This document shows positions 1 through 49,342 of a stretch of DNA of 49,342 nucleotides, piece by piece. How positions within the stretch are numbered: the stretch's first letter is position 1; each line of letters opens with the position of its first letter. The DNA comes from a virus, in the IMG/VR virus record IMGVR_UViG_3300048918_000241, positions 1 to 49,342 of that record. One strand, written 5' to 3'. The translations under genes and the position numbers were made by a program. The notes beneath the pieces are model-generated. The model was not told the origin of the DNA. It saw only the letters and a program-made list of their open reading frames with translations, and made no database searches.

Positions 1-692
1 GCACCGTCGGAGAGTCAATCGAAAGCAACCTGAAGACTGCGTTCGAGTCTCAGGGCTGGGAAGAGTTCCGCAAGACGGCGAATCCCGAGTACTTCGAAGC
101 ACTCGAGATGCACCCGTACCTGCTCGCTGGTCGCAAGGTTCCGAACCCCATCCAGGGTCAGCCGGATATCCTGCTCCGCGACTCCAGTGAAGCTCGCGAC
201 TGGCAGGAAGCCACGAAGCAGCTCATGGAAAAAGAGGTCGACCGGTTCGTCCAGCAGCGTCAGCGTGACGTTGCACCGGTCATGTCGGTCGTCCAGGACA
301 GCGTCATGCTGTTCCAGAACAATCCCGACCTGATCCCTGGCGGGAACCAGTTCGACCGCGAGCTCGCGACCCGTGTGATGGAGATCGGCCAGAACTACAT
401 CTACAAGGTCGGAGATCGTGTGATTGGCTTCCACGCTAACATGCAGCCGATCATCAACGCGGTCCGTGCGGACCTCGCCAAGTCTCGGGCAGGCGCAAAT
501 GGAGGCGCTGCTCGATCGGATCAGCAGCGACAGAATGCTGCCAACCAGCCCCGAACCGAGAGCGGTCAGTTCACCACTGACGCCGGTCCTCAGGCGGGTA
601 TCCAGTCCAAGACTGGCATGGTTGGCGACGAGAGCGACGACTACTCGGTCTTCCTCAACGCCATGGGCATGCCGTCGAACCTGATCCTCTAA
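1..692 (+). CDS. Virion or head-assembly protein, C-terminal part (5' end cut by window)
   Basis: An open frame runs in from the window edge (first full codon at base 3) and ends with TAA at 690-692, giving about 229 visible residues; the true start lies outside. The visible part is mostly helical and charged, with a middle block ending in FHANMQPIINAVRADLAK. A low-complexity Gln/Asn/Gly-rich linker follows (around residues 160-200 of the visible part) and contains PRTESGQF. I recognise no catalytic motif. It lies directly upstream of a small acidic gene and the terminase, where podovirus-like phages keep head or scaffold genes, so a structural or scaffolding role is plausible but unproven. 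The next gene follows after 18 bases with its own ribosome binding site. Confidence 0.7.
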   Translation, partial: TVGESIESNLKTAFESQGWEEFRKTANPEYFEALEMHPYLLAGRKVPNPIQGQPDILLRDSSEARDWQEATKQLMEKEVDRFVQQRQRDVAPVMSVVQDSVMLFQNNPDLIPGGNQFDRELATRVMEIGQNYIYKVGDRVIGFHANMQPIINAVRADLAKSRAGANGGAARSDQQRQNAANQPRTESGQFTTDAGPQAGIQSKTGMVGDESDDYSVFLNAMGMPSNLIL

Positions 693-710
693 CCCACAAA
701 GGAGAAGCAA

Positions 711-980
711 GTGGCAGATACCAAGCCGAAGACCGAGGACAAGCCGGATGCCAAGGCGACACCCGCAACCGACGCCAAGGACGAATCGGCAACCAAAGCG
801 GACGAAGCCGCCGAGGAAGCCGAAGCGCCCAAGGTCTCGCTGAAGCAGGCGGTCGCCCAGCTGAATGAGGCAATCGACGAGATCGCAGACGACGGCGTCG
901 AGTGGACTCAGGTCCGCCAGGCGCTCAATGCCGCGACCGAGCGTGCCTCGTTCCTGCACAAGGTGCAGGGCCAGGGCTAA
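711..980 (+). CDS. Small acidic protein of unknown function
   Basis: 89 residues, GTG start at 711 preceded by a strong ribosome binding site (AAAGGAGAAGCAA). The first 45 residues are almost only Lys, Asp, Glu, Ala, Thr and Pro, so probably disordered. The second half (KVSLKQAVAQLNEAIDEI onward) should form an amphipathic helical hairpin. The gene lies between a putative virion gene and the terminase and is followed at once by a strong stem-loop. A disordered acidic arm with a helical end would suit a scaffold or chaperone-like helper, but no family is recognised. The small terminase subunit is also unassigned in this window, so that role cannot be excluded. Confidence 0.75.
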   Translation: MADTKPKTEDKPDAKATPATDAKDESATKADEAAEEAEAPKVSLKQAVAQLNEAIDEIADDGVEWTQVRQALNAATERASFLHKVQGQG

Positions 981-986
981 CAAGCA

Positions 987-1018
987 GAGCGGGCGGGAGC
1001 CCCCAGTCCCGCCCGCTC
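987..1018 (+). terminator. Stem-loop terminator between acidic gene and terminase
   Basis: A perfect 12-bp stem (987-998 GAGCGGGCGGGA pairs with 1007-1018) closes an 8-base loop. It begins six bases after the stop of the acidic gene. No T-run follows, as is common in high-GC actinobacterial and actinophage terminators. The terminase begins 20 bases later. Confidence 0.7.
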
Positions 1019-1037
1019 ATCACATGATTGGACTCAA

Positions 1038-2528
1038 GTGAAATTCCCACTGCACTACGTGCCTCGACCTTATCAGGCCGAGCTGCACCAGATGTGGCAA
1101 CGCATGCGCTATGGTATTGCAGTCATGTCTCGGCAGTCGGGCAAGGACACAGGCATGTCGATGGAGACCGTGCATGCACGGCTCGCTCGACCAAAGACCA
1201 CCGGTGTCTACATCGGCACCGATAACCCGTCCATCCGCAACATCTTGTGGGATAAGTCCTACAACGATCCTGTGACCGGCCAGCAGTACCAGATGCTTCA
1301 GGACAACGTCCCGAAGTCTGAAGTCAGCTGGAAAGACACGGTCATGGAAGGCCGGTTTAAGAACAAGTCCATCCTCAAGGTGATGGGCTACTTCCAGACT
1401 GGCAAAGGCCAGAACGGTGTTGGTACGTCGTTCGACGACTACTCGTTCACTGAGCTCAGCCTGTTCAACAAGGAAGACCCGATCCCGCGCCTTCAACCGA
1501 TCATCGACTCCGAAAACGGTCACAAGCGCCTGATGGTTGCCGCCACTCCTCGTGGCAAGCGCAACAACAGCCTGTGGCAGCTCATGGAATCTGTCAAGAA
1601 TCGATCTGATGCTCAGATCATCATCCGTGGGATTGATGATCTGAACGCAATCATGCGCAACGCAGGAGCTGCGCCCCTGTTAACTCAGGCACAGCTTGAG
1701 GTCATTGAGGAAAGTTACCGCCGTCGCTTCGGCAACATCCGTATGTTCGCCCAGGAGTATCACTGCTCCTTCGAAGAGATGGACGCCTCTGCCGTTTATG
1801 GTGAAGCGCTCATGCAGCTCAAGGCCGAGAAACGTCACTCTTCATTCAACTACTTCCGCGAGCGTCCTGTCTACGTTGCCTTTGACATCGGCTCAGCGGG
1901 CAAGCACTCCGATGCTACCGCCTGGATTGCCTTCCAGTGGGACGCATCGAGCAAGAAGCTCTACCTCATCGACTGTGGCGAAGGCCACGGCAAGGCACTG
2001 CCTGAGTATGTCGATGAACTTGCTCGTCGTCCCTGGTTCGGTCAGCTCCAACAGATCATTCTACCGTGGGATGGTGACCACCACGTTGCGGCAATCAACA
2101 CGACTGCCGCTGACCTCATGCGCGAGCGTTTCCCCAACGTCTATGTGCTCGCCAAGGGTACGAACATCTGGACCGTCAAGGGCCTGCCCAACACTGATGC
2201 CGCTGACGTCATCACGATGGTGCAGAGCGTCCGGCTCCAGATGTACAACACGTTCATCAACGGTCTACAGGACGACGAGAACAACAGCACGACTCGTCCC
2301 AACTGCGACCGTGTTCTCGACTGTATGGAGAACTATAAGTACTCCTACAACGAGTCCACCGGCGAGTACAGCCCGTATCCTGTTCACAACAAGTACTCGC
2401 ACATGATGGACGCACTCCGCTACGTGGTTCAGGCCACTAAGGAGATTGCGTTCTTCGGAACACTCGTCAGCAGTAACGTTGGATCACGTACCAGCAATTA
2501 CGAAGAAGATTACTCGGGGTATTACTGA
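1038..2528 (+). CDS. terL: Terminase large subunit
   Basis: 496 residues; the ATP-driven DNA packaging motor and nuclease that loads the prohead. The ATPase half has an atypical Walker A (SRQSGKD, residues 31-37), an acidic cluster near 133-139 (DDYSFTE) in the Walker B region and a coupling-type motif VAATPRGKR (167-175). The C-terminal RNase H-like nuclease shows its metal aspartates in YVAFDIGSAG (D283), ILPWDGD (D345/D347) and YSHMMDALRYV (D458). The start is the GTG at 1038: the upstream ATG at 1024 ends after five codons (MIGLK) at a TGA that overlaps this GTG, and no clear ribosome binding site is visible. A matching small subunit is not recognised; one of the adjacent small genes may fill that role. 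Confidence 0.93.
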   Translation: MKFPLHYVPRPYQAELHQMWQRMRYGIAVMSRQSGKDTGMSMETVHARLARPKTTGVYIGTDNPSIRNILWDKSYNDPVTGQQYQMLQDNVPKSEVSWKDTVMEGRFKNKSILKVMGYFQTGKGQNGVGTSFDDYSFTELSLFNKEDPIPRLQPIIDSENGHKRLMVAATPRGKRNNSLWQLMESVKNRSDAQIIIRGIDDLNAIMRNAGAAPLLTQAQLEVIEESYRRRFGNIRMFAQEYHCSFEEMDASAVYGEALMQLKAEKRHSSFNYFRERPVYVAFDIGSAGKHSDATAWIAFQWDASSKKLYLIDCGEGHGKALPEYVDELARRPWFGQLQQIILPWDGDHHVAAINTTAADLMRERFPNVYVLAKGTNIWTVKGLPNTDAADVITMVQSVRLQMYNTFINGLQDDENNSTTRPNCDRVLDCMENYKYSYNESTGEYSPYPVHNKYSHMMDALRYVVQATKEIAFFGTLVSSNVGSRTSNYEEDYSGYY

Positions 2529-2710
2529 TGCGCTTCACGAACTGGACGTACCGCAAAGCAATCAAGCGAGCGTGGAAACTCGAGTATTACTTTTATAGCT
2601 GCCATGTTCGCGCTTTCTGTGGTCCTCAGAAGTGGGACCAAATGCGTGCACTTCGTCAGCGTCTAGTCCGCCGCGCAATTAGAGAACGTGGGAGGTTCTA
2701 CTTTGGCTAA
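2528..2710 (+). CDS. Small very basic protein, unknown
   Basis: 60 residues; its ATG overlaps the terminase stop by one base (TGATG), so it is translationally coupled to terL. The protein is rich in Arg, Lys, Trp and Tyr with an estimated strong positive charge (for example MRALRQRLVRRAIRERGRF at the end) and has two cysteines. Such composition suits nucleic acid or terminase binding, but no family is recognised. It overlaps the next gene by eight bases if that gene starts at TTG 2703. Confidence 0.65.
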   Translation: MRFTNWTYRKAIKRAWKLEYYFYSCHVRAFCGPQKWDQMRALRQRLVRRAIRERGRFYFG

Positions 2711-3023
2711 GCTTGCCAAGCACGTCACTGTCCGTAAGGCTCTGCTATACGTCGACGACAACCCGGACTGGCCGGACACGCCGCGACTCGACATGCCGGT
2801 CTGGGAGCTCATCGCTCGCAACCTGTTCGACATCGCCAACAACCCTGACCGCTCCAAGGGTGCCATGAACCAGGCAATCCGAGCTCAGCGTATCATCCTG
2901 AACAGGACGACCGGCGTCCGGCGCACCGGCACCGCTCCTGCCACCAAGAATGCCGTGGGCGTCAAGCTCGTTGACCTCACCAAAGGCATCGTGACACCGG
3001 AACCGGAGGTACCCAATGACTGA
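2703..3023 (+). CDS. Small helical protein after terminase, unknown
   Basis: About 106 residues. I choose the TTG at 2703 because GGGAGG (2690-2695) sits seven bases before it; a GTG at 2688 in frame would place that ribosome binding site inside the gene. The middle (VWELIARNLFDIANN) is helical and is followed by a basic stretch (AQRIILNRTTGVRRTG). It overlaps the next gene by eight bases. Position and size would suit a packaging accessory or small terminase subunit, but this is context only. Confidence 0.65.
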   Translation: MAKLAKHVTVRKALLYVDDNPDWPDTPRLDMPVWELIARNLFDIANNPDRSKGAMNQAIRAQRIILNRTTGVRRTGTAPATKNAVGVKLVDLTKGIVTPEPEVPND

Positions 3024-3300
3024 CGTCGTACCGTTCCAGCGCAAACTGAGGTCGGAGATTCCTGACGACCACTGCGACACCGACGACTCGCGGTTCGAGT
3101 GGCTGTGGATGCAGCGGCTCGCGACAGTCGCCAGCATCTACGCTCGCAGCAACAGCCCTCGCTCCCGGCTTGCGGCCAAGGTCGTGCTCGACGCTGTTAC
3201 TTCGCTGTCTCTTCCCTCGACTGAACTGATTCTGCTACGTCTTGAAGGCGGCGCAAAACCAGACGAGGAAGTTGTGGAAGATTCGAACCTTGTGCTTTGA
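3016..3300 (+). CDS. Small protein ending the terminase operon
   Basis: 94 residues, ATG at 3016 with GGAGG seven bases upstream and an eight-base overlap with the previous gene, so probably real and coupled. It is helical with an Arg/Ser-rich middle (ASIYARSNSPRSRLAAK) and an acidic end. No family is recognised. Its last 104 bases overlap, on the opposite strand, the end of the leftward gene 3197-3544. This makes the meeting point of the two arms a true convergent overlap, with no terminator visible between them. Confidence 0.6.
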   Translation: MTDVVPFQRKLRSEIPDDHCDTDDSRFEWLWMQRLATVASIYARSNSPRSRLAAKVVLDAVTSLSLPSTELILLRLEGGAKPDEEVVEDSNLVL

Positions 3301-3544
3301 CAGCAGCTGGTATCGGCGACTCTGCGAGTCTGAGCTGCTTCATAGCCTTGGGGACGGCTCCTTGACACTGAGCACACTCGCAAGCGAGCGGATGCCAGTA
3401 CGCTTCTTCGAGCCCGAACGTCGCAGGCATGACACGCTCACTGAGCGGGAGCGCAACGATTGGGTTCGCCTCGTTCTGGATTCTCCAGATGCGCTGACGC
3501 TCGACTGCCTTCCAGCGCGCGTAGCCGGGGTCAGACCGCTTCAC
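3197..3544 (-). CDS. Last gene of the leftward arm, unknown
   Basis: 115 residues starting at GTG 3544, 14 bases inside the end of the upstream gene, with a GAGGGG ribosome-binding-site-like stretch ten bases before. The protein is basic and Arg-rich and carries a CECAQC cluster near residue 55, possibly a small metal site. No family is recognised. It is convergent with and overlaps the rightward gene ending at 3300. The start signal and coupling favour a real gene, but its coding quality is less clear than that of its neighbours. Confidence 0.5.
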   Translation of the reverse strand: MKRSDPGYARWKAVERQRIWRIQNEANPIVALPLSERVMPATFGLEEAYWHPLACECAQCQGAVPKAMKQLRLAESPIPAAVKAQGSNLPQLPRLVLRRLQDVAESVQSREETAK

Positions 3545-4109
3545 GGTCTAGCTGCCCCTCGTCCCACTCCGGCCACAGGGTCAGGCACAGCGGCTTACGT
3601 CGCTCGGTCCTGAACCCTCGCGGCACATCGTAGGCCTTGCCGACGTGCCGACCCATGATGGTCGTCTTACGCGGCTTGCCAAAGTACTCAGCGAGGATCG
3701 CGTTGATGTGACGCAGGTGCATGTTGGCTGAGCCGTTGGCTGCACCACCGCGCCACTCCGCCAGGTCGACGCCCTCCGCTTCTTGAATCTCCTTGATCGT
3801 CACGCCAGTCACCCACTCGAAGATCATGGGTGCATTGACCTTGTGACCACGGTAACGCGTGGACGGCCGGAGACTGCGAAGGAACAGGCGAACCTGTCGT
3901 TCCCATTCCACTCGTGCTGGGTTGTCTTCACCTACGTAATCGGTGAGCGTCAGTGGAAGACGCCCACGCGCGGACTTGGGCAGGACCAGGCCCAACACAG
4001 CGTCAGCAGTCTTCGGAGCACCAGCAGTGCTCGCAAATCTGTCGTCCCGCTTGAACTCTTGTTCGAGCATGGCCTCCAACTCGGCCCGCTCCCTATCTGT
4101 CTCAGCCAT
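3531..4109 (-). CDS. Possible DNA-binding regulator with its own promoter
   Basis: About 192 residues from ATG 4109 (MAETDRERAEL). I prefer this start over ATG 4127 because GGAAGGA lies just before it, and because ATG 4127 would sit only about ten bases from the expected transcription start of the upstream -10 box. After a charged N-terminal helix, a segment around residues 95-130 (VTGVTIKEIQEAEGVDLAEW and following helices) resembles a helix-turn-helix region, then a basic tail. Unlike its neighbours it is separated from the upstream operon by a terminator and has a perfect TATAAT. A phage regulator is a reasonable inference; no named family is recognised. Confidence 0.7.
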   Translation of the reverse strand: MAETDRERAELEAMLEQEFKRDDRFASTAGAPKTADAVLGLVLPKSARGRLPLTLTDYVGEDNPARVEWERQVRLFLRSLRPSTRYRGHKVNAPMIFEWVTGVTIKEIQEAEGVDLAEWRGGAANGSANMHLRHINAILAEYFGKPRKTTIMGRHVGKAYDVPRGFRTERRKPLCLTLWPEWDEGQLDREAV

Positions 4110-4141
4110 GGTTTCCTTCCGACTCATGGTGCTGTGGCCTC

Positions 4142-4147
4142 ATTATA
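4142..4147 (-). promoter_or_regulatory. Candidate -10 box (TATAAT) for gene 3531-4109
   Basis: Reading leftward, a perfect TATAAT (4147 to 4142) follows directly after the T-rich tail of a terminator and lies about 33 bases before ATG 4109. No TTGACA-like box is visible 16-18 bases upstream; that position falls in the terminator stem. Confidence 0.5.
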
Positions 4148-4150
4148 ACA

Positions 4151-4188
4151 TAAAAAGAAAACGGGGGTGGCACATGGCCACCCCCGTT
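4151..4188 (-). terminator. Intrinsic terminator ending the primase/helicase operon
   Basis: A perfect 12-bp stem (4160-4171 with 4177-4188, loop 4172-4176) follows the stop of the primase-polymerase gene by eight bases. Reading leftward it is followed by TTTCTTTTT, a classical T-run, making this the best-formed intrinsic terminator in the leftward arm. Confidence 0.85.
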
Positions 4189-4195
4189 CTGCTTC

Positions 4196-5014
4196 TCAGT
4201 GCGCGTACTTGATGATGTTCTCGAGGATCTGCTCGACCTCATCGACGTCCAGCCCGAGCTGTTCTCCACGCAGACGGATCTGCATCTCCCAGTCCGGGTA
4301 GTTCGACGCGAACATCTGCGTCCCGATCGCGTACAGCCGCTGGTTGCGGGTACCGACCGGTGCACGCATAGCCAGCTGTGTTGCCAGCCGGTCGTGCACG
4401 ATGACGAGCTCGTCTTCCGATAGGCCAAGCGTACCACCTGCCGTCAGACGTGCGTTGTGCCGAATGCGCTGAGCGTTCTCCAGCAGAGCGTACAGCGACA
4501 TCGGCAGGTCTGCTGCCTTCATCCTGTTCCACTGCTGATTCGGGTAGTGGAACATGGCTCCAGTCCCACGCACGTCGATGCCAGGCAGCACGCCGTTGTG
4601 GTCCTCCATCTCAGCGAATCCTCGCTTCGAGTCGAACGATGCTCCCGGCACCCGATAGATCAGGTGCCAGCCGTTCCCGCTCTTGCTGCGCTCTGCCAGA
4701 GTCTCCGGCAACTGCAGCATGTTCGTGAATGCCTGCCCGTTGTTCTTGCCGTCTACATCGATGCAGACGAACGGGATGCTCCGCATCACGAATGCGAAGG
4801 GCTGCTGGTACTTCTCGAAGTAGCGCACCGAGCGGTCCGGATCGAACCGTCCCGCCTCGCGCTGCGTCGCCCAGTCCTTCGCTCCCCAGCCTGTCTCTGT
4901 GCCGCCCTTGCTGTAGACACGGATCAGGCTGAGTGTGCCGTATTCCTCGAACTCCAGAGGAACAGGCTTGTTGATGACATACTGCCTGTCATCCTCGTAC
5001 CACTGCTTCTTCAT
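4196..5014 (-). CDS. Primase-polymerase (archaeo-eukaryotic primase family)
   Basis: 272 residues. The core resembles bifunctional primase/polymerase (prim-pol) domains: the catalytic pair in FVCIDVDGKNNG (D86, D88), the histidine motif SGNGWHLIYRVP (H117) and the third acidic motif GIDVRGTGAMFHYP (D147). The C-terminal 80 residues are helical. It should synthesise primers for replication. Its start lies 26 bases inside the SF3 helicase gene, so the two are coupled; in many plasmids and phages prim-pol and SF3 helicase are fused, here they are separate proteins. GGAAGGA lies about ten bases before the ATG. It is the last gene before a strong intrinsic terminator. Confidence 0.85.
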   Translation of the reverse strand: MKKQWYEDDRQYVINKPVPLEFEEYGTLSLIRVYSKGGTETGWGAKDWATQREAGRFDPDRSVRYFEKYQQPFAFVMRSIPFVCIDVDGKNNGQAFTNMLQLPETLAERSKSGNGWHLIYRVPGASFDSKRGFAEMEDHNGVLPGIDVRGTGAMFHYPNQQWNRMKAADLPMSLYALLENAQRIRHNARLTAGGTLGLSEDELVIVHDRLATQLAMRAPVGTRNQRLYAIGTQMFASNYPDWEMQIRLRGEQLGLDVDEVEQILENIIKYAH

Positions 5015-6389
5015 CGGTTTCGTCTTCCTTCCCAGACTGTGCGATGAGCTCGATTGCCTGCAGTGTAGCAGGCTTGATCGAGGTAATCAGACGCCGGTTT
5101 GCCGGACGTCCATTCTCGCGCCGAACGACTCGCTCGATCACGAAGTGCTCCTTAAGCAGATCCCAGATGTCGTTGGCCGTACGGTCTCCGTAGCCCTGTG
5201 TGTGGAGCCACGGTTGCATCGAGTCCGCGAGCGTGTCTGCTCGGTACTCGCCACTCCGGAGGTTGTCCAGCAGTGTGCTGTCCTTACGAACCACATCCTC
5301 GAGATACGCCATCACTGGAGAGGTGTCGGCGATCTGCGAAATCTGCAGTCTTTCACTGAGGTTCGACGGCTTGAGCTTAACGGCAAGCTCATCCTCTGTC
5401 ACCCAGTGTTCCCACAGCAGAGTCAGGAGCGCATCGATCATACGATCGCTCTGCATGTAGGCGAGGAAGTTCAAGTCATCCTCGTATGTGTTCGGGAACT
5501 GGAAGCGAACGATGCGCTTCTGGATCGCCGCAGACTTGTCCCTGCTCTTCGGCTCCTTGTTGAGAGCCTCGATGAACAGTGCATTGGTCTGAACTTTGAA
5601 CGGCTCATTCTCGAACTTGATCTCGATGATCAGCGGCTCACCGGCGACTACGGTCTTCTCAGGACCGGACTCCGGAATGTACTGCTGTGGACCATCGAAT
5701 ACTACGTTCGCGAGCTTGTTGTTCAGCGTCTTCATGATCGGACGCTGAGCCGCCATCGCCTGCCTCTGCACACCGCTGATGTTGCTATCCCCCAGCAGCT
5801 TGTAGATCATCTTGAGCAACGTACCCTTACCGTTACGCCCATCGCCCAGCAGCAGTACATACTTCACTGCTGCCCACCCCGGCTGCAGCGCAGTCGCTAG
5901 GTGGTGAAGCAGGGAGTGTGCCTGCTCTGGACTGTTGAGCCACGATGAGATCGTCTTGAACAGCTCCTTGACGAGCTTGTAGTCCTTGTCCTCCTTCGGA
6001 ATGATCTCGTGCTTGATGTAGTTGGGCATGAAGTCGCCTGCCGTAAACGGCTGTACGCCCATGTCAGTGAGCATCCCCAAGCCACCGTCGTGCTTGATGA
6101 GGACGGCACTCTCAGGATTGTACTCCCGAGTAGCCATCTGCATCAGCATGTACCTGAAGTTCGAGAACTCTTGCGGCGACGAGAACAGCATGTCTAGTGC
6201 CCTCGCGCGTTGAAGCAAGCCCTCGGTATCCAGTTCCTTCCATACGGTGCGTTCCAATCTGGGGTTGTCCGCATCGGTTTCGTAGTCTACAGGAATGTAG
6301 ATCAGGCCCCGATACAGTCTCATGTCGATGACCTGAGCCATCGCCACAGCCACTGCGATCTGATCTGCCTTACTGTAGACCCTAGGCAT
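4989..6389 (-). CDS. SF3 replicative helicase (D5/P4-alpha-like)
   Basis: 466 residues. The Walker A is GDGRNGKGT (182-190) after a hydrophobic strand (YVLLL), the form typical of poxvirus D5 and phage P4-type superfamily 3 helicases. A Walker B-like strand follows (ANVVFDGPQQ, near 227-236), then a motif-C-like region (NALFIEALNKEPKSRD) and a basic winged-helix-like C-terminus (residues about 375-450). The N-terminal 150 residues match the D5 N-terminal helical region in layout. It should unwind DNA at the fork together with the overlapping primase-polymerase. The ATG overlaps the end of a 46-residue gene upstream. Confidence 0.9.
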   Translation of the reverse strand: MPRVYSKADQIAVAVAMAQVIDMRLYRGLIYIPVDYETDADNPRLERTVWKELDTEGLLQRARALDMLFSSPQEFSNFRYMLMQMATREYNPESAVLIKHDGGLGMLTDMGVQPFTAGDFMPNYIKHEIIPKEDKDYKLVKELFKTISSWLNSPEQAHSLLHHLATALQPGWAAVKYVLLLGDGRNGKGTLLKMIYKLLGDSNISGVQRQAMAAQRPIMKTLNNKLANVVFDGPQQYIPESGPEKTVVAGEPLIIEIKFENEPFKVQTNALFIEALNKEPKSRDKSAAIQKRIVRFQFPNTYEDDLNFLAYMQSDRMIDALLTLLWEHWVTEDELAVKLKPSNLSERLQISQIADTSPVMAYLEDVVRKDSTLLDNLRSGEYRADTLADSMQPWLHTQGYGDRTANDIWDLLKEHFVIERVVRRENGRPANRRLITSIKPATLQAIELIAQSGKEDETDEEAVVRG

Positions 6390-6522
6390 TGATAGCTGAC
6401 CTGCTTCCCAGTGCCAGACGACGAATCATCTGGATCTTCATCTCGACTCGGAAGCGCTCTAGAGCAGTTAGGTCTTCATAGACCAGCTGCTTCAGATACT
6501 TCTCGATCTCTGTTTCTAGCAT
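6382..6522 (-). CDS. 46-residue charged protein between two helicases
   Basis: Leftward ATG at 6522 with AGAGGG four bases before it, stop TAG at 6384-6382, overlapping the SF3 helicase start by eight bases. The product begins MLETEIEKYLKQLVYEDL and is almost one continuous amphipathic helix. Its start signal, coupling and composition all support a real small gene. Function unknown; an adaptor or helicase-associated peptide is possible from position alone. Confidence 0.65.
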   Translation of the reverse strand: MLETEIEKYLKQLVYEDLTALERFRVEMKIQMIRRLALGSRSAINA

Positions 6523-6573
6523 GGCGCCCTCTTTCAGTGCAGTACTGTATCCTTAATTATCTCATGCTTGGCA

Positions 6574-7767
6574 CTAAAAGGTAGCACGGATCACAAGCCT
6601 GGGGCTTGTGTCCTGAGCTCCTCGGGGCAGGATCCTCCCGATGAGCTGACGACGCAGTGCGTCATCGCCGACGATGTCATCCAAGATGAACATCGCATGG
6701 CACGTCTTGTCGACGCCATCCATTCCTGTAGCGATTGAGCTGGTCCCGATTAGGAACCCGCGCTCCGCATTTATGAAGCCGTGCTTCTGCTCCTCAAGAC
6801 GCTTCTTAGTCGTGTCGCCGTCCACGTAGAACACATTGTCTGCGTTGGACAGCGACCGATACAGAGCCTTCGACACACTGCTGTGCATGCAGTAGATCAT
6901 CCACTTCTGGTACCGAGGGAACTTGTTCATCTCGGTCAGCATGATCTGCAGAATCTCGAGTCTGATCGTTCCATCCTCAGTAGTGTGGAGGTTGCGTACG
7001 CGCTTGTGGCGCTTCTCCATCTCACTGTTGATGATCTTCTCTTCACGAGTATCTGCATTGAAGCGCTCGAACAGGTCGTCGTAGGTCTCGGGCAGTGTTA
7101 CCCACCGCTCGTCCCACTCCGCCTTGTCCTCGATGTAACTTACCCAGTCACGCGTCAGCAGGAACTCGATGTTGCTCTCGTAGTCCTTGTAGCCGAACGT
7201 GTCTGGCATGATCTTGAACGGGCTGGTCTTACAGATGCAATACTCCCACAGCCAGTCCAGATAGTTCGTTTCCGGGTGCTCGTCACCGATCAGCAGAACG
7301 CAGAACACACGCTCAGGATCGTTGTAGTTCGGAGTCGCCGAAGACATGATGACTTCACCTGTGTAGGTGCGCATCATGCGCTTGAACTTGCCGAAGCCGG
7401 TGGCATCGTGACCCCCTAGCTGGTGGAACTCGTCCACCGCCCAGGCCTCATACTCACGCGGAATCTTGGTGTCGGCCTGACGGAACTTCTGAACCGTCAT
7501 GATCAACACCTCCATTCCAAGCGCGTGAGCGTCGCGCCTCCAGTCAGCGTGTGTCGCGTTGGGTGCGATCACAAAGACCTTCTTGATGTCTTTGGCCGCC
7601 AGGATTCCCAGTGTTGTCTTGGTCTTGCCGTGCCCGGTAGGGAAGAACAGCATCTGGCGCTTGAGCGAGAGGCTCTTCAGGTAAGCCTCTCGCTGCGCCA
7701 GGGACCAAGCCTCGAACTTCGGGTCCAGTGCCTGGTAGACCCGCTCGGCTTCATCCCAGGTAACCAT
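6574..7767 (-). CDS. SF2 DNA helicase / translocase
   Basis: 397 residues with a compact superfamily 2 helicase set: Walker A FFPTGHGKTKTT (residues 41-52), motif II AVDEFHQ (a DEFH variant of DEAD/DEAH), motif III SSATPNY, motif V GTSSIATGMDGVD and motif VI RRQLIGRILPRG. It is similar in size and layout to phage UvsW- or RadD-like helicases used in recombination or fork restart. Its ATG overlaps the stop of the preceding gene by one base. A gap of 51 bases to the next small gene holds a GATAAT-like box but no clear terminator. Confidence 0.88.
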   Translation of the reverse strand: MVTWDEAERVYQALDPKFEAWSLAQREAYLKSLSLKRQMLFFPTGHGKTKTTLGILAAKDIKKVFVIAPNATHADWRRDAHALGMEVLIMTVQKFRQADTKIPREYEAWAVDEFHQLGGHDATGFGKFKRMMRTYTGEVIMSSATPNYNDPERVFCVLLIGDEHPETNYLDWLWEYCICKTSPFKIMPDTFGYKDYESNIEFLLTRDWVSYIEDKAEWDERWVTLPETYDDLFERFNADTREEKIINSEMEKRHKRVRNLHTTEDGTIRLEILQIMLTEMNKFPRYQKWMIYCMHSSVSKALYRSLSNADNVFYVDGDTTKKRLEEQKHGFINAERGFLIGTSSIATGMDGVDKTCHAMFILDDIVGDDALRRQLIGRILPRGAQDTSPRLVIRATF

Positions 7768-8384
7768 CAGAGGTTCGGGCTGTGCTCGTCCGGAACGTCC
7801 TTGAGCATGTCACGCTCGACGTTCTCATACGGGTGTGCCGGACCGTCTGCTCGATGGTTCAGCCAGCTCTGCATGACTGAGCCTTCGCTCTGATCCGGAA
7901 TACGAAGCTCGATCACTCGTTCCTTCTGCCCGTTGGCCTTGATGTTCATGTACTCAGCGGCTGTCGTCGCCTCGATCATGTCACCACCGATGACCATCTT
8001 GGCGATTGCGAGGTAGCCCTCGACATCGTCATAGCTGTCCTTGTAGTCCGGCATCTTGCCGATGCGGTGGCACTTGATCAGCACCATGATGATCGGCACG
8101 TCGACTGGACGAACCTCACGGCCCGACAGGTAGGCGTTGATCATCGCCGCCTGTTCGATCTGGTTCTGGACCTTGTCGCCGTAGGCAGTCCGCGCATCCA
8201 GGATTGCAGGAGCGTCTTCTGGCTCCGCGGGCGTCCACGCGTCGGGCTGCTTCACGTAGCCATCCTCGTCGAGACCGAGTCCTCGGCACCAGTACTTCGA
8301 GTGCCACACGTGTGCCGTGTGGTCCTCTTTCTTGAAGCACTCGCGCTGCTCGTACTCCACGTTGCCCATGATGATGTTGGTCAT
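7767..8384 (-). CDS. DUF6378-like phage protein
   Basis: 205 residues. The central block, with ARTAYGDKVQNQIEQAA and later IMVLIKCHRIGKMPDYKD and YDDVEGYLAIAKMVIGG, matches my memory of the DUF6378 domain found in many actinophages (unverified). The N-terminus has a possible metal site (CFKKEDHTAHVWHSKYWC). The function of this family is not known to me. The gene overlaps WhiB upstream by four bases (ATGA) and the helicase downstream by one base. Confidence 0.75.
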   Translation of the reverse strand: MTNIIMGNVEYEQRECFKKEDHTAHVWHSKYWCRGLGLDEDGYVKQPDAWTPAEPEDAPAILDARTAYGDKVQNQIEQAAMINAYLSGREVRPVDVPIIMVLIKCHRIGKMPDYKDSYDDVEGYLAIAKMVIGGDMIEATTAAEYMNIKANGQKERVIELRIPDQSEGSVMQSWLNHRADGPAHPYENVERDMLKDVPDEHSPNL

Positions 8385-8731
8385 GCTGTCATCTCCTTCT
8401 CGGCTTCCGCCTTCTTGTCAATCTCTTCTTGAAGCGCTTTGCGCTCCTTGGAGTCCAGCCCGCCGAACACACCGAACCGCAGGTTTGAAACCTGCTTACC
8501 GCTCTCGCTGATGTACGGCTTCTCTTTCAGCATGGCGAATGCCAAGCACTTGAATCGCACTTTGCAGTGCGTCTTGCAGAACTCTTTGGCTTCTGCAATC
8601 TCCTCACGTGTGTCAGGGAACCACTGCTCAGGGTCCCTGTTCAAACACGCGCCGTCGTCCATCCACTCTTCCGGAGTGACTGGACTCTCCATCGTCCGCA
8701 CCGACTGCGGCACTAGTATGTTTGCTGCCAT
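8381..8731 (-). CDS. whiB: WhiB-family transcription regulator
   Basis: 116 residues. Four cysteines arranged C29, C52, C56, C62 (CKTHC core) should bind an iron-sulfur cluster, preceded by WMDDGACLNRDPEQWF and followed by the family hallmark FGVFGGLDSKER (glycine turn at 87-91) and a basic tail. WhiB proteins are confined to Actinobacteria and their phages, where they bind the major sigma factor and change its promoter choice. Here it could shift host transcription or silence host wbl genes. AGGAG precedes the ATG, and the start lies 19 bases inside the resolvase gene. Confidence 0.95.
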   Translation of the reverse strand: MAANILVPQSVRTMESPVTPEEWMDDGACLNRDPEQWFPDTREEIAEAKEFCKTHCKVRFKCLAFAMLKEKPYISESGKQVSNLRFGVFGGLDSKERKALQEEIDKKAEAEKEMTA

Positions 8732-9234
8732 CTGTCCGCTCCTGTCGCATTGTCGATTACGAACTTGTACAGCACCTTGTTGACGATCGGGTTGGCAATG
8801 CCAACCTTCAGCGCCACGCGTGCTGCACTCACGAGGTCACTGTGATTCGTGTGCGGGAACCTGTGTACCTGGAACAGGTGCAACATGTCCTGCGTCACCA
8901 CGTTCTTAATACCCGTGTTATCCACGATGACCGAGCCAGGCATCAGCTTCTTGCAGTGCTGGACCATCGCCAGCATCTTGCGGTCGTTCGCCTGGTTACG
9001 TCCACGCTGTCTGTAGCCCTCCACGGCTGACAGCGTAGGCTGAGTCACGTACGCGTACGCACTCAGCTCCGTAATGAACTGCGGGTCCAGGACCACGTCC
9101 TGTTTCTTGCTCTGCTCTGTGACGTCGCTCCAGACACGTGTCTCCACGGCCCATTGCTTTCTGTCGGGATCGAGACTGATTGTCACGAGCCCGGTATCCC
9201 TAATCCCGGGATCGACACCAGTCAACTTAATCAT
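8713..9234 (-). CDS. RuvC-like Holliday junction resolvase
   Basis: 173 residues from ATG 9234 (MIKLTGVDPGIRDTG), chosen because GAGGG lies just before it and because a longer frame would start inside the terminator stem. The RNase H-fold metal motifs are GVDPGIRDTG near the N-terminus (first Asp), AVEGYRQRG (Glu) and HSDLVSAARVAL near the C-terminus (Asp), as in RuvC-type resolvases and related endonucleases. It should cut branched intermediates before packaging. It overlaps the WhiB gene by 19 bases. Confidence 0.85.
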   Translation of the reverse strand: MIKLTGVDPGIRDTGLVTISLDPDRKQWAVETRVWSDVTEQSKKQDVVLDPQFITELSAYAYVTQPTLSAVEGYRQRGRNQANDRKMLAMVQHCKKLMPGSVIVDNTGIKNVVTQDMLHLFQVHRFPHTNHSDLVSAARVALKVGIANPIVNKVLYKFVIDNATGADRWQQTY

Positions 9235-9258
9235 TGCACCACCCTCATTGTATTGGTC

Positions 9259-9292
9259 CAGCGGCGGGGCGGAGTCACACGCCCCGCCGCTG
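9259..9292 (-). terminator. Stem-loop between DNA polymerase and resolvase
   Basis: A perfect 13-bp GC-rich stem (9259-9271 with 9280-9292) with an 8-base loop starts five bases after the polymerase stop. No T-run follows. It probably attenuates or ends transcription of the polymerase operon before the resolvase gene. Confidence 0.7.
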
Positions 9293-9296
9293 TAGC

Positions 9297-11546
9297 TCAC
9301 TTGATATATCGGTAGGCAGACTTAACGTCCACCGCCAACGGGAAGTCAGGCAGACGACACGTCGTCATAGCCTGTCTGAACTGCTCCTTGACCCAGTCCT
9401 CGTTGTGACATGCTTCCTGGGGAACCCAGTCCGCATTGATCTCATCATGGAACTGTCCCATGATCCTGACGTTCCGCTCATTGCGGAGCCGGAACCTCAG
9501 GTCAGCGAGGCTGTCGAAGAACATCTCACGACACAGCGACTGTGTCAGGATGCCTGCGACCTTGCCACCGTAGATGCTGTAGTACGTCTCCTTCTTCGTC
9601 TTCGGATGCTGGTAAGTTGCCTTCCACAGCTCTCCGTTGAGGCGCTCTGCAGGCTTGTAGTAGCAGAGCTTGTCTCCACGGAAGTAGCACCCGTGAACGA
9701 AGCGCGTCACGAACGGCATGCCGTCCGGAAGCAGAATCTGAATGCACAGCGACAACGAGCCGGGGTGCTGTGCACTCATGGACGGTAGCTCGAACGGGCT
9801 GAAGCGTACGATCAGATCGTGACCGATCCGACCCTCCATGATCTCGTTGTAACGTACTGCATCCTTCAGCAGTCCGTCCAACTTGTACCAGAAGTCCACG
9901 ATCTTCGGGTTCGCACCACGCCAGTTGCTCACGTCCTCCAGCGCTGTTTCCAGCGTGACCTTGAAGCCAAGGCGGAACATGAAGTCCTGGACTGCAGACG
10001 CCGAAGCCTGGTAGCCACAGCTCAGCTCCGAGTACTTGCCTCTCGGTCGCTGCTCCTTGGTAACCTCTTCGTACGGCACGCCGAAGTACTTCGATGCCAG
10101 CACCTTGTACACGTCCTTGCCTTCCCTGTAGGCGTCGAGTTTCCACTCTTCGCCTGCGAGGTAGGCCAGTCCGCGCGACTCCACTGCGCTGAAGTCACCG
10201 ACGATGATCTTCCCGTCAGGTTCACTGGCTGTGAAGACCTGACGAAGTTGACCTGCCATGTCGACGTTGGTCCACGTTGTTGTCAGGTCGAAGACCGAGT
10301 CAACTTCACGGACGGGGTTACCGTCCGCGTCCACGACGAGCTTAGCGATGTTCTGCATCTGCACGCCGCGTCCCGTGGTACGCAGAGTCTGACCAGCACC
10401 ACAGTGCATGTACTGGTCTCGGAGCTGTCCGTCCTCACTCACGAGGTCCAGGATCTTCGGCAGCTTACTTAGCGTGCTTCCACCCATCTCTCGCTTGCAC
10501 TCCAGCAAGGCCTGCACCTCACGGAGCTTACGGACCTTGCGCTCTGCCTCTGGCGACAGCTGACCCAGCATGTCACGCCGCCAGACCCAGGTGTCTTCTG
10601 ACACCGTCATGACCAGCGGCTCGTCGCCTTCGGGCTTCAAGTCCTCAGTCATAGTGGTCAGGATGTCATCCCTGACCTTGTCGAGCAGGACAGGCAGGTT
10701 GTACTTGTCAAGGCTCTTGACGCGTACGCCCCGATCCTCGCAGTACTTCTTCAGCTGTGCTGGCGAGTTGAAGTTAATAACCTCGCCAGTCGAATCCATG
10801 AACTTCTTCTGCTCGATAAGACCGTTGGCCCACGCCCTCGTCTTCATCTTCTTGACGAGAGGCAGGTCCACCGTCCAGCCAGCCTGGTTCTGCTCCCACG
10901 TTGCCTGCTCGTTGTACGCCTCACGGATCAGCAGCATCGGGTCGAACTGGTCCACAAGCTTCTGTGCGACCAGCCGAATCTCTCTGCTACCCTTAGCGTC
11001 CATCTCGCAGTACTCGATGAAGCGCATCCACTTATTCATGTGCCCGTGCTTCTCGATCAGCTCCGGAGTTGGCCCATCCGGATACCACTCGTTGGGTACA
11101 CAGAACAGCATGACGAGGTCGTTGCCTTCCTCCAGCTTGTGGCTGTTCGTCAGCTGTCGCGATGCCACGATGAGCTTGGACTCCGCACCACAGATGCGAG
11201 CGTCCACAGCACTGTCCTCGAACTTGAACGGGTCAAAGTCCGCGTACCACCAGTGCGTGACCTCGCGCTCGAACGGAGCGTTGTGTGCCATGATTGGACC
11301 CTGATTGGCATCTGCCAACCAGCCTTGTAGACCGTTTGAGACTTCATCACGGTCATGCCCCAACGCATTGACTGGGTTACCTCGTTTCCAGATAGTCCCG
11401 AAGATCCAGTCGTAGGTGAGCTCGCCGTCTGCGTCCGCCACGCTACAAATGAGCGTCTTGAACTCAGGATCAGCAACGTAGTTCGCCAGGCCCCGCACCG
11501 GAAGATTGGTGCGGGACCAGGTCTCGTAGTCGAGTCCATACGTCAT
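9297..11546 (-). CDS. polA: DNA polymerase I (family A) with 3'-5' exonuclease
   Basis: 749 residues. An N-terminal proofreading domain shows Exo I (GLDYETW, D6/E8), Exo II region (MAHNAPFE) and Exo III (YCEMD, D183). The polymerase domain shows motif A (VGDFSAVESRGLAYLAGE, D451), motif B (RPRGKYSELSCGYQASA, near 500-515) and motif C (GQFHDEINADW, H700-D701-E702). There is no room for a 5'-3' exonuclease domain, as expected for phage replicative polymerases. It is coupled to the gene upstream through an ATGA overlap. With the primase, helicases, resolvase and nuclease of this arm it makes a near-complete phage replisome. Confidence 0.97.
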   Translation of the reverse strand: MTYGLDYETWSRTNLPVRGLANYVADPEFKTLICSVADADGELTYDWIFGTIWKRGNPVNALGHDRDEVSNGLQGWLADANQGPIMAHNAPFEREVTHWWYADFDPFKFEDSAVDARICGAESKLIVASRQLTNSHKLEEGNDLVMLFCVPNEWYPDGPTPELIEKHGHMNKWMRFIEYCEMDAKGSREIRLVAQKLVDQFDPMLLIREAYNEQATWEQNQAGWTVDLPLVKKMKTRAWANGLIEQKKFMDSTGEVINFNSPAQLKKYCEDRGVRVKSLDKYNLPVLLDKVRDDILTTMTEDLKPEGDEPLVMTVSEDTWVWRRDMLGQLSPEAERKVRKLREVQALLECKREMGGSTLSKLPKILDLVSEDGQLRDQYMHCGAGQTLRTTGRGVQMQNIAKLVVDADGNPVREVDSVFDLTTTWTNVDMAGQLRQVFTASEPDGKIIVGDFSAVESRGLAYLAGEEWKLDAYREGKDVYKVLASKYFGVPYEEVTKEQRPRGKYSELSCGYQASASAVQDFMFRLGFKVTLETALEDVSNWRGANPKIVDFWYKLDGLLKDAVRYNEIMEGRIGHDLIVRFSPFELPSMSAQHPGSLSLCIQILLPDGMPFVTRFVHGCYFRGDKLCYYKPAERLNGELWKATYQHPKTKKETYYSIYGGKVAGILTQSLCREMFFDSLADLRFRLRNERNVRIMGQFHDEINADWVPQEACHNEDWVKEQFRQAMTTCRLPDFPLAVDVKSAYRYIK

Positions 11547-12082
11547 TCGGTCGTAGCCTCCTTGTCCTTCAACTTGAATGTAACCTCGTAGTCGGTCGGG
11601 ATGTCCACGTAATCGTCCGACAGGCGCGCAGCATTACGCAGCGCGTAGAGCTTCGCATACCAGACGTCGAGCTCAGCTCTCGCCTGGTCGTATTCCTCCT
11701 GCGAAACCTTGCCGTCCTTGACCATCCAGAGATACGGCACACGCGGCTGCTCTCCGAGAAGCTCCATGAGATTATCGAAGATCTTGTACTCAGCATCTTT
11801 CACAGCCTCCTGGTACAACCGATACGCTTCGCGGTAGAGCGTGTCACGCGTCGCTCCACCAAGGTCGGTGCCGTAGCGCCAGAGCAGACGACGCACCCAT
11901 GCACGAGCGGTGCGCGTCTTCATTCGACGCTCCTGCCAAGCGACGTGCCAGCCGATTGAGTCCTCGAAGTGAGGCGACGACGATATGTTCTTGTAGACCT
12001 CGTCGTTCAGCTCCTCGTACTCAGGTGTATCCTTGCTTGCCAGCTTCTGCTGCCACTGTTGTGTGGCTTTACGCCTGCTCAT
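11543..12082 (-). CDS. Helical protein upstream of DNA polymerase, unknown
   Basis: 179 residues, charged and mostly helical; an Arg-rich stretch (RMKTRTARAWVRRLLWRYG, near 52-70) is followed by helices rich in Tyr and Glu and an acidic end. It overlaps the polymerase by four bases (ATGA) and the upstream small gene by 14 bases. No family is recognised. Constant coupling to the polymerase suggests a replication accessory role, which is inference from position. Confidence 0.75.
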   Translation of the reverse strand: MSRRKATQQWQQKLASKDTPEYEELNDEVYKNISSSPHFEDSIGWHVAWQERRMKTRTARAWVRRLLWRYGTDLGGATRDTLYREAYRLYQEAVKDAEYKIFDNLMELLGEQPRVPYLWMVKDGKVSQEEYDQARAELDVWYAKLYALRNAARLSDDYVDIPTDYEVTFKLKDKEATTE

Positions 12083-12260
12083 TGATCAGCCTCACGGTAT
12101 GATCGATGATGCAGTCCACGAGCAGATTCAGCGAGTCCTGAAACTCGCTGACTGCCGTCCAGAACTCCGCCATTGCTGGCGTGTCCATCTCGATCCCAGC
12201 ACGCTCGATGATGGTCATGACCTCATCGTCGCTGAGTGTTACCTTGTCAGGCATCCTCAC
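12069..12260 (-). CDS. Small acidic protein, unknown
   Basis: 63 residues from GTG 12260, which overlaps the nuclease stop (GTGA); an ATG two codons later (12254) is an alternative. AAGGGGA lies just upstream. The protein is acidic with two helices (LSDDEVMTIIERAGIEM, then an amphipathic stretch ending CIIDHTVRLINEQA). No family is recognised. It sits between a PD-(D/E)XK nuclease and a polymerase-coupled gene. Confidence 0.65.
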   Translation of the reverse strand: MRMPDKVTLSDDEVMTIIERAGIEMDTPAMAEFWTAVSEFQDSLNLLVDCIIDHTVRLINEQA

Positions 12261-13504
12261 CAGTCCCCTTCTGCCAGTGCATCTTCTTCTGCCTTCGCCT
12301 TGTCGTCGCTTCCATACAGAAGCTCCTGCATAGCGGGGCAGACCTTGGAACCACGGTCAGACCTCGACCGTGGATTGGCAGGACAGAACGTGCAGTGCGA
12401 CCCTGCCTTGAGACTCACGTCACCGGCAAGGATCGCACGCTCGCTGTCCTGAATGTCATGCATGAACTCGTTGAGCTCGTCCTGCTTGACGACCCACACG
12501 TTCATGTTGTTGCGCTGCATAATGTGAAGCGTCGCAGACTCATACGTGATCCCACCGAACGTCACAGCATAGTACATCAGCTGTGTGTTCTTGTATGCCT
12601 CGACTGGGATGTCTCCCATCTTCAAGTCGAGGCAGTGGAACTCGTTCTTGTCCATGACGATCAAGTCGACCGTGGTCTTGTACTTGCCTTCCAGCCACCA
12701 CGCTTCCTTCTTAACTTCCGTCAAGATCTGCAGCGTGTCAGGGTCCATGGCCTTGATGATGTCGTACACGTACTCCATCGCCTCGGCCATAGCCACGACG
12801 TAGCGCGGCTCCACAGCCTTCTCACGCTCACCGTTGACGTTGCCGTCCACGTCGACCGTAGGAACCTTGTAGACCAGACCACGCGCCACCACATCATAGT
12901 CCAGTGGCGGTGCTGTCTTCGCGATCATGAACCACCAGATGATGAAGGCTTTCTTGTCAGCCAGCAGCTTGACACGGTCCCTTCGGGTCACGAGCTCCTT
13001 CAGGAATGCTGCTATGACAAGCAGCTTCTTCCAGTCAGAAAGCGCAACCGCGAAAATTTCGTGGAGCTGTGTGCCTACGCCTTTCCACCCACTGTCGTTC
13101 GGTGCCGGGAATTCGAAGCCCGGAATCGCGACAGTCAGGTTAGCCGAGCCATGGCACTTGTGATACCGACTCGCCACCGATGCGCTGAAGCGCAGGATGG
13201 TCGGGTCTCTGTAGCGGTCGTCTGTACCGACCGCATCCAGTACTTCCTGTGTCATGTCTGTCCTTAGTCTGTCTCGATCATCGAGCGATAGCGGGAGCCG
13301 ACGCGGCTCGCCACCATACGCTCTGATGAGTGCTGTGTGCTTGCGGCAGGTCGAGAATACAGTCCGGACCCACTCGTTGCATGATGCAACTTCACAACGT
13401 ACGAGAGTTGTACATGCTCTGCACGTCTTGAAGTCACGCCATGGGTAACGAATCCCGCACTCACTGCACGGGCTCTTCCCCGTTCGGTCCGGCGTGCTCA
13501 TCAT
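12257..13504 (-). CDS. DUF2800-type PD-(D/E)XK nuclease with N-terminal zinc ribbons
   Basis: About 415 residues from ATG 13504; an in-frame ATG at 13555 is possible but would overlap the upstream gene more, and neither has a clear ribosome binding site. The first 60 residues hold paired cysteines (CSECG, CRAC, CEVASC, STCRKH) forming probable zinc ribbons. Then SASVASRYHKCHGSANL, KGVGTQLHEI, and the nuclease core YKTTVDLIVM and LDLKMGDIPVEAYKN (D and DxK) match the Cas4/RecB-like DUF2800 layout. Near the end CTFCPANP and KVCPAM resemble the cysteines of iron-sulfur-containing members. It probably processes DNA ends in replication or recombination. Confidence 0.8.
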   Translation of the reverse strand: MMSTPDRTGKSPCSECGIRYPWRDFKTCRACTTLVRCEVASCNEWVRTVFSTCRKHTALIRAYGGEPRRLPLSLDDRDRLRTDMTQEVLDAVGTDDRYRDPTILRFSASVASRYHKCHGSANLTVAIPGFEFPAPNDSGWKGVGTQLHEIFAVALSDWKKLLVIAAFLKELVTRRDRVKLLADKKAFIIWWFMIAKTAPPLDYDVVARGLVYKVPTVDVDGNVNGEREKAVEPRYVVAMAEAMEYVYDIIKAMDPDTLQILTEVKKEAWWLEGKYKTTVDLIVMDKNEFHCLDLKMGDIPVEAYKNTQLMYYAVTFGGITYESATLHIMQRNNMNVWVVKQDELNEFMHDIQDSERAILAGDVSLKAGSHCTFCPANPRSRSDRGSKVCPAMQELLYGSDDKAKAEEDALAEGDW

Positions 13505-13601
13505 CGTTCGGATGAGCTGGCTTGGCACAGCGGTAGCGCTCCCCATCATTCCCATCCCATTCGAACGTGCACCACTTAACTGCGCTCGTCAACGAGCTCA
13601 T
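13461..13601 (-). CDS. 46-residue protein with two cysteines
   Basis: I place the start at ATG 13601, with GAGGAGG seven bases before it; the open frame extends further upstream but with unlike composition, overlapping another gene. The product contains WCTFEWDGNDGERYRCAKPA and an acidic His/Asp/Glu tail. It overlaps the upstream zinc-ribbon gene by 26 bases and runs over the preferred start of the nuclease. Function unknown; a small metal-binding fold is possible. Confidence 0.65.
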   Translation of the reverse strand: MSSLTSAVKWCTFEWDGNDGERYRCAKPAHPNDDEHAGPNGEEPVQ

Positions 13602-13773
13602 TCGTAGCCTCCTCAGGCTTGTCGATGTTCTTGTGCGCCTTCCCGCAGACGCACATGCAGATGCTGCCACGGTGGTGGCGCGGGAACCGACAGCCGTGTC
13701 GACGGCCGTCAGTACGTTCGTTGTTCTTAACCTTGTACGTGGACCATACGGTCCCACAGAAGATGTGCTCCAT
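13576..13773 (-). CDS. Small cysteine/histidine-rich protein
   Basis: 65 residues, ATG 13773 with GAGGGA-type ribosome binding site upstream. Cys and His residues (C6, then RRHGCRFPRHHRG and CMCVCG) suggest a zinc-binding fold; the C-terminus is acidic. It is the first gene of the short run that includes the nuclease and polymerase, after a strong terminator on its upstream side. No family is recognised. Confidence 0.65.
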   Translation of the reverse strand: MEHIFCGTVWSTYKVKNNERTDGRRHGCRFPRHHRGSICMCVCGKAHKNIDKPEEATNELVDERS

Positions 13774-13809
13774 TACCTGATCCCTCGGTAGTGTTCTAAT
13801 CTAGAATGT

Positions 13810-13837
13810 GGGCGGCGGGCCATGTGACCCGCCGCCC
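13810..13837 (-). terminator. Stem-loop after the putative ssDNA-binding gene
   Basis: A 10-bp all-GC stem (13810-13819 with 13828-13837), 8-base loop, lies ten bases beyond the stop of the leftward gene 13848-14588. No T-run. It separates that gene, probably strongly expressed, from the zinc-ribbon/nuclease/polymerase set. Confidence 0.7.
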
Positions 13838-13847
13838 GTTCCTGGGA

Positions 13848-14588
13848 TTACTCCCAGTCGTCGCCGTCCTCCAGGACCTGCGCCTCATCCGTGCCGCCGG
13901 AGATCGGCAGGCCCAGATGCGGAAGCAGGAACAGGACTGACCCGTAGGCAGTGATGCCCAGCGATGCGCGCTCGAAGGCGTTCATCTTCATCGGCACACG
14001 GAAGTGCCAGTTGCTTCCCCACCACAGCTGGTTGGGGTCGCGACGCGAGGTCGGCAGATCGATCTTGCTCAGCTCGACTGCGACCTGCCGGCCCTGGTCG
14101 TTCTTGATGATGGCCTTCTTCTCGAAGTCCGCCTCGTACGGTCCCGAGACCTTCATCTTGAACGTGTACAGGTCCGTGTCGATGTTCTCCCGATCGCTGT
14201 CTGTCAGCTCTCGGATCGGCAGGTTGGGCTTCTCCTTGCGCCCTTCCAGCGTGGTCCACTTACGCTCCTTGATCTGCGCGAGCAGATCAGCCTGCGCGGC
14301 AGGGTCCACGCCCTTGCCGGTGAGCTCGTGGTAGATGCCGGTGAACGGCATGTACACGTTCTCAAGGTAGTCGACGGCCTTCTCGTACTTCTCCTGCGTG
14401 AGCAGGATGTTGACGCCGATCTTGTCGTCGTACTCCGGCGCCGCGATCTTCCGCTTGGCGCGCCAGTCCTTGATGGCGTCGAGGTCGGCCACGCTCGTGA
14501 GCGGGAACGACATCGGACCCTCGATGACGAGGTTCTTCGGCCAAGGGATCTCGACCTTCTCACGCGACTTCGTTGCTGCAGGTGCCAT
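13848..14588 (-). CDS. Possible single-stranded DNA-binding protein (tentative)
   Basis: 246 residues from ATG 14588 (MAPAATKSREKVE), chosen for the AAGGA eight bases upstream; codons further upstream are unlike coding sequence. The core looks beta-rich (YTFKMKVSGPYEADFEKKA, WHFRVPMKMNAFERASLGI, YGSVLFLLPHLGLP) and the tail is very acidic (TDEAQVLEDGDDWE). A beta core with an acidic C-terminal tail is the layout of phage ssDNA-binding proteins such as T7 gp2.5, and it lies just upstream of the nuclease and polymerase. It has its own terminator. The family is not certain; sequence motifs alone do not prove it. Confidence 0.6.
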   Translation of the reverse strand: MAPAATKSREKVEIPWPKNLVIEGPMSFPLTSVADLDAIKDWRAKRKIAAPEYDDKIGVNILLTQEKYEKAVDYLENVYMPFTGIYHELTGKGVDPAAQADLLAQIKERKWTTLEGRKEKPNLPIRELTDSDRENIDTDLYTFKMKVSGPYEADFEKKAIIKNDQGRQVAVELSKIDLPTSRRDPNQLWWGSNWHFRVPMKMNAFERASLGITAYGSVLFLLPHLGLPISGGTDEAQVLEDGDDWE

Positions 14589-14626
14589 GTTGCTTGTCCT
14601 TCTTCTCAGTGGATGTTGTCTGCTAC

Positions 14627-14818
14627 TTAGATGTACTGATTGCCGTGCACGGGATCGTAGACCCATGCAACGCCCATGTACATCGGTTCCATCAATGCTT
14701 CACGCATGATGTCCTTGGTGACCAGGAGCTGCTTACCGCAGTCCGGGTCTGCGCACTTGAAGTAGATGATCGGGCCAGAACCTGGCTCCGATATCTCCAG
14801 CTTGTGCTTGTGCCCCAT
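14627..14818 (-). CDS. Small protein with possible zinc-ribbon half
   Basis: 63 residues from ATG 14818, which overlaps the preceding stop (TGATG). It starts MGHKHKLEISEPGSG and has FKCADPDCGKQLL near residue 27, a single CxxxxC pair. No family is recognised. It is one of several small proteins with cysteine pairs in this arm. Confidence 0.65.
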   Translation of the reverse strand: MGHKHKLEISEPGSGPIIYFKCADPDCGKQLLVTKDIMREALMEPMYMGVAWVYDPVHGNQYI

Positions 14819-15135
14819 CAGTCGATCTCGTCCCACGCAGACGCGACCTCGACACGAGTCACGTCCTTGCTCTCAAGCAGAGCGAGCATCTGCTCGTTGC
14901 TCATGAGCTGACCGGGCCGACCACCACGAATAGTGCTGGTCGTCCACCACCGCCCGTCGACGTAGAGCGCGACGTACGTACGCTTCTTTGGCGTGTCCTG
15001 AGTGGACACACGAAGCTTGAACCGGATCACTGTGTTCTCCGGAACGTCACGCTCCTGCTTGCGCTTCTTCCGCCGATCCTTGATCTGCGTCACGATCGCA
15101 AGCTGCTCGGTCGGGTTGTTGTTAATGCTTGTCAC
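14818..15135 (-). CDS. Small basic protein, unknown
   Basis: 105 residues, GTG 15135 with GGAGA seven bases upstream. The first half is Lys/Arg-rich (IKDRRKKRKQERDVPE), the second has beta strands (IRFKLRVSTQDTPKKRTYVALYVDG cut into two strands) and an acidic end. It may bind nucleic acid, but no family is recognised. Coupled by TGATG to the next gene. Confidence 0.65.
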   Translation of the reverse strand: MTSINNNPTEQLAIVTQIKDRRKKRKQERDVPENTVIRFKLRVSTQDTPKKRTYVALYVDGRWWTTSTIRGGRPGQLMSNEQMLALLESKDVTRVEVASAWDEID

Positions 15136-15153
15136 TTGCTAGTCTCCTCGTTA

Positions 15154-15408
15154 TTAAGCGAGGAGCCCACCGATCTTGTCAGGCCTGAAGCCTGCCCACG
15201 AATCGGTGAGCTCCCCATCTGTGTGGACGAGAACCACTGGTGCTGACAGCAATCCCATGCCGCGGAATTTTTCCGCATCTGCGTCGGTGATGACGTGGCG
15301 ATTATACTCCACGTCCTTGTCCACCATGATCTTCTCAGTCATGATGCACTGCCGACACTCCTCAGATTTCTTCTTCGGCTCAGGCTTGACGTATACGTCG
15401 ACAACCAT
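15154..15408 (-). CDS. NrdH-type glutaredoxin-like protein
   Basis: 84 residues. A redox CxxC (ECRQCIMTEKIM, near residues 18-21), a cis-proline segment LLSAPVVLVHTDG and the ending SWAGFRPDKIGGLL are the features of NrdH redoxins, which reduce class Ib ribonucleotide reductase. No ribonucleotide reductase is visible in this window, so it may serve the host enzyme to raise dNTP supply. It starts with AAGGAG upstream and follows the DUF932 gene closely. Confidence 0.85.
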   Translation of the reverse strand: MVVDVYVKPEPKKKSEECRQCIMTEKIMVDKDVEYNRHVITDADAEKFRGMGLLSAPVVLVHTDGELTDSWAGFRPDKIGGLLA

Positions 15409-15439
15409 TGATTCTCCTTGTGATTGCTGAGCCGAGTGC

Positions 15440-16429
15440 TCAGACAGTTGCCGCTTCGAGAGCGAGCTCCCGAGCGTCAGCGAGGATGGTGGAGCTGTCC
15501 AGCATCGCCCGCTTGAAGCGCGTGTACTTGTTGTTGGCAGTCCTCACGTGTCCCGTGTAGGACGACGCTGCCTCGAACAGGCCGAGCGCCGTGCCACGCA
15601 CGCCGTCGCTGAACCCGTTGTACAGCTCCAGCGTGAGAGCGGCACGTGCGTCCTTGACGTTCTTCTTGACACGATCCGACGTCGCGAACTCCGGCGGCTC
15701 GTTGATGAAGTTGTTCACGAACCAGATGGTCTGGTCCGTGTTGACCTTCACCGTCGCCAGATACTCCTTGGCTTCGCGCCAGAGGTCGATGCCTCGCCGC
15801 CACTCCGCCAGGAAGTCCGTAATCTCGTCGAGCCGCTCCTTGAGGTTCGTCGTGTGAGCCAGGCTCAGCGTCATGTTCTGCATGTCCGCCACGAGGTCGG
15901 TGTACGACGACGTGTTCCAGCACTGAATGCGGACATTCGTGTTCTGGAAGCGGCATGCCTTGCCGGGCACCCACGAGTTCTGCAGCGCCTGATAGCTGAA
16001 TGCCGTACCGCTGGGATCACCCTTGATGGTGATCTCTTCGTCGAGCTTCAGCAGAATCCAGGCGTCACGCCCATCGCGGAGCGTGCCTGCGGTCTCGATG
16101 AGAACGCCCTTGTTCTTCTTCTGGATCTGCTCGACGATGTCCCACATCTCGGACGGCTGGATCTCAGGCCGATCACGCGGCACTGCAGCCATCACCATGT
16201 CGGTGTCCGACCGGACGTTGATCTGCTCGTCTTCGATGAGCTCGAACGTCTCGGTCATATCCGCATGGTAGACCTTGCGGTAGATGTCCTCACGAAGAAC
16301 CTGAAAGTTCATCGTGAGCTTCTCTGCTTCAGCCCGTGTGGGGGCCTCTGCAAGAAGGTCCTCGAGCCCGTGCCACATGGGCTCCCGGACTGCGAGGACC
16401 TTATCGGTCTTGCGAATGTTGTGCGTCAT
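15440..16429 (-). CDS. DUF932 phage/plasmid-like protein
   Basis: 329 residues, matching in layout the DUF932 family (TIGR03299-like), widespread in phages and plasmids. Signature-like pieces are MWHGLEDLL near residue 20, DMVMAAVPRDRPEIQ, RDAWILLKLDEEITIKGD, and VRIQCWNTSSYTDL. The molecular role of the family is unknown. The start has GGAAGGA before it and a perfect TATAAT about 30 bases upstream, so it probably opens its own transcript. A redoxin gene follows after 31 bases. Confidence 0.85.
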   Translation of the reverse strand: MTHNIRKTDKVLAVREPMWHGLEDLLAEAPTRAEAEKLTMNFQVLREDIYRKVYHADMTETFELIEDEQINVRSDTDMVMAAVPRDRPEIQPSEMWDIVEQIQKKNKGVLIETAGTLRDGRDAWILLKLDEEITIKGDPSGTAFSYQALQNSWVPGKACRFQNTNVRIQCWNTSSYTDLVADMQNMTLSLAHTTNLKERLDEITDFLAEWRRGIDLWREAKEYLATVKVNTDQTIWFVNNFINEPPEFATSDRVKKNVKDARAALTLELYNGFSDGVRGTALGLFEAASSYTGHVRTANNKYTRFKRAMLDSSTILADARELALEAATV

Positions 16430-16458
16430 ATCGGTTCCTTCCTGCGACGCGGTACTCC

Positions 16459-16464
16459 ATTATA
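16459..16464 (-). promoter_or_regulatory. Extended -10 promoter upstream of the DUF932 gene
   Basis: Leftward reading gives TGGTATAAT (TGn plus perfect TATAAT, box at 16464-16459), 30 bases before ATG 16429. The -35 position has no clear consensus, as often with extended -10 promoters. A 62-base stem-loop lies upstream, supporting a transcript boundary here. Confidence 0.6.
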
Positions 16465-16544
16465 CCATGAACCTGCTTGGCCATGGTTTCCCTTGTGACT
16501 GACGTTACAAGCGTTACGAAAGTTATTAGGCCACAGGCGCCCCA

Positions 16545-16605
16545 CTCTCGCGACGGCGGGCCACCCAAGTGGGGTACCATTGGGTGGCCCGCGCGGGTGC
16601 GAGAG
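16545..16605 (-). terminator. Large stem-loop terminator before the DUF932 promoter
   Basis: An inner perfect 13-bp stem (16556-16568 with 16580-16592, 11-base loop) is extended by an outer 7-bp pairing (16545-16551 with 16599-16605) across small internal bulges. It lies 26 bases beyond the stop of the leftward gene 16631-16930. No long T-run follows. Confidence 0.75.
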
Positions 16606-16630
16606 CGTGGCGTGTGGCGTGCGACGGGGG

Positions 16631-16930
16631 TCAGTCTCCGACGTCGCCGCCCGACAGCGCGTGATGCAGCTCCGGGTCCAGGCACTTGGCGTTGTCCATC
16701 TCGATCGCAGCAACCTCAAGCTGCTCGATCTCAGTCTCGATGTACGTCACGTGCTCAGGATCAGCGGACGCTCTGTTCTCGTCGAGCCAGTTGCGCCGCA
16801 TCTGAGCTGCTGTCCTCATGGACTCAGCCTGACGCCGGTGCCACTGGATGTGCTCACGCTCCTGCTCGCGCTTCGCCTTCGCCTTCATCATCTTCACTGC
16901 CTTGCGCTCGTTGATCACGAGAACCTTCAT
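16631..16930 (-). CDS. Charged coiled-coil-like protein, unknown
   Basis: 99 residues with GGAGGT five bases before ATG 16930. The N-terminal half is one highly charged helix (RKAVKMMKAKAKREQEREHI), followed by further helices and a short acidic end. It overlaps the upstream gene by 77 bases in another frame, which is long for this phage, but the start signal is the strongest in the area. Function unknown. Confidence 0.65.
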   Translation of the reverse strand: MKVLVINERKAVKMMKAKAKREQEREHIQWHRRQAESMRTAAQMRRNWLDENRASADPEHVTYIETEIEQLEVAAIEMDNAKCLDPELHHALSGGDVGD

Positions 16931-17186
16931 TGCTTACCTCCAGAAGCAGACGGTCGACTTGTTGTGACGTGGTTTCTTGCAGCACCATGACCTCGGAACC
17001 GGGGTCAAGGTGCGCAACGAGTGCGAACTTGAGTGCTTCAAGCGCACATGGACTGTGACGTCCCTGCTTCAGATCAGCAGCAACGTCCTTGATCATGACC
17101 TCCACATAGTTGAGGTCCACGTTGTGCAGCTCGATCAGGTCACCGCAAGCGGGACACACGAACTGCACGATTCGTGAGGCAGGCAT
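16854..17186 (-). CDS. Small zinc-ribbon-like protein, unknown
   Basis: 110 residues; ATG 17186 overlaps the preceding stop (TAATG). FVCPACGDLIELHN near residue 9 is a typical zinc-ribbon half; the middle is helical, and the last 30 residues are low-complexity, rich in Glu, Gly, Ser and Arg, and overlap the next gene by 77 bases. No family is recognised. Confidence 0.6.
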   Translation of the reverse strand: MPASRIVQFVCPACGDLIELHNVDLNYVEVMIKDVAADLKQGRHSPCALEALKFALVAHLDPGSEVMVLQETTSQQVDRLLLEVSNEGSRDQRAQGSEDDEGEGEARAGA

Positions 17187-17515
17187 TAGTCACCTGGCCT
17201 GTGCAATGCCTCGTCCAGAGCCAGCTCACAGAACACGACACCGCTTGGAACAGCGGTGTTGTAGACCTTGAAGTACATGCTCGACACGTTGCCGATCGGT
17301 GTGGCATACACACGACGCCAACGCTTCTCGCCTTGAAGCAAGATCATGTACGGAGTCTGTCGCTCCGTGTACGGACCCTTGTACTGAGCTGACTTGCTGG
17401 TGTTGGTCTCGACACGCTCAACGCGTACGATCGAGTAGTTCTTGAGCTTCCAAGCTCCGCTCTGTGCGTCGATATTGCACAGCTCTTTGAGCGGCTGGAC
17501 TGAGCGTTCACTCAT
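17186..17515 (-). CDS. Small protein, unknown
   Basis: 109 residues, ATG 17515 overlapping the previous stop by four bases. It has alternating beta-type segments (NYSIVRVERVETNTSK, PYMILLQGEKRWRRVY, SMYFKVYNTAVPSGVVF) and is basic. No family is recognised. It belongs to a chain of coupled small genes at 16631-17980. Confidence 0.65.
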   Translation of the reverse strand: MSERSVQPLKELCNIDAQSGAWKLKNYSIVRVERVETNTSKSAQYKGPYTERQTPYMILLQGEKRWRRVYATPIGNVSSMYFKVYNTAVPSGVVFCELALDEALHRPGD

Positions 17516-17805
17516 GCGATCTCCTTAAAGAACTTGAACAGTCTCTGCTTAAGCAGGACATCATCCATCTCCTGAATGCTGGTGTGCTTGATCATACCAA
17601 CAGGCATGATAGTCAAGCGCACCTTGCTCTCAGGTAGCGGTGTGATCGTAACAAACAGTGCAGGTCTGCCACGACCGAGCTGCACTTCGTATGGCCTGCC
17701 TTCACCCATATACATGCGAATGAAAGGCAACCCACACTGCTGCAGTACGTCGTCAAGCTTCATGTTGTAGCTGACGAGACGGGTTAGATCCTCGACCTTA
17801 GTCAT
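17512..17805 (-). CDS. Small protein, unknown
   Basis: 97 residues from ATG 17805, preferred over a TTG two codons upstream; it overlaps the preceding stop by eight bases. A helical N-terminus (VEDLTRLVSYNMKLDDVLQ) is followed by beta strands (RPALFVTITPLPESKVRLT) and an amphipathic end. No family is recognised. Confidence 0.65.
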   Translation of the reverse strand: MTKVEDLTRLVSYNMKLDDVLQQCGLPFIRMYMGEGRPYEVQLGRGRPALFVTITPLPESKVRLTIMPVGMIKHTSIQEMDDVLLKQRLFKFFKEIA

Positions 17806-17980
17806 AGCCAAGAACCACTGCCGTATGAACAGGACAGTCTGGATTCCATTCGGCTTCCAGATATGATCCCATCTGCGGCTCGCCTGGTATGCGCATCTCT
17901 GTAATGTAGCACGTGCATCCAGGACAGATGTGTGTCATGTAGTGCGTGTTCTCAGCACCACAGAACGGACATGTATTCAT
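17798..17980 (-). CDS. 60-residue zinc-ribbon protein
   Basis: Start at ATG 17980 with AAGGAG four bases upstream; the open frame reaches further back into a terminator, which argues for this start. Two cysteine pairs, MNTCPFCGAE and HICPGCTCY, form a likely treble-clef or zinc ribbon, and NPDCPVH adds a further pair. Such small zinc proteins are common in phage early regions, often as host-directed factors; this is not proof of role. Confidence 0.75.
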   Translation of the reverse strand: MNTCPFCGAENTHYMTHICPGCTCYITEMRIPGEPQMGSYLEAEWNPDCPVHTAVVLGYD

Positions 17981-18001
17981 GATGCTCCTTATCGCTACCA
18001 C

Positions 18002-18034
18002 AAGGGCCGGAACCACTGAGTGGCTCCGGCCCTT
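18002..18034 (-). terminator. Stem-loop terminator after gene 18059-18523
   Basis: The arms 18002-18015 and 18021-18034 pair with one imperfection. On the plus strand it is an A-C mismatch, but in leftward RNA it becomes a G-U pair, so the hairpin is complete only in the leftward transcript. It lies 24 bases past the stop of the leftward gene. Confidence 0.7.
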
Positions 18035-18058
18035 GCGTCCCAGGTAGCGGGTCTGGTG

Positions 18059-18523
18059 TCAGAGCTCGACGCCCTGCTCCTTGAGCAGCGCGGCGAGGTC
18101 GGCCAGGTCCTCCGGCGATGCCGAGGCGAGGACGTCCTGGACCTTCTCCTTGACGGTCTTAACGACGCGCGGCTTGCGCTCACGCAGCTTCTCGGCGAGC
18201 GCGTCCTCGTTGAACACGAATCCCGCGTAGCCGTTCAGCGGGTCCTCGTTCTGGAGCGCCTTGACGGCGAGCTCCAGCTGCGCGGCGTCCGCCTTCTCGC
18301 GGGCGACGATCACCGGGTTGTCGACCTCGTCGGCGTGCGCACCGACGATGGGCGTCTGGTCGCCGAAGAGCTCCTCGACGCGCTCGGGCGCCAGCGTGTT
18401 CACGATGTTGAAGTACTCGACGAAGCGCTTCACGCTCTGGCGGGGACGGTTGCCGATCTCCGCACGCGTCGCTGCGGCCTTCTCGCTGACCTCGGACTCG
18501 GTGGTGGTGGCCTTGGGTGCCAT
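18059..18523 (-). CDS. Well-expressed early protein of unknown function
   Basis: 154 residues from ATG 18523 (MAPKATTTESEVSEK), chosen for GGAAGGA upstream; the open frame beyond it runs into a structured, promoter-like leader. The protein is Ala/Glu/Lys-rich and helical: a central block (RQSVKRFVEYFNIVNTLAPE), a basic segment (KLRERKPRVVKTVKEK) and an amphipathic leucine-rich end (EDLADLAALLKEQG). GC content and codon choice look closer to the capsid gene than to neighbours, suggesting high expression. It is flanked by its own candidate promoter, structured leader and terminator. Nucleoid-like or DNA-binding roles are possible, not shown. Confidence 0.7.
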   Translation of the reverse strand: MAPKATTTESEVSEKAAATRAEIGNRPRQSVKRFVEYFNIVNTLAPERVEELFGDQTPIVGAHADEVDNPVIVAREKADAAQLELAVKALQNEDPLNGYAGFVFNEDALAEKLRERKPRVVKTVKEKVQDVLASASPEDLADLAALLKEQGVEL

Positions 18524-18546
18524 GATGTTTTCCTTCCGGATGGTTA

Positions 18547-18584
18547 CGCCAGTGCACTGGCGACTGAGTGGATTCGTACTCAGT
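18547..18584 (-). promoter_or_regulatory. Two adjacent palindromes in the leader of gene 18059-18523
   Basis: A perfect 16-base palindrome CGCCAGTGCACTGGCG (18547-18562) adjoins a second inverted repeat, ACTGAGT (18563-18569) with ACTCAGT (18578-18584). They lie 24-60 bases before the start codon. Either an operator for a dimeric regulator or a structured mRNA leader would explain them. Confidence 0.5.
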
Positions 18585-18658
18585 GTGCGAGGGTCGGTCC
18601 GGGACGCCGGTGCCGGATCGACCCCCACGCACCGAGGGCGGTGGTTGGGCGTACTACT

Positions 18659-18664
18659 ATTATG
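18659..18664 (-). promoter_or_regulatory. Candidate -10 box (CATAAT) for gene 18059-18523
   Basis: Leftward CATAAT at 18664-18659, about 136 bases before the ATG. No clear -35 box. If used, it gives a leader of about 130 bases that contains the palindromes at 18547-18584. It lies 8-13 bases beyond the stop of the upstream gene. Confidence 0.35.
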
Positions 18665-18671
18665 CCCTGTT

Positions 18672-18971
18672 CTACGGCCGCTCGCGCGACCCCGGCACAG
18701 TGACGATGATCTCATCGTCGGTCTCAGTGATGTAGCCCAACTGCTTCAGGTGTCTGAAGATCACGTTGTGCGCCTGAGTCAGATGCTCAGGCTCCACCAT
18801 GACAACGACACGCCAGTCGAGTATTCCATCCTTGAGCTCACGTAGAAGCACGTCGAGCTCGAGCCAGTACGCCACGCGATCCTGATCTGTTTCCAGATCA
18901 CGATAGCCTGTCAGTACTGGGTTGGGATTCCACGACCTGCTGTGCTGGCTTCCCAGCCAGTACTCACGCAT
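18672..18971 (-). CDS. Small protein, unknown
   Basis: 99 residues from ATG 18971 (MREYWLGSQHSRSW), coupled to the preceding stop (TGATG). The second half looks like a compact alpha/beta fold (LDWRVVVMVEPEHLT, then VIFRHLKQLGYITETDDEI and IIVTVPGS), perhaps a small winged-helix or ferredoxin-like domain. No family is recognised. Confidence 0.65.
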   Translation of the reverse strand: MREYWLGSQHSRSWNPNPVLTGYRDLETDQDRVAYWLELDVLLRELKDGILDWRVVVMVEPEHLTQAHNVIFRHLKQLGYITETDDEIIVTVPGSRERP

Positions 18972-19189
18972 CAACGACACCGGTCGTCGAAGCGTGCTGC
19001 CCAGCTCGGCGACAGGCAGACGCTGTGACCGATCACAAGCTTCTCCTGCGGGTGAATCATCACCCTGCCAACCACAGTGCCTGCGGTAAACGCAAGCGCT
19101 GCTGCCAGCAGGATAGCGACGAGCAGGACAGGCAACGGCAGTCGCTCAACGCGACGGACGTGCTGACCCTGCGACGTGTACTGCTTCAT
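18971..19189 (-). CDS. Small single-span membrane protein
   Basis: 72 residues from ATG 19189, with GAGGA before it. After a basic N-terminus (HVRRVERLP) comes one transmembrane helix (PVLLVAILLAAALAFTAGTV, residues about 20-43), then a short outer part with two cysteines (SVCLSPS, DDRCR). By the positive-inside rule the C-terminus faces outward. Early small membrane proteins often modify the host envelope or exclude other phages; no specific family is recognised. Confidence 0.7.
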   Translation of the reverse strand: MKQYTSQGQHVRRVERLPLPVLLVAILLAAALAFTAGTVVGRVMIHPQEKLVIGHSVCLSPSWAARFDDRCR

Positions 19190-19247
19190 ATTGTTCCTCG
19201 ATCCATTGTAGTGCAAGGTCGACGATATCGTCCTCGTCAGATGACAT
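19146..19247 (-). CDS. Possible 33-residue acidic protein
   Basis: Leftward ATG 19247 (MSSDEDDIVDLALQWIEEQ), stop at 19148-19146. It overlaps the end of the HTH-like gene by 11 bases and the start of the membrane-protein gene by 44 bases. The peptide is an acidic amphipathic helix with coding-like composition, but it has only a weak ribosome binding site. Confidence 0.35.
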   Translation of the reverse strand: MSSDEDDIVDLALQWIEEQYEAVHVAGSARPSR

Positions 19248-19821
19248 GGCGTGCCAGAGCTGTATCCAGCTCCGCAACCAGCTGACGCCTCAGCCAGTCC
19301 TTGTGTGCGCGTACGATCTCGTTCGGAAGCCAGCCGTCTTCTAGCAGGTCTGCACCTGCCTTCAGCATGGCTGGATCCGACTCGTTGGCCTCAGTCCAAC
19401 GAGACCAGATCTCGCTCTGTTCTTCGTCCGTAAAGACGTCGAACAGGTTGTCGATGTGGCTCCGTCGAAACTCCTGAGCCACGTAGTTTGCTCTGCCCTT
19501 GCCACGACTCGCAGGCATGCCCACGCTCTCGCGATGTGCAGCCCTTGCTCGCCGGTGCTGGTCATATGACAGCCCCGGATACTTGGTTGCGATGACTTCC
19601 AGCGTAACGCTGTCATCCTCGTAGTCCCGCAACAGCTGGCCTTCGCCGCTGACATCTCGACTCCTGCGTCCCTTGGGAGTCGGCGGCAGGTTCTTTGCCT
19701 TGCGATATTGCCTGCGCCGACGCACGATCCAATCGAACGTGTACTGCGGGAACAGGTCGAAGATCTGAAGGTTCGTCAGACTGTCGTCTTCGAACGCTTC
19801 CTCGATACTCATCTCGCTCAT
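19237..19821 (-). CDS. Protein with duplicated HTH-like module
   Basis: 194 residues, GGAGGA before ATG 19821. It has two related segments, residues about 11-52 (EDDSLTNLQIFDLFPQYTFD, then Arg-rich, ending LPPTPKGRRS) and about 68-110 (EDDSVTLEVIATKYPGLSYD, then Arg-rich, ending MPASRGKGRA). Each looks like a helix-turn-helix with a basic tail, so the protein may bind two adjacent DNA half-sites. The C-terminal third is helical and acidic. It is near the start of the leftward arm, a suitable place for an early regulator. No named family. Confidence 0.75.
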   Translation of the reverse strand: MSEMSIEEAFEDDSLTNLQIFDLFPQYTFDWIVRRRRQYRKAKNLPPTPKGRRSRDVSGEGQLLRDYEDDSVTLEVIATKYPGLSYDQHRRARAAHRESVGMPASRGKGRANYVAQEFRRSHIDNLFDVFTDEEQSEIWSRWTEANESDPAMLKAGADLLEDGWLPNEIVRAHKDWLRRQLVAELDTALARHVI

Positions 19822-19846
19822 GATTCCTCCATGTTGTAAGTATTAT

Positions 19847-19892
19847 GCAGGCAGGACGGCGTGTTGCTCCCCAGCTACGCCGCCCCGCCTGC
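19847..19892 (-). terminator. Stem-loop after the first leftward gene
   Basis: Arms 19847-19861 and 19878-19892 form a 15-bp stem. Two positions are A-C mismatches on the plus strand but G-U pairs in leftward RNA, showing that the structure is meant for the leftward transcript. It lies 28 bases past the stop of gene 19920-20264. A CATAAT box overlaps its far end (19847-19842), possibly restarting transcription for the HTH-like gene. Confidence 0.7.
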
Positions 19893-19919
19893 TCCCCAGA
19901 TTCGCAGTCGGGCCTGCGG

Positions 19920-20264
19920 CTAGGAGCTCGTGACCGTCTCAGCGCGAACGTACGAGCCGTTCTGCCGCTTGACGGTGATGGACTGGTCATAGTCCTTATT
20001 GACCAGCATGTAGCTGACCATGTCATAGGCGTTTGTAAACTCACGCCGCTCCATGATCACGTCGTTGAGCGGATCACGCAATACCACCGAGATCTCACTA
20101 ATGTCGCCGACCAGTGGCTGCTCAGCAGGAACAGCGCTGTCCCTGCGGTCGTGCAGGTACGATGCCACGACCCACGCGATGGCTGCTCCAACGAGCAGGA
20201 ACACAGCGCTATACAGGATAACGAGACCAATGATCTCGTTCCATGTGGTGTATACCTCACCCAT
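19920..20264 (-). CDS. Membrane protein, first gene of the leftward arm
   Basis: 114 residues, AGGAG upstream of ATG 20264. One N-terminal transmembrane helix (IGLVILYSAVFLLVGAAIAW, residues about 12-35) is followed by a basic stop-transfer HDRRD and a soluble domain of about 75 residues with beta-type segments (ISEISVVLRDP, SITVKRQNGSYVRAE). As the first gene leftward of the divergence region it would be made immediately on infection. No family is recognised. Confidence 0.75.
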   Translation of the reverse strand: MGEVYTTWNEIIGLVILYSAVFLLVGAAIAWVVASYLHDRRDSAVPAEQPLVGDISEISVVLRDPLNDVIMERREFTNAYDMVSYMLVNKDYDQSITVKRQNGSYVRAETVTSS

Positions 20265-20335
20265 GTTCTCTCATTCTCCTCATTAGATAGAAAACCTTTT
20301 GTCTCCTATTCTACCGAAAAACATTTCCAATTGTA

Positions 20336-20369
20336 GCAACACAGCAGTGTTGCGCTCACAGCAGTGAGC
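20336..20369. repeat. Two adjoining hairpins with the same AGCA loop
   Basis: GCAACAC-AGCA-GTGTTGC (20336-20353) is followed with no gap by GCTCAC-AGCA-GTGAGC (20354-20369). Both share the ten-base core CACAGCAGTG, while their outer stem bases differ yet still pair. They lie 70-105 bases before the first leftward gene. Candidate operator, protein-recognition or hairpin-promoter element. Confidence 0.7.
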
Positions 20370-20494
20370 CTACAACAGTGAGACAAAGCATGAACGGGTC
20401 TATGAGATGACGTGAAACGAGATGTAAACAACCCAACAAACCACCGCCGCTTGACTAGTACTTGTGCCAAGTCCTGATCGCACTAGGCTGGTGC

Positions 20495-20666
20495 GACAAG
20501 CTCTGCGACGAAGTGTAGCAGAGCTGTCACCAATCGCATATCGCTTGGATTAGTAAACAAATTGGTGGCATGACCCCATGTCTCCCATGGTCAGGGCTGC
20601 TCACTCTAATTGTGTATCTTGTGTATCACTCAAAACAATACGTTTTATCGCGGAACACTATGATCT
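20495..20666 (-). ncRNA. Candidate structured ncRNA, left copy
   Basis: Read leftward from 20666, this 172-base stretch is homologous to the right copy (20749-20925): both start AGATCATAGTGTT, share AAGATAC-type and CATGCCACC-type blocks, and are similar along most of their length. Hairpins occur at matching places: 20571-20593 (CCATG stem with two extra bases bulged), a CTAATC/GATTGG stem (20532-20555) and a final stem GCTCTGC (20500-20506 with 20518-20524, extended outward to GAC/GTC). The matching reading frame contains stops, so it is not a protein gene. RNA function is inferred from conserved pairing. Confidence 0.5.
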
Positions 20667-20670
20667 GAGC

Positions 20671-20706
20671 TGTGTACATGTACTTCAGATTGAAGTCATG
20701 TACACA
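20671..20706. repeat. Strong hairpin near the centre of the palindrome
   Basis: Arms 20671-20687 and 20691-20706 pair with a single bulged T (left arm TGTGTACATG T ACTTCA), loop GAT. A weaker counterpart, TGTAT with ATACA (20711-20715 and 20732-20736), lies in the mirror position. Both sit between the two homologous ncRNA-like arms, where divergent promoters or an origin would be expected. Confidence 0.7.
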
Positions 20707-20748
20707 AGAGTGTATAGAATTTGGAAAAGATATACATAGAGAAATTTG

Positions 20749-20925
20749 AGATCATAGTGTTATTTGATGAAACTGCTAGTTTTGCCTGATATGCAAGATA
20801 CGCGATTAGTTGCAGCCTACCTGTCCATGTCTCGCATGGAGACATGCCACCTATTTGTTCTCCTATCGTGCATGATACGCGATAGTAAGCGTACCAAAAA
20901 TGACGAGCTCAATACTGAGCTCGTC
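20749..20925 (+). ncRNA. Candidate structured ncRNA, right copy
   Basis: A 177-base rightward element, inverted homologue of 20495-20666. Hairpins: CATGTCTC (20826-20833) with GAGACATG (20839-20846); CTATCG (20863-20868) with CGATAG (20880-20885); final GACGAGCTCA (20902-20911) with TGAGCTCGTC (20916-20925), then TTAAATAATT, which could act as a terminator. GATACGCGAT occurs twice (20797-20806, 20874-20883). A 60-codon frame lies here, but its left-copy counterpart has stops and changes are not biased to third codon positions. Confidence 0.5.
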
Positions 20926-20955
20926 TTAAATAATTCAAAAATGTAATTAAAAATG

Positions 20956-20982
20956 ACACAATGTGCATGCTGCACATTGTGT
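20956..20982. terminator. Bidirectional intrinsic terminator
   Basis: A perfect 12-bp stem (20956-20967 with 20971-20982) closes the loop TGC. Rightward it is followed by TTTCTATTTTTG; leftward it is followed by CATTTTTAATTACATTTTTG. Both directions therefore have a T-run. It insulates the ncRNA-like core from the element at 21008-21076 and from the leftward gene beyond. Confidence 0.75.
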
Positions 20983-21007
20983 TTCTATTTTTGATTTTCA
21001 TCATTGA

Positions 21008-21076
21008 CCACGTCTTAGTTTGGAGTCTCGCCACTAGTCAGTGGCGCAAGCGCAATAAGCTAGAACAAAGACGTGG
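21008..21076. other. 69-base closed stem structure of unknown role
   Basis: An outer 9-bp stem CCACGTCTT (21008-21016) with AAGACGTGG (21068-21076) encloses an inner perfect hairpin CGCCACT-AGTC-AGTGGCG (21029-21046), then GCG-CAA-type repeats. It does not have the T-loop or anticodon arm of a tRNA. Possible small RNA or protein-binding site; no family is recognised. Confidence 0.45.
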
Positions 21077-21116
21077 AATGGTGGTATTCTCGTTACATTG
21101 TTGTTTATAAAAAGAA

Positions 21117-21138
21117 ACAAGTGGCTAATGCCACTTGT
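21117..21138 (-). terminator. Intrinsic terminator of gene 21158-21505
   Basis: Leftward ACAAGTGG-CATTAG-CCACTTGT (8-bp stem) followed by TTTCTTTTTATAAAC, 19 bases past the stop of the leftward gene. The T-run marks the direction. Confidence 0.85.
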
Positions 21139-21157
21139 CTCTTATTGAAGCTCAGGC

Positions 21158-21505
21158 TTACGCCTTACGCTTCTTCTTCTTGGTCTTGCTCACGCTGTGC
21201 GTGGCCAAGACCTGCTGCACGATGTTGACGACGTCCGTGACGCTGAGCGTCTGCGCCTCCGGTGCCGACGGCTTCGCGTTCATCGATGCGATGCCCTGAG
21301 CAATGCTCATGGCCTCATCGATGTCACGCATGACCAGTCGCCCATTGGCGTCATAGGTCCACAGCGCTTGCTGCGCTACTGTGCCCATGGCCAAAGCCGA
21401 CTGGCCTTGATTGCGTGACTCGATGCCACGCTGTGCGATCATCTGCTGCACCATCATGTTCGTGGGATCGAACATGTTGCTGACAAGCTGCTCACCAAAG
21501 CTCAT
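21158..21505 (-). CDS. Isolated leftward gene in the divergence region, unknown
   Basis: 115 residues from ATG 21505 (MSFGEQLVSNMFDP), chosen for AAGGAG five bases upstream. The N-terminal half is helical and Gln/Met-rich (NMMVQQMIAQRGIESRNQG), a short strand-turn motif follows (ALWTYDANGRLVMRDIDEAM), and the C-terminus is strongly basic (SKTKKKKRKA), suited to nucleic-acid contact. It is monocistronic, with its own terminator, and sits between structured non-coding blocks next to the giant gene. No family is recognised; a DNA-binding early protein is plausible. Confidence 0.75.
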   Translation of the reverse strand: MSFGEQLVSNMFDPTNMMVQQMIAQRGIESRNQGQSALAMGTVAQQALWTYDANGRLVMRDIDEAMSIAQGIASMNAKPSAPEAQTLSVTDVVNIVQQVLATHSVSKTKKKKRKA

Positions 21506-21561
21506 TGTTACTCCTTGTAACATAGTTGTACCGAATTGTACTGAAAAATCCGATTGATATT

Positions 21562-21661
21562 GTAGCTAAAGCTACTTAGATGTGACATGTTAATGTCACT
21601 TACTCCTACTATATACATAGTAGGGGGGTATAGTTGTTGTGTTGTTATTAATGTAATAACA
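21562..21661. repeat. Array of four short perfect hairpins
   Basis: In order: GTAGCT-AA-AGCTAC (21562-21575); GTGACAT-GTTA-ATGTCAC (21582-21599); CCTACTAT-ATAC-ATAGTAGG (21605-21624); TGTTATTA-ATG-TAATAACA (21643-21661). Stems are 6-8 bp with loops of 2-4 bases. Their sequences differ, so the shape rather than the bases seems kept. They lie 57-156 bases upstream of ATG 21505. Confidence 0.7.
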
Positions 21662-21930
21662 TCGATCAGCTCCGAAAAAGTTTCCAAATTCTTACACTCT
21701 CGTGGCCACATCACCATGTAGCACAAGGTTTCAAACCTCGCAGCAAAGCGGTCGCCGAGATCCACAGCTTTCGGGTCTGCAGCTCTAATTAGTTCCAGGA
21801 CTCGAGCACTAGTCTGGGACTGGGCTCCGGATCAGCGAGGTTGCGAGCTCGCCGCCGGGACTTAGTCCCCTGCTCGAAAGCTAGCAATTGTGCGCCGCGC
21901 CGCGCCCCAGCGAAGTGGCTCGCGACCGGC

Positions 21931-21936
21931 TATGAT
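21931..21936 (+). promoter_or_regulatory. Candidate -10 box (TATGAT) for the giant gene
   Basis: TATGAT at 21931-21936, 33 bases before the GTG start; the ribosome binding site TGGAGG follows at 21957-21962. No clear -35 box at 21908-21914. Confidence 0.4.
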
Positions 21937-21968
21937 AGTCCTAGAGCTCATCTATCTGGAGGCTAAGA

Positions 21969-24900
21969 GTGGCGAAAGACTGGTCCGCATTCGGCGGCAC
22001 GAGTTCGGACCAGCAAGGTCCTGCTTCCCAGCCTGCTCCTCAGCGCACGAACTGGGCCAAGTTCGGTGGCGGTGGAGTCCAGGACAACTCCAGCCCGAAG
22101 GCACTGAGCGGTGGGCAGCGCGGAGATGTCGCCAACTCGTTCGACAACAAGTTCTACGAGACGTGGAACAAGCAGATCGACGAGCAGAACAAGGCTGGCA
22201 AGGCCCTCGACATCTACGGTCGCAAGGACTTCACAGGTATCGTCACTCGCGATGACTCGAAGTATGGTGTCCAGTTCGGTGACGTGTACCGCGACGGCCA
22301 GAAGCAGTACAACCTGTTCCAGGACCCTGAGGTAGACAAGCAGTCGGCGTACCAGCTGATGGGCCGTGTCACTCTGTCGGACGACGAGCTGGCCCACGCT
22401 GGTAACACCGACCGACTCGCTGAGATGGTCGACAACAAGCGACTGGCGAACGAGACGGACGCAAGAGCAGGCCGGTCAGCCCGCGAGTTCCAGGACCAGG
22501 TCGACGTCCAGAAGGACAAGAACACCAAGAGTGGCTTCCAGGATGCGATGATCCCTGTCGCAACCGGTGCCGGTGGTGCCGTGACCGCGATGGGCGCTGC
22601 TGCAGCCATTGCGGCTTCGACCGGCATCGGCGCGCCCCTCGGCGTCCTGCTCGGCATCGGTGCTCTTGGTGCCGCTGCTGGTGTTACCGGTGGCGTCATG
22701 AACCGCGACCTGATCCAGGAGAACATCGCGCGCCAGCAGGTCCTCATCCGGACCGCAGAGATGCGCAAGCCCGGTGCAGGTGTCGCCCAAGCCCTGCAGT
22801 CGTTCGGGCAGGTCTACGGCCAGACACTCACCCCTGCTACCAACATCGTCATGGGTGGCCAGGACCTCATCGCAGGCGGAGGGAAGTGGAACAATGAGTC
22901 CGACTGGTACGCCGTCAACCCCGAGACCGGACAGTCCCTCCGCAACGGTTGGTGGGATGTTGCCCGATTCGGTGCGGGCGTGGTTGACTCGTTCGGCTCA
23001 AGTGCAGGGGCCGGTCGAGCGGCTTATCTTGGGAGCATCGGGTCCCAGCTACTTGGTCAGGGTTCCCAGCTGGCCTACCAGGGTGAGGTTTTCAACGACC
23101 GATCCGGCAAGTTCCAGTCGATCTACACCAACGACCAGGGCGAGGCTGATCCCTTCCGTGCTGCCTCTGCTTGGGGCTCGTTCGGCATCGATGCCATTCA
23201 GTCCTTCGGATTGCAGGGAATGCTCAGTGCTTCGGCTCGCCGTGGCGCTGGACTTGGCCAGCGACTTGAGCGTGAAGAGGCCGGAGGCTTCAACTTCAAG
23301 CTCGACGAGCAGGGCCGAGCCGTTGGTCGAGCTTCAATTGCTCCCAGCTTCTTCGCACCCAGCGAAGCCTTCCGAGGTATCGCCGCTGGCTCGCTTGCTC
23401 GTATCCGAGCCGGTGGGGCGAAAGTTACTGCAGATGATCTCTACCAGTCCATCAAGCGGCTTGAGGGCAAGGCTGGTGCTGGTTGGGGCGCAACACTTGT
23501 CACCGGCTTGTCCGAGGGTTACGAAGAAGGCGTCCAGGAAGTTCTGAACCAGTGGGCTACAGGTAGCCCCTTCGACCTGGACTCCATCGTTCAGTCCGCG
23601 ACCCAGGGCCTGTCCATGGGTCTCGGCATGGGCGCTGGCGGTGCTGTCATGGCCCGCACCGGCGAGAAGCGCATGAAGGCCCAGGCCTACGCCGCCCACG
23701 TGATGCTGCGTGGCGAGCAGACGAGCGACGAGCGCAAGGCCTGGGAGAAGCGCTGGAGCGGCTTGACTGACACGCAGAAGCGGGCTGAGGCCACGCTGAA
23801 CTCCGTGCAGACCCAGGTCATGAAGCAGGCCGTGAACAACGCTGGCCTCAAGCAGGCTCGCACGATCGCGACCAACGACCCTGCTGCCCAGGACCGACTC
23901 GACACCGCCCGCCTGGCGCTCGCCGAGCAGACGATGCGGAACGCCGCGCCGAACACGAAGTCGTATGTCCGCATTACCTCGTTCGAGGATACTCGGATTC
24001 CCGGCGACCGCATCCAGGTCTCGGCGAACCGCGCCAACATGATGCTGGTCGACCAGCGCACTGCCCTGGCACTCATGGCGCAGGGCGGTGCTGCCGACCA
24101 GCAGATCGACCCCGCAATTCAGCAGCTCGCCGGTCAGTCTGTCACGCAGCTCGATCTGCTCCTGCCCTGGATGCGCAACGCGGCTCAGGCCTACAGCCAG
24201 GGCAACTTCGGTACTCGTCGCGCTGTGGTCGAGTCGGTCAACGCAGTGCTCAACAACTGGGCAACGGGCCAGCCGGTCGACACCAACGCGAACGTGCCTG
24301 AGGCCCTGATCACGACAGACCCCGAGACGGCCCTGGCCCGCGCCTATGCAGTCAGCCTGAACTTCGCTCGCGACCCGATCGACCAGGACATCAGCTTCCA
24401 GCTGCTCATCCCGATGATCTCGAACAAGATGTCCGAGATGGGAGCAGACCAGACGGCGCAGGTGTCCTACAGCCTGCTCGAAGCGATCGGTGGCGACTTC
24501 GATGGTGACCGCATCCGGTCGGTCCAGCGACTTGCGACGACCCCGGACCAGTTCGTGCGTGCCCGCAGTGGCGAGCGCTCCATCACAGGTGTCGGAGAGC
24601 GCAAGGACGGTGTCGGCGGTCGCGAGTCGATGATCGCAGTTCGTCACTTCGAGGAAGCGTGGCTCGAGACCTACCGTGAGGCAAACTCGTCGGCTCAGCT
24701 GACTGACCTCCTGCTCTCGACTCGTCGCGAGATTCGTGCCGCGATCGCTGCCCAGGTCGACGACAGTGTCGAGATGAACCGCCTCATCACGCTGGCGTTC
24801 GTGCAGATCCGCAACGGCTCCACGGATGCGATCCGCGACTTCGTTACAGCCGTGATGCGTGAGCCGGAGCTCGCCAGTCGCCTGCTCGCCAAGGGTCGGC

Positions 24901-27900
24901 AGGAGCTCTTCAACGTTCCCGAGCGCCTCAACCGGCTCTTCAGCAACGGCATGGCAGAGTTCAGCGAGAAGCTGGCCGTCGTCAAGGCTCCGGACCCTGT
25001 TCCGTTCCGTCCCAAGGACCCAATCCCTGCTCGCCAGGGCGGGCCTGTCATCCGTGAGCGTGCTGCCGCGACCCGTGGGCGCACAATGTTCCTGCAAAGC
25101 CCTGCGGCCGATATGTTCCGCATCTTCCAGGAGCTTCGCTACAGCCCGCTCCGTACTCCCGTCGAGGCTCGCCACCACGTCAATCGGGAGGAACCGCTCC
25201 TGGCTGAGCTGCAGCAGTTGTACCTGCAGCTCGGTCAGGGCGAGATCGAGTCTGCCCTCGACCAGGCGTACGCCGACTCTGAGGTCAATGCTCGTGTCGT
25301 GACCTGGCTCCAGGCCATGTCAGACGAGAGCGCCGTGAACGGTGAGCGCATTCCGGTCGCCGTCCTCGGCTCCATGGCTGTTCCGTTCTTCGACAATGGT
25401 GAGCAGCGCGGCTGGGTCACGCTGACTCAGTCCCTGCTTGCGCGGTCACTCGACATCGACGAGGCCAAGTATGGCCCGCTCATCGAGTTCGACGTGAACC
25501 TCCAGGCTCGGTTCGCCAAGCTCAAGAAGATGACCCAGCCTGGTCGCACTGACGCGAAGGCACCGATCCACCGCAAGAACGCCGGTGCGGCCTTCGTCTA
25601 CGTGTTCGGCCAGATGTCTGTCGCAGACATCGCGGGTGAGGGTGTGACCGCCAACGACAACGTGACGGTCGACCAGCTCTACCGCTCGTACTATGGCCAG
25701 GATTACCGTGGCCGCCACTCCTGGATGCAGTCTGCCAAGGCGACCGAGAACTACCCAGAGCGGATCACCGAGCACGACCTGCCCTACACAGAGGCGCACG
25801 CGCGTGAGGCAGGCGTCACGCCGTGGAAGGCTCTCGTCGACTCCATCGAGGAAGCTGCCAACTTCGACCTCAGCACGAACGACAATGGCGACCCGATCGG
25901 CGAGTCCGCCAACCAGTCGCGCGAGGTCTCGAAGCAGGTCTGGAACATCGTCGAAGAGATCCACCAGGGTATGCACGCCGCCGCTCTGCCGGAGCAGCGC
26001 ACACTCACTCTGGAGAACCTGCAGACGTTCCTGCAGCAGAACCCGAGCATCAGCCAGGCAGTCATGTCCCTGGCGGTCTACGACCCCAAGATGGTCGGTG
26101 TCTTCTCCGAGCGCACGGAGCGCAACGACGACGGTAACGTCGAGACCCTCATGGCTCCGTGGCTGTACGAGGCTCTGCTCATGGAGCCGAAGCAGGCCGA
26201 GCTGTCCATCCTGCTCAACTCGGCGATCCTGAGCTACCGCGCTCTGTCTGTCCAGACGCGCACCGACCTCGAGAACCCGGACAACCAGACTGGTCACGTC
26301 CGGGACTACGAGAAGCTCGACGACCGATTCCACCAGCTGTTCTTCAAGCTGGCAGCAGGTGACCCGACCGGTCTGAACGAGGCTCGCTTCTTCAACAAGG
26401 TCGAGGAGATCTTCAACAATGGCGGCGGAGTCGAAGACTTCATTCGTCTCCTGAACAACGAGTATCGTGGCAACCAGGCTCCGTTCGTGGCCTGGTACCG
26501 CGACGTTGCCTCCTTCGATGCCAACGCGATGCTCCGCTTTGGTGCACCGGTCGCGGGCACCGAGCAGCGCAAGGCGATCTCGGACCTCCAGATCGCGACT
26601 GCCGGTATCGCGAAGACGATCCGTGACGAGCAGCTCGCCCAGGCTGACGTGAGCGCCCAGCTCTCGCAGGCTCGCGACGAGCGCAAGCAGGGTGTCATCA
26701 GCGACAACGGCCCGCGCATGGCGCTTCGCGATGCCATTCAGTTCGCGCGACAGTTCGAGGTTGGCATCGGTGCCAATGAGATGCTGGACTCGCTGTCCGC
26801 CGCACTCCAGACCTTCTACGCGAAGGCAGCAGACAAGGGCGTTGGCCCCGACGAGTACGCTGCTGCCGCCGCGATGGACGTGATGTACCAGGAGTTCGCG
26901 ATCAACTACGTCCGGGTCGACACCAGTACCGGTGTCATCGACCTCGACACGGTTATCAAGAACCCACAGATCCTGCTTCGTGGCCCGATCACGATCATGG
27001 ACCGCTTCGGCAACACGTTCGAATGGCTCCCTGAAGACCCCAGCCTTCAGGATCAGGATGCGATCGAGGATCGTATCATCAATCAGCTCGAGGACTTCGT
27101 TCTTGACAACTGGGAGGGCCAGAAGCGGAGCGACAACAACCCGCTTCAGGCTCAGGGCGTCGCGCAGAGCGTCATCCGCCGTATGCTTGAGCCTTCGGTC
27201 TGGCAGATGACTGCCGACGGTCGGGGCTTCCAGCAGAGGAGTCTGGTCAGTGACAGTCTCTCAGGGATGCTCTCGCGCGACGCCTACAGCCGTCTGTACG
27301 GAGACAACAACGCTCCCGTCGAAGAGCAGGACTCCGGCAGCATCACAGACTGGATCGGTCTGGTCAACAGCAGCAGCAGCACCTTCGGCGGCGACGTCGA
27401 GGTTCAGCGCTACCTGGGCCAGTACCTCGCGACAGCCGCGTCCAGCCTGGAGCACCTGACTGCCAACGAGGCTCAGGAATTCGTTCGCAAGACGACAGTC
27501 GAGTTCGGCTACTTGCTCCAGAAGGTTGGCGATGTTGTCAACCGTTACGCAGACTCCGACTGGAACATGCCGCTCGACTACGTCGACGAGGACGGTAAGG
27601 CGATCGACCTGCTCACGAAGCAGCGTAACGCGGCTCGCAAGGAGATGCGGGACCGCTGGCTGAACCGTCGCTTCGGCGAGGGCATCGGCCCTGCTGCCGG
27701 TCAGCTCATCGATGACTGGATGCTTCAGGAAATCAACCAGGTCACGACTGCAGCGGTCACCGACACGCAGCAGAACGCCTGGCAGAAGGCCGTGAGCGAG
27801 AACCGTCGCGATGACGCACAGGCGATCATGGACGAGATCAAGGCGAAGATCGACGATCCGCTGATCAAGTCCCATATCGCCAAGGCGGAGTTCATCCGCA

Positions 27901-30900
27901 ATGTCTATGTGACTCACGAGCCCATCAAGGCGCTCATCACAATGTTCGGCTACCCTGCTGCAGGTGACGGCGACGCGAACGCCGCCCGCCGTGAGCTCAT
28001 CAAGTCCTACGTCGACGGCATGGGTACAGAGCTCGTCAACCGCAACCCGTGGGCTGACAAGTCGCTGTATCGCATCCAGAACAGTATCGACTCCGGCACC
28101 ACGTCTGTGCCCGAAGAGGACTGGAACGCGGCGTCCCGCGCTCTTATCGCGTGGCACGTGCTCAACATCGCGGGCAACCAGGGTGCATCCGAGATTTCGA
28201 CTGACGAGTTCCCCGCCCTGGAGACTAAGGACGGCGAGCTCAGTGACGCTCTGAAGACCTGGGATCCGTCGAACCAGTATATGTTCGACAAGATCTTCGA
28301 CGCGAAGTCGCCGATGGTCCGCGCCGCCGCCTACATCTCCGGCCAGTCTCGTCGTGGCAACGTGCCGACGATCCAGGATCTCGGGTACGCCCTTGACACC
28401 GGTCTCGGCCACGAGGACCGGCTCCGCAACTGGACGCTCATGGTTCCCGCGAGCGCACGCGAGGACCGAGCTCGCTACGACGCCGACAGCGCCCAGTTCC
28501 TCGTCGCAATGGCAGGCCAGCCGCAGGACACTGTGGCACTGGCCGCCGCGTCTGCCACCGACTTCGACCTCGGCAAGGTCGCCCAGGTCGGCGGACTCGA
28601 CGCCAACGTGGTCAGCCTGTCGCTCGCAGACGAGAAGGGCAACACGCCGCCCATCACGGTCGCCGACATTGTCTACGGCAACCCGCTTCGTCTGCCGCTC
28701 CAGGACAGCAACGGCAGGATGATGCCCCTGGCGAACCTCCACGGTAGGTTCGTGAAGGAGATGATGGTCGGCGGTCAGCCCTTCGACATGACCCACGTCG
28801 CCATTCAGCACCCTGAGAGCGGCTACTGGGTCCTCGACCTCGACCAGCTCCGCGCTGTTCTCAAGAACGAGGACCGCACGACGACCGTCGAGTTCTCGCT
28901 CGTGACCCAGGCAAGCAAGCAGGTCACGGCGAAGGGCAAGATCACTGGTCTCGCGCACAGCCAGTACTTCGACGGTGTCATTGACCCTGTCACTGACATC
29001 AACACTCCCCGCTCGCTCATCGGCGCGCGCCTCAGTGCTGCAGGTGGCTCTGGTCGTGTGGAGCAGCAGAACGCTCTCCAGGCCAGCAAGAAGGGCAAGC
29101 GTGCCCTGAAGCGGGCCACGATGTTCTCTCGTCGCCAGCGCGCCGTCATGGAGACCTCGTGGGCCACGGACCTCAACAAGGTCCTGCACCTGAAGGCCAT
29201 GGCAGTCTCCGAGAACGGCCTGAACCTCAAGGAGAACGACTGGCGGTTCTACAACGCCGACTACAAGCTCCAGGAGATGAAACACTTCGTAGTCTCCGCA
29301 AAGGGCACGTGGTCGGCTCAGCAGGTCATCCAGTGGCAGGCTGAGAACCCCGGCGTCCCGATCACCGACGACGCGGCTCTTGGCCCGGACGCCAAGCTCT
29401 TCGTCCCCAGCATCGGCAAGCTTCGCGCGATGTACGGTGACATCGGACCGTCCTCGATCAACCTGCCGACCAACGCAGTGTGGACTGGCGACCCGACCGA
29501 CATCCCTGTCTTCGATGGCGTCACGACTGCTCCGCTCATGCAGGAGGTTCCCGGTGTCCTGAACCCGACTACTCTGTCTCTGCTCGACACCGAGTTCGGT
29601 GCACGCCGACCCTTCACGCGGTACTCCGGCACTCGGATGCACACCACCGAGCGCATGCACGAATGGGACCAGCGTCTGCGTCTGCGCGACCAGAAGCGTG
29701 CGCGCATCGACACCGACCGACTCAGCAACCCGCAGTTCAACGCTGAGCGTATGTCCGAGCCCGGTCGTAAGGTCCTTGCCGAGACCATCCAGGCCGCACC
29801 GAACTTCAACTGGCGTGCTGCCGGTGTGCCGATCAACGCTCATACCAGCCCGACCGACCAGGCTCTGATGTCTCGCGCGGCCAATGACCTCGTGACTGCG
29901 ATCTCGCAGGATGGTCGCAAGATGATCTTCCTGTTCAACGAGGTCGACAGCCGTCGCAACCCTGGTGACGGCGTCCTGACCGCCGCGACCTACGAGAACG
30001 GCTTCCCCGGCATGGAGCCGGGTCCGAACGATCTCGTGGTCCTCAACGTCGACTCCTTCACCAAGGAGCAGCTGAGCGACGGTACCGCCTTCAAGCGGCT
30101 CGAGATGGTCATGCGCTCCGGTGCTGACGTGTTCATCGCTACCACAGCAGACACGACGAACCAGGGCATCCTGTCCCGGTACATGGCTCAGAGCCAGGCT
30201 TACGAGCAGGTACCCGGTACGCCCAACCTGTTCCAGGAGCGCAACTACGTCGCTCCTCGTTCGACCGACACCGAGTCGCTGGTCTCCACGCTGACCAGCA
30301 TGAACCCGATCAGCGGCGAGAACAAGTCCATCCTGTTCCACGGCTTCAACGTCGAGATGGACGAGAACGGTGCGGGTATCAAGAACCCGCAGAACATGCT
30401 CAAGGAGCGCGCGGTCGTCACCAACATCGTGCCGACCCGCATGTACCCCGGTTTCAGCCTCCCGAAGACCTCGAAGGCCCAGCTGCAGGTGCTGCGTAAG
30501 GTCAACGAGCTCTTCGAGCAGAAGCCTCGCTGGATGAACGACCACGAGTACAACTCGCTCAAGAAGCTCAAGGGCAAGTATGACGCCATGCGCAACGGCG
30601 GCGAGTTCCCCATGGGCCAGCTCGAGCGCGGCGACCTGATCCCGCTCGTCCGGCAGCAGCCGAGTGGTGAGATCGACATCTACTTCAGCCGGTACAAGCA
30701 CGAGGATGAGCGATGGAGCGACGTTCTGAAGCAGCTCGACGACCAGAAGGGACTCGCCGTCAGCCACAAGCCTGTCTCGACGAACTTCACTGGCTTCGAG
30801 GGGTATGTCGAGAAGCTGGAAGCCAGCAGCAAGCACGGAGCACGTGTCCGTATGCGCGTGAAGCTGGCCCAGTTCGGCGACAAGCGACAGGTCGCGCTCG

Positions 30901-33900
30901 CTGGTATGAAGTACGTTATCTCCGCCATTGGGCTCGATCGCTTGCGGATGCCTTCCACAAGCCTCACGCCCGACAAGGATATCGACTTCGTATCCGACTT
31001 CGCTAGCCTGCAGAGCAAGCACGCCTACCAGGGTGTCATCAAGAACCACCGCACGGCTATCGTCGGCTTCGGGTGGGACATGTCGCAGAAGCTGCTCCAG
31101 GCCTTCCGCGAAGCTGGCAACCCGCAGATGACCGAAGCAGAGATGCGTGAGATCCTCAAGCGATTCGCCGACACTGCCGGTGGCAAGTCTGCTGCGTACC
31201 TGCGTGAGCTCATCTCCGACCGTGCAGAACTGGCGGCTGTCATGCAGTCTAACGGCTCGCCGATCGACTTCAACCAGCCGTCGCCGCTGATCGGCTACGT
31301 CGAAGCCACGCTCGTGTACCTCATGGGTGCCGAGCGTACTGGACCGAACGACAATCCGCTGGATCACATCCTCGGACCGTTCGGCGGGCTGCTCCGTGAG
31401 CAGGAGTTCATGGGTGCCACTGCTCAGGAGCTGCCTCGCCTCTTTACCGAGTACTTCGACAACCTGCCTCCGCAGCACGAGACTCGTCAGGATATCCTGA
31501 AGGAGTTCCAGGCTCAGCTGAACCGTGACAAGAATGGTTACTACATTCTGAACCCGGACTTCACGGTGACTGCCGTCACGACCAAGGGCGGCAAGATCAC
31601 GAAGGCAGAGACCGGTCGCCTGCAGATTGCAGAGGTCAACAGCACTGGCGACAACCCGACCTTCGACCGCTTCGCAGAGCAGTCGGCGGGTAACTACGAG
31701 GACTGGTCGCCGCACACCGCCGCTCTCGCAACGACTGCCCTCGGTACGACTCTGGTCCGCAACAAGGACCTGCAGTCCGCCGTGTGGCGCGCTGTCACCG
31801 CCGAGGGCGTACCCGAAATCGCCCTCGGCGGTGCGTCCGGCGCGACCCTGCTCAACGCGATGATGGACATCGGTGCAGACGCAGGCTACAGCCAGTACCA
31901 GTGGAACGCCGACAACCCGGCTCAGGAGTGGTACCGCACCCAGAGCCTGAACGTCGGCCACGCCTACCGTGTTGGTGTCAACACCGACCGCTGGAAGTTC
32001 GATGATGACGAGCCCGGCAAGCAGGCCGGTCGCGAGCAGCAGTACTCTGCGATCGTCGACAAGATCCTCGGCAAGCTTCACCTGAACGTCAACACTCAGC
32101 GCGACCTCGTTGACTACTGGGTGCGCCAGACGATTGGACAGTTCGGCGAGAAGGATCCGGAATCGAAGGCAGGGGACGTCACGTTCGACCTGGCGATGCA
32201 GGCCGCGACCGACATCCTCTACAACGTCGAGCACTACGTCCTGCCTGTCGTGGACGCTGACGTGCCGCTCTTGCACCGTGATGACCTCGCCGCAATCTTC
32301 GACGCGAACCGTGACCACCCGACTCCCTGGCTTCTGCGCGAGGGTGTCGACGTGAACACCGACATCTACCGCTCGAAGACCGTGCTGCCGAGCGACTGGT
32401 CTGGATTCGTCCACGTCGCTCTCGGCACGGCAGAGACCGGCCAGATCAGCTTCGACCCGATGAATGCCATGGCGACGGACGGCATCCTGCAGTCCTACGC
32501 TATCGGTGAAGACGCTCTGCGTGGCCTGCCGATCTCTCGGTCGGACCTCGTTGAGGCGAACCTCTGGGACCCGCAGACATCCCGACTTGTCATCAGCATC
32601 GACCCGCGACGGAACGACTTCGCGAGTGAGCCGATGATCCTCGATCCCGCGACGACGACGCTTGGCAATATGTTCGGCATTGAGCGCCAGGGGAGCAGGT
32701 GGCAGGGTAAGCGTAACCTGTCACCGGAGCGTCGTCGTCGCGACTCCTACCGCCAGAAGTACCGCAAGGAGCGTGGACTCGCTTCTCCCGTCGAGACTGG
32801 CATCCGCAACTACCGCCAGGTTGGCGCGCAGTGGATCAGCGAGTCAAACAACGTGAACGGCGTTGTGCAGGCCGTCCACGACCTCCGGCACTTCACGACT
32901 CTGTTCAACCCGTTCCTCTGGCTCGGTGCAGGCGTTGAGCTCACCGTACGCAACGTCCAGGACGATATCGTTGGTGCGATCATGGGCACTGGACACGGTG
33001 CGAGCCAGCGGCTCAACCCGGTCAACTGGAATAACGAAGAGGGCAAGGCCCGCATCGCGCAGTTCAAGGCGTCGCAAAAGGCTCTGGCCACGAACCCGCA
33101 GTTCGCCGGTATGCTCTACGCCGACATGCAGTTCAAGGATCCGCACATTCGTCGCAACTGGATCACCAAGTTCACCGGCTTCCTCGGCAAGTCCGGTGAC
33201 TGGATGCAGGACCCGACGTACGGTCAGCCGCAGTACGTCATGGCCCGTCGCTACCTCGAGGCCGTGCTGGAGTACATCCAGAACAACGGCATCATCATGA
33301 GCGAGGGCAACCTCCTGTTCCAGCTAGAGCACAACCCGCAGTGGGTCCGGCAGAACCTGAACGACGCTCACCGCTCTGCGACTGCTCGCATCTCCAACAT
33401 GCGGTCCCTGAAGATGACCGCGATGGGCCTGGCGATCAGAAGCATCTACGAGATCCCGTCGAACGCCAACAACAACGGTATGCGCATGTTCGGTCAGCTG
33501 TTCCTCAAGACGCCGCTCATGTACAGCGGCTATCTGGCGAACGTCGCGACCAACATGCTCGGTCTGAACACCGCGAACAATATTATCCTGATGTACCTCA
33601 ACGGTCGCAAGGCTGGCAAGTTCGCTCAGCGTGCTCTCGGTGAGGCGTTCGTCAAGGATGGGCAGATCGACTTCAGCGGCATCCTCGACACTGTGGACCT
33701 GACCCGCTCGATGGTCTCGGACGGTGTCAGCCTGTCCGCCCTGTTCTTGGCTGCTGCCTTTGCCGGTTCGACTGGTCTGGCGAGCGGTGAGGACGACGAA
33801 GAGCGTCGCCGTCGCCGCGCCATGCAGTACCAGCAGGCCGGTATCGTCTACGACCCGCGTCAGATTGCCAACGACTGGCGGAACAACGAGGCGATCTACC

Positions 33901-35528
33901 TCGACCAGTGGCCCGCTCTCGCGCAGTTCTTCCAGGTCAGCAAGACCGGTGGTACGCCTCACTGGATCATCAAGCAGTTCGTCGATCCCTTCATCGGTAT
34001 CACACGCGCTGTTGAGACCGGCAACATGGAGCACATCGCCTGGGGCTTCCAGGACGCACTTGGTGCGATGCCCTTGTTCAACCAGACGATGGCCATTGAC
34101 GCTCAGCAGACGTTCGAGTCGCTGACCGCTGAGGCCGACGAGGCCCAGTACGACGGCACTGACACCGGCCAGATGAAGGCTCTTGGCCTGCTCACGAAGG
34201 CTGTCATGGCTTACGAGTCCATGATCCTTGAGTCCTCGTTCGCCAACCTGATCTATCAGCAGGTCGACAAGTGGGACCGCGATCCGTTCCTGATTCCAGA
34301 GCTCGGTCCCGACGGCAAGGTCGTGCGCGACAAGATGGGCATCCCTCAGCCCACTACGGCGCTCGAAGACTTCTATGACCCGCAGACCGGCGAGCTCAAG
34401 CAGGGCTACAAGGGCCGCGACTTCTTCGAGTCCACTGCCGCAGGCTACGCAGAGAACCGTGCGACGTTCGCGTTCCTCATGTCGCTCGGTACCGGCTTGC
34501 AGGACAGCCAGTACTGGCGTCAGAACATGGCGGTCAAGACTCGCAAGATCGACAAGCCTGAGGTCACAATCGACCAGGCCAAGGAGCTTGTCGCCGGTAT
34601 CTTCGAGAACAACGGCTACGCGGACCAGCTCACGGCCCTCGCAGACGGTCAGGGTATCGACCGGTCGTGGCTCCTGTCCTCGTACCAGCCGGACGGACAC
34701 GAAGCACTGACCACGCTCGGTGCTGAGGCAGTCATCCGTGGTGTCTGGAACGGCTCCGTCAAGCTCGGAGACAAGGCTCTCGATGGAGTCTACATTCCTT
34801 ACGACATGCGCTCCCAGCTCCAGGACATGTTCCTGAACGAGTTCACTCAGGAAGGCGTCGACCTAGGCCTGTCGCAGAAGGACGCAGTCGCCCGAGCTAA
34901 GCTCATCGGTTACGGCCCGTACAACGACAGCACCGTCCCCGGTTTGTTCGACGTGATCTGGTCTGATGACCTGTCGTACACGCGGTCCAGCCAGTATGCC
35001 CAGCTCAACACGACCTACGTTACTGGTCCTGACGGCAAGCCGTGGGCCACTGCGATGCAGAGGAACACGCTGCTCGGAGCGTTTGGCGTCGTCACCCCGT
35101 TCTACACTCCGGACACCGGTCGCGGCATGCCGACCGACCAGGTGCTGAACGCCGTCGACTTCGGCACTAACACCAACACCGGCATGCGCGGTCTCGAGAA
35201 GCGTGACGAGACCTGGCTGAACCCGACTCCTGAGCAGATCGGTAAGGAGATCGAGGACGCGATCAAGAAGCTTGAGAACAAGGCCTTCACGCCGTCCGGC
35301 ACCACGAGTCAGTACACCGGTTACGGTCGTAGCCGCTACGGCTCTGGCGGTGGCGGTGGCGGTCGCTCCTACGCTCAGAACCCGTTCATGCCGTTCCTCA
35401 ACGGTATGAAGGGCGGCTACCTCGACAACGTCCCACAGATCTACATCAACAACATCAACGTCCGCCGTGCAGACATCGCACGCCAGCGGTTCTCCAGCGA
35501 GAGAGGAAGGCTCTTCCAATGGCAGTGA
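21969..35528 (+). CDS. Giant virion protein (4519 residues), candidate injected RNA polymerase
   Basis: GTG start at 21969 with TGGAGG six bases upstream; uninterrupted for 13.56 kb. Residues 3-37 contain a repeated W-x-x-F-G-G motif (KDWSAFGG, TNWAKFGG). About 190-244 is a Gly/Ala-rich hydrophobic stretch (VATGAGGAVTAMGAAAAIAA) likely to meet membrane. SLLEAIGGDFDGDRIRSV (D843, D845, D847) resembles the catalytic DFDGD loop of double-psi-barrel RNA polymerases, with RDPIDQDISFQLLIPM upstream, where related enzymes carry RxP. Further hydrophobic helices lie near 3645-3675, 3812-3865 and 3917-3942; the end is Gly-rich (YGSGGGGGGRSYAQ). Such size, mixed content and a place next to the portal suit an internal virion protein ejected with the DNA. 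The polymerase role is inference. Confidence 0.85.
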   Translation: MAKDWSAFGGTSSDQQGPASQPAPQRTNWAKFGGGGVQDNSSPKALSGGQRGDVANSFDNKFYETWNKQIDEQNKAGKALDIYGRKDFTGIVTRDDSKYGVQFGDVYRDGQKQYNLFQDPEVDKQSAYQLMGRVTLSDDELAHAGNTDRLAEMVDNKRLANETDARAGRSAREFQDQVDVQKDKNTKSGFQDAMIPVATGAGGAVTAMGAAAAIAASTGIGAPLGVLLGIGALGAAAGVTGGVMNRDLIQENIARQQVLIRTAEMRKPGAGVAQALQSFGQVYGQTLTPATNIVMGGQDLIAGGGKWNNESDWYAVNPETGQSLRNGWWDVARFGAGVVDSFGSSAGAGRAAYLGSIGSQLLGQGSQLAYQGEVFNDRSGKFQSIYTNDQGEADPFRAASAWGSFGIDAIQSFGLQGMLSASARRGAGLGQRLEREEAGGFNFKLDEQGRAVGRASIAPSFFAPSEAFRGIAAGSLARIRAGGAKVTADDLYQSIKRLEGKAGAGWGATLVTGLSEGYEEGVQEVLNQWATGSPFDLDSIVQSATQGLSMGLGMGAGGAVMARTGEKRMKAQAYAAHVMLRGEQTSDERKAWEKRWSGLTDTQKRAEATLNSVQTQVMKQAVNNAGLKQARTIATNDPAAQDRLDTARLALAEQTMRNAAPNTKSYVRITSFEDTRIPGDRIQVSANRANMMLVDQRTALALMAQGGAADQQIDPAIQQLAGQSVTQLDLLLPWMRNAAQAYSQGNFGTRRAVVESVNAVLNNWATGQPVDTNANVPEALITTDPETALARAYAVSLNFARDPIDQDISFQLLIPMISNKMSEMGADQTAQVSYSLLEAIGGDFDGDRIRSVQRLATTPDQFVRARSGERSITGVGERKDGVGGRESMIAVRHFEEAWLETYREANSSAQLTDLLLSTRREIRAAIAAQVDDSVEMNRLITLAFVQIRNGSTDAIRDFVTAVMREPELASRLLAKGRQELFNVPERLNRLFSNGMAEFSEKLAVVKAPDPVPFRPKDPIPARQGGPVIRERAAATRGRTMFLQSPAADMFRIFQELRYSPLRTPVEARHHVNREEPLLAELQQLYLQLGQGEIESALDQAYADSEVNARVVTWLQAMSDESAVNGERIPVAVLGSMAVPFFDNGEQRGWVTLTQSLLARSLDIDEAKYGPLIEFDVNLQARFAKLKKMTQPGRTDAKAPIHRKNAGAAFVYVFGQMSVADIAGEGVTANDNVTVDQLYRSYYGQDYRGRHSWMQSAKATENYPERITEHDLPYTEAHAREAGVTPWKALVDSIEEAANFDLSTNDNGDPIGESANQSREVSKQVWNIVEEIHQGMHAAALPEQRTLTLENLQTFLQQNPSISQAVMSLAVYDPKMVGVFSERTERNDDGNVETLMAPWLYEALLMEPKQAELSILLNSAILSYRALSVQTRTDLENPDNQTGHVRDYEKLDDRFHQLFFKLAAGDPTGLNEARFFNKVEEIFNNGGGVEDFIRLLNNEYRGNQAPFVAWYRDVASFDANAMLRFGAPVAGTEQRKAISDLQIATAGIAKTIRDEQLAQADVSAQLSQARDERKQGVISDNGPRMALRDAIQFARQFEVGIGANEMLDSLSAALQTFYAKAADKGVGPDEYAAAAAMDVMYQEFAINYVRVDTSTGVIDLDTVIKNPQILLRGPITIMDRFGNTFEWLPEDPSLQDQDAIEDRIINQLEDFVLDNWEGQKRSDNNPLQAQGVAQSVIRRMLEPSVWQMTADGRGFQQRSLVSDSLSGMLSRDAYSRLYGDNNAPVEEQDSGSITDWIGLVNSSSSTFGGDVEVQRYLGQYLATAASSLEHLTANEAQEFVRKTTVEFGYLLQKVGDVVNRYADSDWNMPLDYVDEDGKAIDLLTKQRNAARKEMRDRWLNRRFGEGIGPAAGQLIDDWMLQEINQVTTAAVTDTQQNAWQKAVSENRRDDAQAIMDEIKAKIDDPLIKSHIAKAEFIRNVYVTHEPIKALITMFGYPAAGDGDANAARRELIKSYVDGMGTELVNRNPWADKSLYRIQNSIDSGTTSVPEEDWNAASRALIAWHVLNIAGNQGASEISTDEFPALETKDGELSDALKTWDPSNQYMFDKIFDAKSPMVRAAAYISGQSRRGNVPTIQDLGYALDTGLGHEDRLRNWTLMVPASAREDRARYDADSAQFLVAMAGQPQDTVALAAASATDFDLGKVAQVGGLDANVVSLSLADEKGNTPPITVADIVYGNPLRLPLQDSNGRMMPLANLHGRFVKEMMVGGQPFDMTHVAIQHPESGYWVLDLDQLRAVLKNEDRTTTVEFSLVTQASKQVTAKGKITGLAHSQYFDGVIDPVTDINTPRSLIGARLSAAGGSGRVEQQNALQASKKGKRALKRATMFSRRQRAVMETSWATDLNKVLHLKAMAVSENGLNLKENDWRFYNADYKLQEMKHFVVSAKGTWSAQQVIQWQAENPGVPITDDAALGPDAKLFVPSIGKLRAMYGDIGPSSINLPTNAVWTGDPTDIPVFDGVTTAPLMQEVPGVLNPTTLSLLDTEFGARRPFTRYSGTRMHTTERMHEWDQRLRLRDQKRARIDTDRLSNPQFNAERMSEPGRKVLAETIQAAPNFNWRAAGVPINAHTSPTDQALMSRAANDLVTAISQDGRKMIFLFNEVDSRRNPGDGVLTAATYENGFPGMEPGPNDLVVLNVDSFTKEQLSDGTAFKRLEMVMRSGADVFIATTADTTNQGILSRYMAQSQAYEQVPGTPNLFQERNYVAPRSTDTESLVSTLTSMNPISGENKSILFHGFNVEMDENGAGIKNPQNMLKERAVVTNIVPTRMYPGFSLPKTSKAQLQVLRKVNELFEQKPRWMNDHEYNSLKKLKGKYDAMRNGGEFPMGQLERGDLIPLVRQQPSGEIDIYFSRYKHEDERWSDVLKQLDDQKGLAVSHKPVSTNFTGFEGYVEKLEASSKHGARVRMRVKLAQFGDKRQVALAGMKYVISAIGLDRLRMPSTSLTPDKDIDFVSDFASLQSKHAYQGVIKNHRTAIVGFGWDMSQKLLQAFREAGNPQMTEAEMREILKRFADTAGGKSAAYLRELISDRAELAAVMQSNGSPIDFNQPSPLIGYVEATLVYLMGAERTGPNDNPLDHILGPFGGLLREQEFMGATAQELPRLFTEYFDNLPPQHETRQDILKEFQAQLNRDKNGYYILNPDFTVTAVTTKGGKITKAETGRLQIAEVNSTGDNPTFDRFAEQSAGNYEDWSPHTAALATTALGTTLVRNKDLQSAVWRAVTAEGVPEIALGGASGATLLNAMMDIGADAGYSQYQWNADNPAQEWYRTQSLNVGHAYRVGVNTDRWKFDDDEPGKQAGREQQYSAIVDKILGKLHLNVNTQRDLVDYWVRQTIGQFGEKDPESKAGDVTFDLAMQAATDILYNVEHYVLPVVDADVPLLHRDDLAAIFDANRDHPTPWLLREGVDVNTDIYRSKTVLPSDWSGFVHVALGTAETGQISFDPMNAMATDGILQSYAIGEDALRGLPISRSDLVEANLWDPQTSRLVISIDPRRNDFASEPMILDPATTTLGNMFGIERQGSRWQGKRNLSPERRRRDSYRQKYRKERGLASPVETGIRNYRQVGAQWISESNNVNGVVQAVHDLRHFTTLFNPFLWLGAGVELTVRNVQDDIVGAIMGTGHGASQRLNPVNWNNEEGKARIAQFKASQKALATNPQFAGMLYADMQFKDPHIRRNWITKFTGFLGKSGDWMQDPTYGQPQYVMARRYLEAVLEYIQNNGIIMSEGNLLFQLEHNPQWVRQNLNDAHRSATARISNMRSLKMTAMGLAIRSIYEIPSNANNNGMRMFGQLFLKTPLMYSGYLANVATNMLGLNTANNIILMYLNGRKAGKFAQRALGEAFVKDGQIDFSGILDTVDLTRSMVSDGVSLSALFLAAAFAGSTGLASGEDDEERRRRRAMQYQQAGIVYDPRQIANDWRNNEAIYLDQWPALAQFFQVSKTGGTPHWIIKQFVDPFIGITRAVETGNMEHIAWGFQDALGAMPLFNQTMAIDAQQTFESLTAEADEAQYDGTDTGQMKALGLLTKAVMAYESMILESSFANLIYQQVDKWDRDPFLIPELGPDGKVVRDKMGIPQPTTALEDFYDPQTGELKQGYKGRDFFESTAAGYAENRATFAFLMSLGTGLQDSQYWRQNMAVKTRKIDKPEVTIDQAKELVAGIFENNGYADQLTALADGQGIDRSWLLSSYQPDGHEALTTLGAEAVIRGVWNGSVKLGDKALDGVYIPYDMRSQLQDMFLNEFTQEGVDLGLSQKDAVARAKLIGYGPYNDSTVPGLFDVIWSDDLSYTRSSQYAQLNTTYVTGPDGKPWATAMQRNTLLGAFGVVTPFYTPDTGRGMPTDQVLNAVDFGTNTNTGMRGLEKRDETWLNPTPEQIGKEIEDAIKKLENKAFTPSGTTSQYTGYGRSRYGSGGGGGGRSYAQNPFMPFLNGMKGGYLDNVPQIYINNINVRRADIARQRFSSERGRLFQWQ

Positions 35529-37549
35529 GCGAATTCGAGGCGATCCTCAAGCCCGAGGATTGGTACGACCGCTACATGGTCGACGACAAGGGCTGTCTCA
35601 TCCCCAACGGTCTGTCGGACGGCGCAGCTCGGAAGATCCGCATGTACAACCGCTTCAAGATTCAGGCAGACACCCGCCTGGCTCAGTACGAGAAGTACGA
35701 GAAGCAGGCTGCTGCGGAGGTCGTATCTCGCAAGCCCGACCTGCCAAACATCTCGTCCGGCGAGTCGGCAGGCTTCATCCGGCGCATCGCTCGCAACGTC
35801 GTGCAGCACACGCCGAACGTCTTCATCATGAACGAGTTCGACGACGAGTCGATCCCCGGCGTGATCGCCTTGGACATTCTCAAAAAGAAGATCATCGGCG
35901 ACGACCTGTACTCGAACAACATGCAGCAGAATCTGAACACCACGTTCCGACGCGGTGCTGCACTCGGCTTCGACTGCGTCATCCCGGTCATGACGCAGGA
36001 CAACCGCAAGCGTTGGTACATCCAGTACGACAACATCCACTACCGCGACGTATTTCCTGAGCCTGGCGCGAAGGATATCCGTCGTGCGCATGACATCTTC
36101 ATCCGTCGCTACCTCACGCGCGGCGAGGTCCACAACCTCATCAGGACCCAGGCCCAGGGCTGGGACGTGGCCGCACTTCGCCTCCTGCTCAGTACCTCGC
36201 CCATGATGCGCGAGTGGTACGACCACGAGTCGAAGAAGCATCACGTCAACTCTGAGGCCTATGAGGTCATCACGTGGTACTCCGACACCGGCGAGCCGTT
36301 CCTCACCTGGTCGGGTAACATGAAGGTCCTGCTCCGCGTCGAGAAGAACACGCATCCGGCTGGCGAGCACCCGGTGTTCTTCTTCATTCCCGAGGTCGAC
36401 GACCAGCAGCCTTGGGGCAAGTCGCTCCTGTCTCTGACCTACGGTCGGCAGGAGTTCCAGGACCTGTTCATGAACGGCATCATGAAGATGCTGATCAGGA
36501 ACATCAACCCGCCCATCATTGCGTACGGCACGGTCAACGGCGGACTCAACCTGTCGCCCGGCAAGTTTAACGAGATTGCAAACCCGAACGCCAGGGTTGA
36601 GGCCGTCGAGGTTAACACGCAGGCGATGATGATGTTCGGCCAGGTCCAGCAGCAGAACCAGGCCAACATGGTTCAGCTGACCGGTGCTGCAGATCAGCAG
36701 ATGGCCGCACAGAACACTGGCGGCATGATGAGTCAGACGCCTGCAGGTGTCGAGGCCCAGCAGCAGATGGTCGACATCACGACCAACAACTACCAGAAGT
36801 CGATGGAAGAGTTCTTCAGCCGCTACTGCTCGTACGCGCTGACGATCTACTTCGCTGAGATGAAGGGCATCAAGTCCATCACGCCCTCGGCTGACCTCCG
36901 TCGCGCACTCGAAGCAGAGGGTGTCGATCCCTCAGCCTTCATCCACGAAGAGCACATCGACGACGAGGGCAACAAGGTCCCCGCAGACGGGACCGGCCTC
37001 ATGGACGGTCAGCTGAAGATCGACTTCTCCGACATGAACGTCGAGTACTTCGTGCAGTGCGTCCCCGGCTCCTTGGTTGAGCTCGAAGACGACAAGCAGC
37101 TCCGTCAGCTCAAGGAAGTCTTCGTTCCGCTGTCGCAGGCCATGCCTGCTATCGCGCAGTCCGGCGACCCGCAGTCCCTGCGTCGTGCGTCCCAGGCTCT
37201 GGAGTACATCGTTCAGAAGACCATCGAACTCTCCGGAGGTATCCACTCCGCAGAGATCAAGAAGATCTTTGCTGGTGATGCGGACAGTGTCGATGAGCGT
37301 GACTCCCGCATCGAGCGTGTCGAGCAGACGATCGGTGGTCTGCACTCCGAGAATGGCGAGTTTAACGACGCGGTCCTCGAAGCCATCTCGCGTCAGCAGG
37401 AACAGATCGCGACGCTTGCAGAGGGCATGCGGGCGCTCATGAACCGCGTCCAGCCGGGTATCGCCACGCAAGTCCCTGGGGGCCAAACCGCGCCACCCGC
37501 CGCCGAACCGGGGGCACCCGCCCCGGCACCCGAACTGCAGCCTGCCTAG
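35519..37549 (+). CDS. Portal protein
   Basis: 676 residues; ATG 35519 overlaps the giant gene by ten bases, with GAGGAAGG upstream. Layout is that of podovirus-like portals: an N-terminal arm, a wing with beta pieces (RKRWYIQYDNIHYRDVFPEP, YEVITWYSDTGEPFLTW), the EHPVFFFIPEVDDQQPWGKS segment leading into the stem/crown helices (SLTYGRQEFQDLFMNGIMKM), and NPPIIAYGTVNGG. The C-terminal 100 residues are coiled-coil-like and end in a Pro/Ala-rich tail (TAPPAAEPGAPAPAPE). It forms the ring through which DNA is packaged and is bound by the terminase. It is followed directly by the capsid gene. Confidence 0.88.
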   Translation: MAVSEFEAILKPEDWYDRYMVDDKGCLIPNGLSDGAARKIRMYNRFKIQADTRLAQYEKYEKQAAAEVVSRKPDLPNISSGESAGFIRRIARNVVQHTPNVFIMNEFDDESIPGVIALDILKKKIIGDDLYSNNMQQNLNTTFRRGAALGFDCVIPVMTQDNRKRWYIQYDNIHYRDVFPEPGAKDIRRAHDIFIRRYLTRGEVHNLIRTQAQGWDVAALRLLLSTSPMMREWYDHESKKHHVNSEAYEVITWYSDTGEPFLTWSGNMKVLLRVEKNTHPAGEHPVFFFIPEVDDQQPWGKSLLSLTYGRQEFQDLFMNGIMKMLIRNINPPIIAYGTVNGGLNLSPGKFNEIANPNARVEAVEVNTQAMMMFGQVQQQNQANMVQLTGAADQQMAAQNTGGMMSQTPAGVEAQQQMVDITTNNYQKSMEEFFSRYCSYALTIYFAEMKGIKSITPSADLRRALEAEGVDPSAFIHEEHIDDEGNKVPADGTGLMDGQLKIDFSDMNVEYFVQCVPGSLVELEDDKQLRQLKEVFVPLSQAMPAIAQSGDPQSLRRASQALEYIVQKTIELSGGIHSAEIKKIFAGDADSVDERDSRIERVEQTIGGLHSENGEFNDAVLEAISRQQEQIATLAEGMRALMNRVQPGIATQVPGGQTAPPAAEPGAPAPAPELQPA

Positions 37550-37608
37550 CAAGGTAGACTGTCCATAGAGGACGCGCCAGTGTCCGCCAATCCAGAAGGG
37601 AACCCAGA

Positions 37609-39291
37609 ATGGCTGCACCAGTCGTTCAGAAGGGCGCACTGACCAAGTATCAGCTCGTCCTCCACAAGGTCATGGGGATCAAGTCCCCGATCAACGGCAT
37701 GTTCAGTGGTTCCGAGCTCACGCCCGGTGACTTCGTGAACAGCCGTGTGGTCGCCGTCCCGGACATCCGGGTCGACGACTACATCGTCGACAGCGACATC
37801 GCTCGCATCGGCGGCGACCATTACTCCGGCTCGGAGTACACGCAGAAGTGGAAGAACGGAATCCCGCCGATCGAGTGGCGCTACTACTCGACCTCGCGGC
37901 ACCGCTCCTTCGGCTACACCGTGTTCAAGGAGCAGGAGCAGTACACGCCGATCAAGAATCTGCCCCAGGAGTACCTGGCGCGGAAGATGTCGACGACCGT
38001 CCTCCGCGACCACGACAAGTACCTCCTGCTCGCGATCATCCTCGGTCGCATGACCGGCAAGCTGGTGCCCCGTACCAGCAACGACACGTACACCTCGGTG
38101 ATCGAGTCGACGACCGGCATCTCGGCAGCAGAGATCGCGTGCACCGGCAACCAGGCCGACTACAAGTGGGTCGCACAGCCGGGCGAGCAGTCGGACAACG
38201 AGATCCAGCCGACCTTCGCCACGATCAAGGGCATGGTCTTCGACGCGGCGGACCCGCTGAAGACGCTGGACGCACTGACCACGATGTTCTCGGAGAACTG
38301 GTTCGACACGAACTTCTCGAACTCCGAGCGCTTCATGCTCATCACGTCCCAGCTCGAGCTCTCGTTCCGCGACTCGCTGATCAAGGCCGGCACCTACGTG
38401 GACGGCGGCTTCGACGTCTACAAGAACGCGGACACGTCCGGCGTGGTCGGCCCCGCATTCTTCGGCAAACTCCGTGGATGGACCTTCGTGAAGATCCACC
38501 CCGAGTTCCTGCCGAAGGTGTTCGTCGACGCGAGCAACGTGGTCGACCCGTCGCCGACTCTCACGGGTGTCGGTACGGCGGCGTCGCGCACGCTGAAGCA
38601 GGTCGTGGCCCTCGCCGCCTACAAGGGTGCGGCGCAGACCCACGACTTCTTCGCCGACAAGCGCGAGGCGGACGGTGGTGTGCGCGGTGACTTCACCGAG
38701 TACGTGCAGCACATGAGCTACGACGCGTGGGTCATCGACCAGATGTCCGACGGCATCGTGCCGCTCTTCCTGCCCGCCGACCTGGACGGCAACGGCACGA
38801 CCGACGTGAACTACACGCCGGTCAACGACTCGTTCGTCCGAGTCGCCGCCGCCCTGCAGGCCGCACGCTCGACGCTCGGCACCGGTTCCAACGGGTCCAC
38901 CTACCCGTTCTACCCGGCGTCCGGCCCGGTGGTCAACCCGGCTCTGCCTGGTTGGTTCGAGCAGCCCTACGACCGCACGAACGCCATCAACCAGGCGCTC
39001 CCGGTCAAGGAGGCTGGCGACGTGGCAAAGAACTACCCGGCCCTGCCTGGCGACACGTCCAACGTCGACGCGAACGACATCAACGGTCTCATCGTTGCTG
39101 TCACCACGGCGGCCACGGCGCGTCCGACCTCGACGGCGGTTTCGCTCAGCGCCGTCTACAAGTTCACGAACAACCAGCTGTACCAGGTCACGACCGCGGG
39201 CACGACCGCCGCGTCGCAGCCGAGCACGACCGGCGTGGACATCGGCGAGACCGTGACGGACGGCACCGCCGTCCTCAAGCGGATCCTCTAA
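37609..39291 (+). CDS. Major capsid protein with C-terminal extra domain
   Basis: 560 residues, AGAAGGGAA before ATG 37609. Placement directly after the portal, size, very regular high-GC codon choice and segments such as EWRYYSTSRHRSFGYTVF and IKGMVFDAADPLKTLDALT and VVGPAFFGKLRGWTFVKIHP (an HK97-fold-type P-domain region) support the capsid call. Residues about 480-560 form a separate beta-rich part (AVYKFTNNQLYQVTTAGTT, then DIGETVTDGTAVLKRIL), similar to short decorating domains seen in phage structural proteins. A perfect terminator follows, so the gene can be strongly and separately expressed. Confidence 0.85.
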   Translation: MAAPVVQKGALTKYQLVLHKVMGIKSPINGMFSGSELTPGDFVNSRVVAVPDIRVDDYIVDSDIARIGGDHYSGSEYTQKWKNGIPPIEWRYYSTSRHRSFGYTVFKEQEQYTPIKNLPQEYLARKMSTTVLRDHDKYLLLAIILGRMTGKLVPRTSNDTYTSVIESTTGISAAEIACTGNQADYKWVAQPGEQSDNEIQPTFATIKGMVFDAADPLKTLDALTTMFSENWFDTNFSNSERFMLITSQLELSFRDSLIKAGTYVDGGFDVYKNADTSGVVGPAFFGKLRGWTFVKIHPEFLPKVFVDASNVVDPSPTLTGVGTAASRTLKQVVALAAYKGAAQTHDFFADKREADGGVRGDFTEYVQHMSYDAWVIDQMSDGIVPLFLPADLDGNGTTDVNYTPVNDSFVRVAAALQAARSTLGTGSNGSTYPFYPASGPVVNPALPGWFEQPYDRTNAINQALPVKEAGDVAKNYPALPGDTSNVDANDINGLIVAVTTAATARPTSTAVSLSAVYKFTNNQLYQVTTAGTTAASQPSTTGVDIGETVTDGTAVLKRIL

Positions 39292-39298
39292 TCGGATC

Positions 39299-39331
39299 GG
39301 GTCGGGGTATGATTGATTCATACCCCGACCC
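39299..39331 (+). terminator. Strong stem-loop after the capsid gene
   Basis: A perfect 14-bp stem (39299-39312 with 39318-39331), 5-base loop, eight bases past the capsid stop. No T-run. It likely lowers transcription into the tail genes relative to capsid. Confidence 0.8.
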
Positions 39332-39357
39332 ACCAAGGTCCAAGACAAGGAGAAGCT

Positions 39358-39579
39358 ATGGACCCGATCAAGGCTCTCACGGAGATCTTCAAGCAGATCG
39401 CCGATCTCGCCGGTGCAGGTCACGACCTGATCACCAAGGCGGGCGGCGGTGGCGGCGAAGGTGCTCCGCCCCAGCATGGCGGCAACCGACCGCCCGAAGG
39501 CTCGCCCCAGGAAGAGCGGATGGAATCCCCGGCTGAGGAGCGGCGCGAGCCTCCCGGCCCCGAGGACCGTCAGCAGTAA
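39358..39579 (+). CDS. Small Gly/Pro/Glu-rich protein after capsid
   Basis: 73 residues from ATG 39358 with AAGGAG upstream; frames starting earlier would begin inside the terminator. An amphipathic helix (MDPIKALTEIFKQIADLAGA) is followed by a disordered Gly-rich then Pro/Glu/Arg-rich tail. It lies between two terminators, alone. A capsid-associated peptide is plausible from position only. Confidence 0.7.
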   Translation: MDPIKALTEIFKQIADLAGAGHDLITKAGGGGGEGAPPQHGGNRPPEGSPQEERMESPAEERREPPGPEDRQQ

Positions 39580-39591
39580 GGCGACAGTGAT

Positions 39592-39625
39592 GCGTGGGCG
39601 GCGTCTTCCTTCCCGCCGCCCACGC
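39592..39625 (+). terminator. Stem-loop between small gene and first tail-fibre gene
   Basis: A perfect 12-bp stem (39592-39603 with 39614-39625) with a 10-base pyrimidine-rich loop, 12 bases after the preceding stop. The next ribosome binding site follows at once. Confidence 0.75.
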
Positions 39626-39643
39626 TTCATCTAGGGAGACATC

Positions 39644-40501
39644 ATGGCTTTCAGCAGCAACAGCCCCGAAGATCAGACGATCCTCCGGCTTCAGGCTCGC
39701 AAGTCGTATGCTCTGTCGGTGTACATCACCGACACGAACGGCTCCCCGCTCGACATTTCTGACTGCACGATCCGCATGATTGTGCGGAAGTCGGTGCCGT
39801 CCGCCACATCAGACGACACCGGCAATCTTATCTCCAACTCGCAGGCTGTGCTCGTCCAGCCTGTTCTCGGCTGGTCGCGCTTCGAGCTACAGGCCAGCGA
39901 CCTCGACTTCGCTCCCGGAGAGTACTCGTTCTCCATCGTCCTCTGGTACCAGGGTTTCTCGACCGTGATCATCGCCGGTCCCCTGGAGCTGGAGCAGAAT
40001 AACGAGTTCAACAGTGTCGGCCAGGTCTACACCGTCGACATGATGCAGTCCACCGCACTCTCTGTGGTGCTGTGGAACGGCAAGGCAATCGAGGTCAAGA
40101 CCGGCCCGACCCTTGCTCCCGGTACTGCCTCGTTCACGAAGCAGGACGAGATGAAGCTCGATGAGCTCTACGCCGGAGCACTCGCTGCTGGCGAAGTTCT
40201 CAACGCGGACCTCATCCCTGACGGTGTCTCCAAGGTCATTATGACCATGGCCGAGCGAGACAAGCTCGCCAACCTCACGCTCAACTGGACAGACATCCAG
40301 GGCAAGCCTGCCTTCGGCACGGCGTCGCTCAAGGATGAAGCATACTTCGTCAAGACGGGCGCAGGCACCGCGACCGACATCGCGTCTGGAACCTTCGTCA
40401 ACACCCGAATCCCGAAGGTGATTCTTCTCCAGGGCATCAGCGAAGGGACTGCAGCCCCAGCTTCCGGCAACCCGTTCTCCATCTACCTTAAGCACGCGTA
40501 G
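39644..40501 (+). CDS. Tail-fibre-type protein with shared attachment domain
   Basis: 285 residues. The first 145 residues (ARKSYALSVYITDTNGSPLD, GEYSFSIVLWYQGFSTVII, LELEQNNEFNSVGQVYTVD) form a beta-rich domain that recurs at the N-terminus of the fibre protein 42265-44415. The second half is helical/linker-like with MTMAERDKLANLTLNWTDIQ and a fibre-type repeat, DIASGTFVNTRIPKV, then a short C-terminal knob. Phages often use a common N-terminal domain to fix different fibres to one tail site. I infer a fibre or adaptor of the tail tip. Confidence 0.75.
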   Translation: MAFSSNSPEDQTILRLQARKSYALSVYITDTNGSPLDISDCTIRMIVRKSVPSATSDDTGNLISNSQAVLVQPVLGWSRFELQASDLDFAPGEYSFSIVLWYQGFSTVIIAGPLELEQNNEFNSVGQVYTVDMMQSTALSVVLWNGKAIEVKTGPTLAPGTASFTKQDEMKLDELYAGALAAGEVLNADLIPDGVSKVIMTMAERDKLANLTLNWTDIQGKPAFGTASLKDEAYFVKTGAGTATDIASGTFVNTRIPKVILLQGISEGTAAPASGNPFSIYLKHA

Positions 40502-40507
40502 GCCTAG

Positions 40508-42265
40508 ATGGCAACTCAAGAACTCAGAGCCGGGACTGGTAACGGGGCTTACCAGCTCTATCTCTTCATCAACGAGTGGCAGGTCGGTGGCGGCGGCAAC
40601 GGCACTTCGTGGATCGATGCCGAGCTCGGACTGATCAAGGTCGCCTCGTCTGGCGGCTTTGCTTCGTCGCAGTCATCCTGCCCGTGGGAAGTCCACATGT
40701 ACGGGTGGAACAACGGCGACGCATCCGGCACAGGCTCGTTCGCCTTCGGAGCAAATGACGCTATCGGTACGCGCCGCGCAATCACGACCGTCAGCGGTTG
40801 GACGTTCGCGCACAACCCCAATGGCAACGGCCAGCTCTCGCTCAACACGATGGCGAGGATCGTATCCGGTGTCTCGATCGGCTCGCCTCAGATCGGCTGG
40901 GGTCAGGTCGGCTGGACGACGTATTACCGTACCGGAGCCGCACCCGCAACCCCGATCCTCAAGTCTCGTGCCAACGACACAGACATCACGATTACCGCCT
41001 ATGACAGCGGCGACTGGGGAACGGGCGACTCTATCTCGCCCGCCCACAACCTCGATCGTGATATCCAGAGCAACTTCGCAACGTATACCAGCTACGGCTA
41101 CCCAACAACAGCGGGTGGTGCTGCACAGGATGTCGTCTTCACTGGACTCACACCCTTCACGACGCAGTACTTTCGAGGAGCGCTCCGCTCCCGCAACAAC
41201 GTCTGGGTACAGTCAGGCACACTCACTGTTTACAGTCGACCCAGCAAAGCCCCTGCTCCTGACATTGCTTCGAAGACGACGACGTCGCTCAACCTGACGA
41301 CAGCAGCTCCGACATACTCGGGTGCAGGCATCACTGCTCGCGAGACTCAGCTACTCGCGGCAGACGGCGTCACCGTGCTCCAGACGAGTACGCACCTGAC
41401 CGCACCCTCGTTCACAGGTCTGACGCGTGTCACGACCTACAAGACTCGTACACGTGCAACCAACTCGGCAGGCACAAGTGACTGGTCTGACATCGCAACG
41501 TTCACCACGCCTGGTACAGTGCCTGCAGCACCGACCGGCTACACGATCTCGAACATCGCGTCGACCTCGTGCACTGTCTCGACTGGTACACTGTCAGATA
41601 ATGGTGGTGCCGTCCCCTCGCAGATTCGCGTCAAGGTCAGCACGACCAACAGCGACTCCGGCCTAGTTCAAACCATCACACAGACCTCGTGGGGTCCTGT
41701 CAACGTTACAGGACTGACCAAGGGCACGAACTACTGGATCGCGGAAGCGGCCTACAACGACGTAGAGAACGGCGGCTGGGGTGCCTACGGCGCCTACACG
41801 CCTCTCACGACGCTCGCTAACGTCCCGAACGCTCCCGTTCTGTCGCTGCTCTCGGCAGGCCCGACGACTGCTACCCTGCAGTGGGCAGCACCGACGCAGC
41901 TCAACGGTGCTACCATCGTCTCCTACAAGCTCCGCGTAGCGTCTGATGCCGCTCTCACTCTGAACGTTCAGGACTTCACGATCCCTGCTGGCACGCTCAG
42001 CCAGGTCGTAACAGGTCTGACTGGTGCCACGAGCTACTACGCCGCGATCTATACTGTCTGTGACACTGGCACAGGCTCGGTCTCGCCCACCCTGTCGTTC
42101 GCGACGACAGGTGGTGGCGGCTCGACCAGCGGCCTCTGGTACAGCGGCTCGGACGGCGTTCCGAAGTTCAGCGAGGTCTGGTACAGCGACTCGGACGGCG
42201 TTCCGAAGCTCTGCGAGGTCTGGTACTCAGGCGCAGATGGCATCCCGAAGTTGTGTACGAGCTGA
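40508..42265 (+). CDS. Fibronectin type III-like tail protein with C-terminal triple repeat
   Basis: 585 residues. The N-terminal 150 residues are aromatic- and Gly-rich (WEVHMYGWNNGDASGTGSF). Then come several fibronectin-III-like units, recognisable by endings such as VVFTGLTPFTTQYFRGALRS, FTGLTRVTTYKTRTRATNS, VNVTGLTKGTNYWIAEA and VVTGLTGATSYYAAIY. After GGGGS the protein ends with three copies of a 14-residue unit (WYSGSDGVPKFSEV type). Fibronectin-III repeats are common on phage surfaces and can aid weak binding to cell-wall sugars. No clear ribosome binding site is seen. It is coupled to the next fibre gene by TGATG. Confidence 0.8.
   Translation: MATQELRAGTGNGAYQLYLFINEWQVGGGGNGTSWIDAELGLIKVASSGGFASSQSSCPWEVHMYGWNNGDASGTGSFAFGANDAIGTRRAITTVSGWTFAHNPNGNGQLSLNTMARIVSGVSIGSPQIGWGQVGWTTYYRTGAAPATPILKSRANDTDITITAYDSGDWGTGDSISPAHNLDRDIQSNFATYTSYGYPTTAGGAAQDVVFTGLTPFTTQYFRGALRSRNNVWVQSGTLTVYSRPSKAPAPDIASKTTTSLNLTTAAPTYSGAGITARETQLLAADGVTVLQTSTHLTAPSFTGLTRVTTYKTRTRATNSAGTSDWSDIATFTTPGTVPAAPTGYTISNIASTSCTVSTGTLSDNGGAVPSQIRVKVSTTNSDSGLVQTITQTSWGPVNVTGLTKGTNYWIAEAAYNDVENGGWGAYGAYTPLTTLANVPNAPVLSLLSAGPTTATLQWAAPTQLNGATIVSYKLRVASDAALTLNVQDFTIPAGTLSQVVTGLTGATSYYAAIYTVCDTGTGSVSPTLSFATTGGGGSTSGLWYSGSDGVPKFSEVWYSDSDGVPKLCEVWYSGADGIPKLCTS
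42135..42260 (+). repeat. Three tandem 42-base repeats
   Basis: Units 42135-42176, 42177-42218 and 42219-42260 encode three 14-residue copies of W-Y-S-x-x-D-G-[VI]-P-K. Units 1 and 2 are nearly identical; unit 3 has diverged. They end five bases before the stop of the fibronectin-type gene. Confidence 0.85.
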
Positions 42266-44415
42266 TGCCCACGCTTACCAACTCGCCCCAGGACGTCACG
42301 GTCATCGAAGCCGAGGCGCGCAAGTCTTTCGCCTTCGGTATCTGGCTGAAGAACAGCAACGGCGACGCCGTCGATATTTCGAACTCTCAGACTTCTTTCA
42401 CGCTCGGTAAATACGACAAGTACGGTGTGGCGACAGTCCTCGTGTCCAAGGACTTCAACGTCGTTGCTCCCAGCCTCGGCTACATGACGGTGTTCGTCGA
42501 TGCAGACCAACTCAACTACAAGCCCGACACGTACTACTTCACTGTCACGCTCCGTATCCAGGGATACAGCGTTGTACTGATGAAGGGTGACTTTGCCCTC
42601 CAGCAGAACATGGAGTTTGACAGTATCAATCATGACTACGTCGCAACGAACCCGGCACAGTCGGTCGAAGTCACGCTTCGTGAAGCACTCAACGTTCACG
42701 TCACGTTGTCTGCGCTTCTGCCTCCGAATCTGGTCATCCCCACGGATGCCTCTGACCTTGCTGTCGCTGGGTACGTTAGCAACCCTGCTTCTGCTACTCG
42801 GGCTCAACTCGATCTAGTCTACGTCGATAACACAGAGCTTACCAACGGGCTGGCAACTAAGCCGAACACCAGTACTGTCGTCCTGAAGTCCCAGTACACG
42901 GCCAAGGGTGCGATCCTCGTTGGCACAGGTGTGTCGACGCCGAGCACACTCCCACTCGGTTCTCAGGACCAAGTGCTCGTCGTCGACACTTCCCTCGCTG
43001 GTGGTGTCAAGTGGGCAGCACTGACTGCCGCCCAGATTCCTGCTCTCGACGCAACCAAGATCACGACCGGTACGTTCGCGCTCGCTCGCATCCCAATAAT
43101 GGATGCCGCGCACATCCCCGCTCTCGACACGAGCAAGATCACGACAGGTGTCTTCGCTCAGGCTCGGATGCCCGCAACTACGGTCAAAGCTATGCTCGAC
43201 CCGAACTACCTTGGTCCGGGTCCTTCCAAGGTCAGGTTCTGGAACGGCACGTCTTTTGATGCACTGTCTTCAACCGCATACCAGTGGCTTGGTGTCTGGA
43301 AGCCTTGGGGTACTCGCGTTGTCGAGATGGTCTGGGCTGGTACAGACTGGAAGATCCTTACTCACACTGGTGAAGAAGGTTTCGGCGGTAAGATCGACCT
43401 TACGCCTTACCTAGCAAACAGTTGGCAGGCATATACCCTTCGCAACGGTATGGCCCCACGTCGATGGGCGCCACCAAGAGCCCAGAAGCTTCCGTCTGGA
43501 ATCGTCGTTCTCTCTGGCTTGATCGGTTACGGTACTTCTACACTAGACAGCATCATTGGTGTTCTGCCGGTAGGGTATCGCCCGGACATGCCTATGATCT
43601 TTCCAATCAACAACGGGGATACTGCCAAAACTGTTGTCATCTATCCTGACGGTACTATCAAGGCTCGCAACGGGTGGGTCGCAAACACCTACATCTCACT
43701 CGACGGCATTGCCTTCCCGGCTGCGGGTGTCGCAACCTGGACAGACTTCACTGCTGGTGCGTTCAAGAATGGATGGGTAGATTACTACCCCACCGATCCT
43801 CAATGGGGGCATGCGGGTTACTGGAAAGACCCGTATGGCTTCGTATGGACGCGAGGCATGATTAGAGGCGGCACGACCACAACCGGTGACCTGCCCATGG
43901 TCTCGCTTCCCAGCAGTGTCTATGGCTCGCACCTTCAGAGCCATGTGAACGTGGCCTGTGCCGACGCATTCGGCTACGTGTCAGTGTTCCCGAACGGCGA
44001 CATCTGCTGGAAGCTGAACAGCACGAGCAATGCTTGGATATCCCTCGCAGGTATCTGTATCGTTACTCCAGACGCTCTAACCCAGCCATGGTGGAACTTC
44101 GGCCTAGTTAATGGCTGGGTGCGCTACAGCACATCATTCCCGCTACCCGCACTTCTCACGCGTGAAGACGGCCTGACCATGTCTAAAGGTCTAGTTGCCG
44201 GTGGTACTGTCAACGCGAAGATCTTCAATACATCAGGTACAGGCCAGCCCGAAGGCGAAATCATTCTGGCGAGCGTGAGTAATGCCCTGTGGAACCGTGT
44301 TGATATCTATGCTAAAGACCAAGGTCAAGATGATCGTGGTGGATTTATCCAAATCAACAACAATGGAAACACTTGGCAGTCTCTCGACAACAAGATATGG
44401 ATGGTAGGTGACTGA
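42265..44415 (+). CDS. Receptor-binding tail fibre
   Basis: 716 residues from ATG 42265, overlapping the previous stop (TGATG). N-terminal domain (to about 140) is homologous to that of 39644-40501 (ARKSFAFGIWLKNSNGDAVD; TYYFTVTLRIQGYSVVLMK). A shaft with two fibre repeats, KITTGTFALARIP and KITTGVFAQARMP, lies near 265-302. Residues about 386-650 contain three related modules, starting near 386, 491 and 608, each with an L-x-N-G-x turn, then G-x-[VT]-x-x-x-x-G-[ML]-[IV]-x-x-G-T, and in the first two an ISL-x-GI ending. Repeated C-terminal modules are typical of receptor-binding tips. Confidence 0.82.
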   Translation: MPTLTNSPQDVTVIEAEARKSFAFGIWLKNSNGDAVDISNSQTSFTLGKYDKYGVATVLVSKDFNVVAPSLGYMTVFVDADQLNYKPDTYYFTVTLRIQGYSVVLMKGDFALQQNMEFDSINHDYVATNPAQSVEVTLREALNVHVTLSALLPPNLVIPTDASDLAVAGYVSNPASATRAQLDLVYVDNTELTNGLATKPNTSTVVLKSQYTAKGAILVGTGVSTPSTLPLGSQDQVLVVDTSLAGGVKWAALTAAQIPALDATKITTGTFALARIPIMDAAHIPALDTSKITTGVFAQARMPATTVKAMLDPNYLGPGPSKVRFWNGTSFDALSSTAYQWLGVWKPWGTRVVEMVWAGTDWKILTHTGEEGFGGKIDLTPYLANSWQAYTLRNGMAPRRWAPPRAQKLPSGIVVLSGLIGYGTSTLDSIIGVLPVGYRPDMPMIFPINNGDTAKTVVIYPDGTIKARNGWVANTYISLDGIAFPAAGVATWTDFTAGAFKNGWVDYYPTDPQWGHAGYWKDPYGFVWTRGMIRGGTTTTGDLPMVSLPSSVYGSHLQSHVNVACADAFGYVSVFPNGDICWKLNSTSNAWISLAGICIVTPDALTQPWWNFGLVNGWVRYSTSFPLPALLTREDGLTMSKGLVAGGTVNAKIFNTSGTGQPEGEIILASVSNALWNRVDIYAKDQGQDDRGGFIQINNNGNTWQSLDNKIWMVGD

Positions 44416-44567
44416 TGCAATACAAGATTACTGTCGACGTGGACTACGAAGCCGCAGTAGACGAAGCGTCCTTGCTCCAGGATGTCAACACGATCATCAC
44501 CAAGGCGTTCAATGAGCGCACTGGTGTCAACAGCTTCCAGATCGAATCGTTCGGTCTGGCTGAGTAA
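44415..44567 (+). CDS. 50-residue protein after the tail fibre
   Basis: ATG 44415 overlaps the fibre stop (TGATG); stop TAA 44565-44567. The sequence begins MQYKITVDVDYEAAVDEASL and ends VNSFQIESFGLAE: a strand, helices, a strand, acidic overall. It could be a fibre chaperone or part of the lysis set; nothing specific is recognised. Size and coupling support a real gene. Confidence 0.7.
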   Translation: MQYKITVDVDYEAAVDEASLLQDVNTIITKAFNERTGVNSFQIESFGLAE

Positions 44568-44579
44568 AGGAAGGTAATC

Positions 44580-45530
44580 ATGACAATCGTCCGTCCCACC
44601 ACGACGCGCGTGATCAGCTCCTCGTGGGCCGACCACCGGAAGCGCAATCCCCCGAGCCAGGAGCCTGGCACCGACTACGCCTGCGCCTACGGCTCGACGG
44701 TCGTCGCACCCGCTGACGGCGTCGTCGTCGCGATCCAGACCCACACGGCCAACGCAACAGGTCGCTTCATCACCATCGACTTCGACAACGGTCAGCGAGG
44801 CCGCGCGCTCCACCTCTCGCAGGTGAACGTCAGCGTCGGTCAGCGTGTCAAACAGGGCCAGAAGATCGGTGTGTCCGGCGCGTCGGCCAACGGCAAGGAG
44901 TGGGGCGTTGGTGCGCACGTGCATCAGTCGCTCTTCAACGGCCACTCCTACAACGGCTTCGGCCCCAACAGCACCGTCGACTTCGAAGCTGCTGTCGTCG
45001 CAAGCGGCGGTCCGGTCTACGACCAGAACGTCGCCAACGAGCAGAACTACCTGAACGCAGCTCAGGGCGAGAAGCTCGTCGTCGATGGTCTGCTCGGTGA
45101 CAACACCCGCGCCGCGATCAAGCGCTACCAGCAGTACCTCGCCGATCGTGGCTGGTACACTGGTGCAATCGACGGCGTGTGGGGTCCGGGCACCCAGCAG
45201 GGCCACGAGAAGCGCTACGCCGAGTGGGTCGCCAGCACCCAGAAGCCGCCGCAGCCGGAGTACCACAACGTCACACTGGACGACATTAAGTCGCTCAGTG
45301 ACGTGCGCGGCCTCCAGAAGATCGCCAACCTGTACCTCAAGCAGGGTATCGACAACGAATGGGGTCCGAAGTCCAAGGACGGCCTATCCCGCTTCCTGAA
45401 CCAGAACTACGGCGGGTCCCTCACCGCCTGGCTCCGGCGCAAGTGGGGCTACGTCGGCAACGAGCAGTGGGGTCCGCAGATGAAGGCCGCTCTCGAGCGC
45501 GCCAACGCCGCGAACTTCAGGGAGCTCTAA
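44580..45530 (+). CDS. lysA: Endolysin: M23 peptidase plus peptidoglycan-binding repeats
   Basis: 316 residues, AAAGGAAGG before ATG 44580. The first 125 residues are an M23 (lysostaphin/LytM-type) zinc peptidase: H19 and D32 (WADHRKRNPPSQEPGTD), the conserved RALHLSQVNVSVGQRVKQG with H78, and the HxH motif GAHVHQS (H113, H115). It cuts peptide cross-links of the cell wall. The rest has four short units of the wall-binding type: LLGDNTRAAIKRYQ, VWGPGTQQGHEKRY, EWGPKSKDGLSRF and QWGPQMKAALERA. No signal peptide is visible, so it depends on a holin, encoded downstream. Confidence 0.92.
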   Translation: MTIVRPTTTRVISSSWADHRKRNPPSQEPGTDYACAYGSTVVAPADGVVVAIQTHTANATGRFITIDFDNGQRGRALHLSQVNVSVGQRVKQGQKIGVSGASANGKEWGVGAHVHQSLFNGHSYNGFGPNSTVDFEAAVVASGGPVYDQNVANEQNYLNAAQGEKLVVDGLLGDNTRAAIKRYQQYLADRGWYTGAIDGVWGPGTQQGHEKRYAEWVASTQKPPQPEYHNVTLDDIKSLSDVRGLQKIANLYLKQGIDNEWGPKSKDGLSRFLNQNYGGSLTAWLRRKWGYVGNEQWGPQMKAALERANAANFREL

Positions 45531-45536
45531 GTCTCA

Positions 45537-45983
45537 ATGTTCACGCAATTTCCTGAGTCTTCGCAGATCCTGCTCAGGATCAGCCTTGCCGCCGCCTGGG
45601 CTTTCAGCGCGGCGGCAGGGCTGAGCGCGGTGGTGTTTCTCCCCGACACCAACGGTCCCGACTTTATGTACGAGGCCCGTGTCTTGGCAGGAATCACGCT
45701 CGCAGTTGCTACTACTGCCGCTGGGATCGGCGTAGCACTGAACAAATACAGGATTGAATGGGTGTGCTCCTGGCTTGCAGCGGCCGGGTTCACACCGTTC
45801 ATTGCTCTGTACTGGACAGTCGTCTACAAGGATACCGATGGGACCCTGCCCATCGCCTTGATGATGTCCAGCCTCGTAACCTTCTATGCGTTTCGTGGAA
45901 TCTCCTGCGCCGCACATGCGACCCGACTCCGCAGGCTTCACGATGACACAGGCCCGATCAAACAACTGGAGGAGGACAGCTAA
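45537..45983 (+). CDS. Multi-span membrane protein of the lysis cassette
   Basis: 148 residues with four predicted transmembrane helices (ISLAAAWAFSAAAGLSAVVF; VLAGITLAVATTAAGIGVAL; CSWLAAAGFTPFIALYWTVV; ALMMSSLVTFYAFRG) and an acidic C-terminal tail. It directly follows the endolysin and is coupled by TAATG to the next gene. It may be a holin or antiholin partner. No named family is recognised. Confidence 0.7.
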   Translation: MFTQFPESSQILLRISLAAAWAFSAAAGLSAVVFLPDTNGPDFMYEARVLAGITLAVATTAAGIGVALNKYRIEWVCSWLAAAGFTPFIALYWTVVYKDTDGTLPIALMMSSLVTFYAFRGISCAAHATRLRRLHDDTGPIKQLEEDS

Positions 45984-46372
45984 TGAAAGACTGGCTGCCC
46001 TGGGTCGTCGCGTTCATACCGCTCACGGTCTCGCTAGTCGCAGCAGCGACCGCGTGGAAGAAGCAACGTGACGATAGGAAAGCTGGGGTAGCCGCGAACG
46101 AGGTCGCTGAAGAGAATGCCGAAGCTAACAGGTGGCAGAGCATAATCGAGACCCAGACCAAGGCACTCCTTGAGCCCATGCAGGCTCAACTCAGAGAACA
46201 CGCGGAGAAAATCCGTGGATTGGAGGAAGAGCTCGCGAATCGCAACAAGAAGTATTGGCAAGCGATTAGCCTGATCCGAGCTCTCTATCTTTGGATTGAT
46301 CGGCACGCGCCGTACAATCCTGACCAGCAGCCATTGCCCAAGCCCACTGACCTCATCACGGAGGACATCTGA
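45983..46372 (+). CDS. Membrane-anchored coiled-coil protein (spanin- or antiholin-like)
   Basis: 129 residues: an N-terminal transmembrane helix (LPWVVAFIPLTVSLVAAATA), a basic turn, then a long charged coiled coil (residues about 40-95, with LREHAEKIRGLEEELANRNK) and a Pro-rich end. This shape is shared with inner-membrane spanin-like and accessory lysis proteins in actinophages. Starts on TAATG overlap and ends on TGATG overlap with the holin gene. Confidence 0.7.
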   Translation: MKDWLPWVVAFIPLTVSLVAAATAWKKQRDDRKAGVAANEVAEENAEANRWQSIIETQTKALLEPMQAQLREHAEKIRGLEEELANRNKKYWQAISLIRALYLWIDRHAPYNPDQQPLPKPTDLITEDI

Positions 46373-46701
46373 TGATCACCTTTTCCCTGAACTGGATCGC
46401 AGTACTGACATTCGTCATCTCGATCTTCCTGCCCCTGCTCGTCGGCCTCGTCACGAAGCTCACGACGAGCGCCGGTGTTCGGGCCATCCTGCTCGCGTTC
46501 CTCGCGGCGGTCGCAGGCTTCCTCACGGAGCTTCTGTCGGCACTGACCAACGGCACTCCGTACGACGTCGGTCTGGCGCTCCTGCTCTGGATCGGCACGT
46601 TCGTCGTGGCCGTCGCCTCGCACTTCGGTATTTGGAAACCGACAGGCGTATCCGAATCCGCCAAGGCCGCGTTCGGCGGCGACCGCACAAACGCGGTATA
46701 A
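46372..46701 (+). CDS. Holin
   Basis: 109 residues with three probable transmembrane helices (LNWIAVLTFVISIFLPLLVG; VRAILLAFLAAVAGFLTELL; VGLALLLWIGTFVVAVASHF) and a short soluble C-terminus. Size, helices and position after an endolysin match actinophage holins, which form the membrane holes that release or activate the endolysin. It ends within a TATAAT sequence (see next entry). Confidence 0.8.
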   Translation: MITFSLNWIAVLTFVISIFLPLLVGLVTKLTTSAGVRAILLAFLAAVAGFLTELLSALTNGTPYDVGLALLLWIGTFVVAVASHFGIWKPTGVSESAKAAFGGDRTNAV

Positions 46702-46702
46702 T
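46697..46702 (+). promoter_or_regulatory. Candidate -10 box (TATAAT) before the internal virion genes
   Basis: TATAAT at 46697-46702 includes the stop codon of the holin gene; a strong AAAGGAG ribosome binding site follows at 46711-46717. No -35 consensus is seen. If used, the leader would be very short. Chance occurrence over the stop codon cannot be excluded. Confidence 0.35.
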
Positions 46703-46723
46703 TCGCATAGAAAGGAGCGGGCG

Positions 46724-47911
46724 ATGGGCAATTTCATCGAAGACTTCCTGCACAATGTCTTCGGCGGCGGGCAGGCAAAACCGTCGAACAACAAGCCGTC
46801 GCCCGCTCCTGCCAACCCTCGGCAGCAGTGGAATCCGACTCCGGTCGCGGCTCCGTTGCCGGACGTCAAGAGCCTGACGCTCTACGGTGGCAACAACCAG
46901 CTCCCTGCTCCGAAGCAGGACAAGCCCCGCGACTTCTGGCAGGGTGTCGGAGACTACTTCGGCAACCTGCAGAAGCAGTCGGACGAGCGCAAACAGCAGG
47001 ACTTTCAGAACCAGCAGCGCGCTCGGTCTATCGGCATGACCGGCTACACAGACGAGGGTCTTCGTGCTCTCGGCTTCTCCGACCCTCAGTCGCAGGTCAG
47101 CCAGGCCGCACGCACGCCGCGTGAGAAGTACGCGGACTCGCTCAACGGCCCGGTCACTCCGGTCGGTACGCGCGAGCTCAGCATGGACGAGTGGAACAGC
47201 TTGTCGCGTGATCAGCAGCAGGCTGTCGTCGCCAATGCCGCGCTCTACAACGCGACCCAGGCCGACAAGGCTCTGCATCAGAAGACCGCCGACCAGAAGG
47301 ACGACGCGTCCTACCTCGACTCGATCGACGCAATCTTCGGCAAGGAGGGCGGCTCCGACATCTACGCTCCCAACACCGTAAAGGTGCTCGGAGAGCTTGG
47401 CTACAAGAACGACAAGAGCGATCTCGACCTGTTCCTCAACGGAAGCGCAGCTTCGACTCTGGACCAGATCAAGTCCACAGACCAGGGCGCTCGCACCGAC
47501 CTGCTCCACGGTCTCGCCACCGCGCCCCAGGCCTTCGGTGACAAGAACCAGACCTACCAGGCCGCGCTCGAGAAGGGTGCATCGATCCTGGATGCGCTCA
47601 AGTCGACTGGCACGTTCTCGCCCGAGGTCAGCCGGTTCGGCGGCGTCCCGCTCAACGCGGCTCAGCGCATCCCGGAAGACAAGCGCGCCGCACTGAGCGA
47701 CATGCTCGTCGGTATGGCCGACCAGGGTGTCTGGAACACCATCACAACCGACCCTGAGAAGAACGCACAGTTCACTCAGGCACTCCAGTCTGCAACGAGC
47801 GGTCTCCCGGAGAGCGACGTTGCCGACTTCTTCAAGGAGCAGTACGGCAATCTCAGCGGAGACAACCTGATGCCGTTCGAGCAGTTCTCAAAGTACTGGC
47901 TGAAGGGATAA
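46724..47911 (+). CDS. Probable internal virion protein
   Basis: 395 residues with AAAGGAG upstream. N-terminal 70 residues are low-complexity (Gln, Pro, Asn, Ala), like the start of the giant protein and of the next gene; the rest is helical, Asp/Gln/Ala-rich and without cysteines (e.g. DEWNSLSRDQQQAVVANAAL, FFKEQYGNLSGDNLMPFEQF). Its composition and place among virion genes suit an ejection or internal core protein. No enzyme motif is visible. Confidence 0.7.
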   Translation: MGNFIEDFLHNVFGGGQAKPSNNKPSPAPANPRQQWNPTPVAAPLPDVKSLTLYGGNNQLPAPKQDKPRDFWQGVGDYFGNLQKQSDERKQQDFQNQQRARSIGMTGYTDEGLRALGFSDPQSQVSQAARTPREKYADSLNGPVTPVGTRELSMDEWNSLSRDQQQAVVANAALYNATQADKALHQKTADQKDDASYLDSIDAIFGKEGGSDIYAPNTVKVLGELGYKNDKSDLDLFLNGSAASTLDQIKSTDQGARTDLLHGLATAPQAFGDKNQTYQAALEKGASILDALKSTGTFSPEVSRFGGVPLNAAQRIPEDKRAALSDMLVGMADQGVWNTITTDPEKNAQFTQALQSATSGLPESDVADFFKEQYGNLSGDNLMPFEQFSKYWLKG

Positions 47912-47914
47912 GCC

Positions 47915-48919
47915 ATGGCCTCGTTCACCAATCCGTTCGCACCTGCCAAGGACCAGACGTGGCACCCGCCACTTCTGCCTCCCACGATTCCAACTCCTCC
48001 GGCATCGGTTAGCAGTGGTAGCGGACTCAACTCGCCGCCCGTGGCTCGTGCCTCGTCCGGTCCGACGCCTCAGCAGGTCGCTGCAGCAAACGCAGCAGCA
48101 GCCGACAACAAGGCAAAGGCCGCAGGCAAGGCACAGTCGGCCAAGGAGAACACTGCAACCCAGGGCATCATCGATGCCCTGATGAAGTCTCTCGAAGGCT
48201 ACGCCCAGGGCCGCGACACCGGTCTGGCCAACAACCAGCGCGCCTACGACGACACGCTCACTGGCATCCTGTCAAACTACGCGTCGGCTGTCGCGGACTA
48301 CGACAAGACTAGCACGACCAACGAGCAGGACGAGGTCAGCAAGTCCGCCGCCAACGTGACGAACCGTGCGCGCGAGCGTATGGGCAACCTGATGCAGGTG
48401 CTGTCGCAGGGCGGCGGTGAGACCGACGCTCTGCGTTCCCTGCTCACGGTGTTCCAGAACTTCGACGCGAACCAGATGGACATCGCTCGCTCGTTCTTCG
48501 ACACTGACCGGCAGATCGGAAGCCAGATCACTGGCGCGAACACGCAAGCAGAGACCAGCCGTCGTTCGGCCTGGCAGCAGCTGCAGGAGGCCAACTCACA
48601 GGTCACCAACGACTACTACAAGAACTACATGGACGTCTGGACCAACGCCCAGCGCACTGCCGCGCAGAACACGAACACCGACAGTGACTACTCGACGGCG
48701 TTCAATGCGAACTTCGGCGGCAAGGACCCGGTTCAGGAAGCGTCCAAGTTCGCGGGCAAGTCTTACGAGACCGAGACCAAGGACGACGAGTTCTTCAAGA
48801 ACTTCCAGGGTCGCAAGGAGCCGAAGAAGACTGACCTCGCCTCTACGAACCGCGCAGGTACGACAACGATCAACGCCCCTCAGGCCGCTGAGGGTGCAAC
48901 GCTGAGGGGCCGTGGATAA
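47915..48919 (+). CDS. Probable internal virion protein, Ala/Gln-rich
   Basis: 334 residues, three bases after the previous gene. The first 50 residues are Pro/Ser-rich and unfolded (FTNPFAPAKDQTWHPPLLPP), followed by an Ala-rich helix (AAANAAAADNKAKAAGKAQS) and a long coiled-coil region to about residue 265 (NVTNRARERMGNLMQVLSQG). A basic tail ends the protein. It resembles podovirus core proteins that line the ejection channel. Coupled to the next gene by TAATG. Confidence 0.7.
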   Translation: MASFTNPFAPAKDQTWHPPLLPPTIPTPPASVSSGSGLNSPPVARASSGPTPQQVAAANAAAADNKAKAAGKAQSAKENTATQGIIDALMKSLEGYAQGRDTGLANNQRAYDDTLTGILSNYASAVADYDKTSTTNEQDEVSKSAANVTNRARERMGNLMQVLSQGGGETDALRSLLTVFQNFDANQMDIARSFFDTDRQIGSQITGANTQAETSRRSAWQQLQEANSQVTNDYYKNYMDVWTNAQRTAAQNTNTDSDYSTAFNANFGGKDPVQEASKFAGKSYETETKDDEFFKNFQGRKEPKKTDLASTNRAGTTTINAPQAAEGATLRGRG

Positions 48920-49342
48920 TGCCCAACGAGAATCTCGCCGTCACGCTCGACGACGCTGTCGCCGAAGTCATGGGCGCACTAGAAGGCATGGACCTTCAGT
49001 ACGTCCCTGAGCTGGACAAGTACCAGTCGGTGACGCGAGCTCTCAACCGGGCTCTGCGGCTCAACGCAACAGAGATCAACTGGTCGTACTACTCGTCGAC
49101 CGAGGACATGGGCGTGGCGCACGCAGGCGACAGGTTCGTCGTGCTCCGTGCGTCCGTCCGTCCTCGCATCATCCGTGGCGATGCTGTCCGGCTTTGTGAC
49201 CCCAACAGCGGTCGTCCTCTCGTGTGGGCGTACTTCCTGCCCCGCGAGGACCTGCACATCTACCCTGTTCAGGCTGGCCTGTGGGTCGCGAACACAAACC
49301 AGAACCTTGAGTTCAGCAGGCCGTTCCTCGACACCGAGGATG
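48919..49342 (+). CDS. Head-tail connector or tail-tube candidate, N-terminal part (3' end cut)
   Basis: 141 residues are visible before the window ends. The N-terminus is helical (AVTLDDAVAEVMGALEGMDL; VTRALNRALRLNATEINWSY) and followed by beta strands (GDRFVVLRASVRPRIIRGDA; DLHIYPVQAGLWVANTNQN). An N-terminal helical bundle followed by strands is typical of podovirus adaptor/tail tubular A-type proteins. Assignment rests on this layout and on neighbours, not on a recognised motif. Confidence 0.6.
   Translation, partial: MPNENLAVTLDDAVAEVMGALEGMDLQYVPELDKYQSVTRALNRALRLNATEINWSYYSSTEDMGVAHAGDRFVVLRASVRPRIIRGDAVRLCDPNSGRPLVWAYFLPREDLHIYPVQAGLWVANTNQNLEFSRPFLDTED

Follow-up and report, generated by a model that had tools for sequence, protein, structure and literature searches.

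In the satellite phage P4, short iterons are bound by the C-terminal domain of the primase-helicase (alpha), with the sites split over ori and the distant crr. In the HSV oriL and SV40 origins the initiator sites are arranged with two-fold symmetry about a centre rich in A+T, and the initiators are helicases. The origins of PICIs consist of two iteron sets flanking an A+T-rich region, as described in a report in which P4 alpha and its ori are also mentioned (PMC6092414). In PLE, the satellite of ICP1, the iterons lie in a non-coding region, and the DNA-binding domain of the initiator and the origin change together (PMC8263062).

The locus described here is a large imperfect palindrome in the IMG/VR virus record IMGVR_UViG_3300048918_000241 (positions 1–49,342; hereafter, the window, meaning the whole stretch of 49,342 nucleotides that was analysed). 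We interpret the palindrome as a predicted phage origin of DNA replication, a double-stranded DNA site of PICI/SaPI-like design, and assign this reading a probability of roughly 0.75. It has clustered, oriented copies of a short word at one locus and, judged by composition, an adjacent A+T-rich unwinding region, as do iteron-type origins. As in PICI/SaPI origins with a Pri-Rep initiator, two iteron sets flank the A+T-rich region, although for the window by itself the evidence for tandem pairs is weak. A homologue of the SF3 helicase-type initiator, here a predicted initiator, is present with a primase partner, and the nearest structural relative of the phage SF3 protein is the SaPI5 primase-helicase (PDB code: 7ola).

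In comparison to the PICI/SaPI class, in which the origin lies immediately 3' of rep, the SF3 gene (4989–6389) is remote from the palindrome at 20.5 kb, and the satellite lifestyle (integrase, Stl-type repressor, helper phage) gives way to that of a lytic podovirus with structural genes. The iterons form tight inverted pairs with 8–10 bp spacing, there are extra CATG-N5-CATG dyads with reversible cores, and the arms are diverged inverted copies. Because adjacency to rep and the satellite lifestyle are both lacking, the palindrome is not filed as a member of that class, for all its likeness. The resemblance to P4 lies in the short iterons and in their predicted binding by the C-terminus of a primase-helicase, but here the sites occupy a single palindromic locus. 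With HSV oriL and SV40 only the layout is alike, the initiators and sequences being unrelated. PLE similarly carries iterons in a non-coding gap; these are, however, semi-palindromic, about 30 bp long and served by a RepA_N initiator rather than SF3. The literature searched yielded no published replication origin for the phages considered here, and the present reading proposes an origin and an initiator for dozens of sequenced actinobacterial podoviruses that have no annotated origin. Were free-living lytic phages to share such a layout, they would form a link between phages and satellites.

The gap and its inverted duplication

The tail and capsid proteins encoded in the window match those of Microbacterium podoviruses of the Eekayvirinae (cluster EK) and Burrovirus, and the phage has portal, capsid and tail genes of its own; judged by these matches, it is a relative of these lytic podoviruses. 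In PMC7302621 the EK phages are described as lytic and no repressor or integrase is reported for cluster EK and Burro; PMC8281081 describes EK2 genomes as lytic and circularly permuted. The gap that concerns us is mentioned in neither, in the parts consulted. Three IMG/VR contigs (L188, L189 and L190) encode an SF3 protein 100% identical to that of the window over the match and, on this identity, represent this phage or an almost identical one from other samples.

The palindrome lies in an unannotated gap near which leftward and rightward gene blocks diverge. A rightward gene of 13.5 kb, with a 4519-aa product, starts just past the gap.

20265–21157, no strand assigned: unannotated gap holding the palindrome (893 bp, between two leftward genes; syntenic in relatives)
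20495–20666, minus strand: left arm of the inverted duplication (local alignment and self-BLAST)
20749–20925, plus strand: right arm of the inverted duplication (local alignment and self-BLAST)
20654–20666, minus strand: left copy of the perfect 13-nt inverted repeat AGATCATAGTGTT, at the start of the left arm
20749–20761, plus strand: right copy of the perfect 13-nt inverted repeat AGATCATAGTGTT, at the start of the right arm
20902–20925, minus strand: hairpin resembling a terminator of leftward transcripts, at the right arm's end
20955–20983, no strand assigned: terminator-like hairpin seen on both strands, insulating the palindrome

Counterparts of the gap were identified by synteny in Eekayvirinae, Burrovirus, an Arthrobacter phage and IMG/VR relatives, where they measure about 0.8–1 kb, occupy an equivalent position and are unannotated or nearly so. 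A nucleotide search of the gap against phage records returned no match, and homology was therefore followed through synteny and layout. For one distant relative, no counterpart was located in the examined stretches of the contig behind L139. A search for tRNA and tmRNA genes gave none, and Pfam and PHROGs searches with the giant protein and the genes neighbouring the gap gave nothing convincing.

The reverse complement of the left arm aligns locally with the right arm with a score of 345, versus 166 ± 17 (maximum 222) for 500 dinucleotide shuffles. When the region is searched by BLAST against its own genome, each arm recovers the other from the complementary strand, with E 2.9e-20 and 66% identity across 304 nt. 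These results bear out the original prediction, in which the arms were given the coordinates listed above and were said to begin alike and to align along most of their length: the 13-nt repeat is perfect in both, and the blocks GCAGCC, CATG, GCCACC and TTTGTT are common to the two. The stem pairing that had been singled out, CTATCG/CGATAG against CTAATC/GATTGG, is likewise present. Of the paired end stems, the right one (20902–20925) can also be read as a terminator of leftward transcripts and the left one has no T run. The view that the palindrome is a genuine, selected, structured inverted duplication is supported.

Iterons and their layout among relatives

Iterons, dyads and an A+T-rich core were mapped within the palindrome.

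20534–20542, minus strand: outer left iteron GATATGCGA (word search)
20576–20590, no strand assigned: left dyad CCATG-TCTCC-CATGG (from the sequence)
20610–20618, minus strand: inner left iteron pair, copy 1, GATACACAA (word and layout scan)
20619–20627, minus strand: inner left iteron pair, copy 2, GATACACAA (9-bp spacing)
20628–20787, no strand assigned: A+T-rich core, predicted melting region (160 bp, 66% A+T)
20788–20796, plus strand: inner right iteron pair, copy 1, GATATGCAA (word and layout scan)
20797–20805, plus strand: inner right iteron pair, copy 2, GATACGCGA (9-bp spacing)
20825–20839, no strand assigned: right dyad CCATG-TCTCG-CATGG (from the sequence)
20874–20882, plus strand: outer right iteron GATACGCGA (word search)

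All six copies of the word GATAYRCRA in the 49-kb genome lie inside the palindrome, three on the minus strand to the left and three on the plus strand to the right. Shuffled gaps contain at most two copies (mean 0.08), a comparison that measures clustering and not discovery, as the word was derived from these same copies.

The comparison took in 30 relatives, many of them closely related, so that the independent units are some eight to ten lineages and not the genome count. The layout common to them comprises two outward-pointing iteron pairs, 8–10 bp apart, flanking an A+T-rich core (cores 57–68% A+T, in genomes of about 40% A+T). Iterons round a central core were present at the corresponding position in the first 20 relatives examined, and the iteron word differs by lineage, with at least seven words in all. 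Akonivirus has GGTTAC, and Tinytimothyvirus and the EugeneKrabs group have GGTTCG/GGTTCA; in their gaps a left-pointing pair 9 bp apart is followed by a core of 71–83 bp and a right-pointing pair 8–9 bp apart. IMG5/6 carry GTCTACG pairs 10 and 8 bp apart around a longer core. EugeneKrabs and Zhengyi are filed as Akonivirus and KingKamren has no genus (loci L144, L145, L150 and L153); all three phages contain the Tinytimothyvirus iteron word. EugeneKrabs appears as a mosaic, its left half and giant gene resembling Tinytimothyvirus (84% versus 28%) and some of its tail genes being closer to Akonivirus.

A blind scan used geometry only: the reverse complement of a word x at i and i+8..10, and x itself at j and j+8..10, with 30–190 bp between. 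Of 26 gaps, 24 matched exactly, and for any one of them no more than 2 of 200 shuffles did so. Burrovirus served as the held-out case, its three gaps having been fetched after the rule was formed, and all three match, with the word CGTTACC. Five further lineages reached via the giant protein match as well (L167 with CACGC, L172 and L176 with GGTTAC, L177 with GGAAGAAC and L178 with TGATACAC), compared with 0–3 of 500 shuffles. As a control, 2 of 268 segments of 950 bp from elsewhere in six phage genomes match the layout. A distant IMG relative also agrees.

In the window, the tandem-pair layout requires one mismatch, at which 20 of 200 shuffles (10%) match too, and taken alone it is weak. The same holds for Arthrobacter phage MissAmericana, which matches with one mismatch, as do 17 of 200 shuffles (8.5%). 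The layout of the window accordingly rests on synteny, on the six exclusive copies, on a TTTTGAGT lead-in common to the window, L167 and IMG6, and on L178. The last of these has the core word of the window, TGATACAC, in 12 copies, all in the gap and nowhere else in its 9.2-kb locus. In the 40 kb of Akoni that were searched, seven of nine GGTTACGC copies are in the gap, and a collection-wide scan with CCATGNGAGACATGG gave one match per contig among the matches listed. The constancy of layout and position despite the different words in relatives argues for a DNA origin rather than for paired non-coding RNAs.

The layout could conceivably serve another nucleoprotein complex, as any oligomeric DNA-binding protein could use such an arrangement of iterons. 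The palindrome would then be a centromere-like site, a packaging site, or a region that controls the divergent gene blocks as an enhancer or operator, and its ligand would be a phage protein, for instance an HTH-like neighbour. By eye, the product of 19237–19821 (minus strand), encoded next to the gap, resembles an HTH protein; some relatives have a gene annotated for a DNA-binding protein nearby; and the gap is not far from where leftward genes give way to rightward ones. We consider this alternative unlikely. Among the genomes searched, relatives of the neighbour occur only in L167, L168 and, weakly, L178; four of eight genomes have no match and a fifth has only a fragment with stops, but all of these have the layout. 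The genes examined include no ParA/ParB, integrase or repressor, and the EK phages are lytic according to PMC7302621. Also against this alternative, the terminase gene of Akoni, at 51–53 kb, is far from the gap at 16–17 kb, and there are terminators between the palindrome and the gene to its right.

Replication proteins and the predicted initiator

The leftward block of replication genes encodes a PrimPol, an SF3-type protein (DUF5906; PHROG DNA primases), an SF2 helicase, a family A polymerase (9297–11546) and a Cas4-like exonuclease. Two of these are the predicted initiator and its predicted primase partner.

4196–5014, minus strand: PrimPol (PF09250), predicted primase partner of the SF3 helicase (family search)
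4989–6389, minus strand: SF3 helicase, predicted origin-binding initiator with a winged-helix-like C-terminus at residues 372–438 (profile and model)

A profile of the SF3 protein searched against the PDB matches 7ola with E 5.7e-11. An AlphaFold2 model was calculated from an alignment of nine sequences (pLDDT 72.7), and the best Foldseek match is the SaPI5 primase-helicase (E 4e-13), followed by ASFV PrimPol and vaccinia D5. The model ends in three helices and two strands and then a helix, as a winged helix would.

We infer that the SF3 protein binds the iterons, that the core melts and that replication starts at the palindrome. The helicase would bind the inner iteron pairs (20610/20619 and 20788/20797) through its C-terminal winged-helix-like domain, with the outer iterons and the CATG-N5-CATG dyads assisting. 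Two helicase rings would assemble face to face across the core, melt it, and leave it in both directions, while PrimPol would lay primers for the family A polymerase to extend. Among the points against an origin, the predicted initiator gene is 14 kb from the palindrome, whereas PICI origins adjoin rep, and the GC skew shows no switch at the palindrome. The AT skew is confounded by gene direction.

The SF3 protein of the L178 phage, which has the iteron word of the window, is 52% identical to that of the window, versus 36–41% for other distant genomes. The rise includes the C-terminal region (residues 361–410, 40% versus 19–28%), and is not seen for PrimPol (41%, others 34–45%) or the SF2 helicase (38%, others 34–41%). 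The SF3 proteins of L168 (70%) and L167 (67%) are closer still, yet their iteron words differ, and the link between SF3 protein and iteron word, drawn from one discordant genome, is for that reason suggestive only. EugeneKrabs was also considered as a case in which replication genes might track the iteron type, but is not decisive since its whole left half resembles Tinytimothyvirus. One layout with at least seven iteron words and a matching set of SF3 proteins offers a natural experiment on how such initiators read DNA.

Dyads, base pairing and the giant protein

CATG-N5-CATG dyads usually bracket the iteron layout in relatives. The dyad core is NGAGA or its reverse complement, and Eekayvirinae gaps hold up to six dyads, compared with two in the window. 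In Burrovirus the dyad is degenerate, and in the distant IMG relative another element (CCCCTGGTA/TACCAGGGG) is found at similar places; the dyads are thus not an invariant part of the layout. The core reads TCTCG in EugeneKrabs (L144) and Pabst (L142) and CGAGA in BlueRugrat (L015) and TinyTimothy (L141), at matching positions whose flanks are almost the same, as though the interior of the short palindrome were inverted. One would not expect a loop recognised by an RNA-binding partner to withstand such flips; a site recognised in double-stranded DNA would, and so would a hairpin that can be read from either strand. A composite origin is conceivable though doubtful, in which iterons read by sequence are combined with dyads read by structure, the latter extruding as DNA hairpins within the large palindrome (for example as priming or loading sites for PrimPol). 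We know of no described phage origin with this design.

In the original prediction the arms were candidates for a pair of related, structured non-coding RNAs, each read away from the centre, on the strength of compensatory changes in their stems. Each arm does fold somewhat better than shuffles (z −2.8 and −2.3). The two-arm consensus fold (−21.0) is better than that of column shuffles (−11.8 ± 3.1, P about 0.007), but the excess of two-sided changes, 6 versus 3.0 expected, is not significant (P 0.09). Among three lineages (the window, L167 and the IMG5/6 arms), two-sided changes are seen in 8 of 13 pairs (P 0.007), and the opposite strand of the same lineages also gives six (P 0.02). The words that change (GCTTCTAAT in IMG and CGCGTTTTAT in L167) are in addition direct repeats within an arm. 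Given this recurrence and the signal on both strands, concerted change of repeated protein sites explains the data equally well.

Other evidence leaves a pair of RNAs very unlikely. The region has no match in Rfam at the gathering threshold, and promoter-like sequences in it do not exceed chance. The dyad cores occur in both orientations at equivalent sites. Covariation is lacking over most of the dyad flanks, where bases beyond CCATG/CATGG pair no better than they do when partners are shuffled. The constant orientation and 8–10 bp spacing of the iterons while their sequence varies fit a protein on duplex DNA. When a repeated site changes in concert in inverted copies, the outcome looks like compensation, and the palindrome shows how this can mimic compensatory RNA base pairing. 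The paired RNAs of the original prediction are therefore not borne out, whereas the cruciform and the replication start that it named as alternatives point in the right direction.

A positive control was provided by a hairpin at 21029–21046, which covaries clearly in these phages (five of seven pairs two-sided, with up to four pair types). It belongs to an element at 21008–21076 that is kept in the relatives examined, in which the hairpin is followed by GCAAGCG and then CTAG. The element has no match in Rfam and is a better candidate than the palindrome for a structured RNA (or a DNA hairpin).

The giant 4519-aa protein (21969–35528, plus strand) has an invariant D-x-DGD motif, with R-x-P upstream, in 15 diverged homologues. 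The 50 best PDB matches of its modest AlphaFold2 model (pLDDT 66.8) are all RNA polymerases, but with weak E-values of 0.01–0.07 and low TM-scores, and on this model the protein is a candidate virion RNA polymerase carrying an RNA-polymerase beta'-like domain. In phage P23-45 the virion RNA polymerase is fused to the tape measure protein (PMC10770324), an arrangement that the giant protein of the window recalls. PMC7302621 calls the role of the giant protein unclear and notes that it lacks similarity to the N4 RNA polymerase.

The palindrome might on these grounds be a promoter or loading region for such a polymerase, with hairpin promoters as in phage N4. The invariant motif and the fold matches would agree with this, as would the sharp difference in the giant protein between GGTTAC and GGTTCG phages (28% versus 84%). 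The iterons, however, lie at one locus in mixed orientation and not before several genes, and better promoter candidates are two small hairpins with a conserved loop (20336–20369), at the gap's left edge. We regard a promoter at the palindrome as highly improbable, and the reading as an origin is retained. These two hairpins stand in tandem ahead of the leftward operon; their loop, AGCA/AGCC, is conserved, and the distance from loop to loop is 17 nt. The 17-nt hairpin pair is also present in Morrill, EugeneKrabs, TinyTimothy and Pabst, with stems that vary between phages, and possibly represents hairpin promoters or leader elements.
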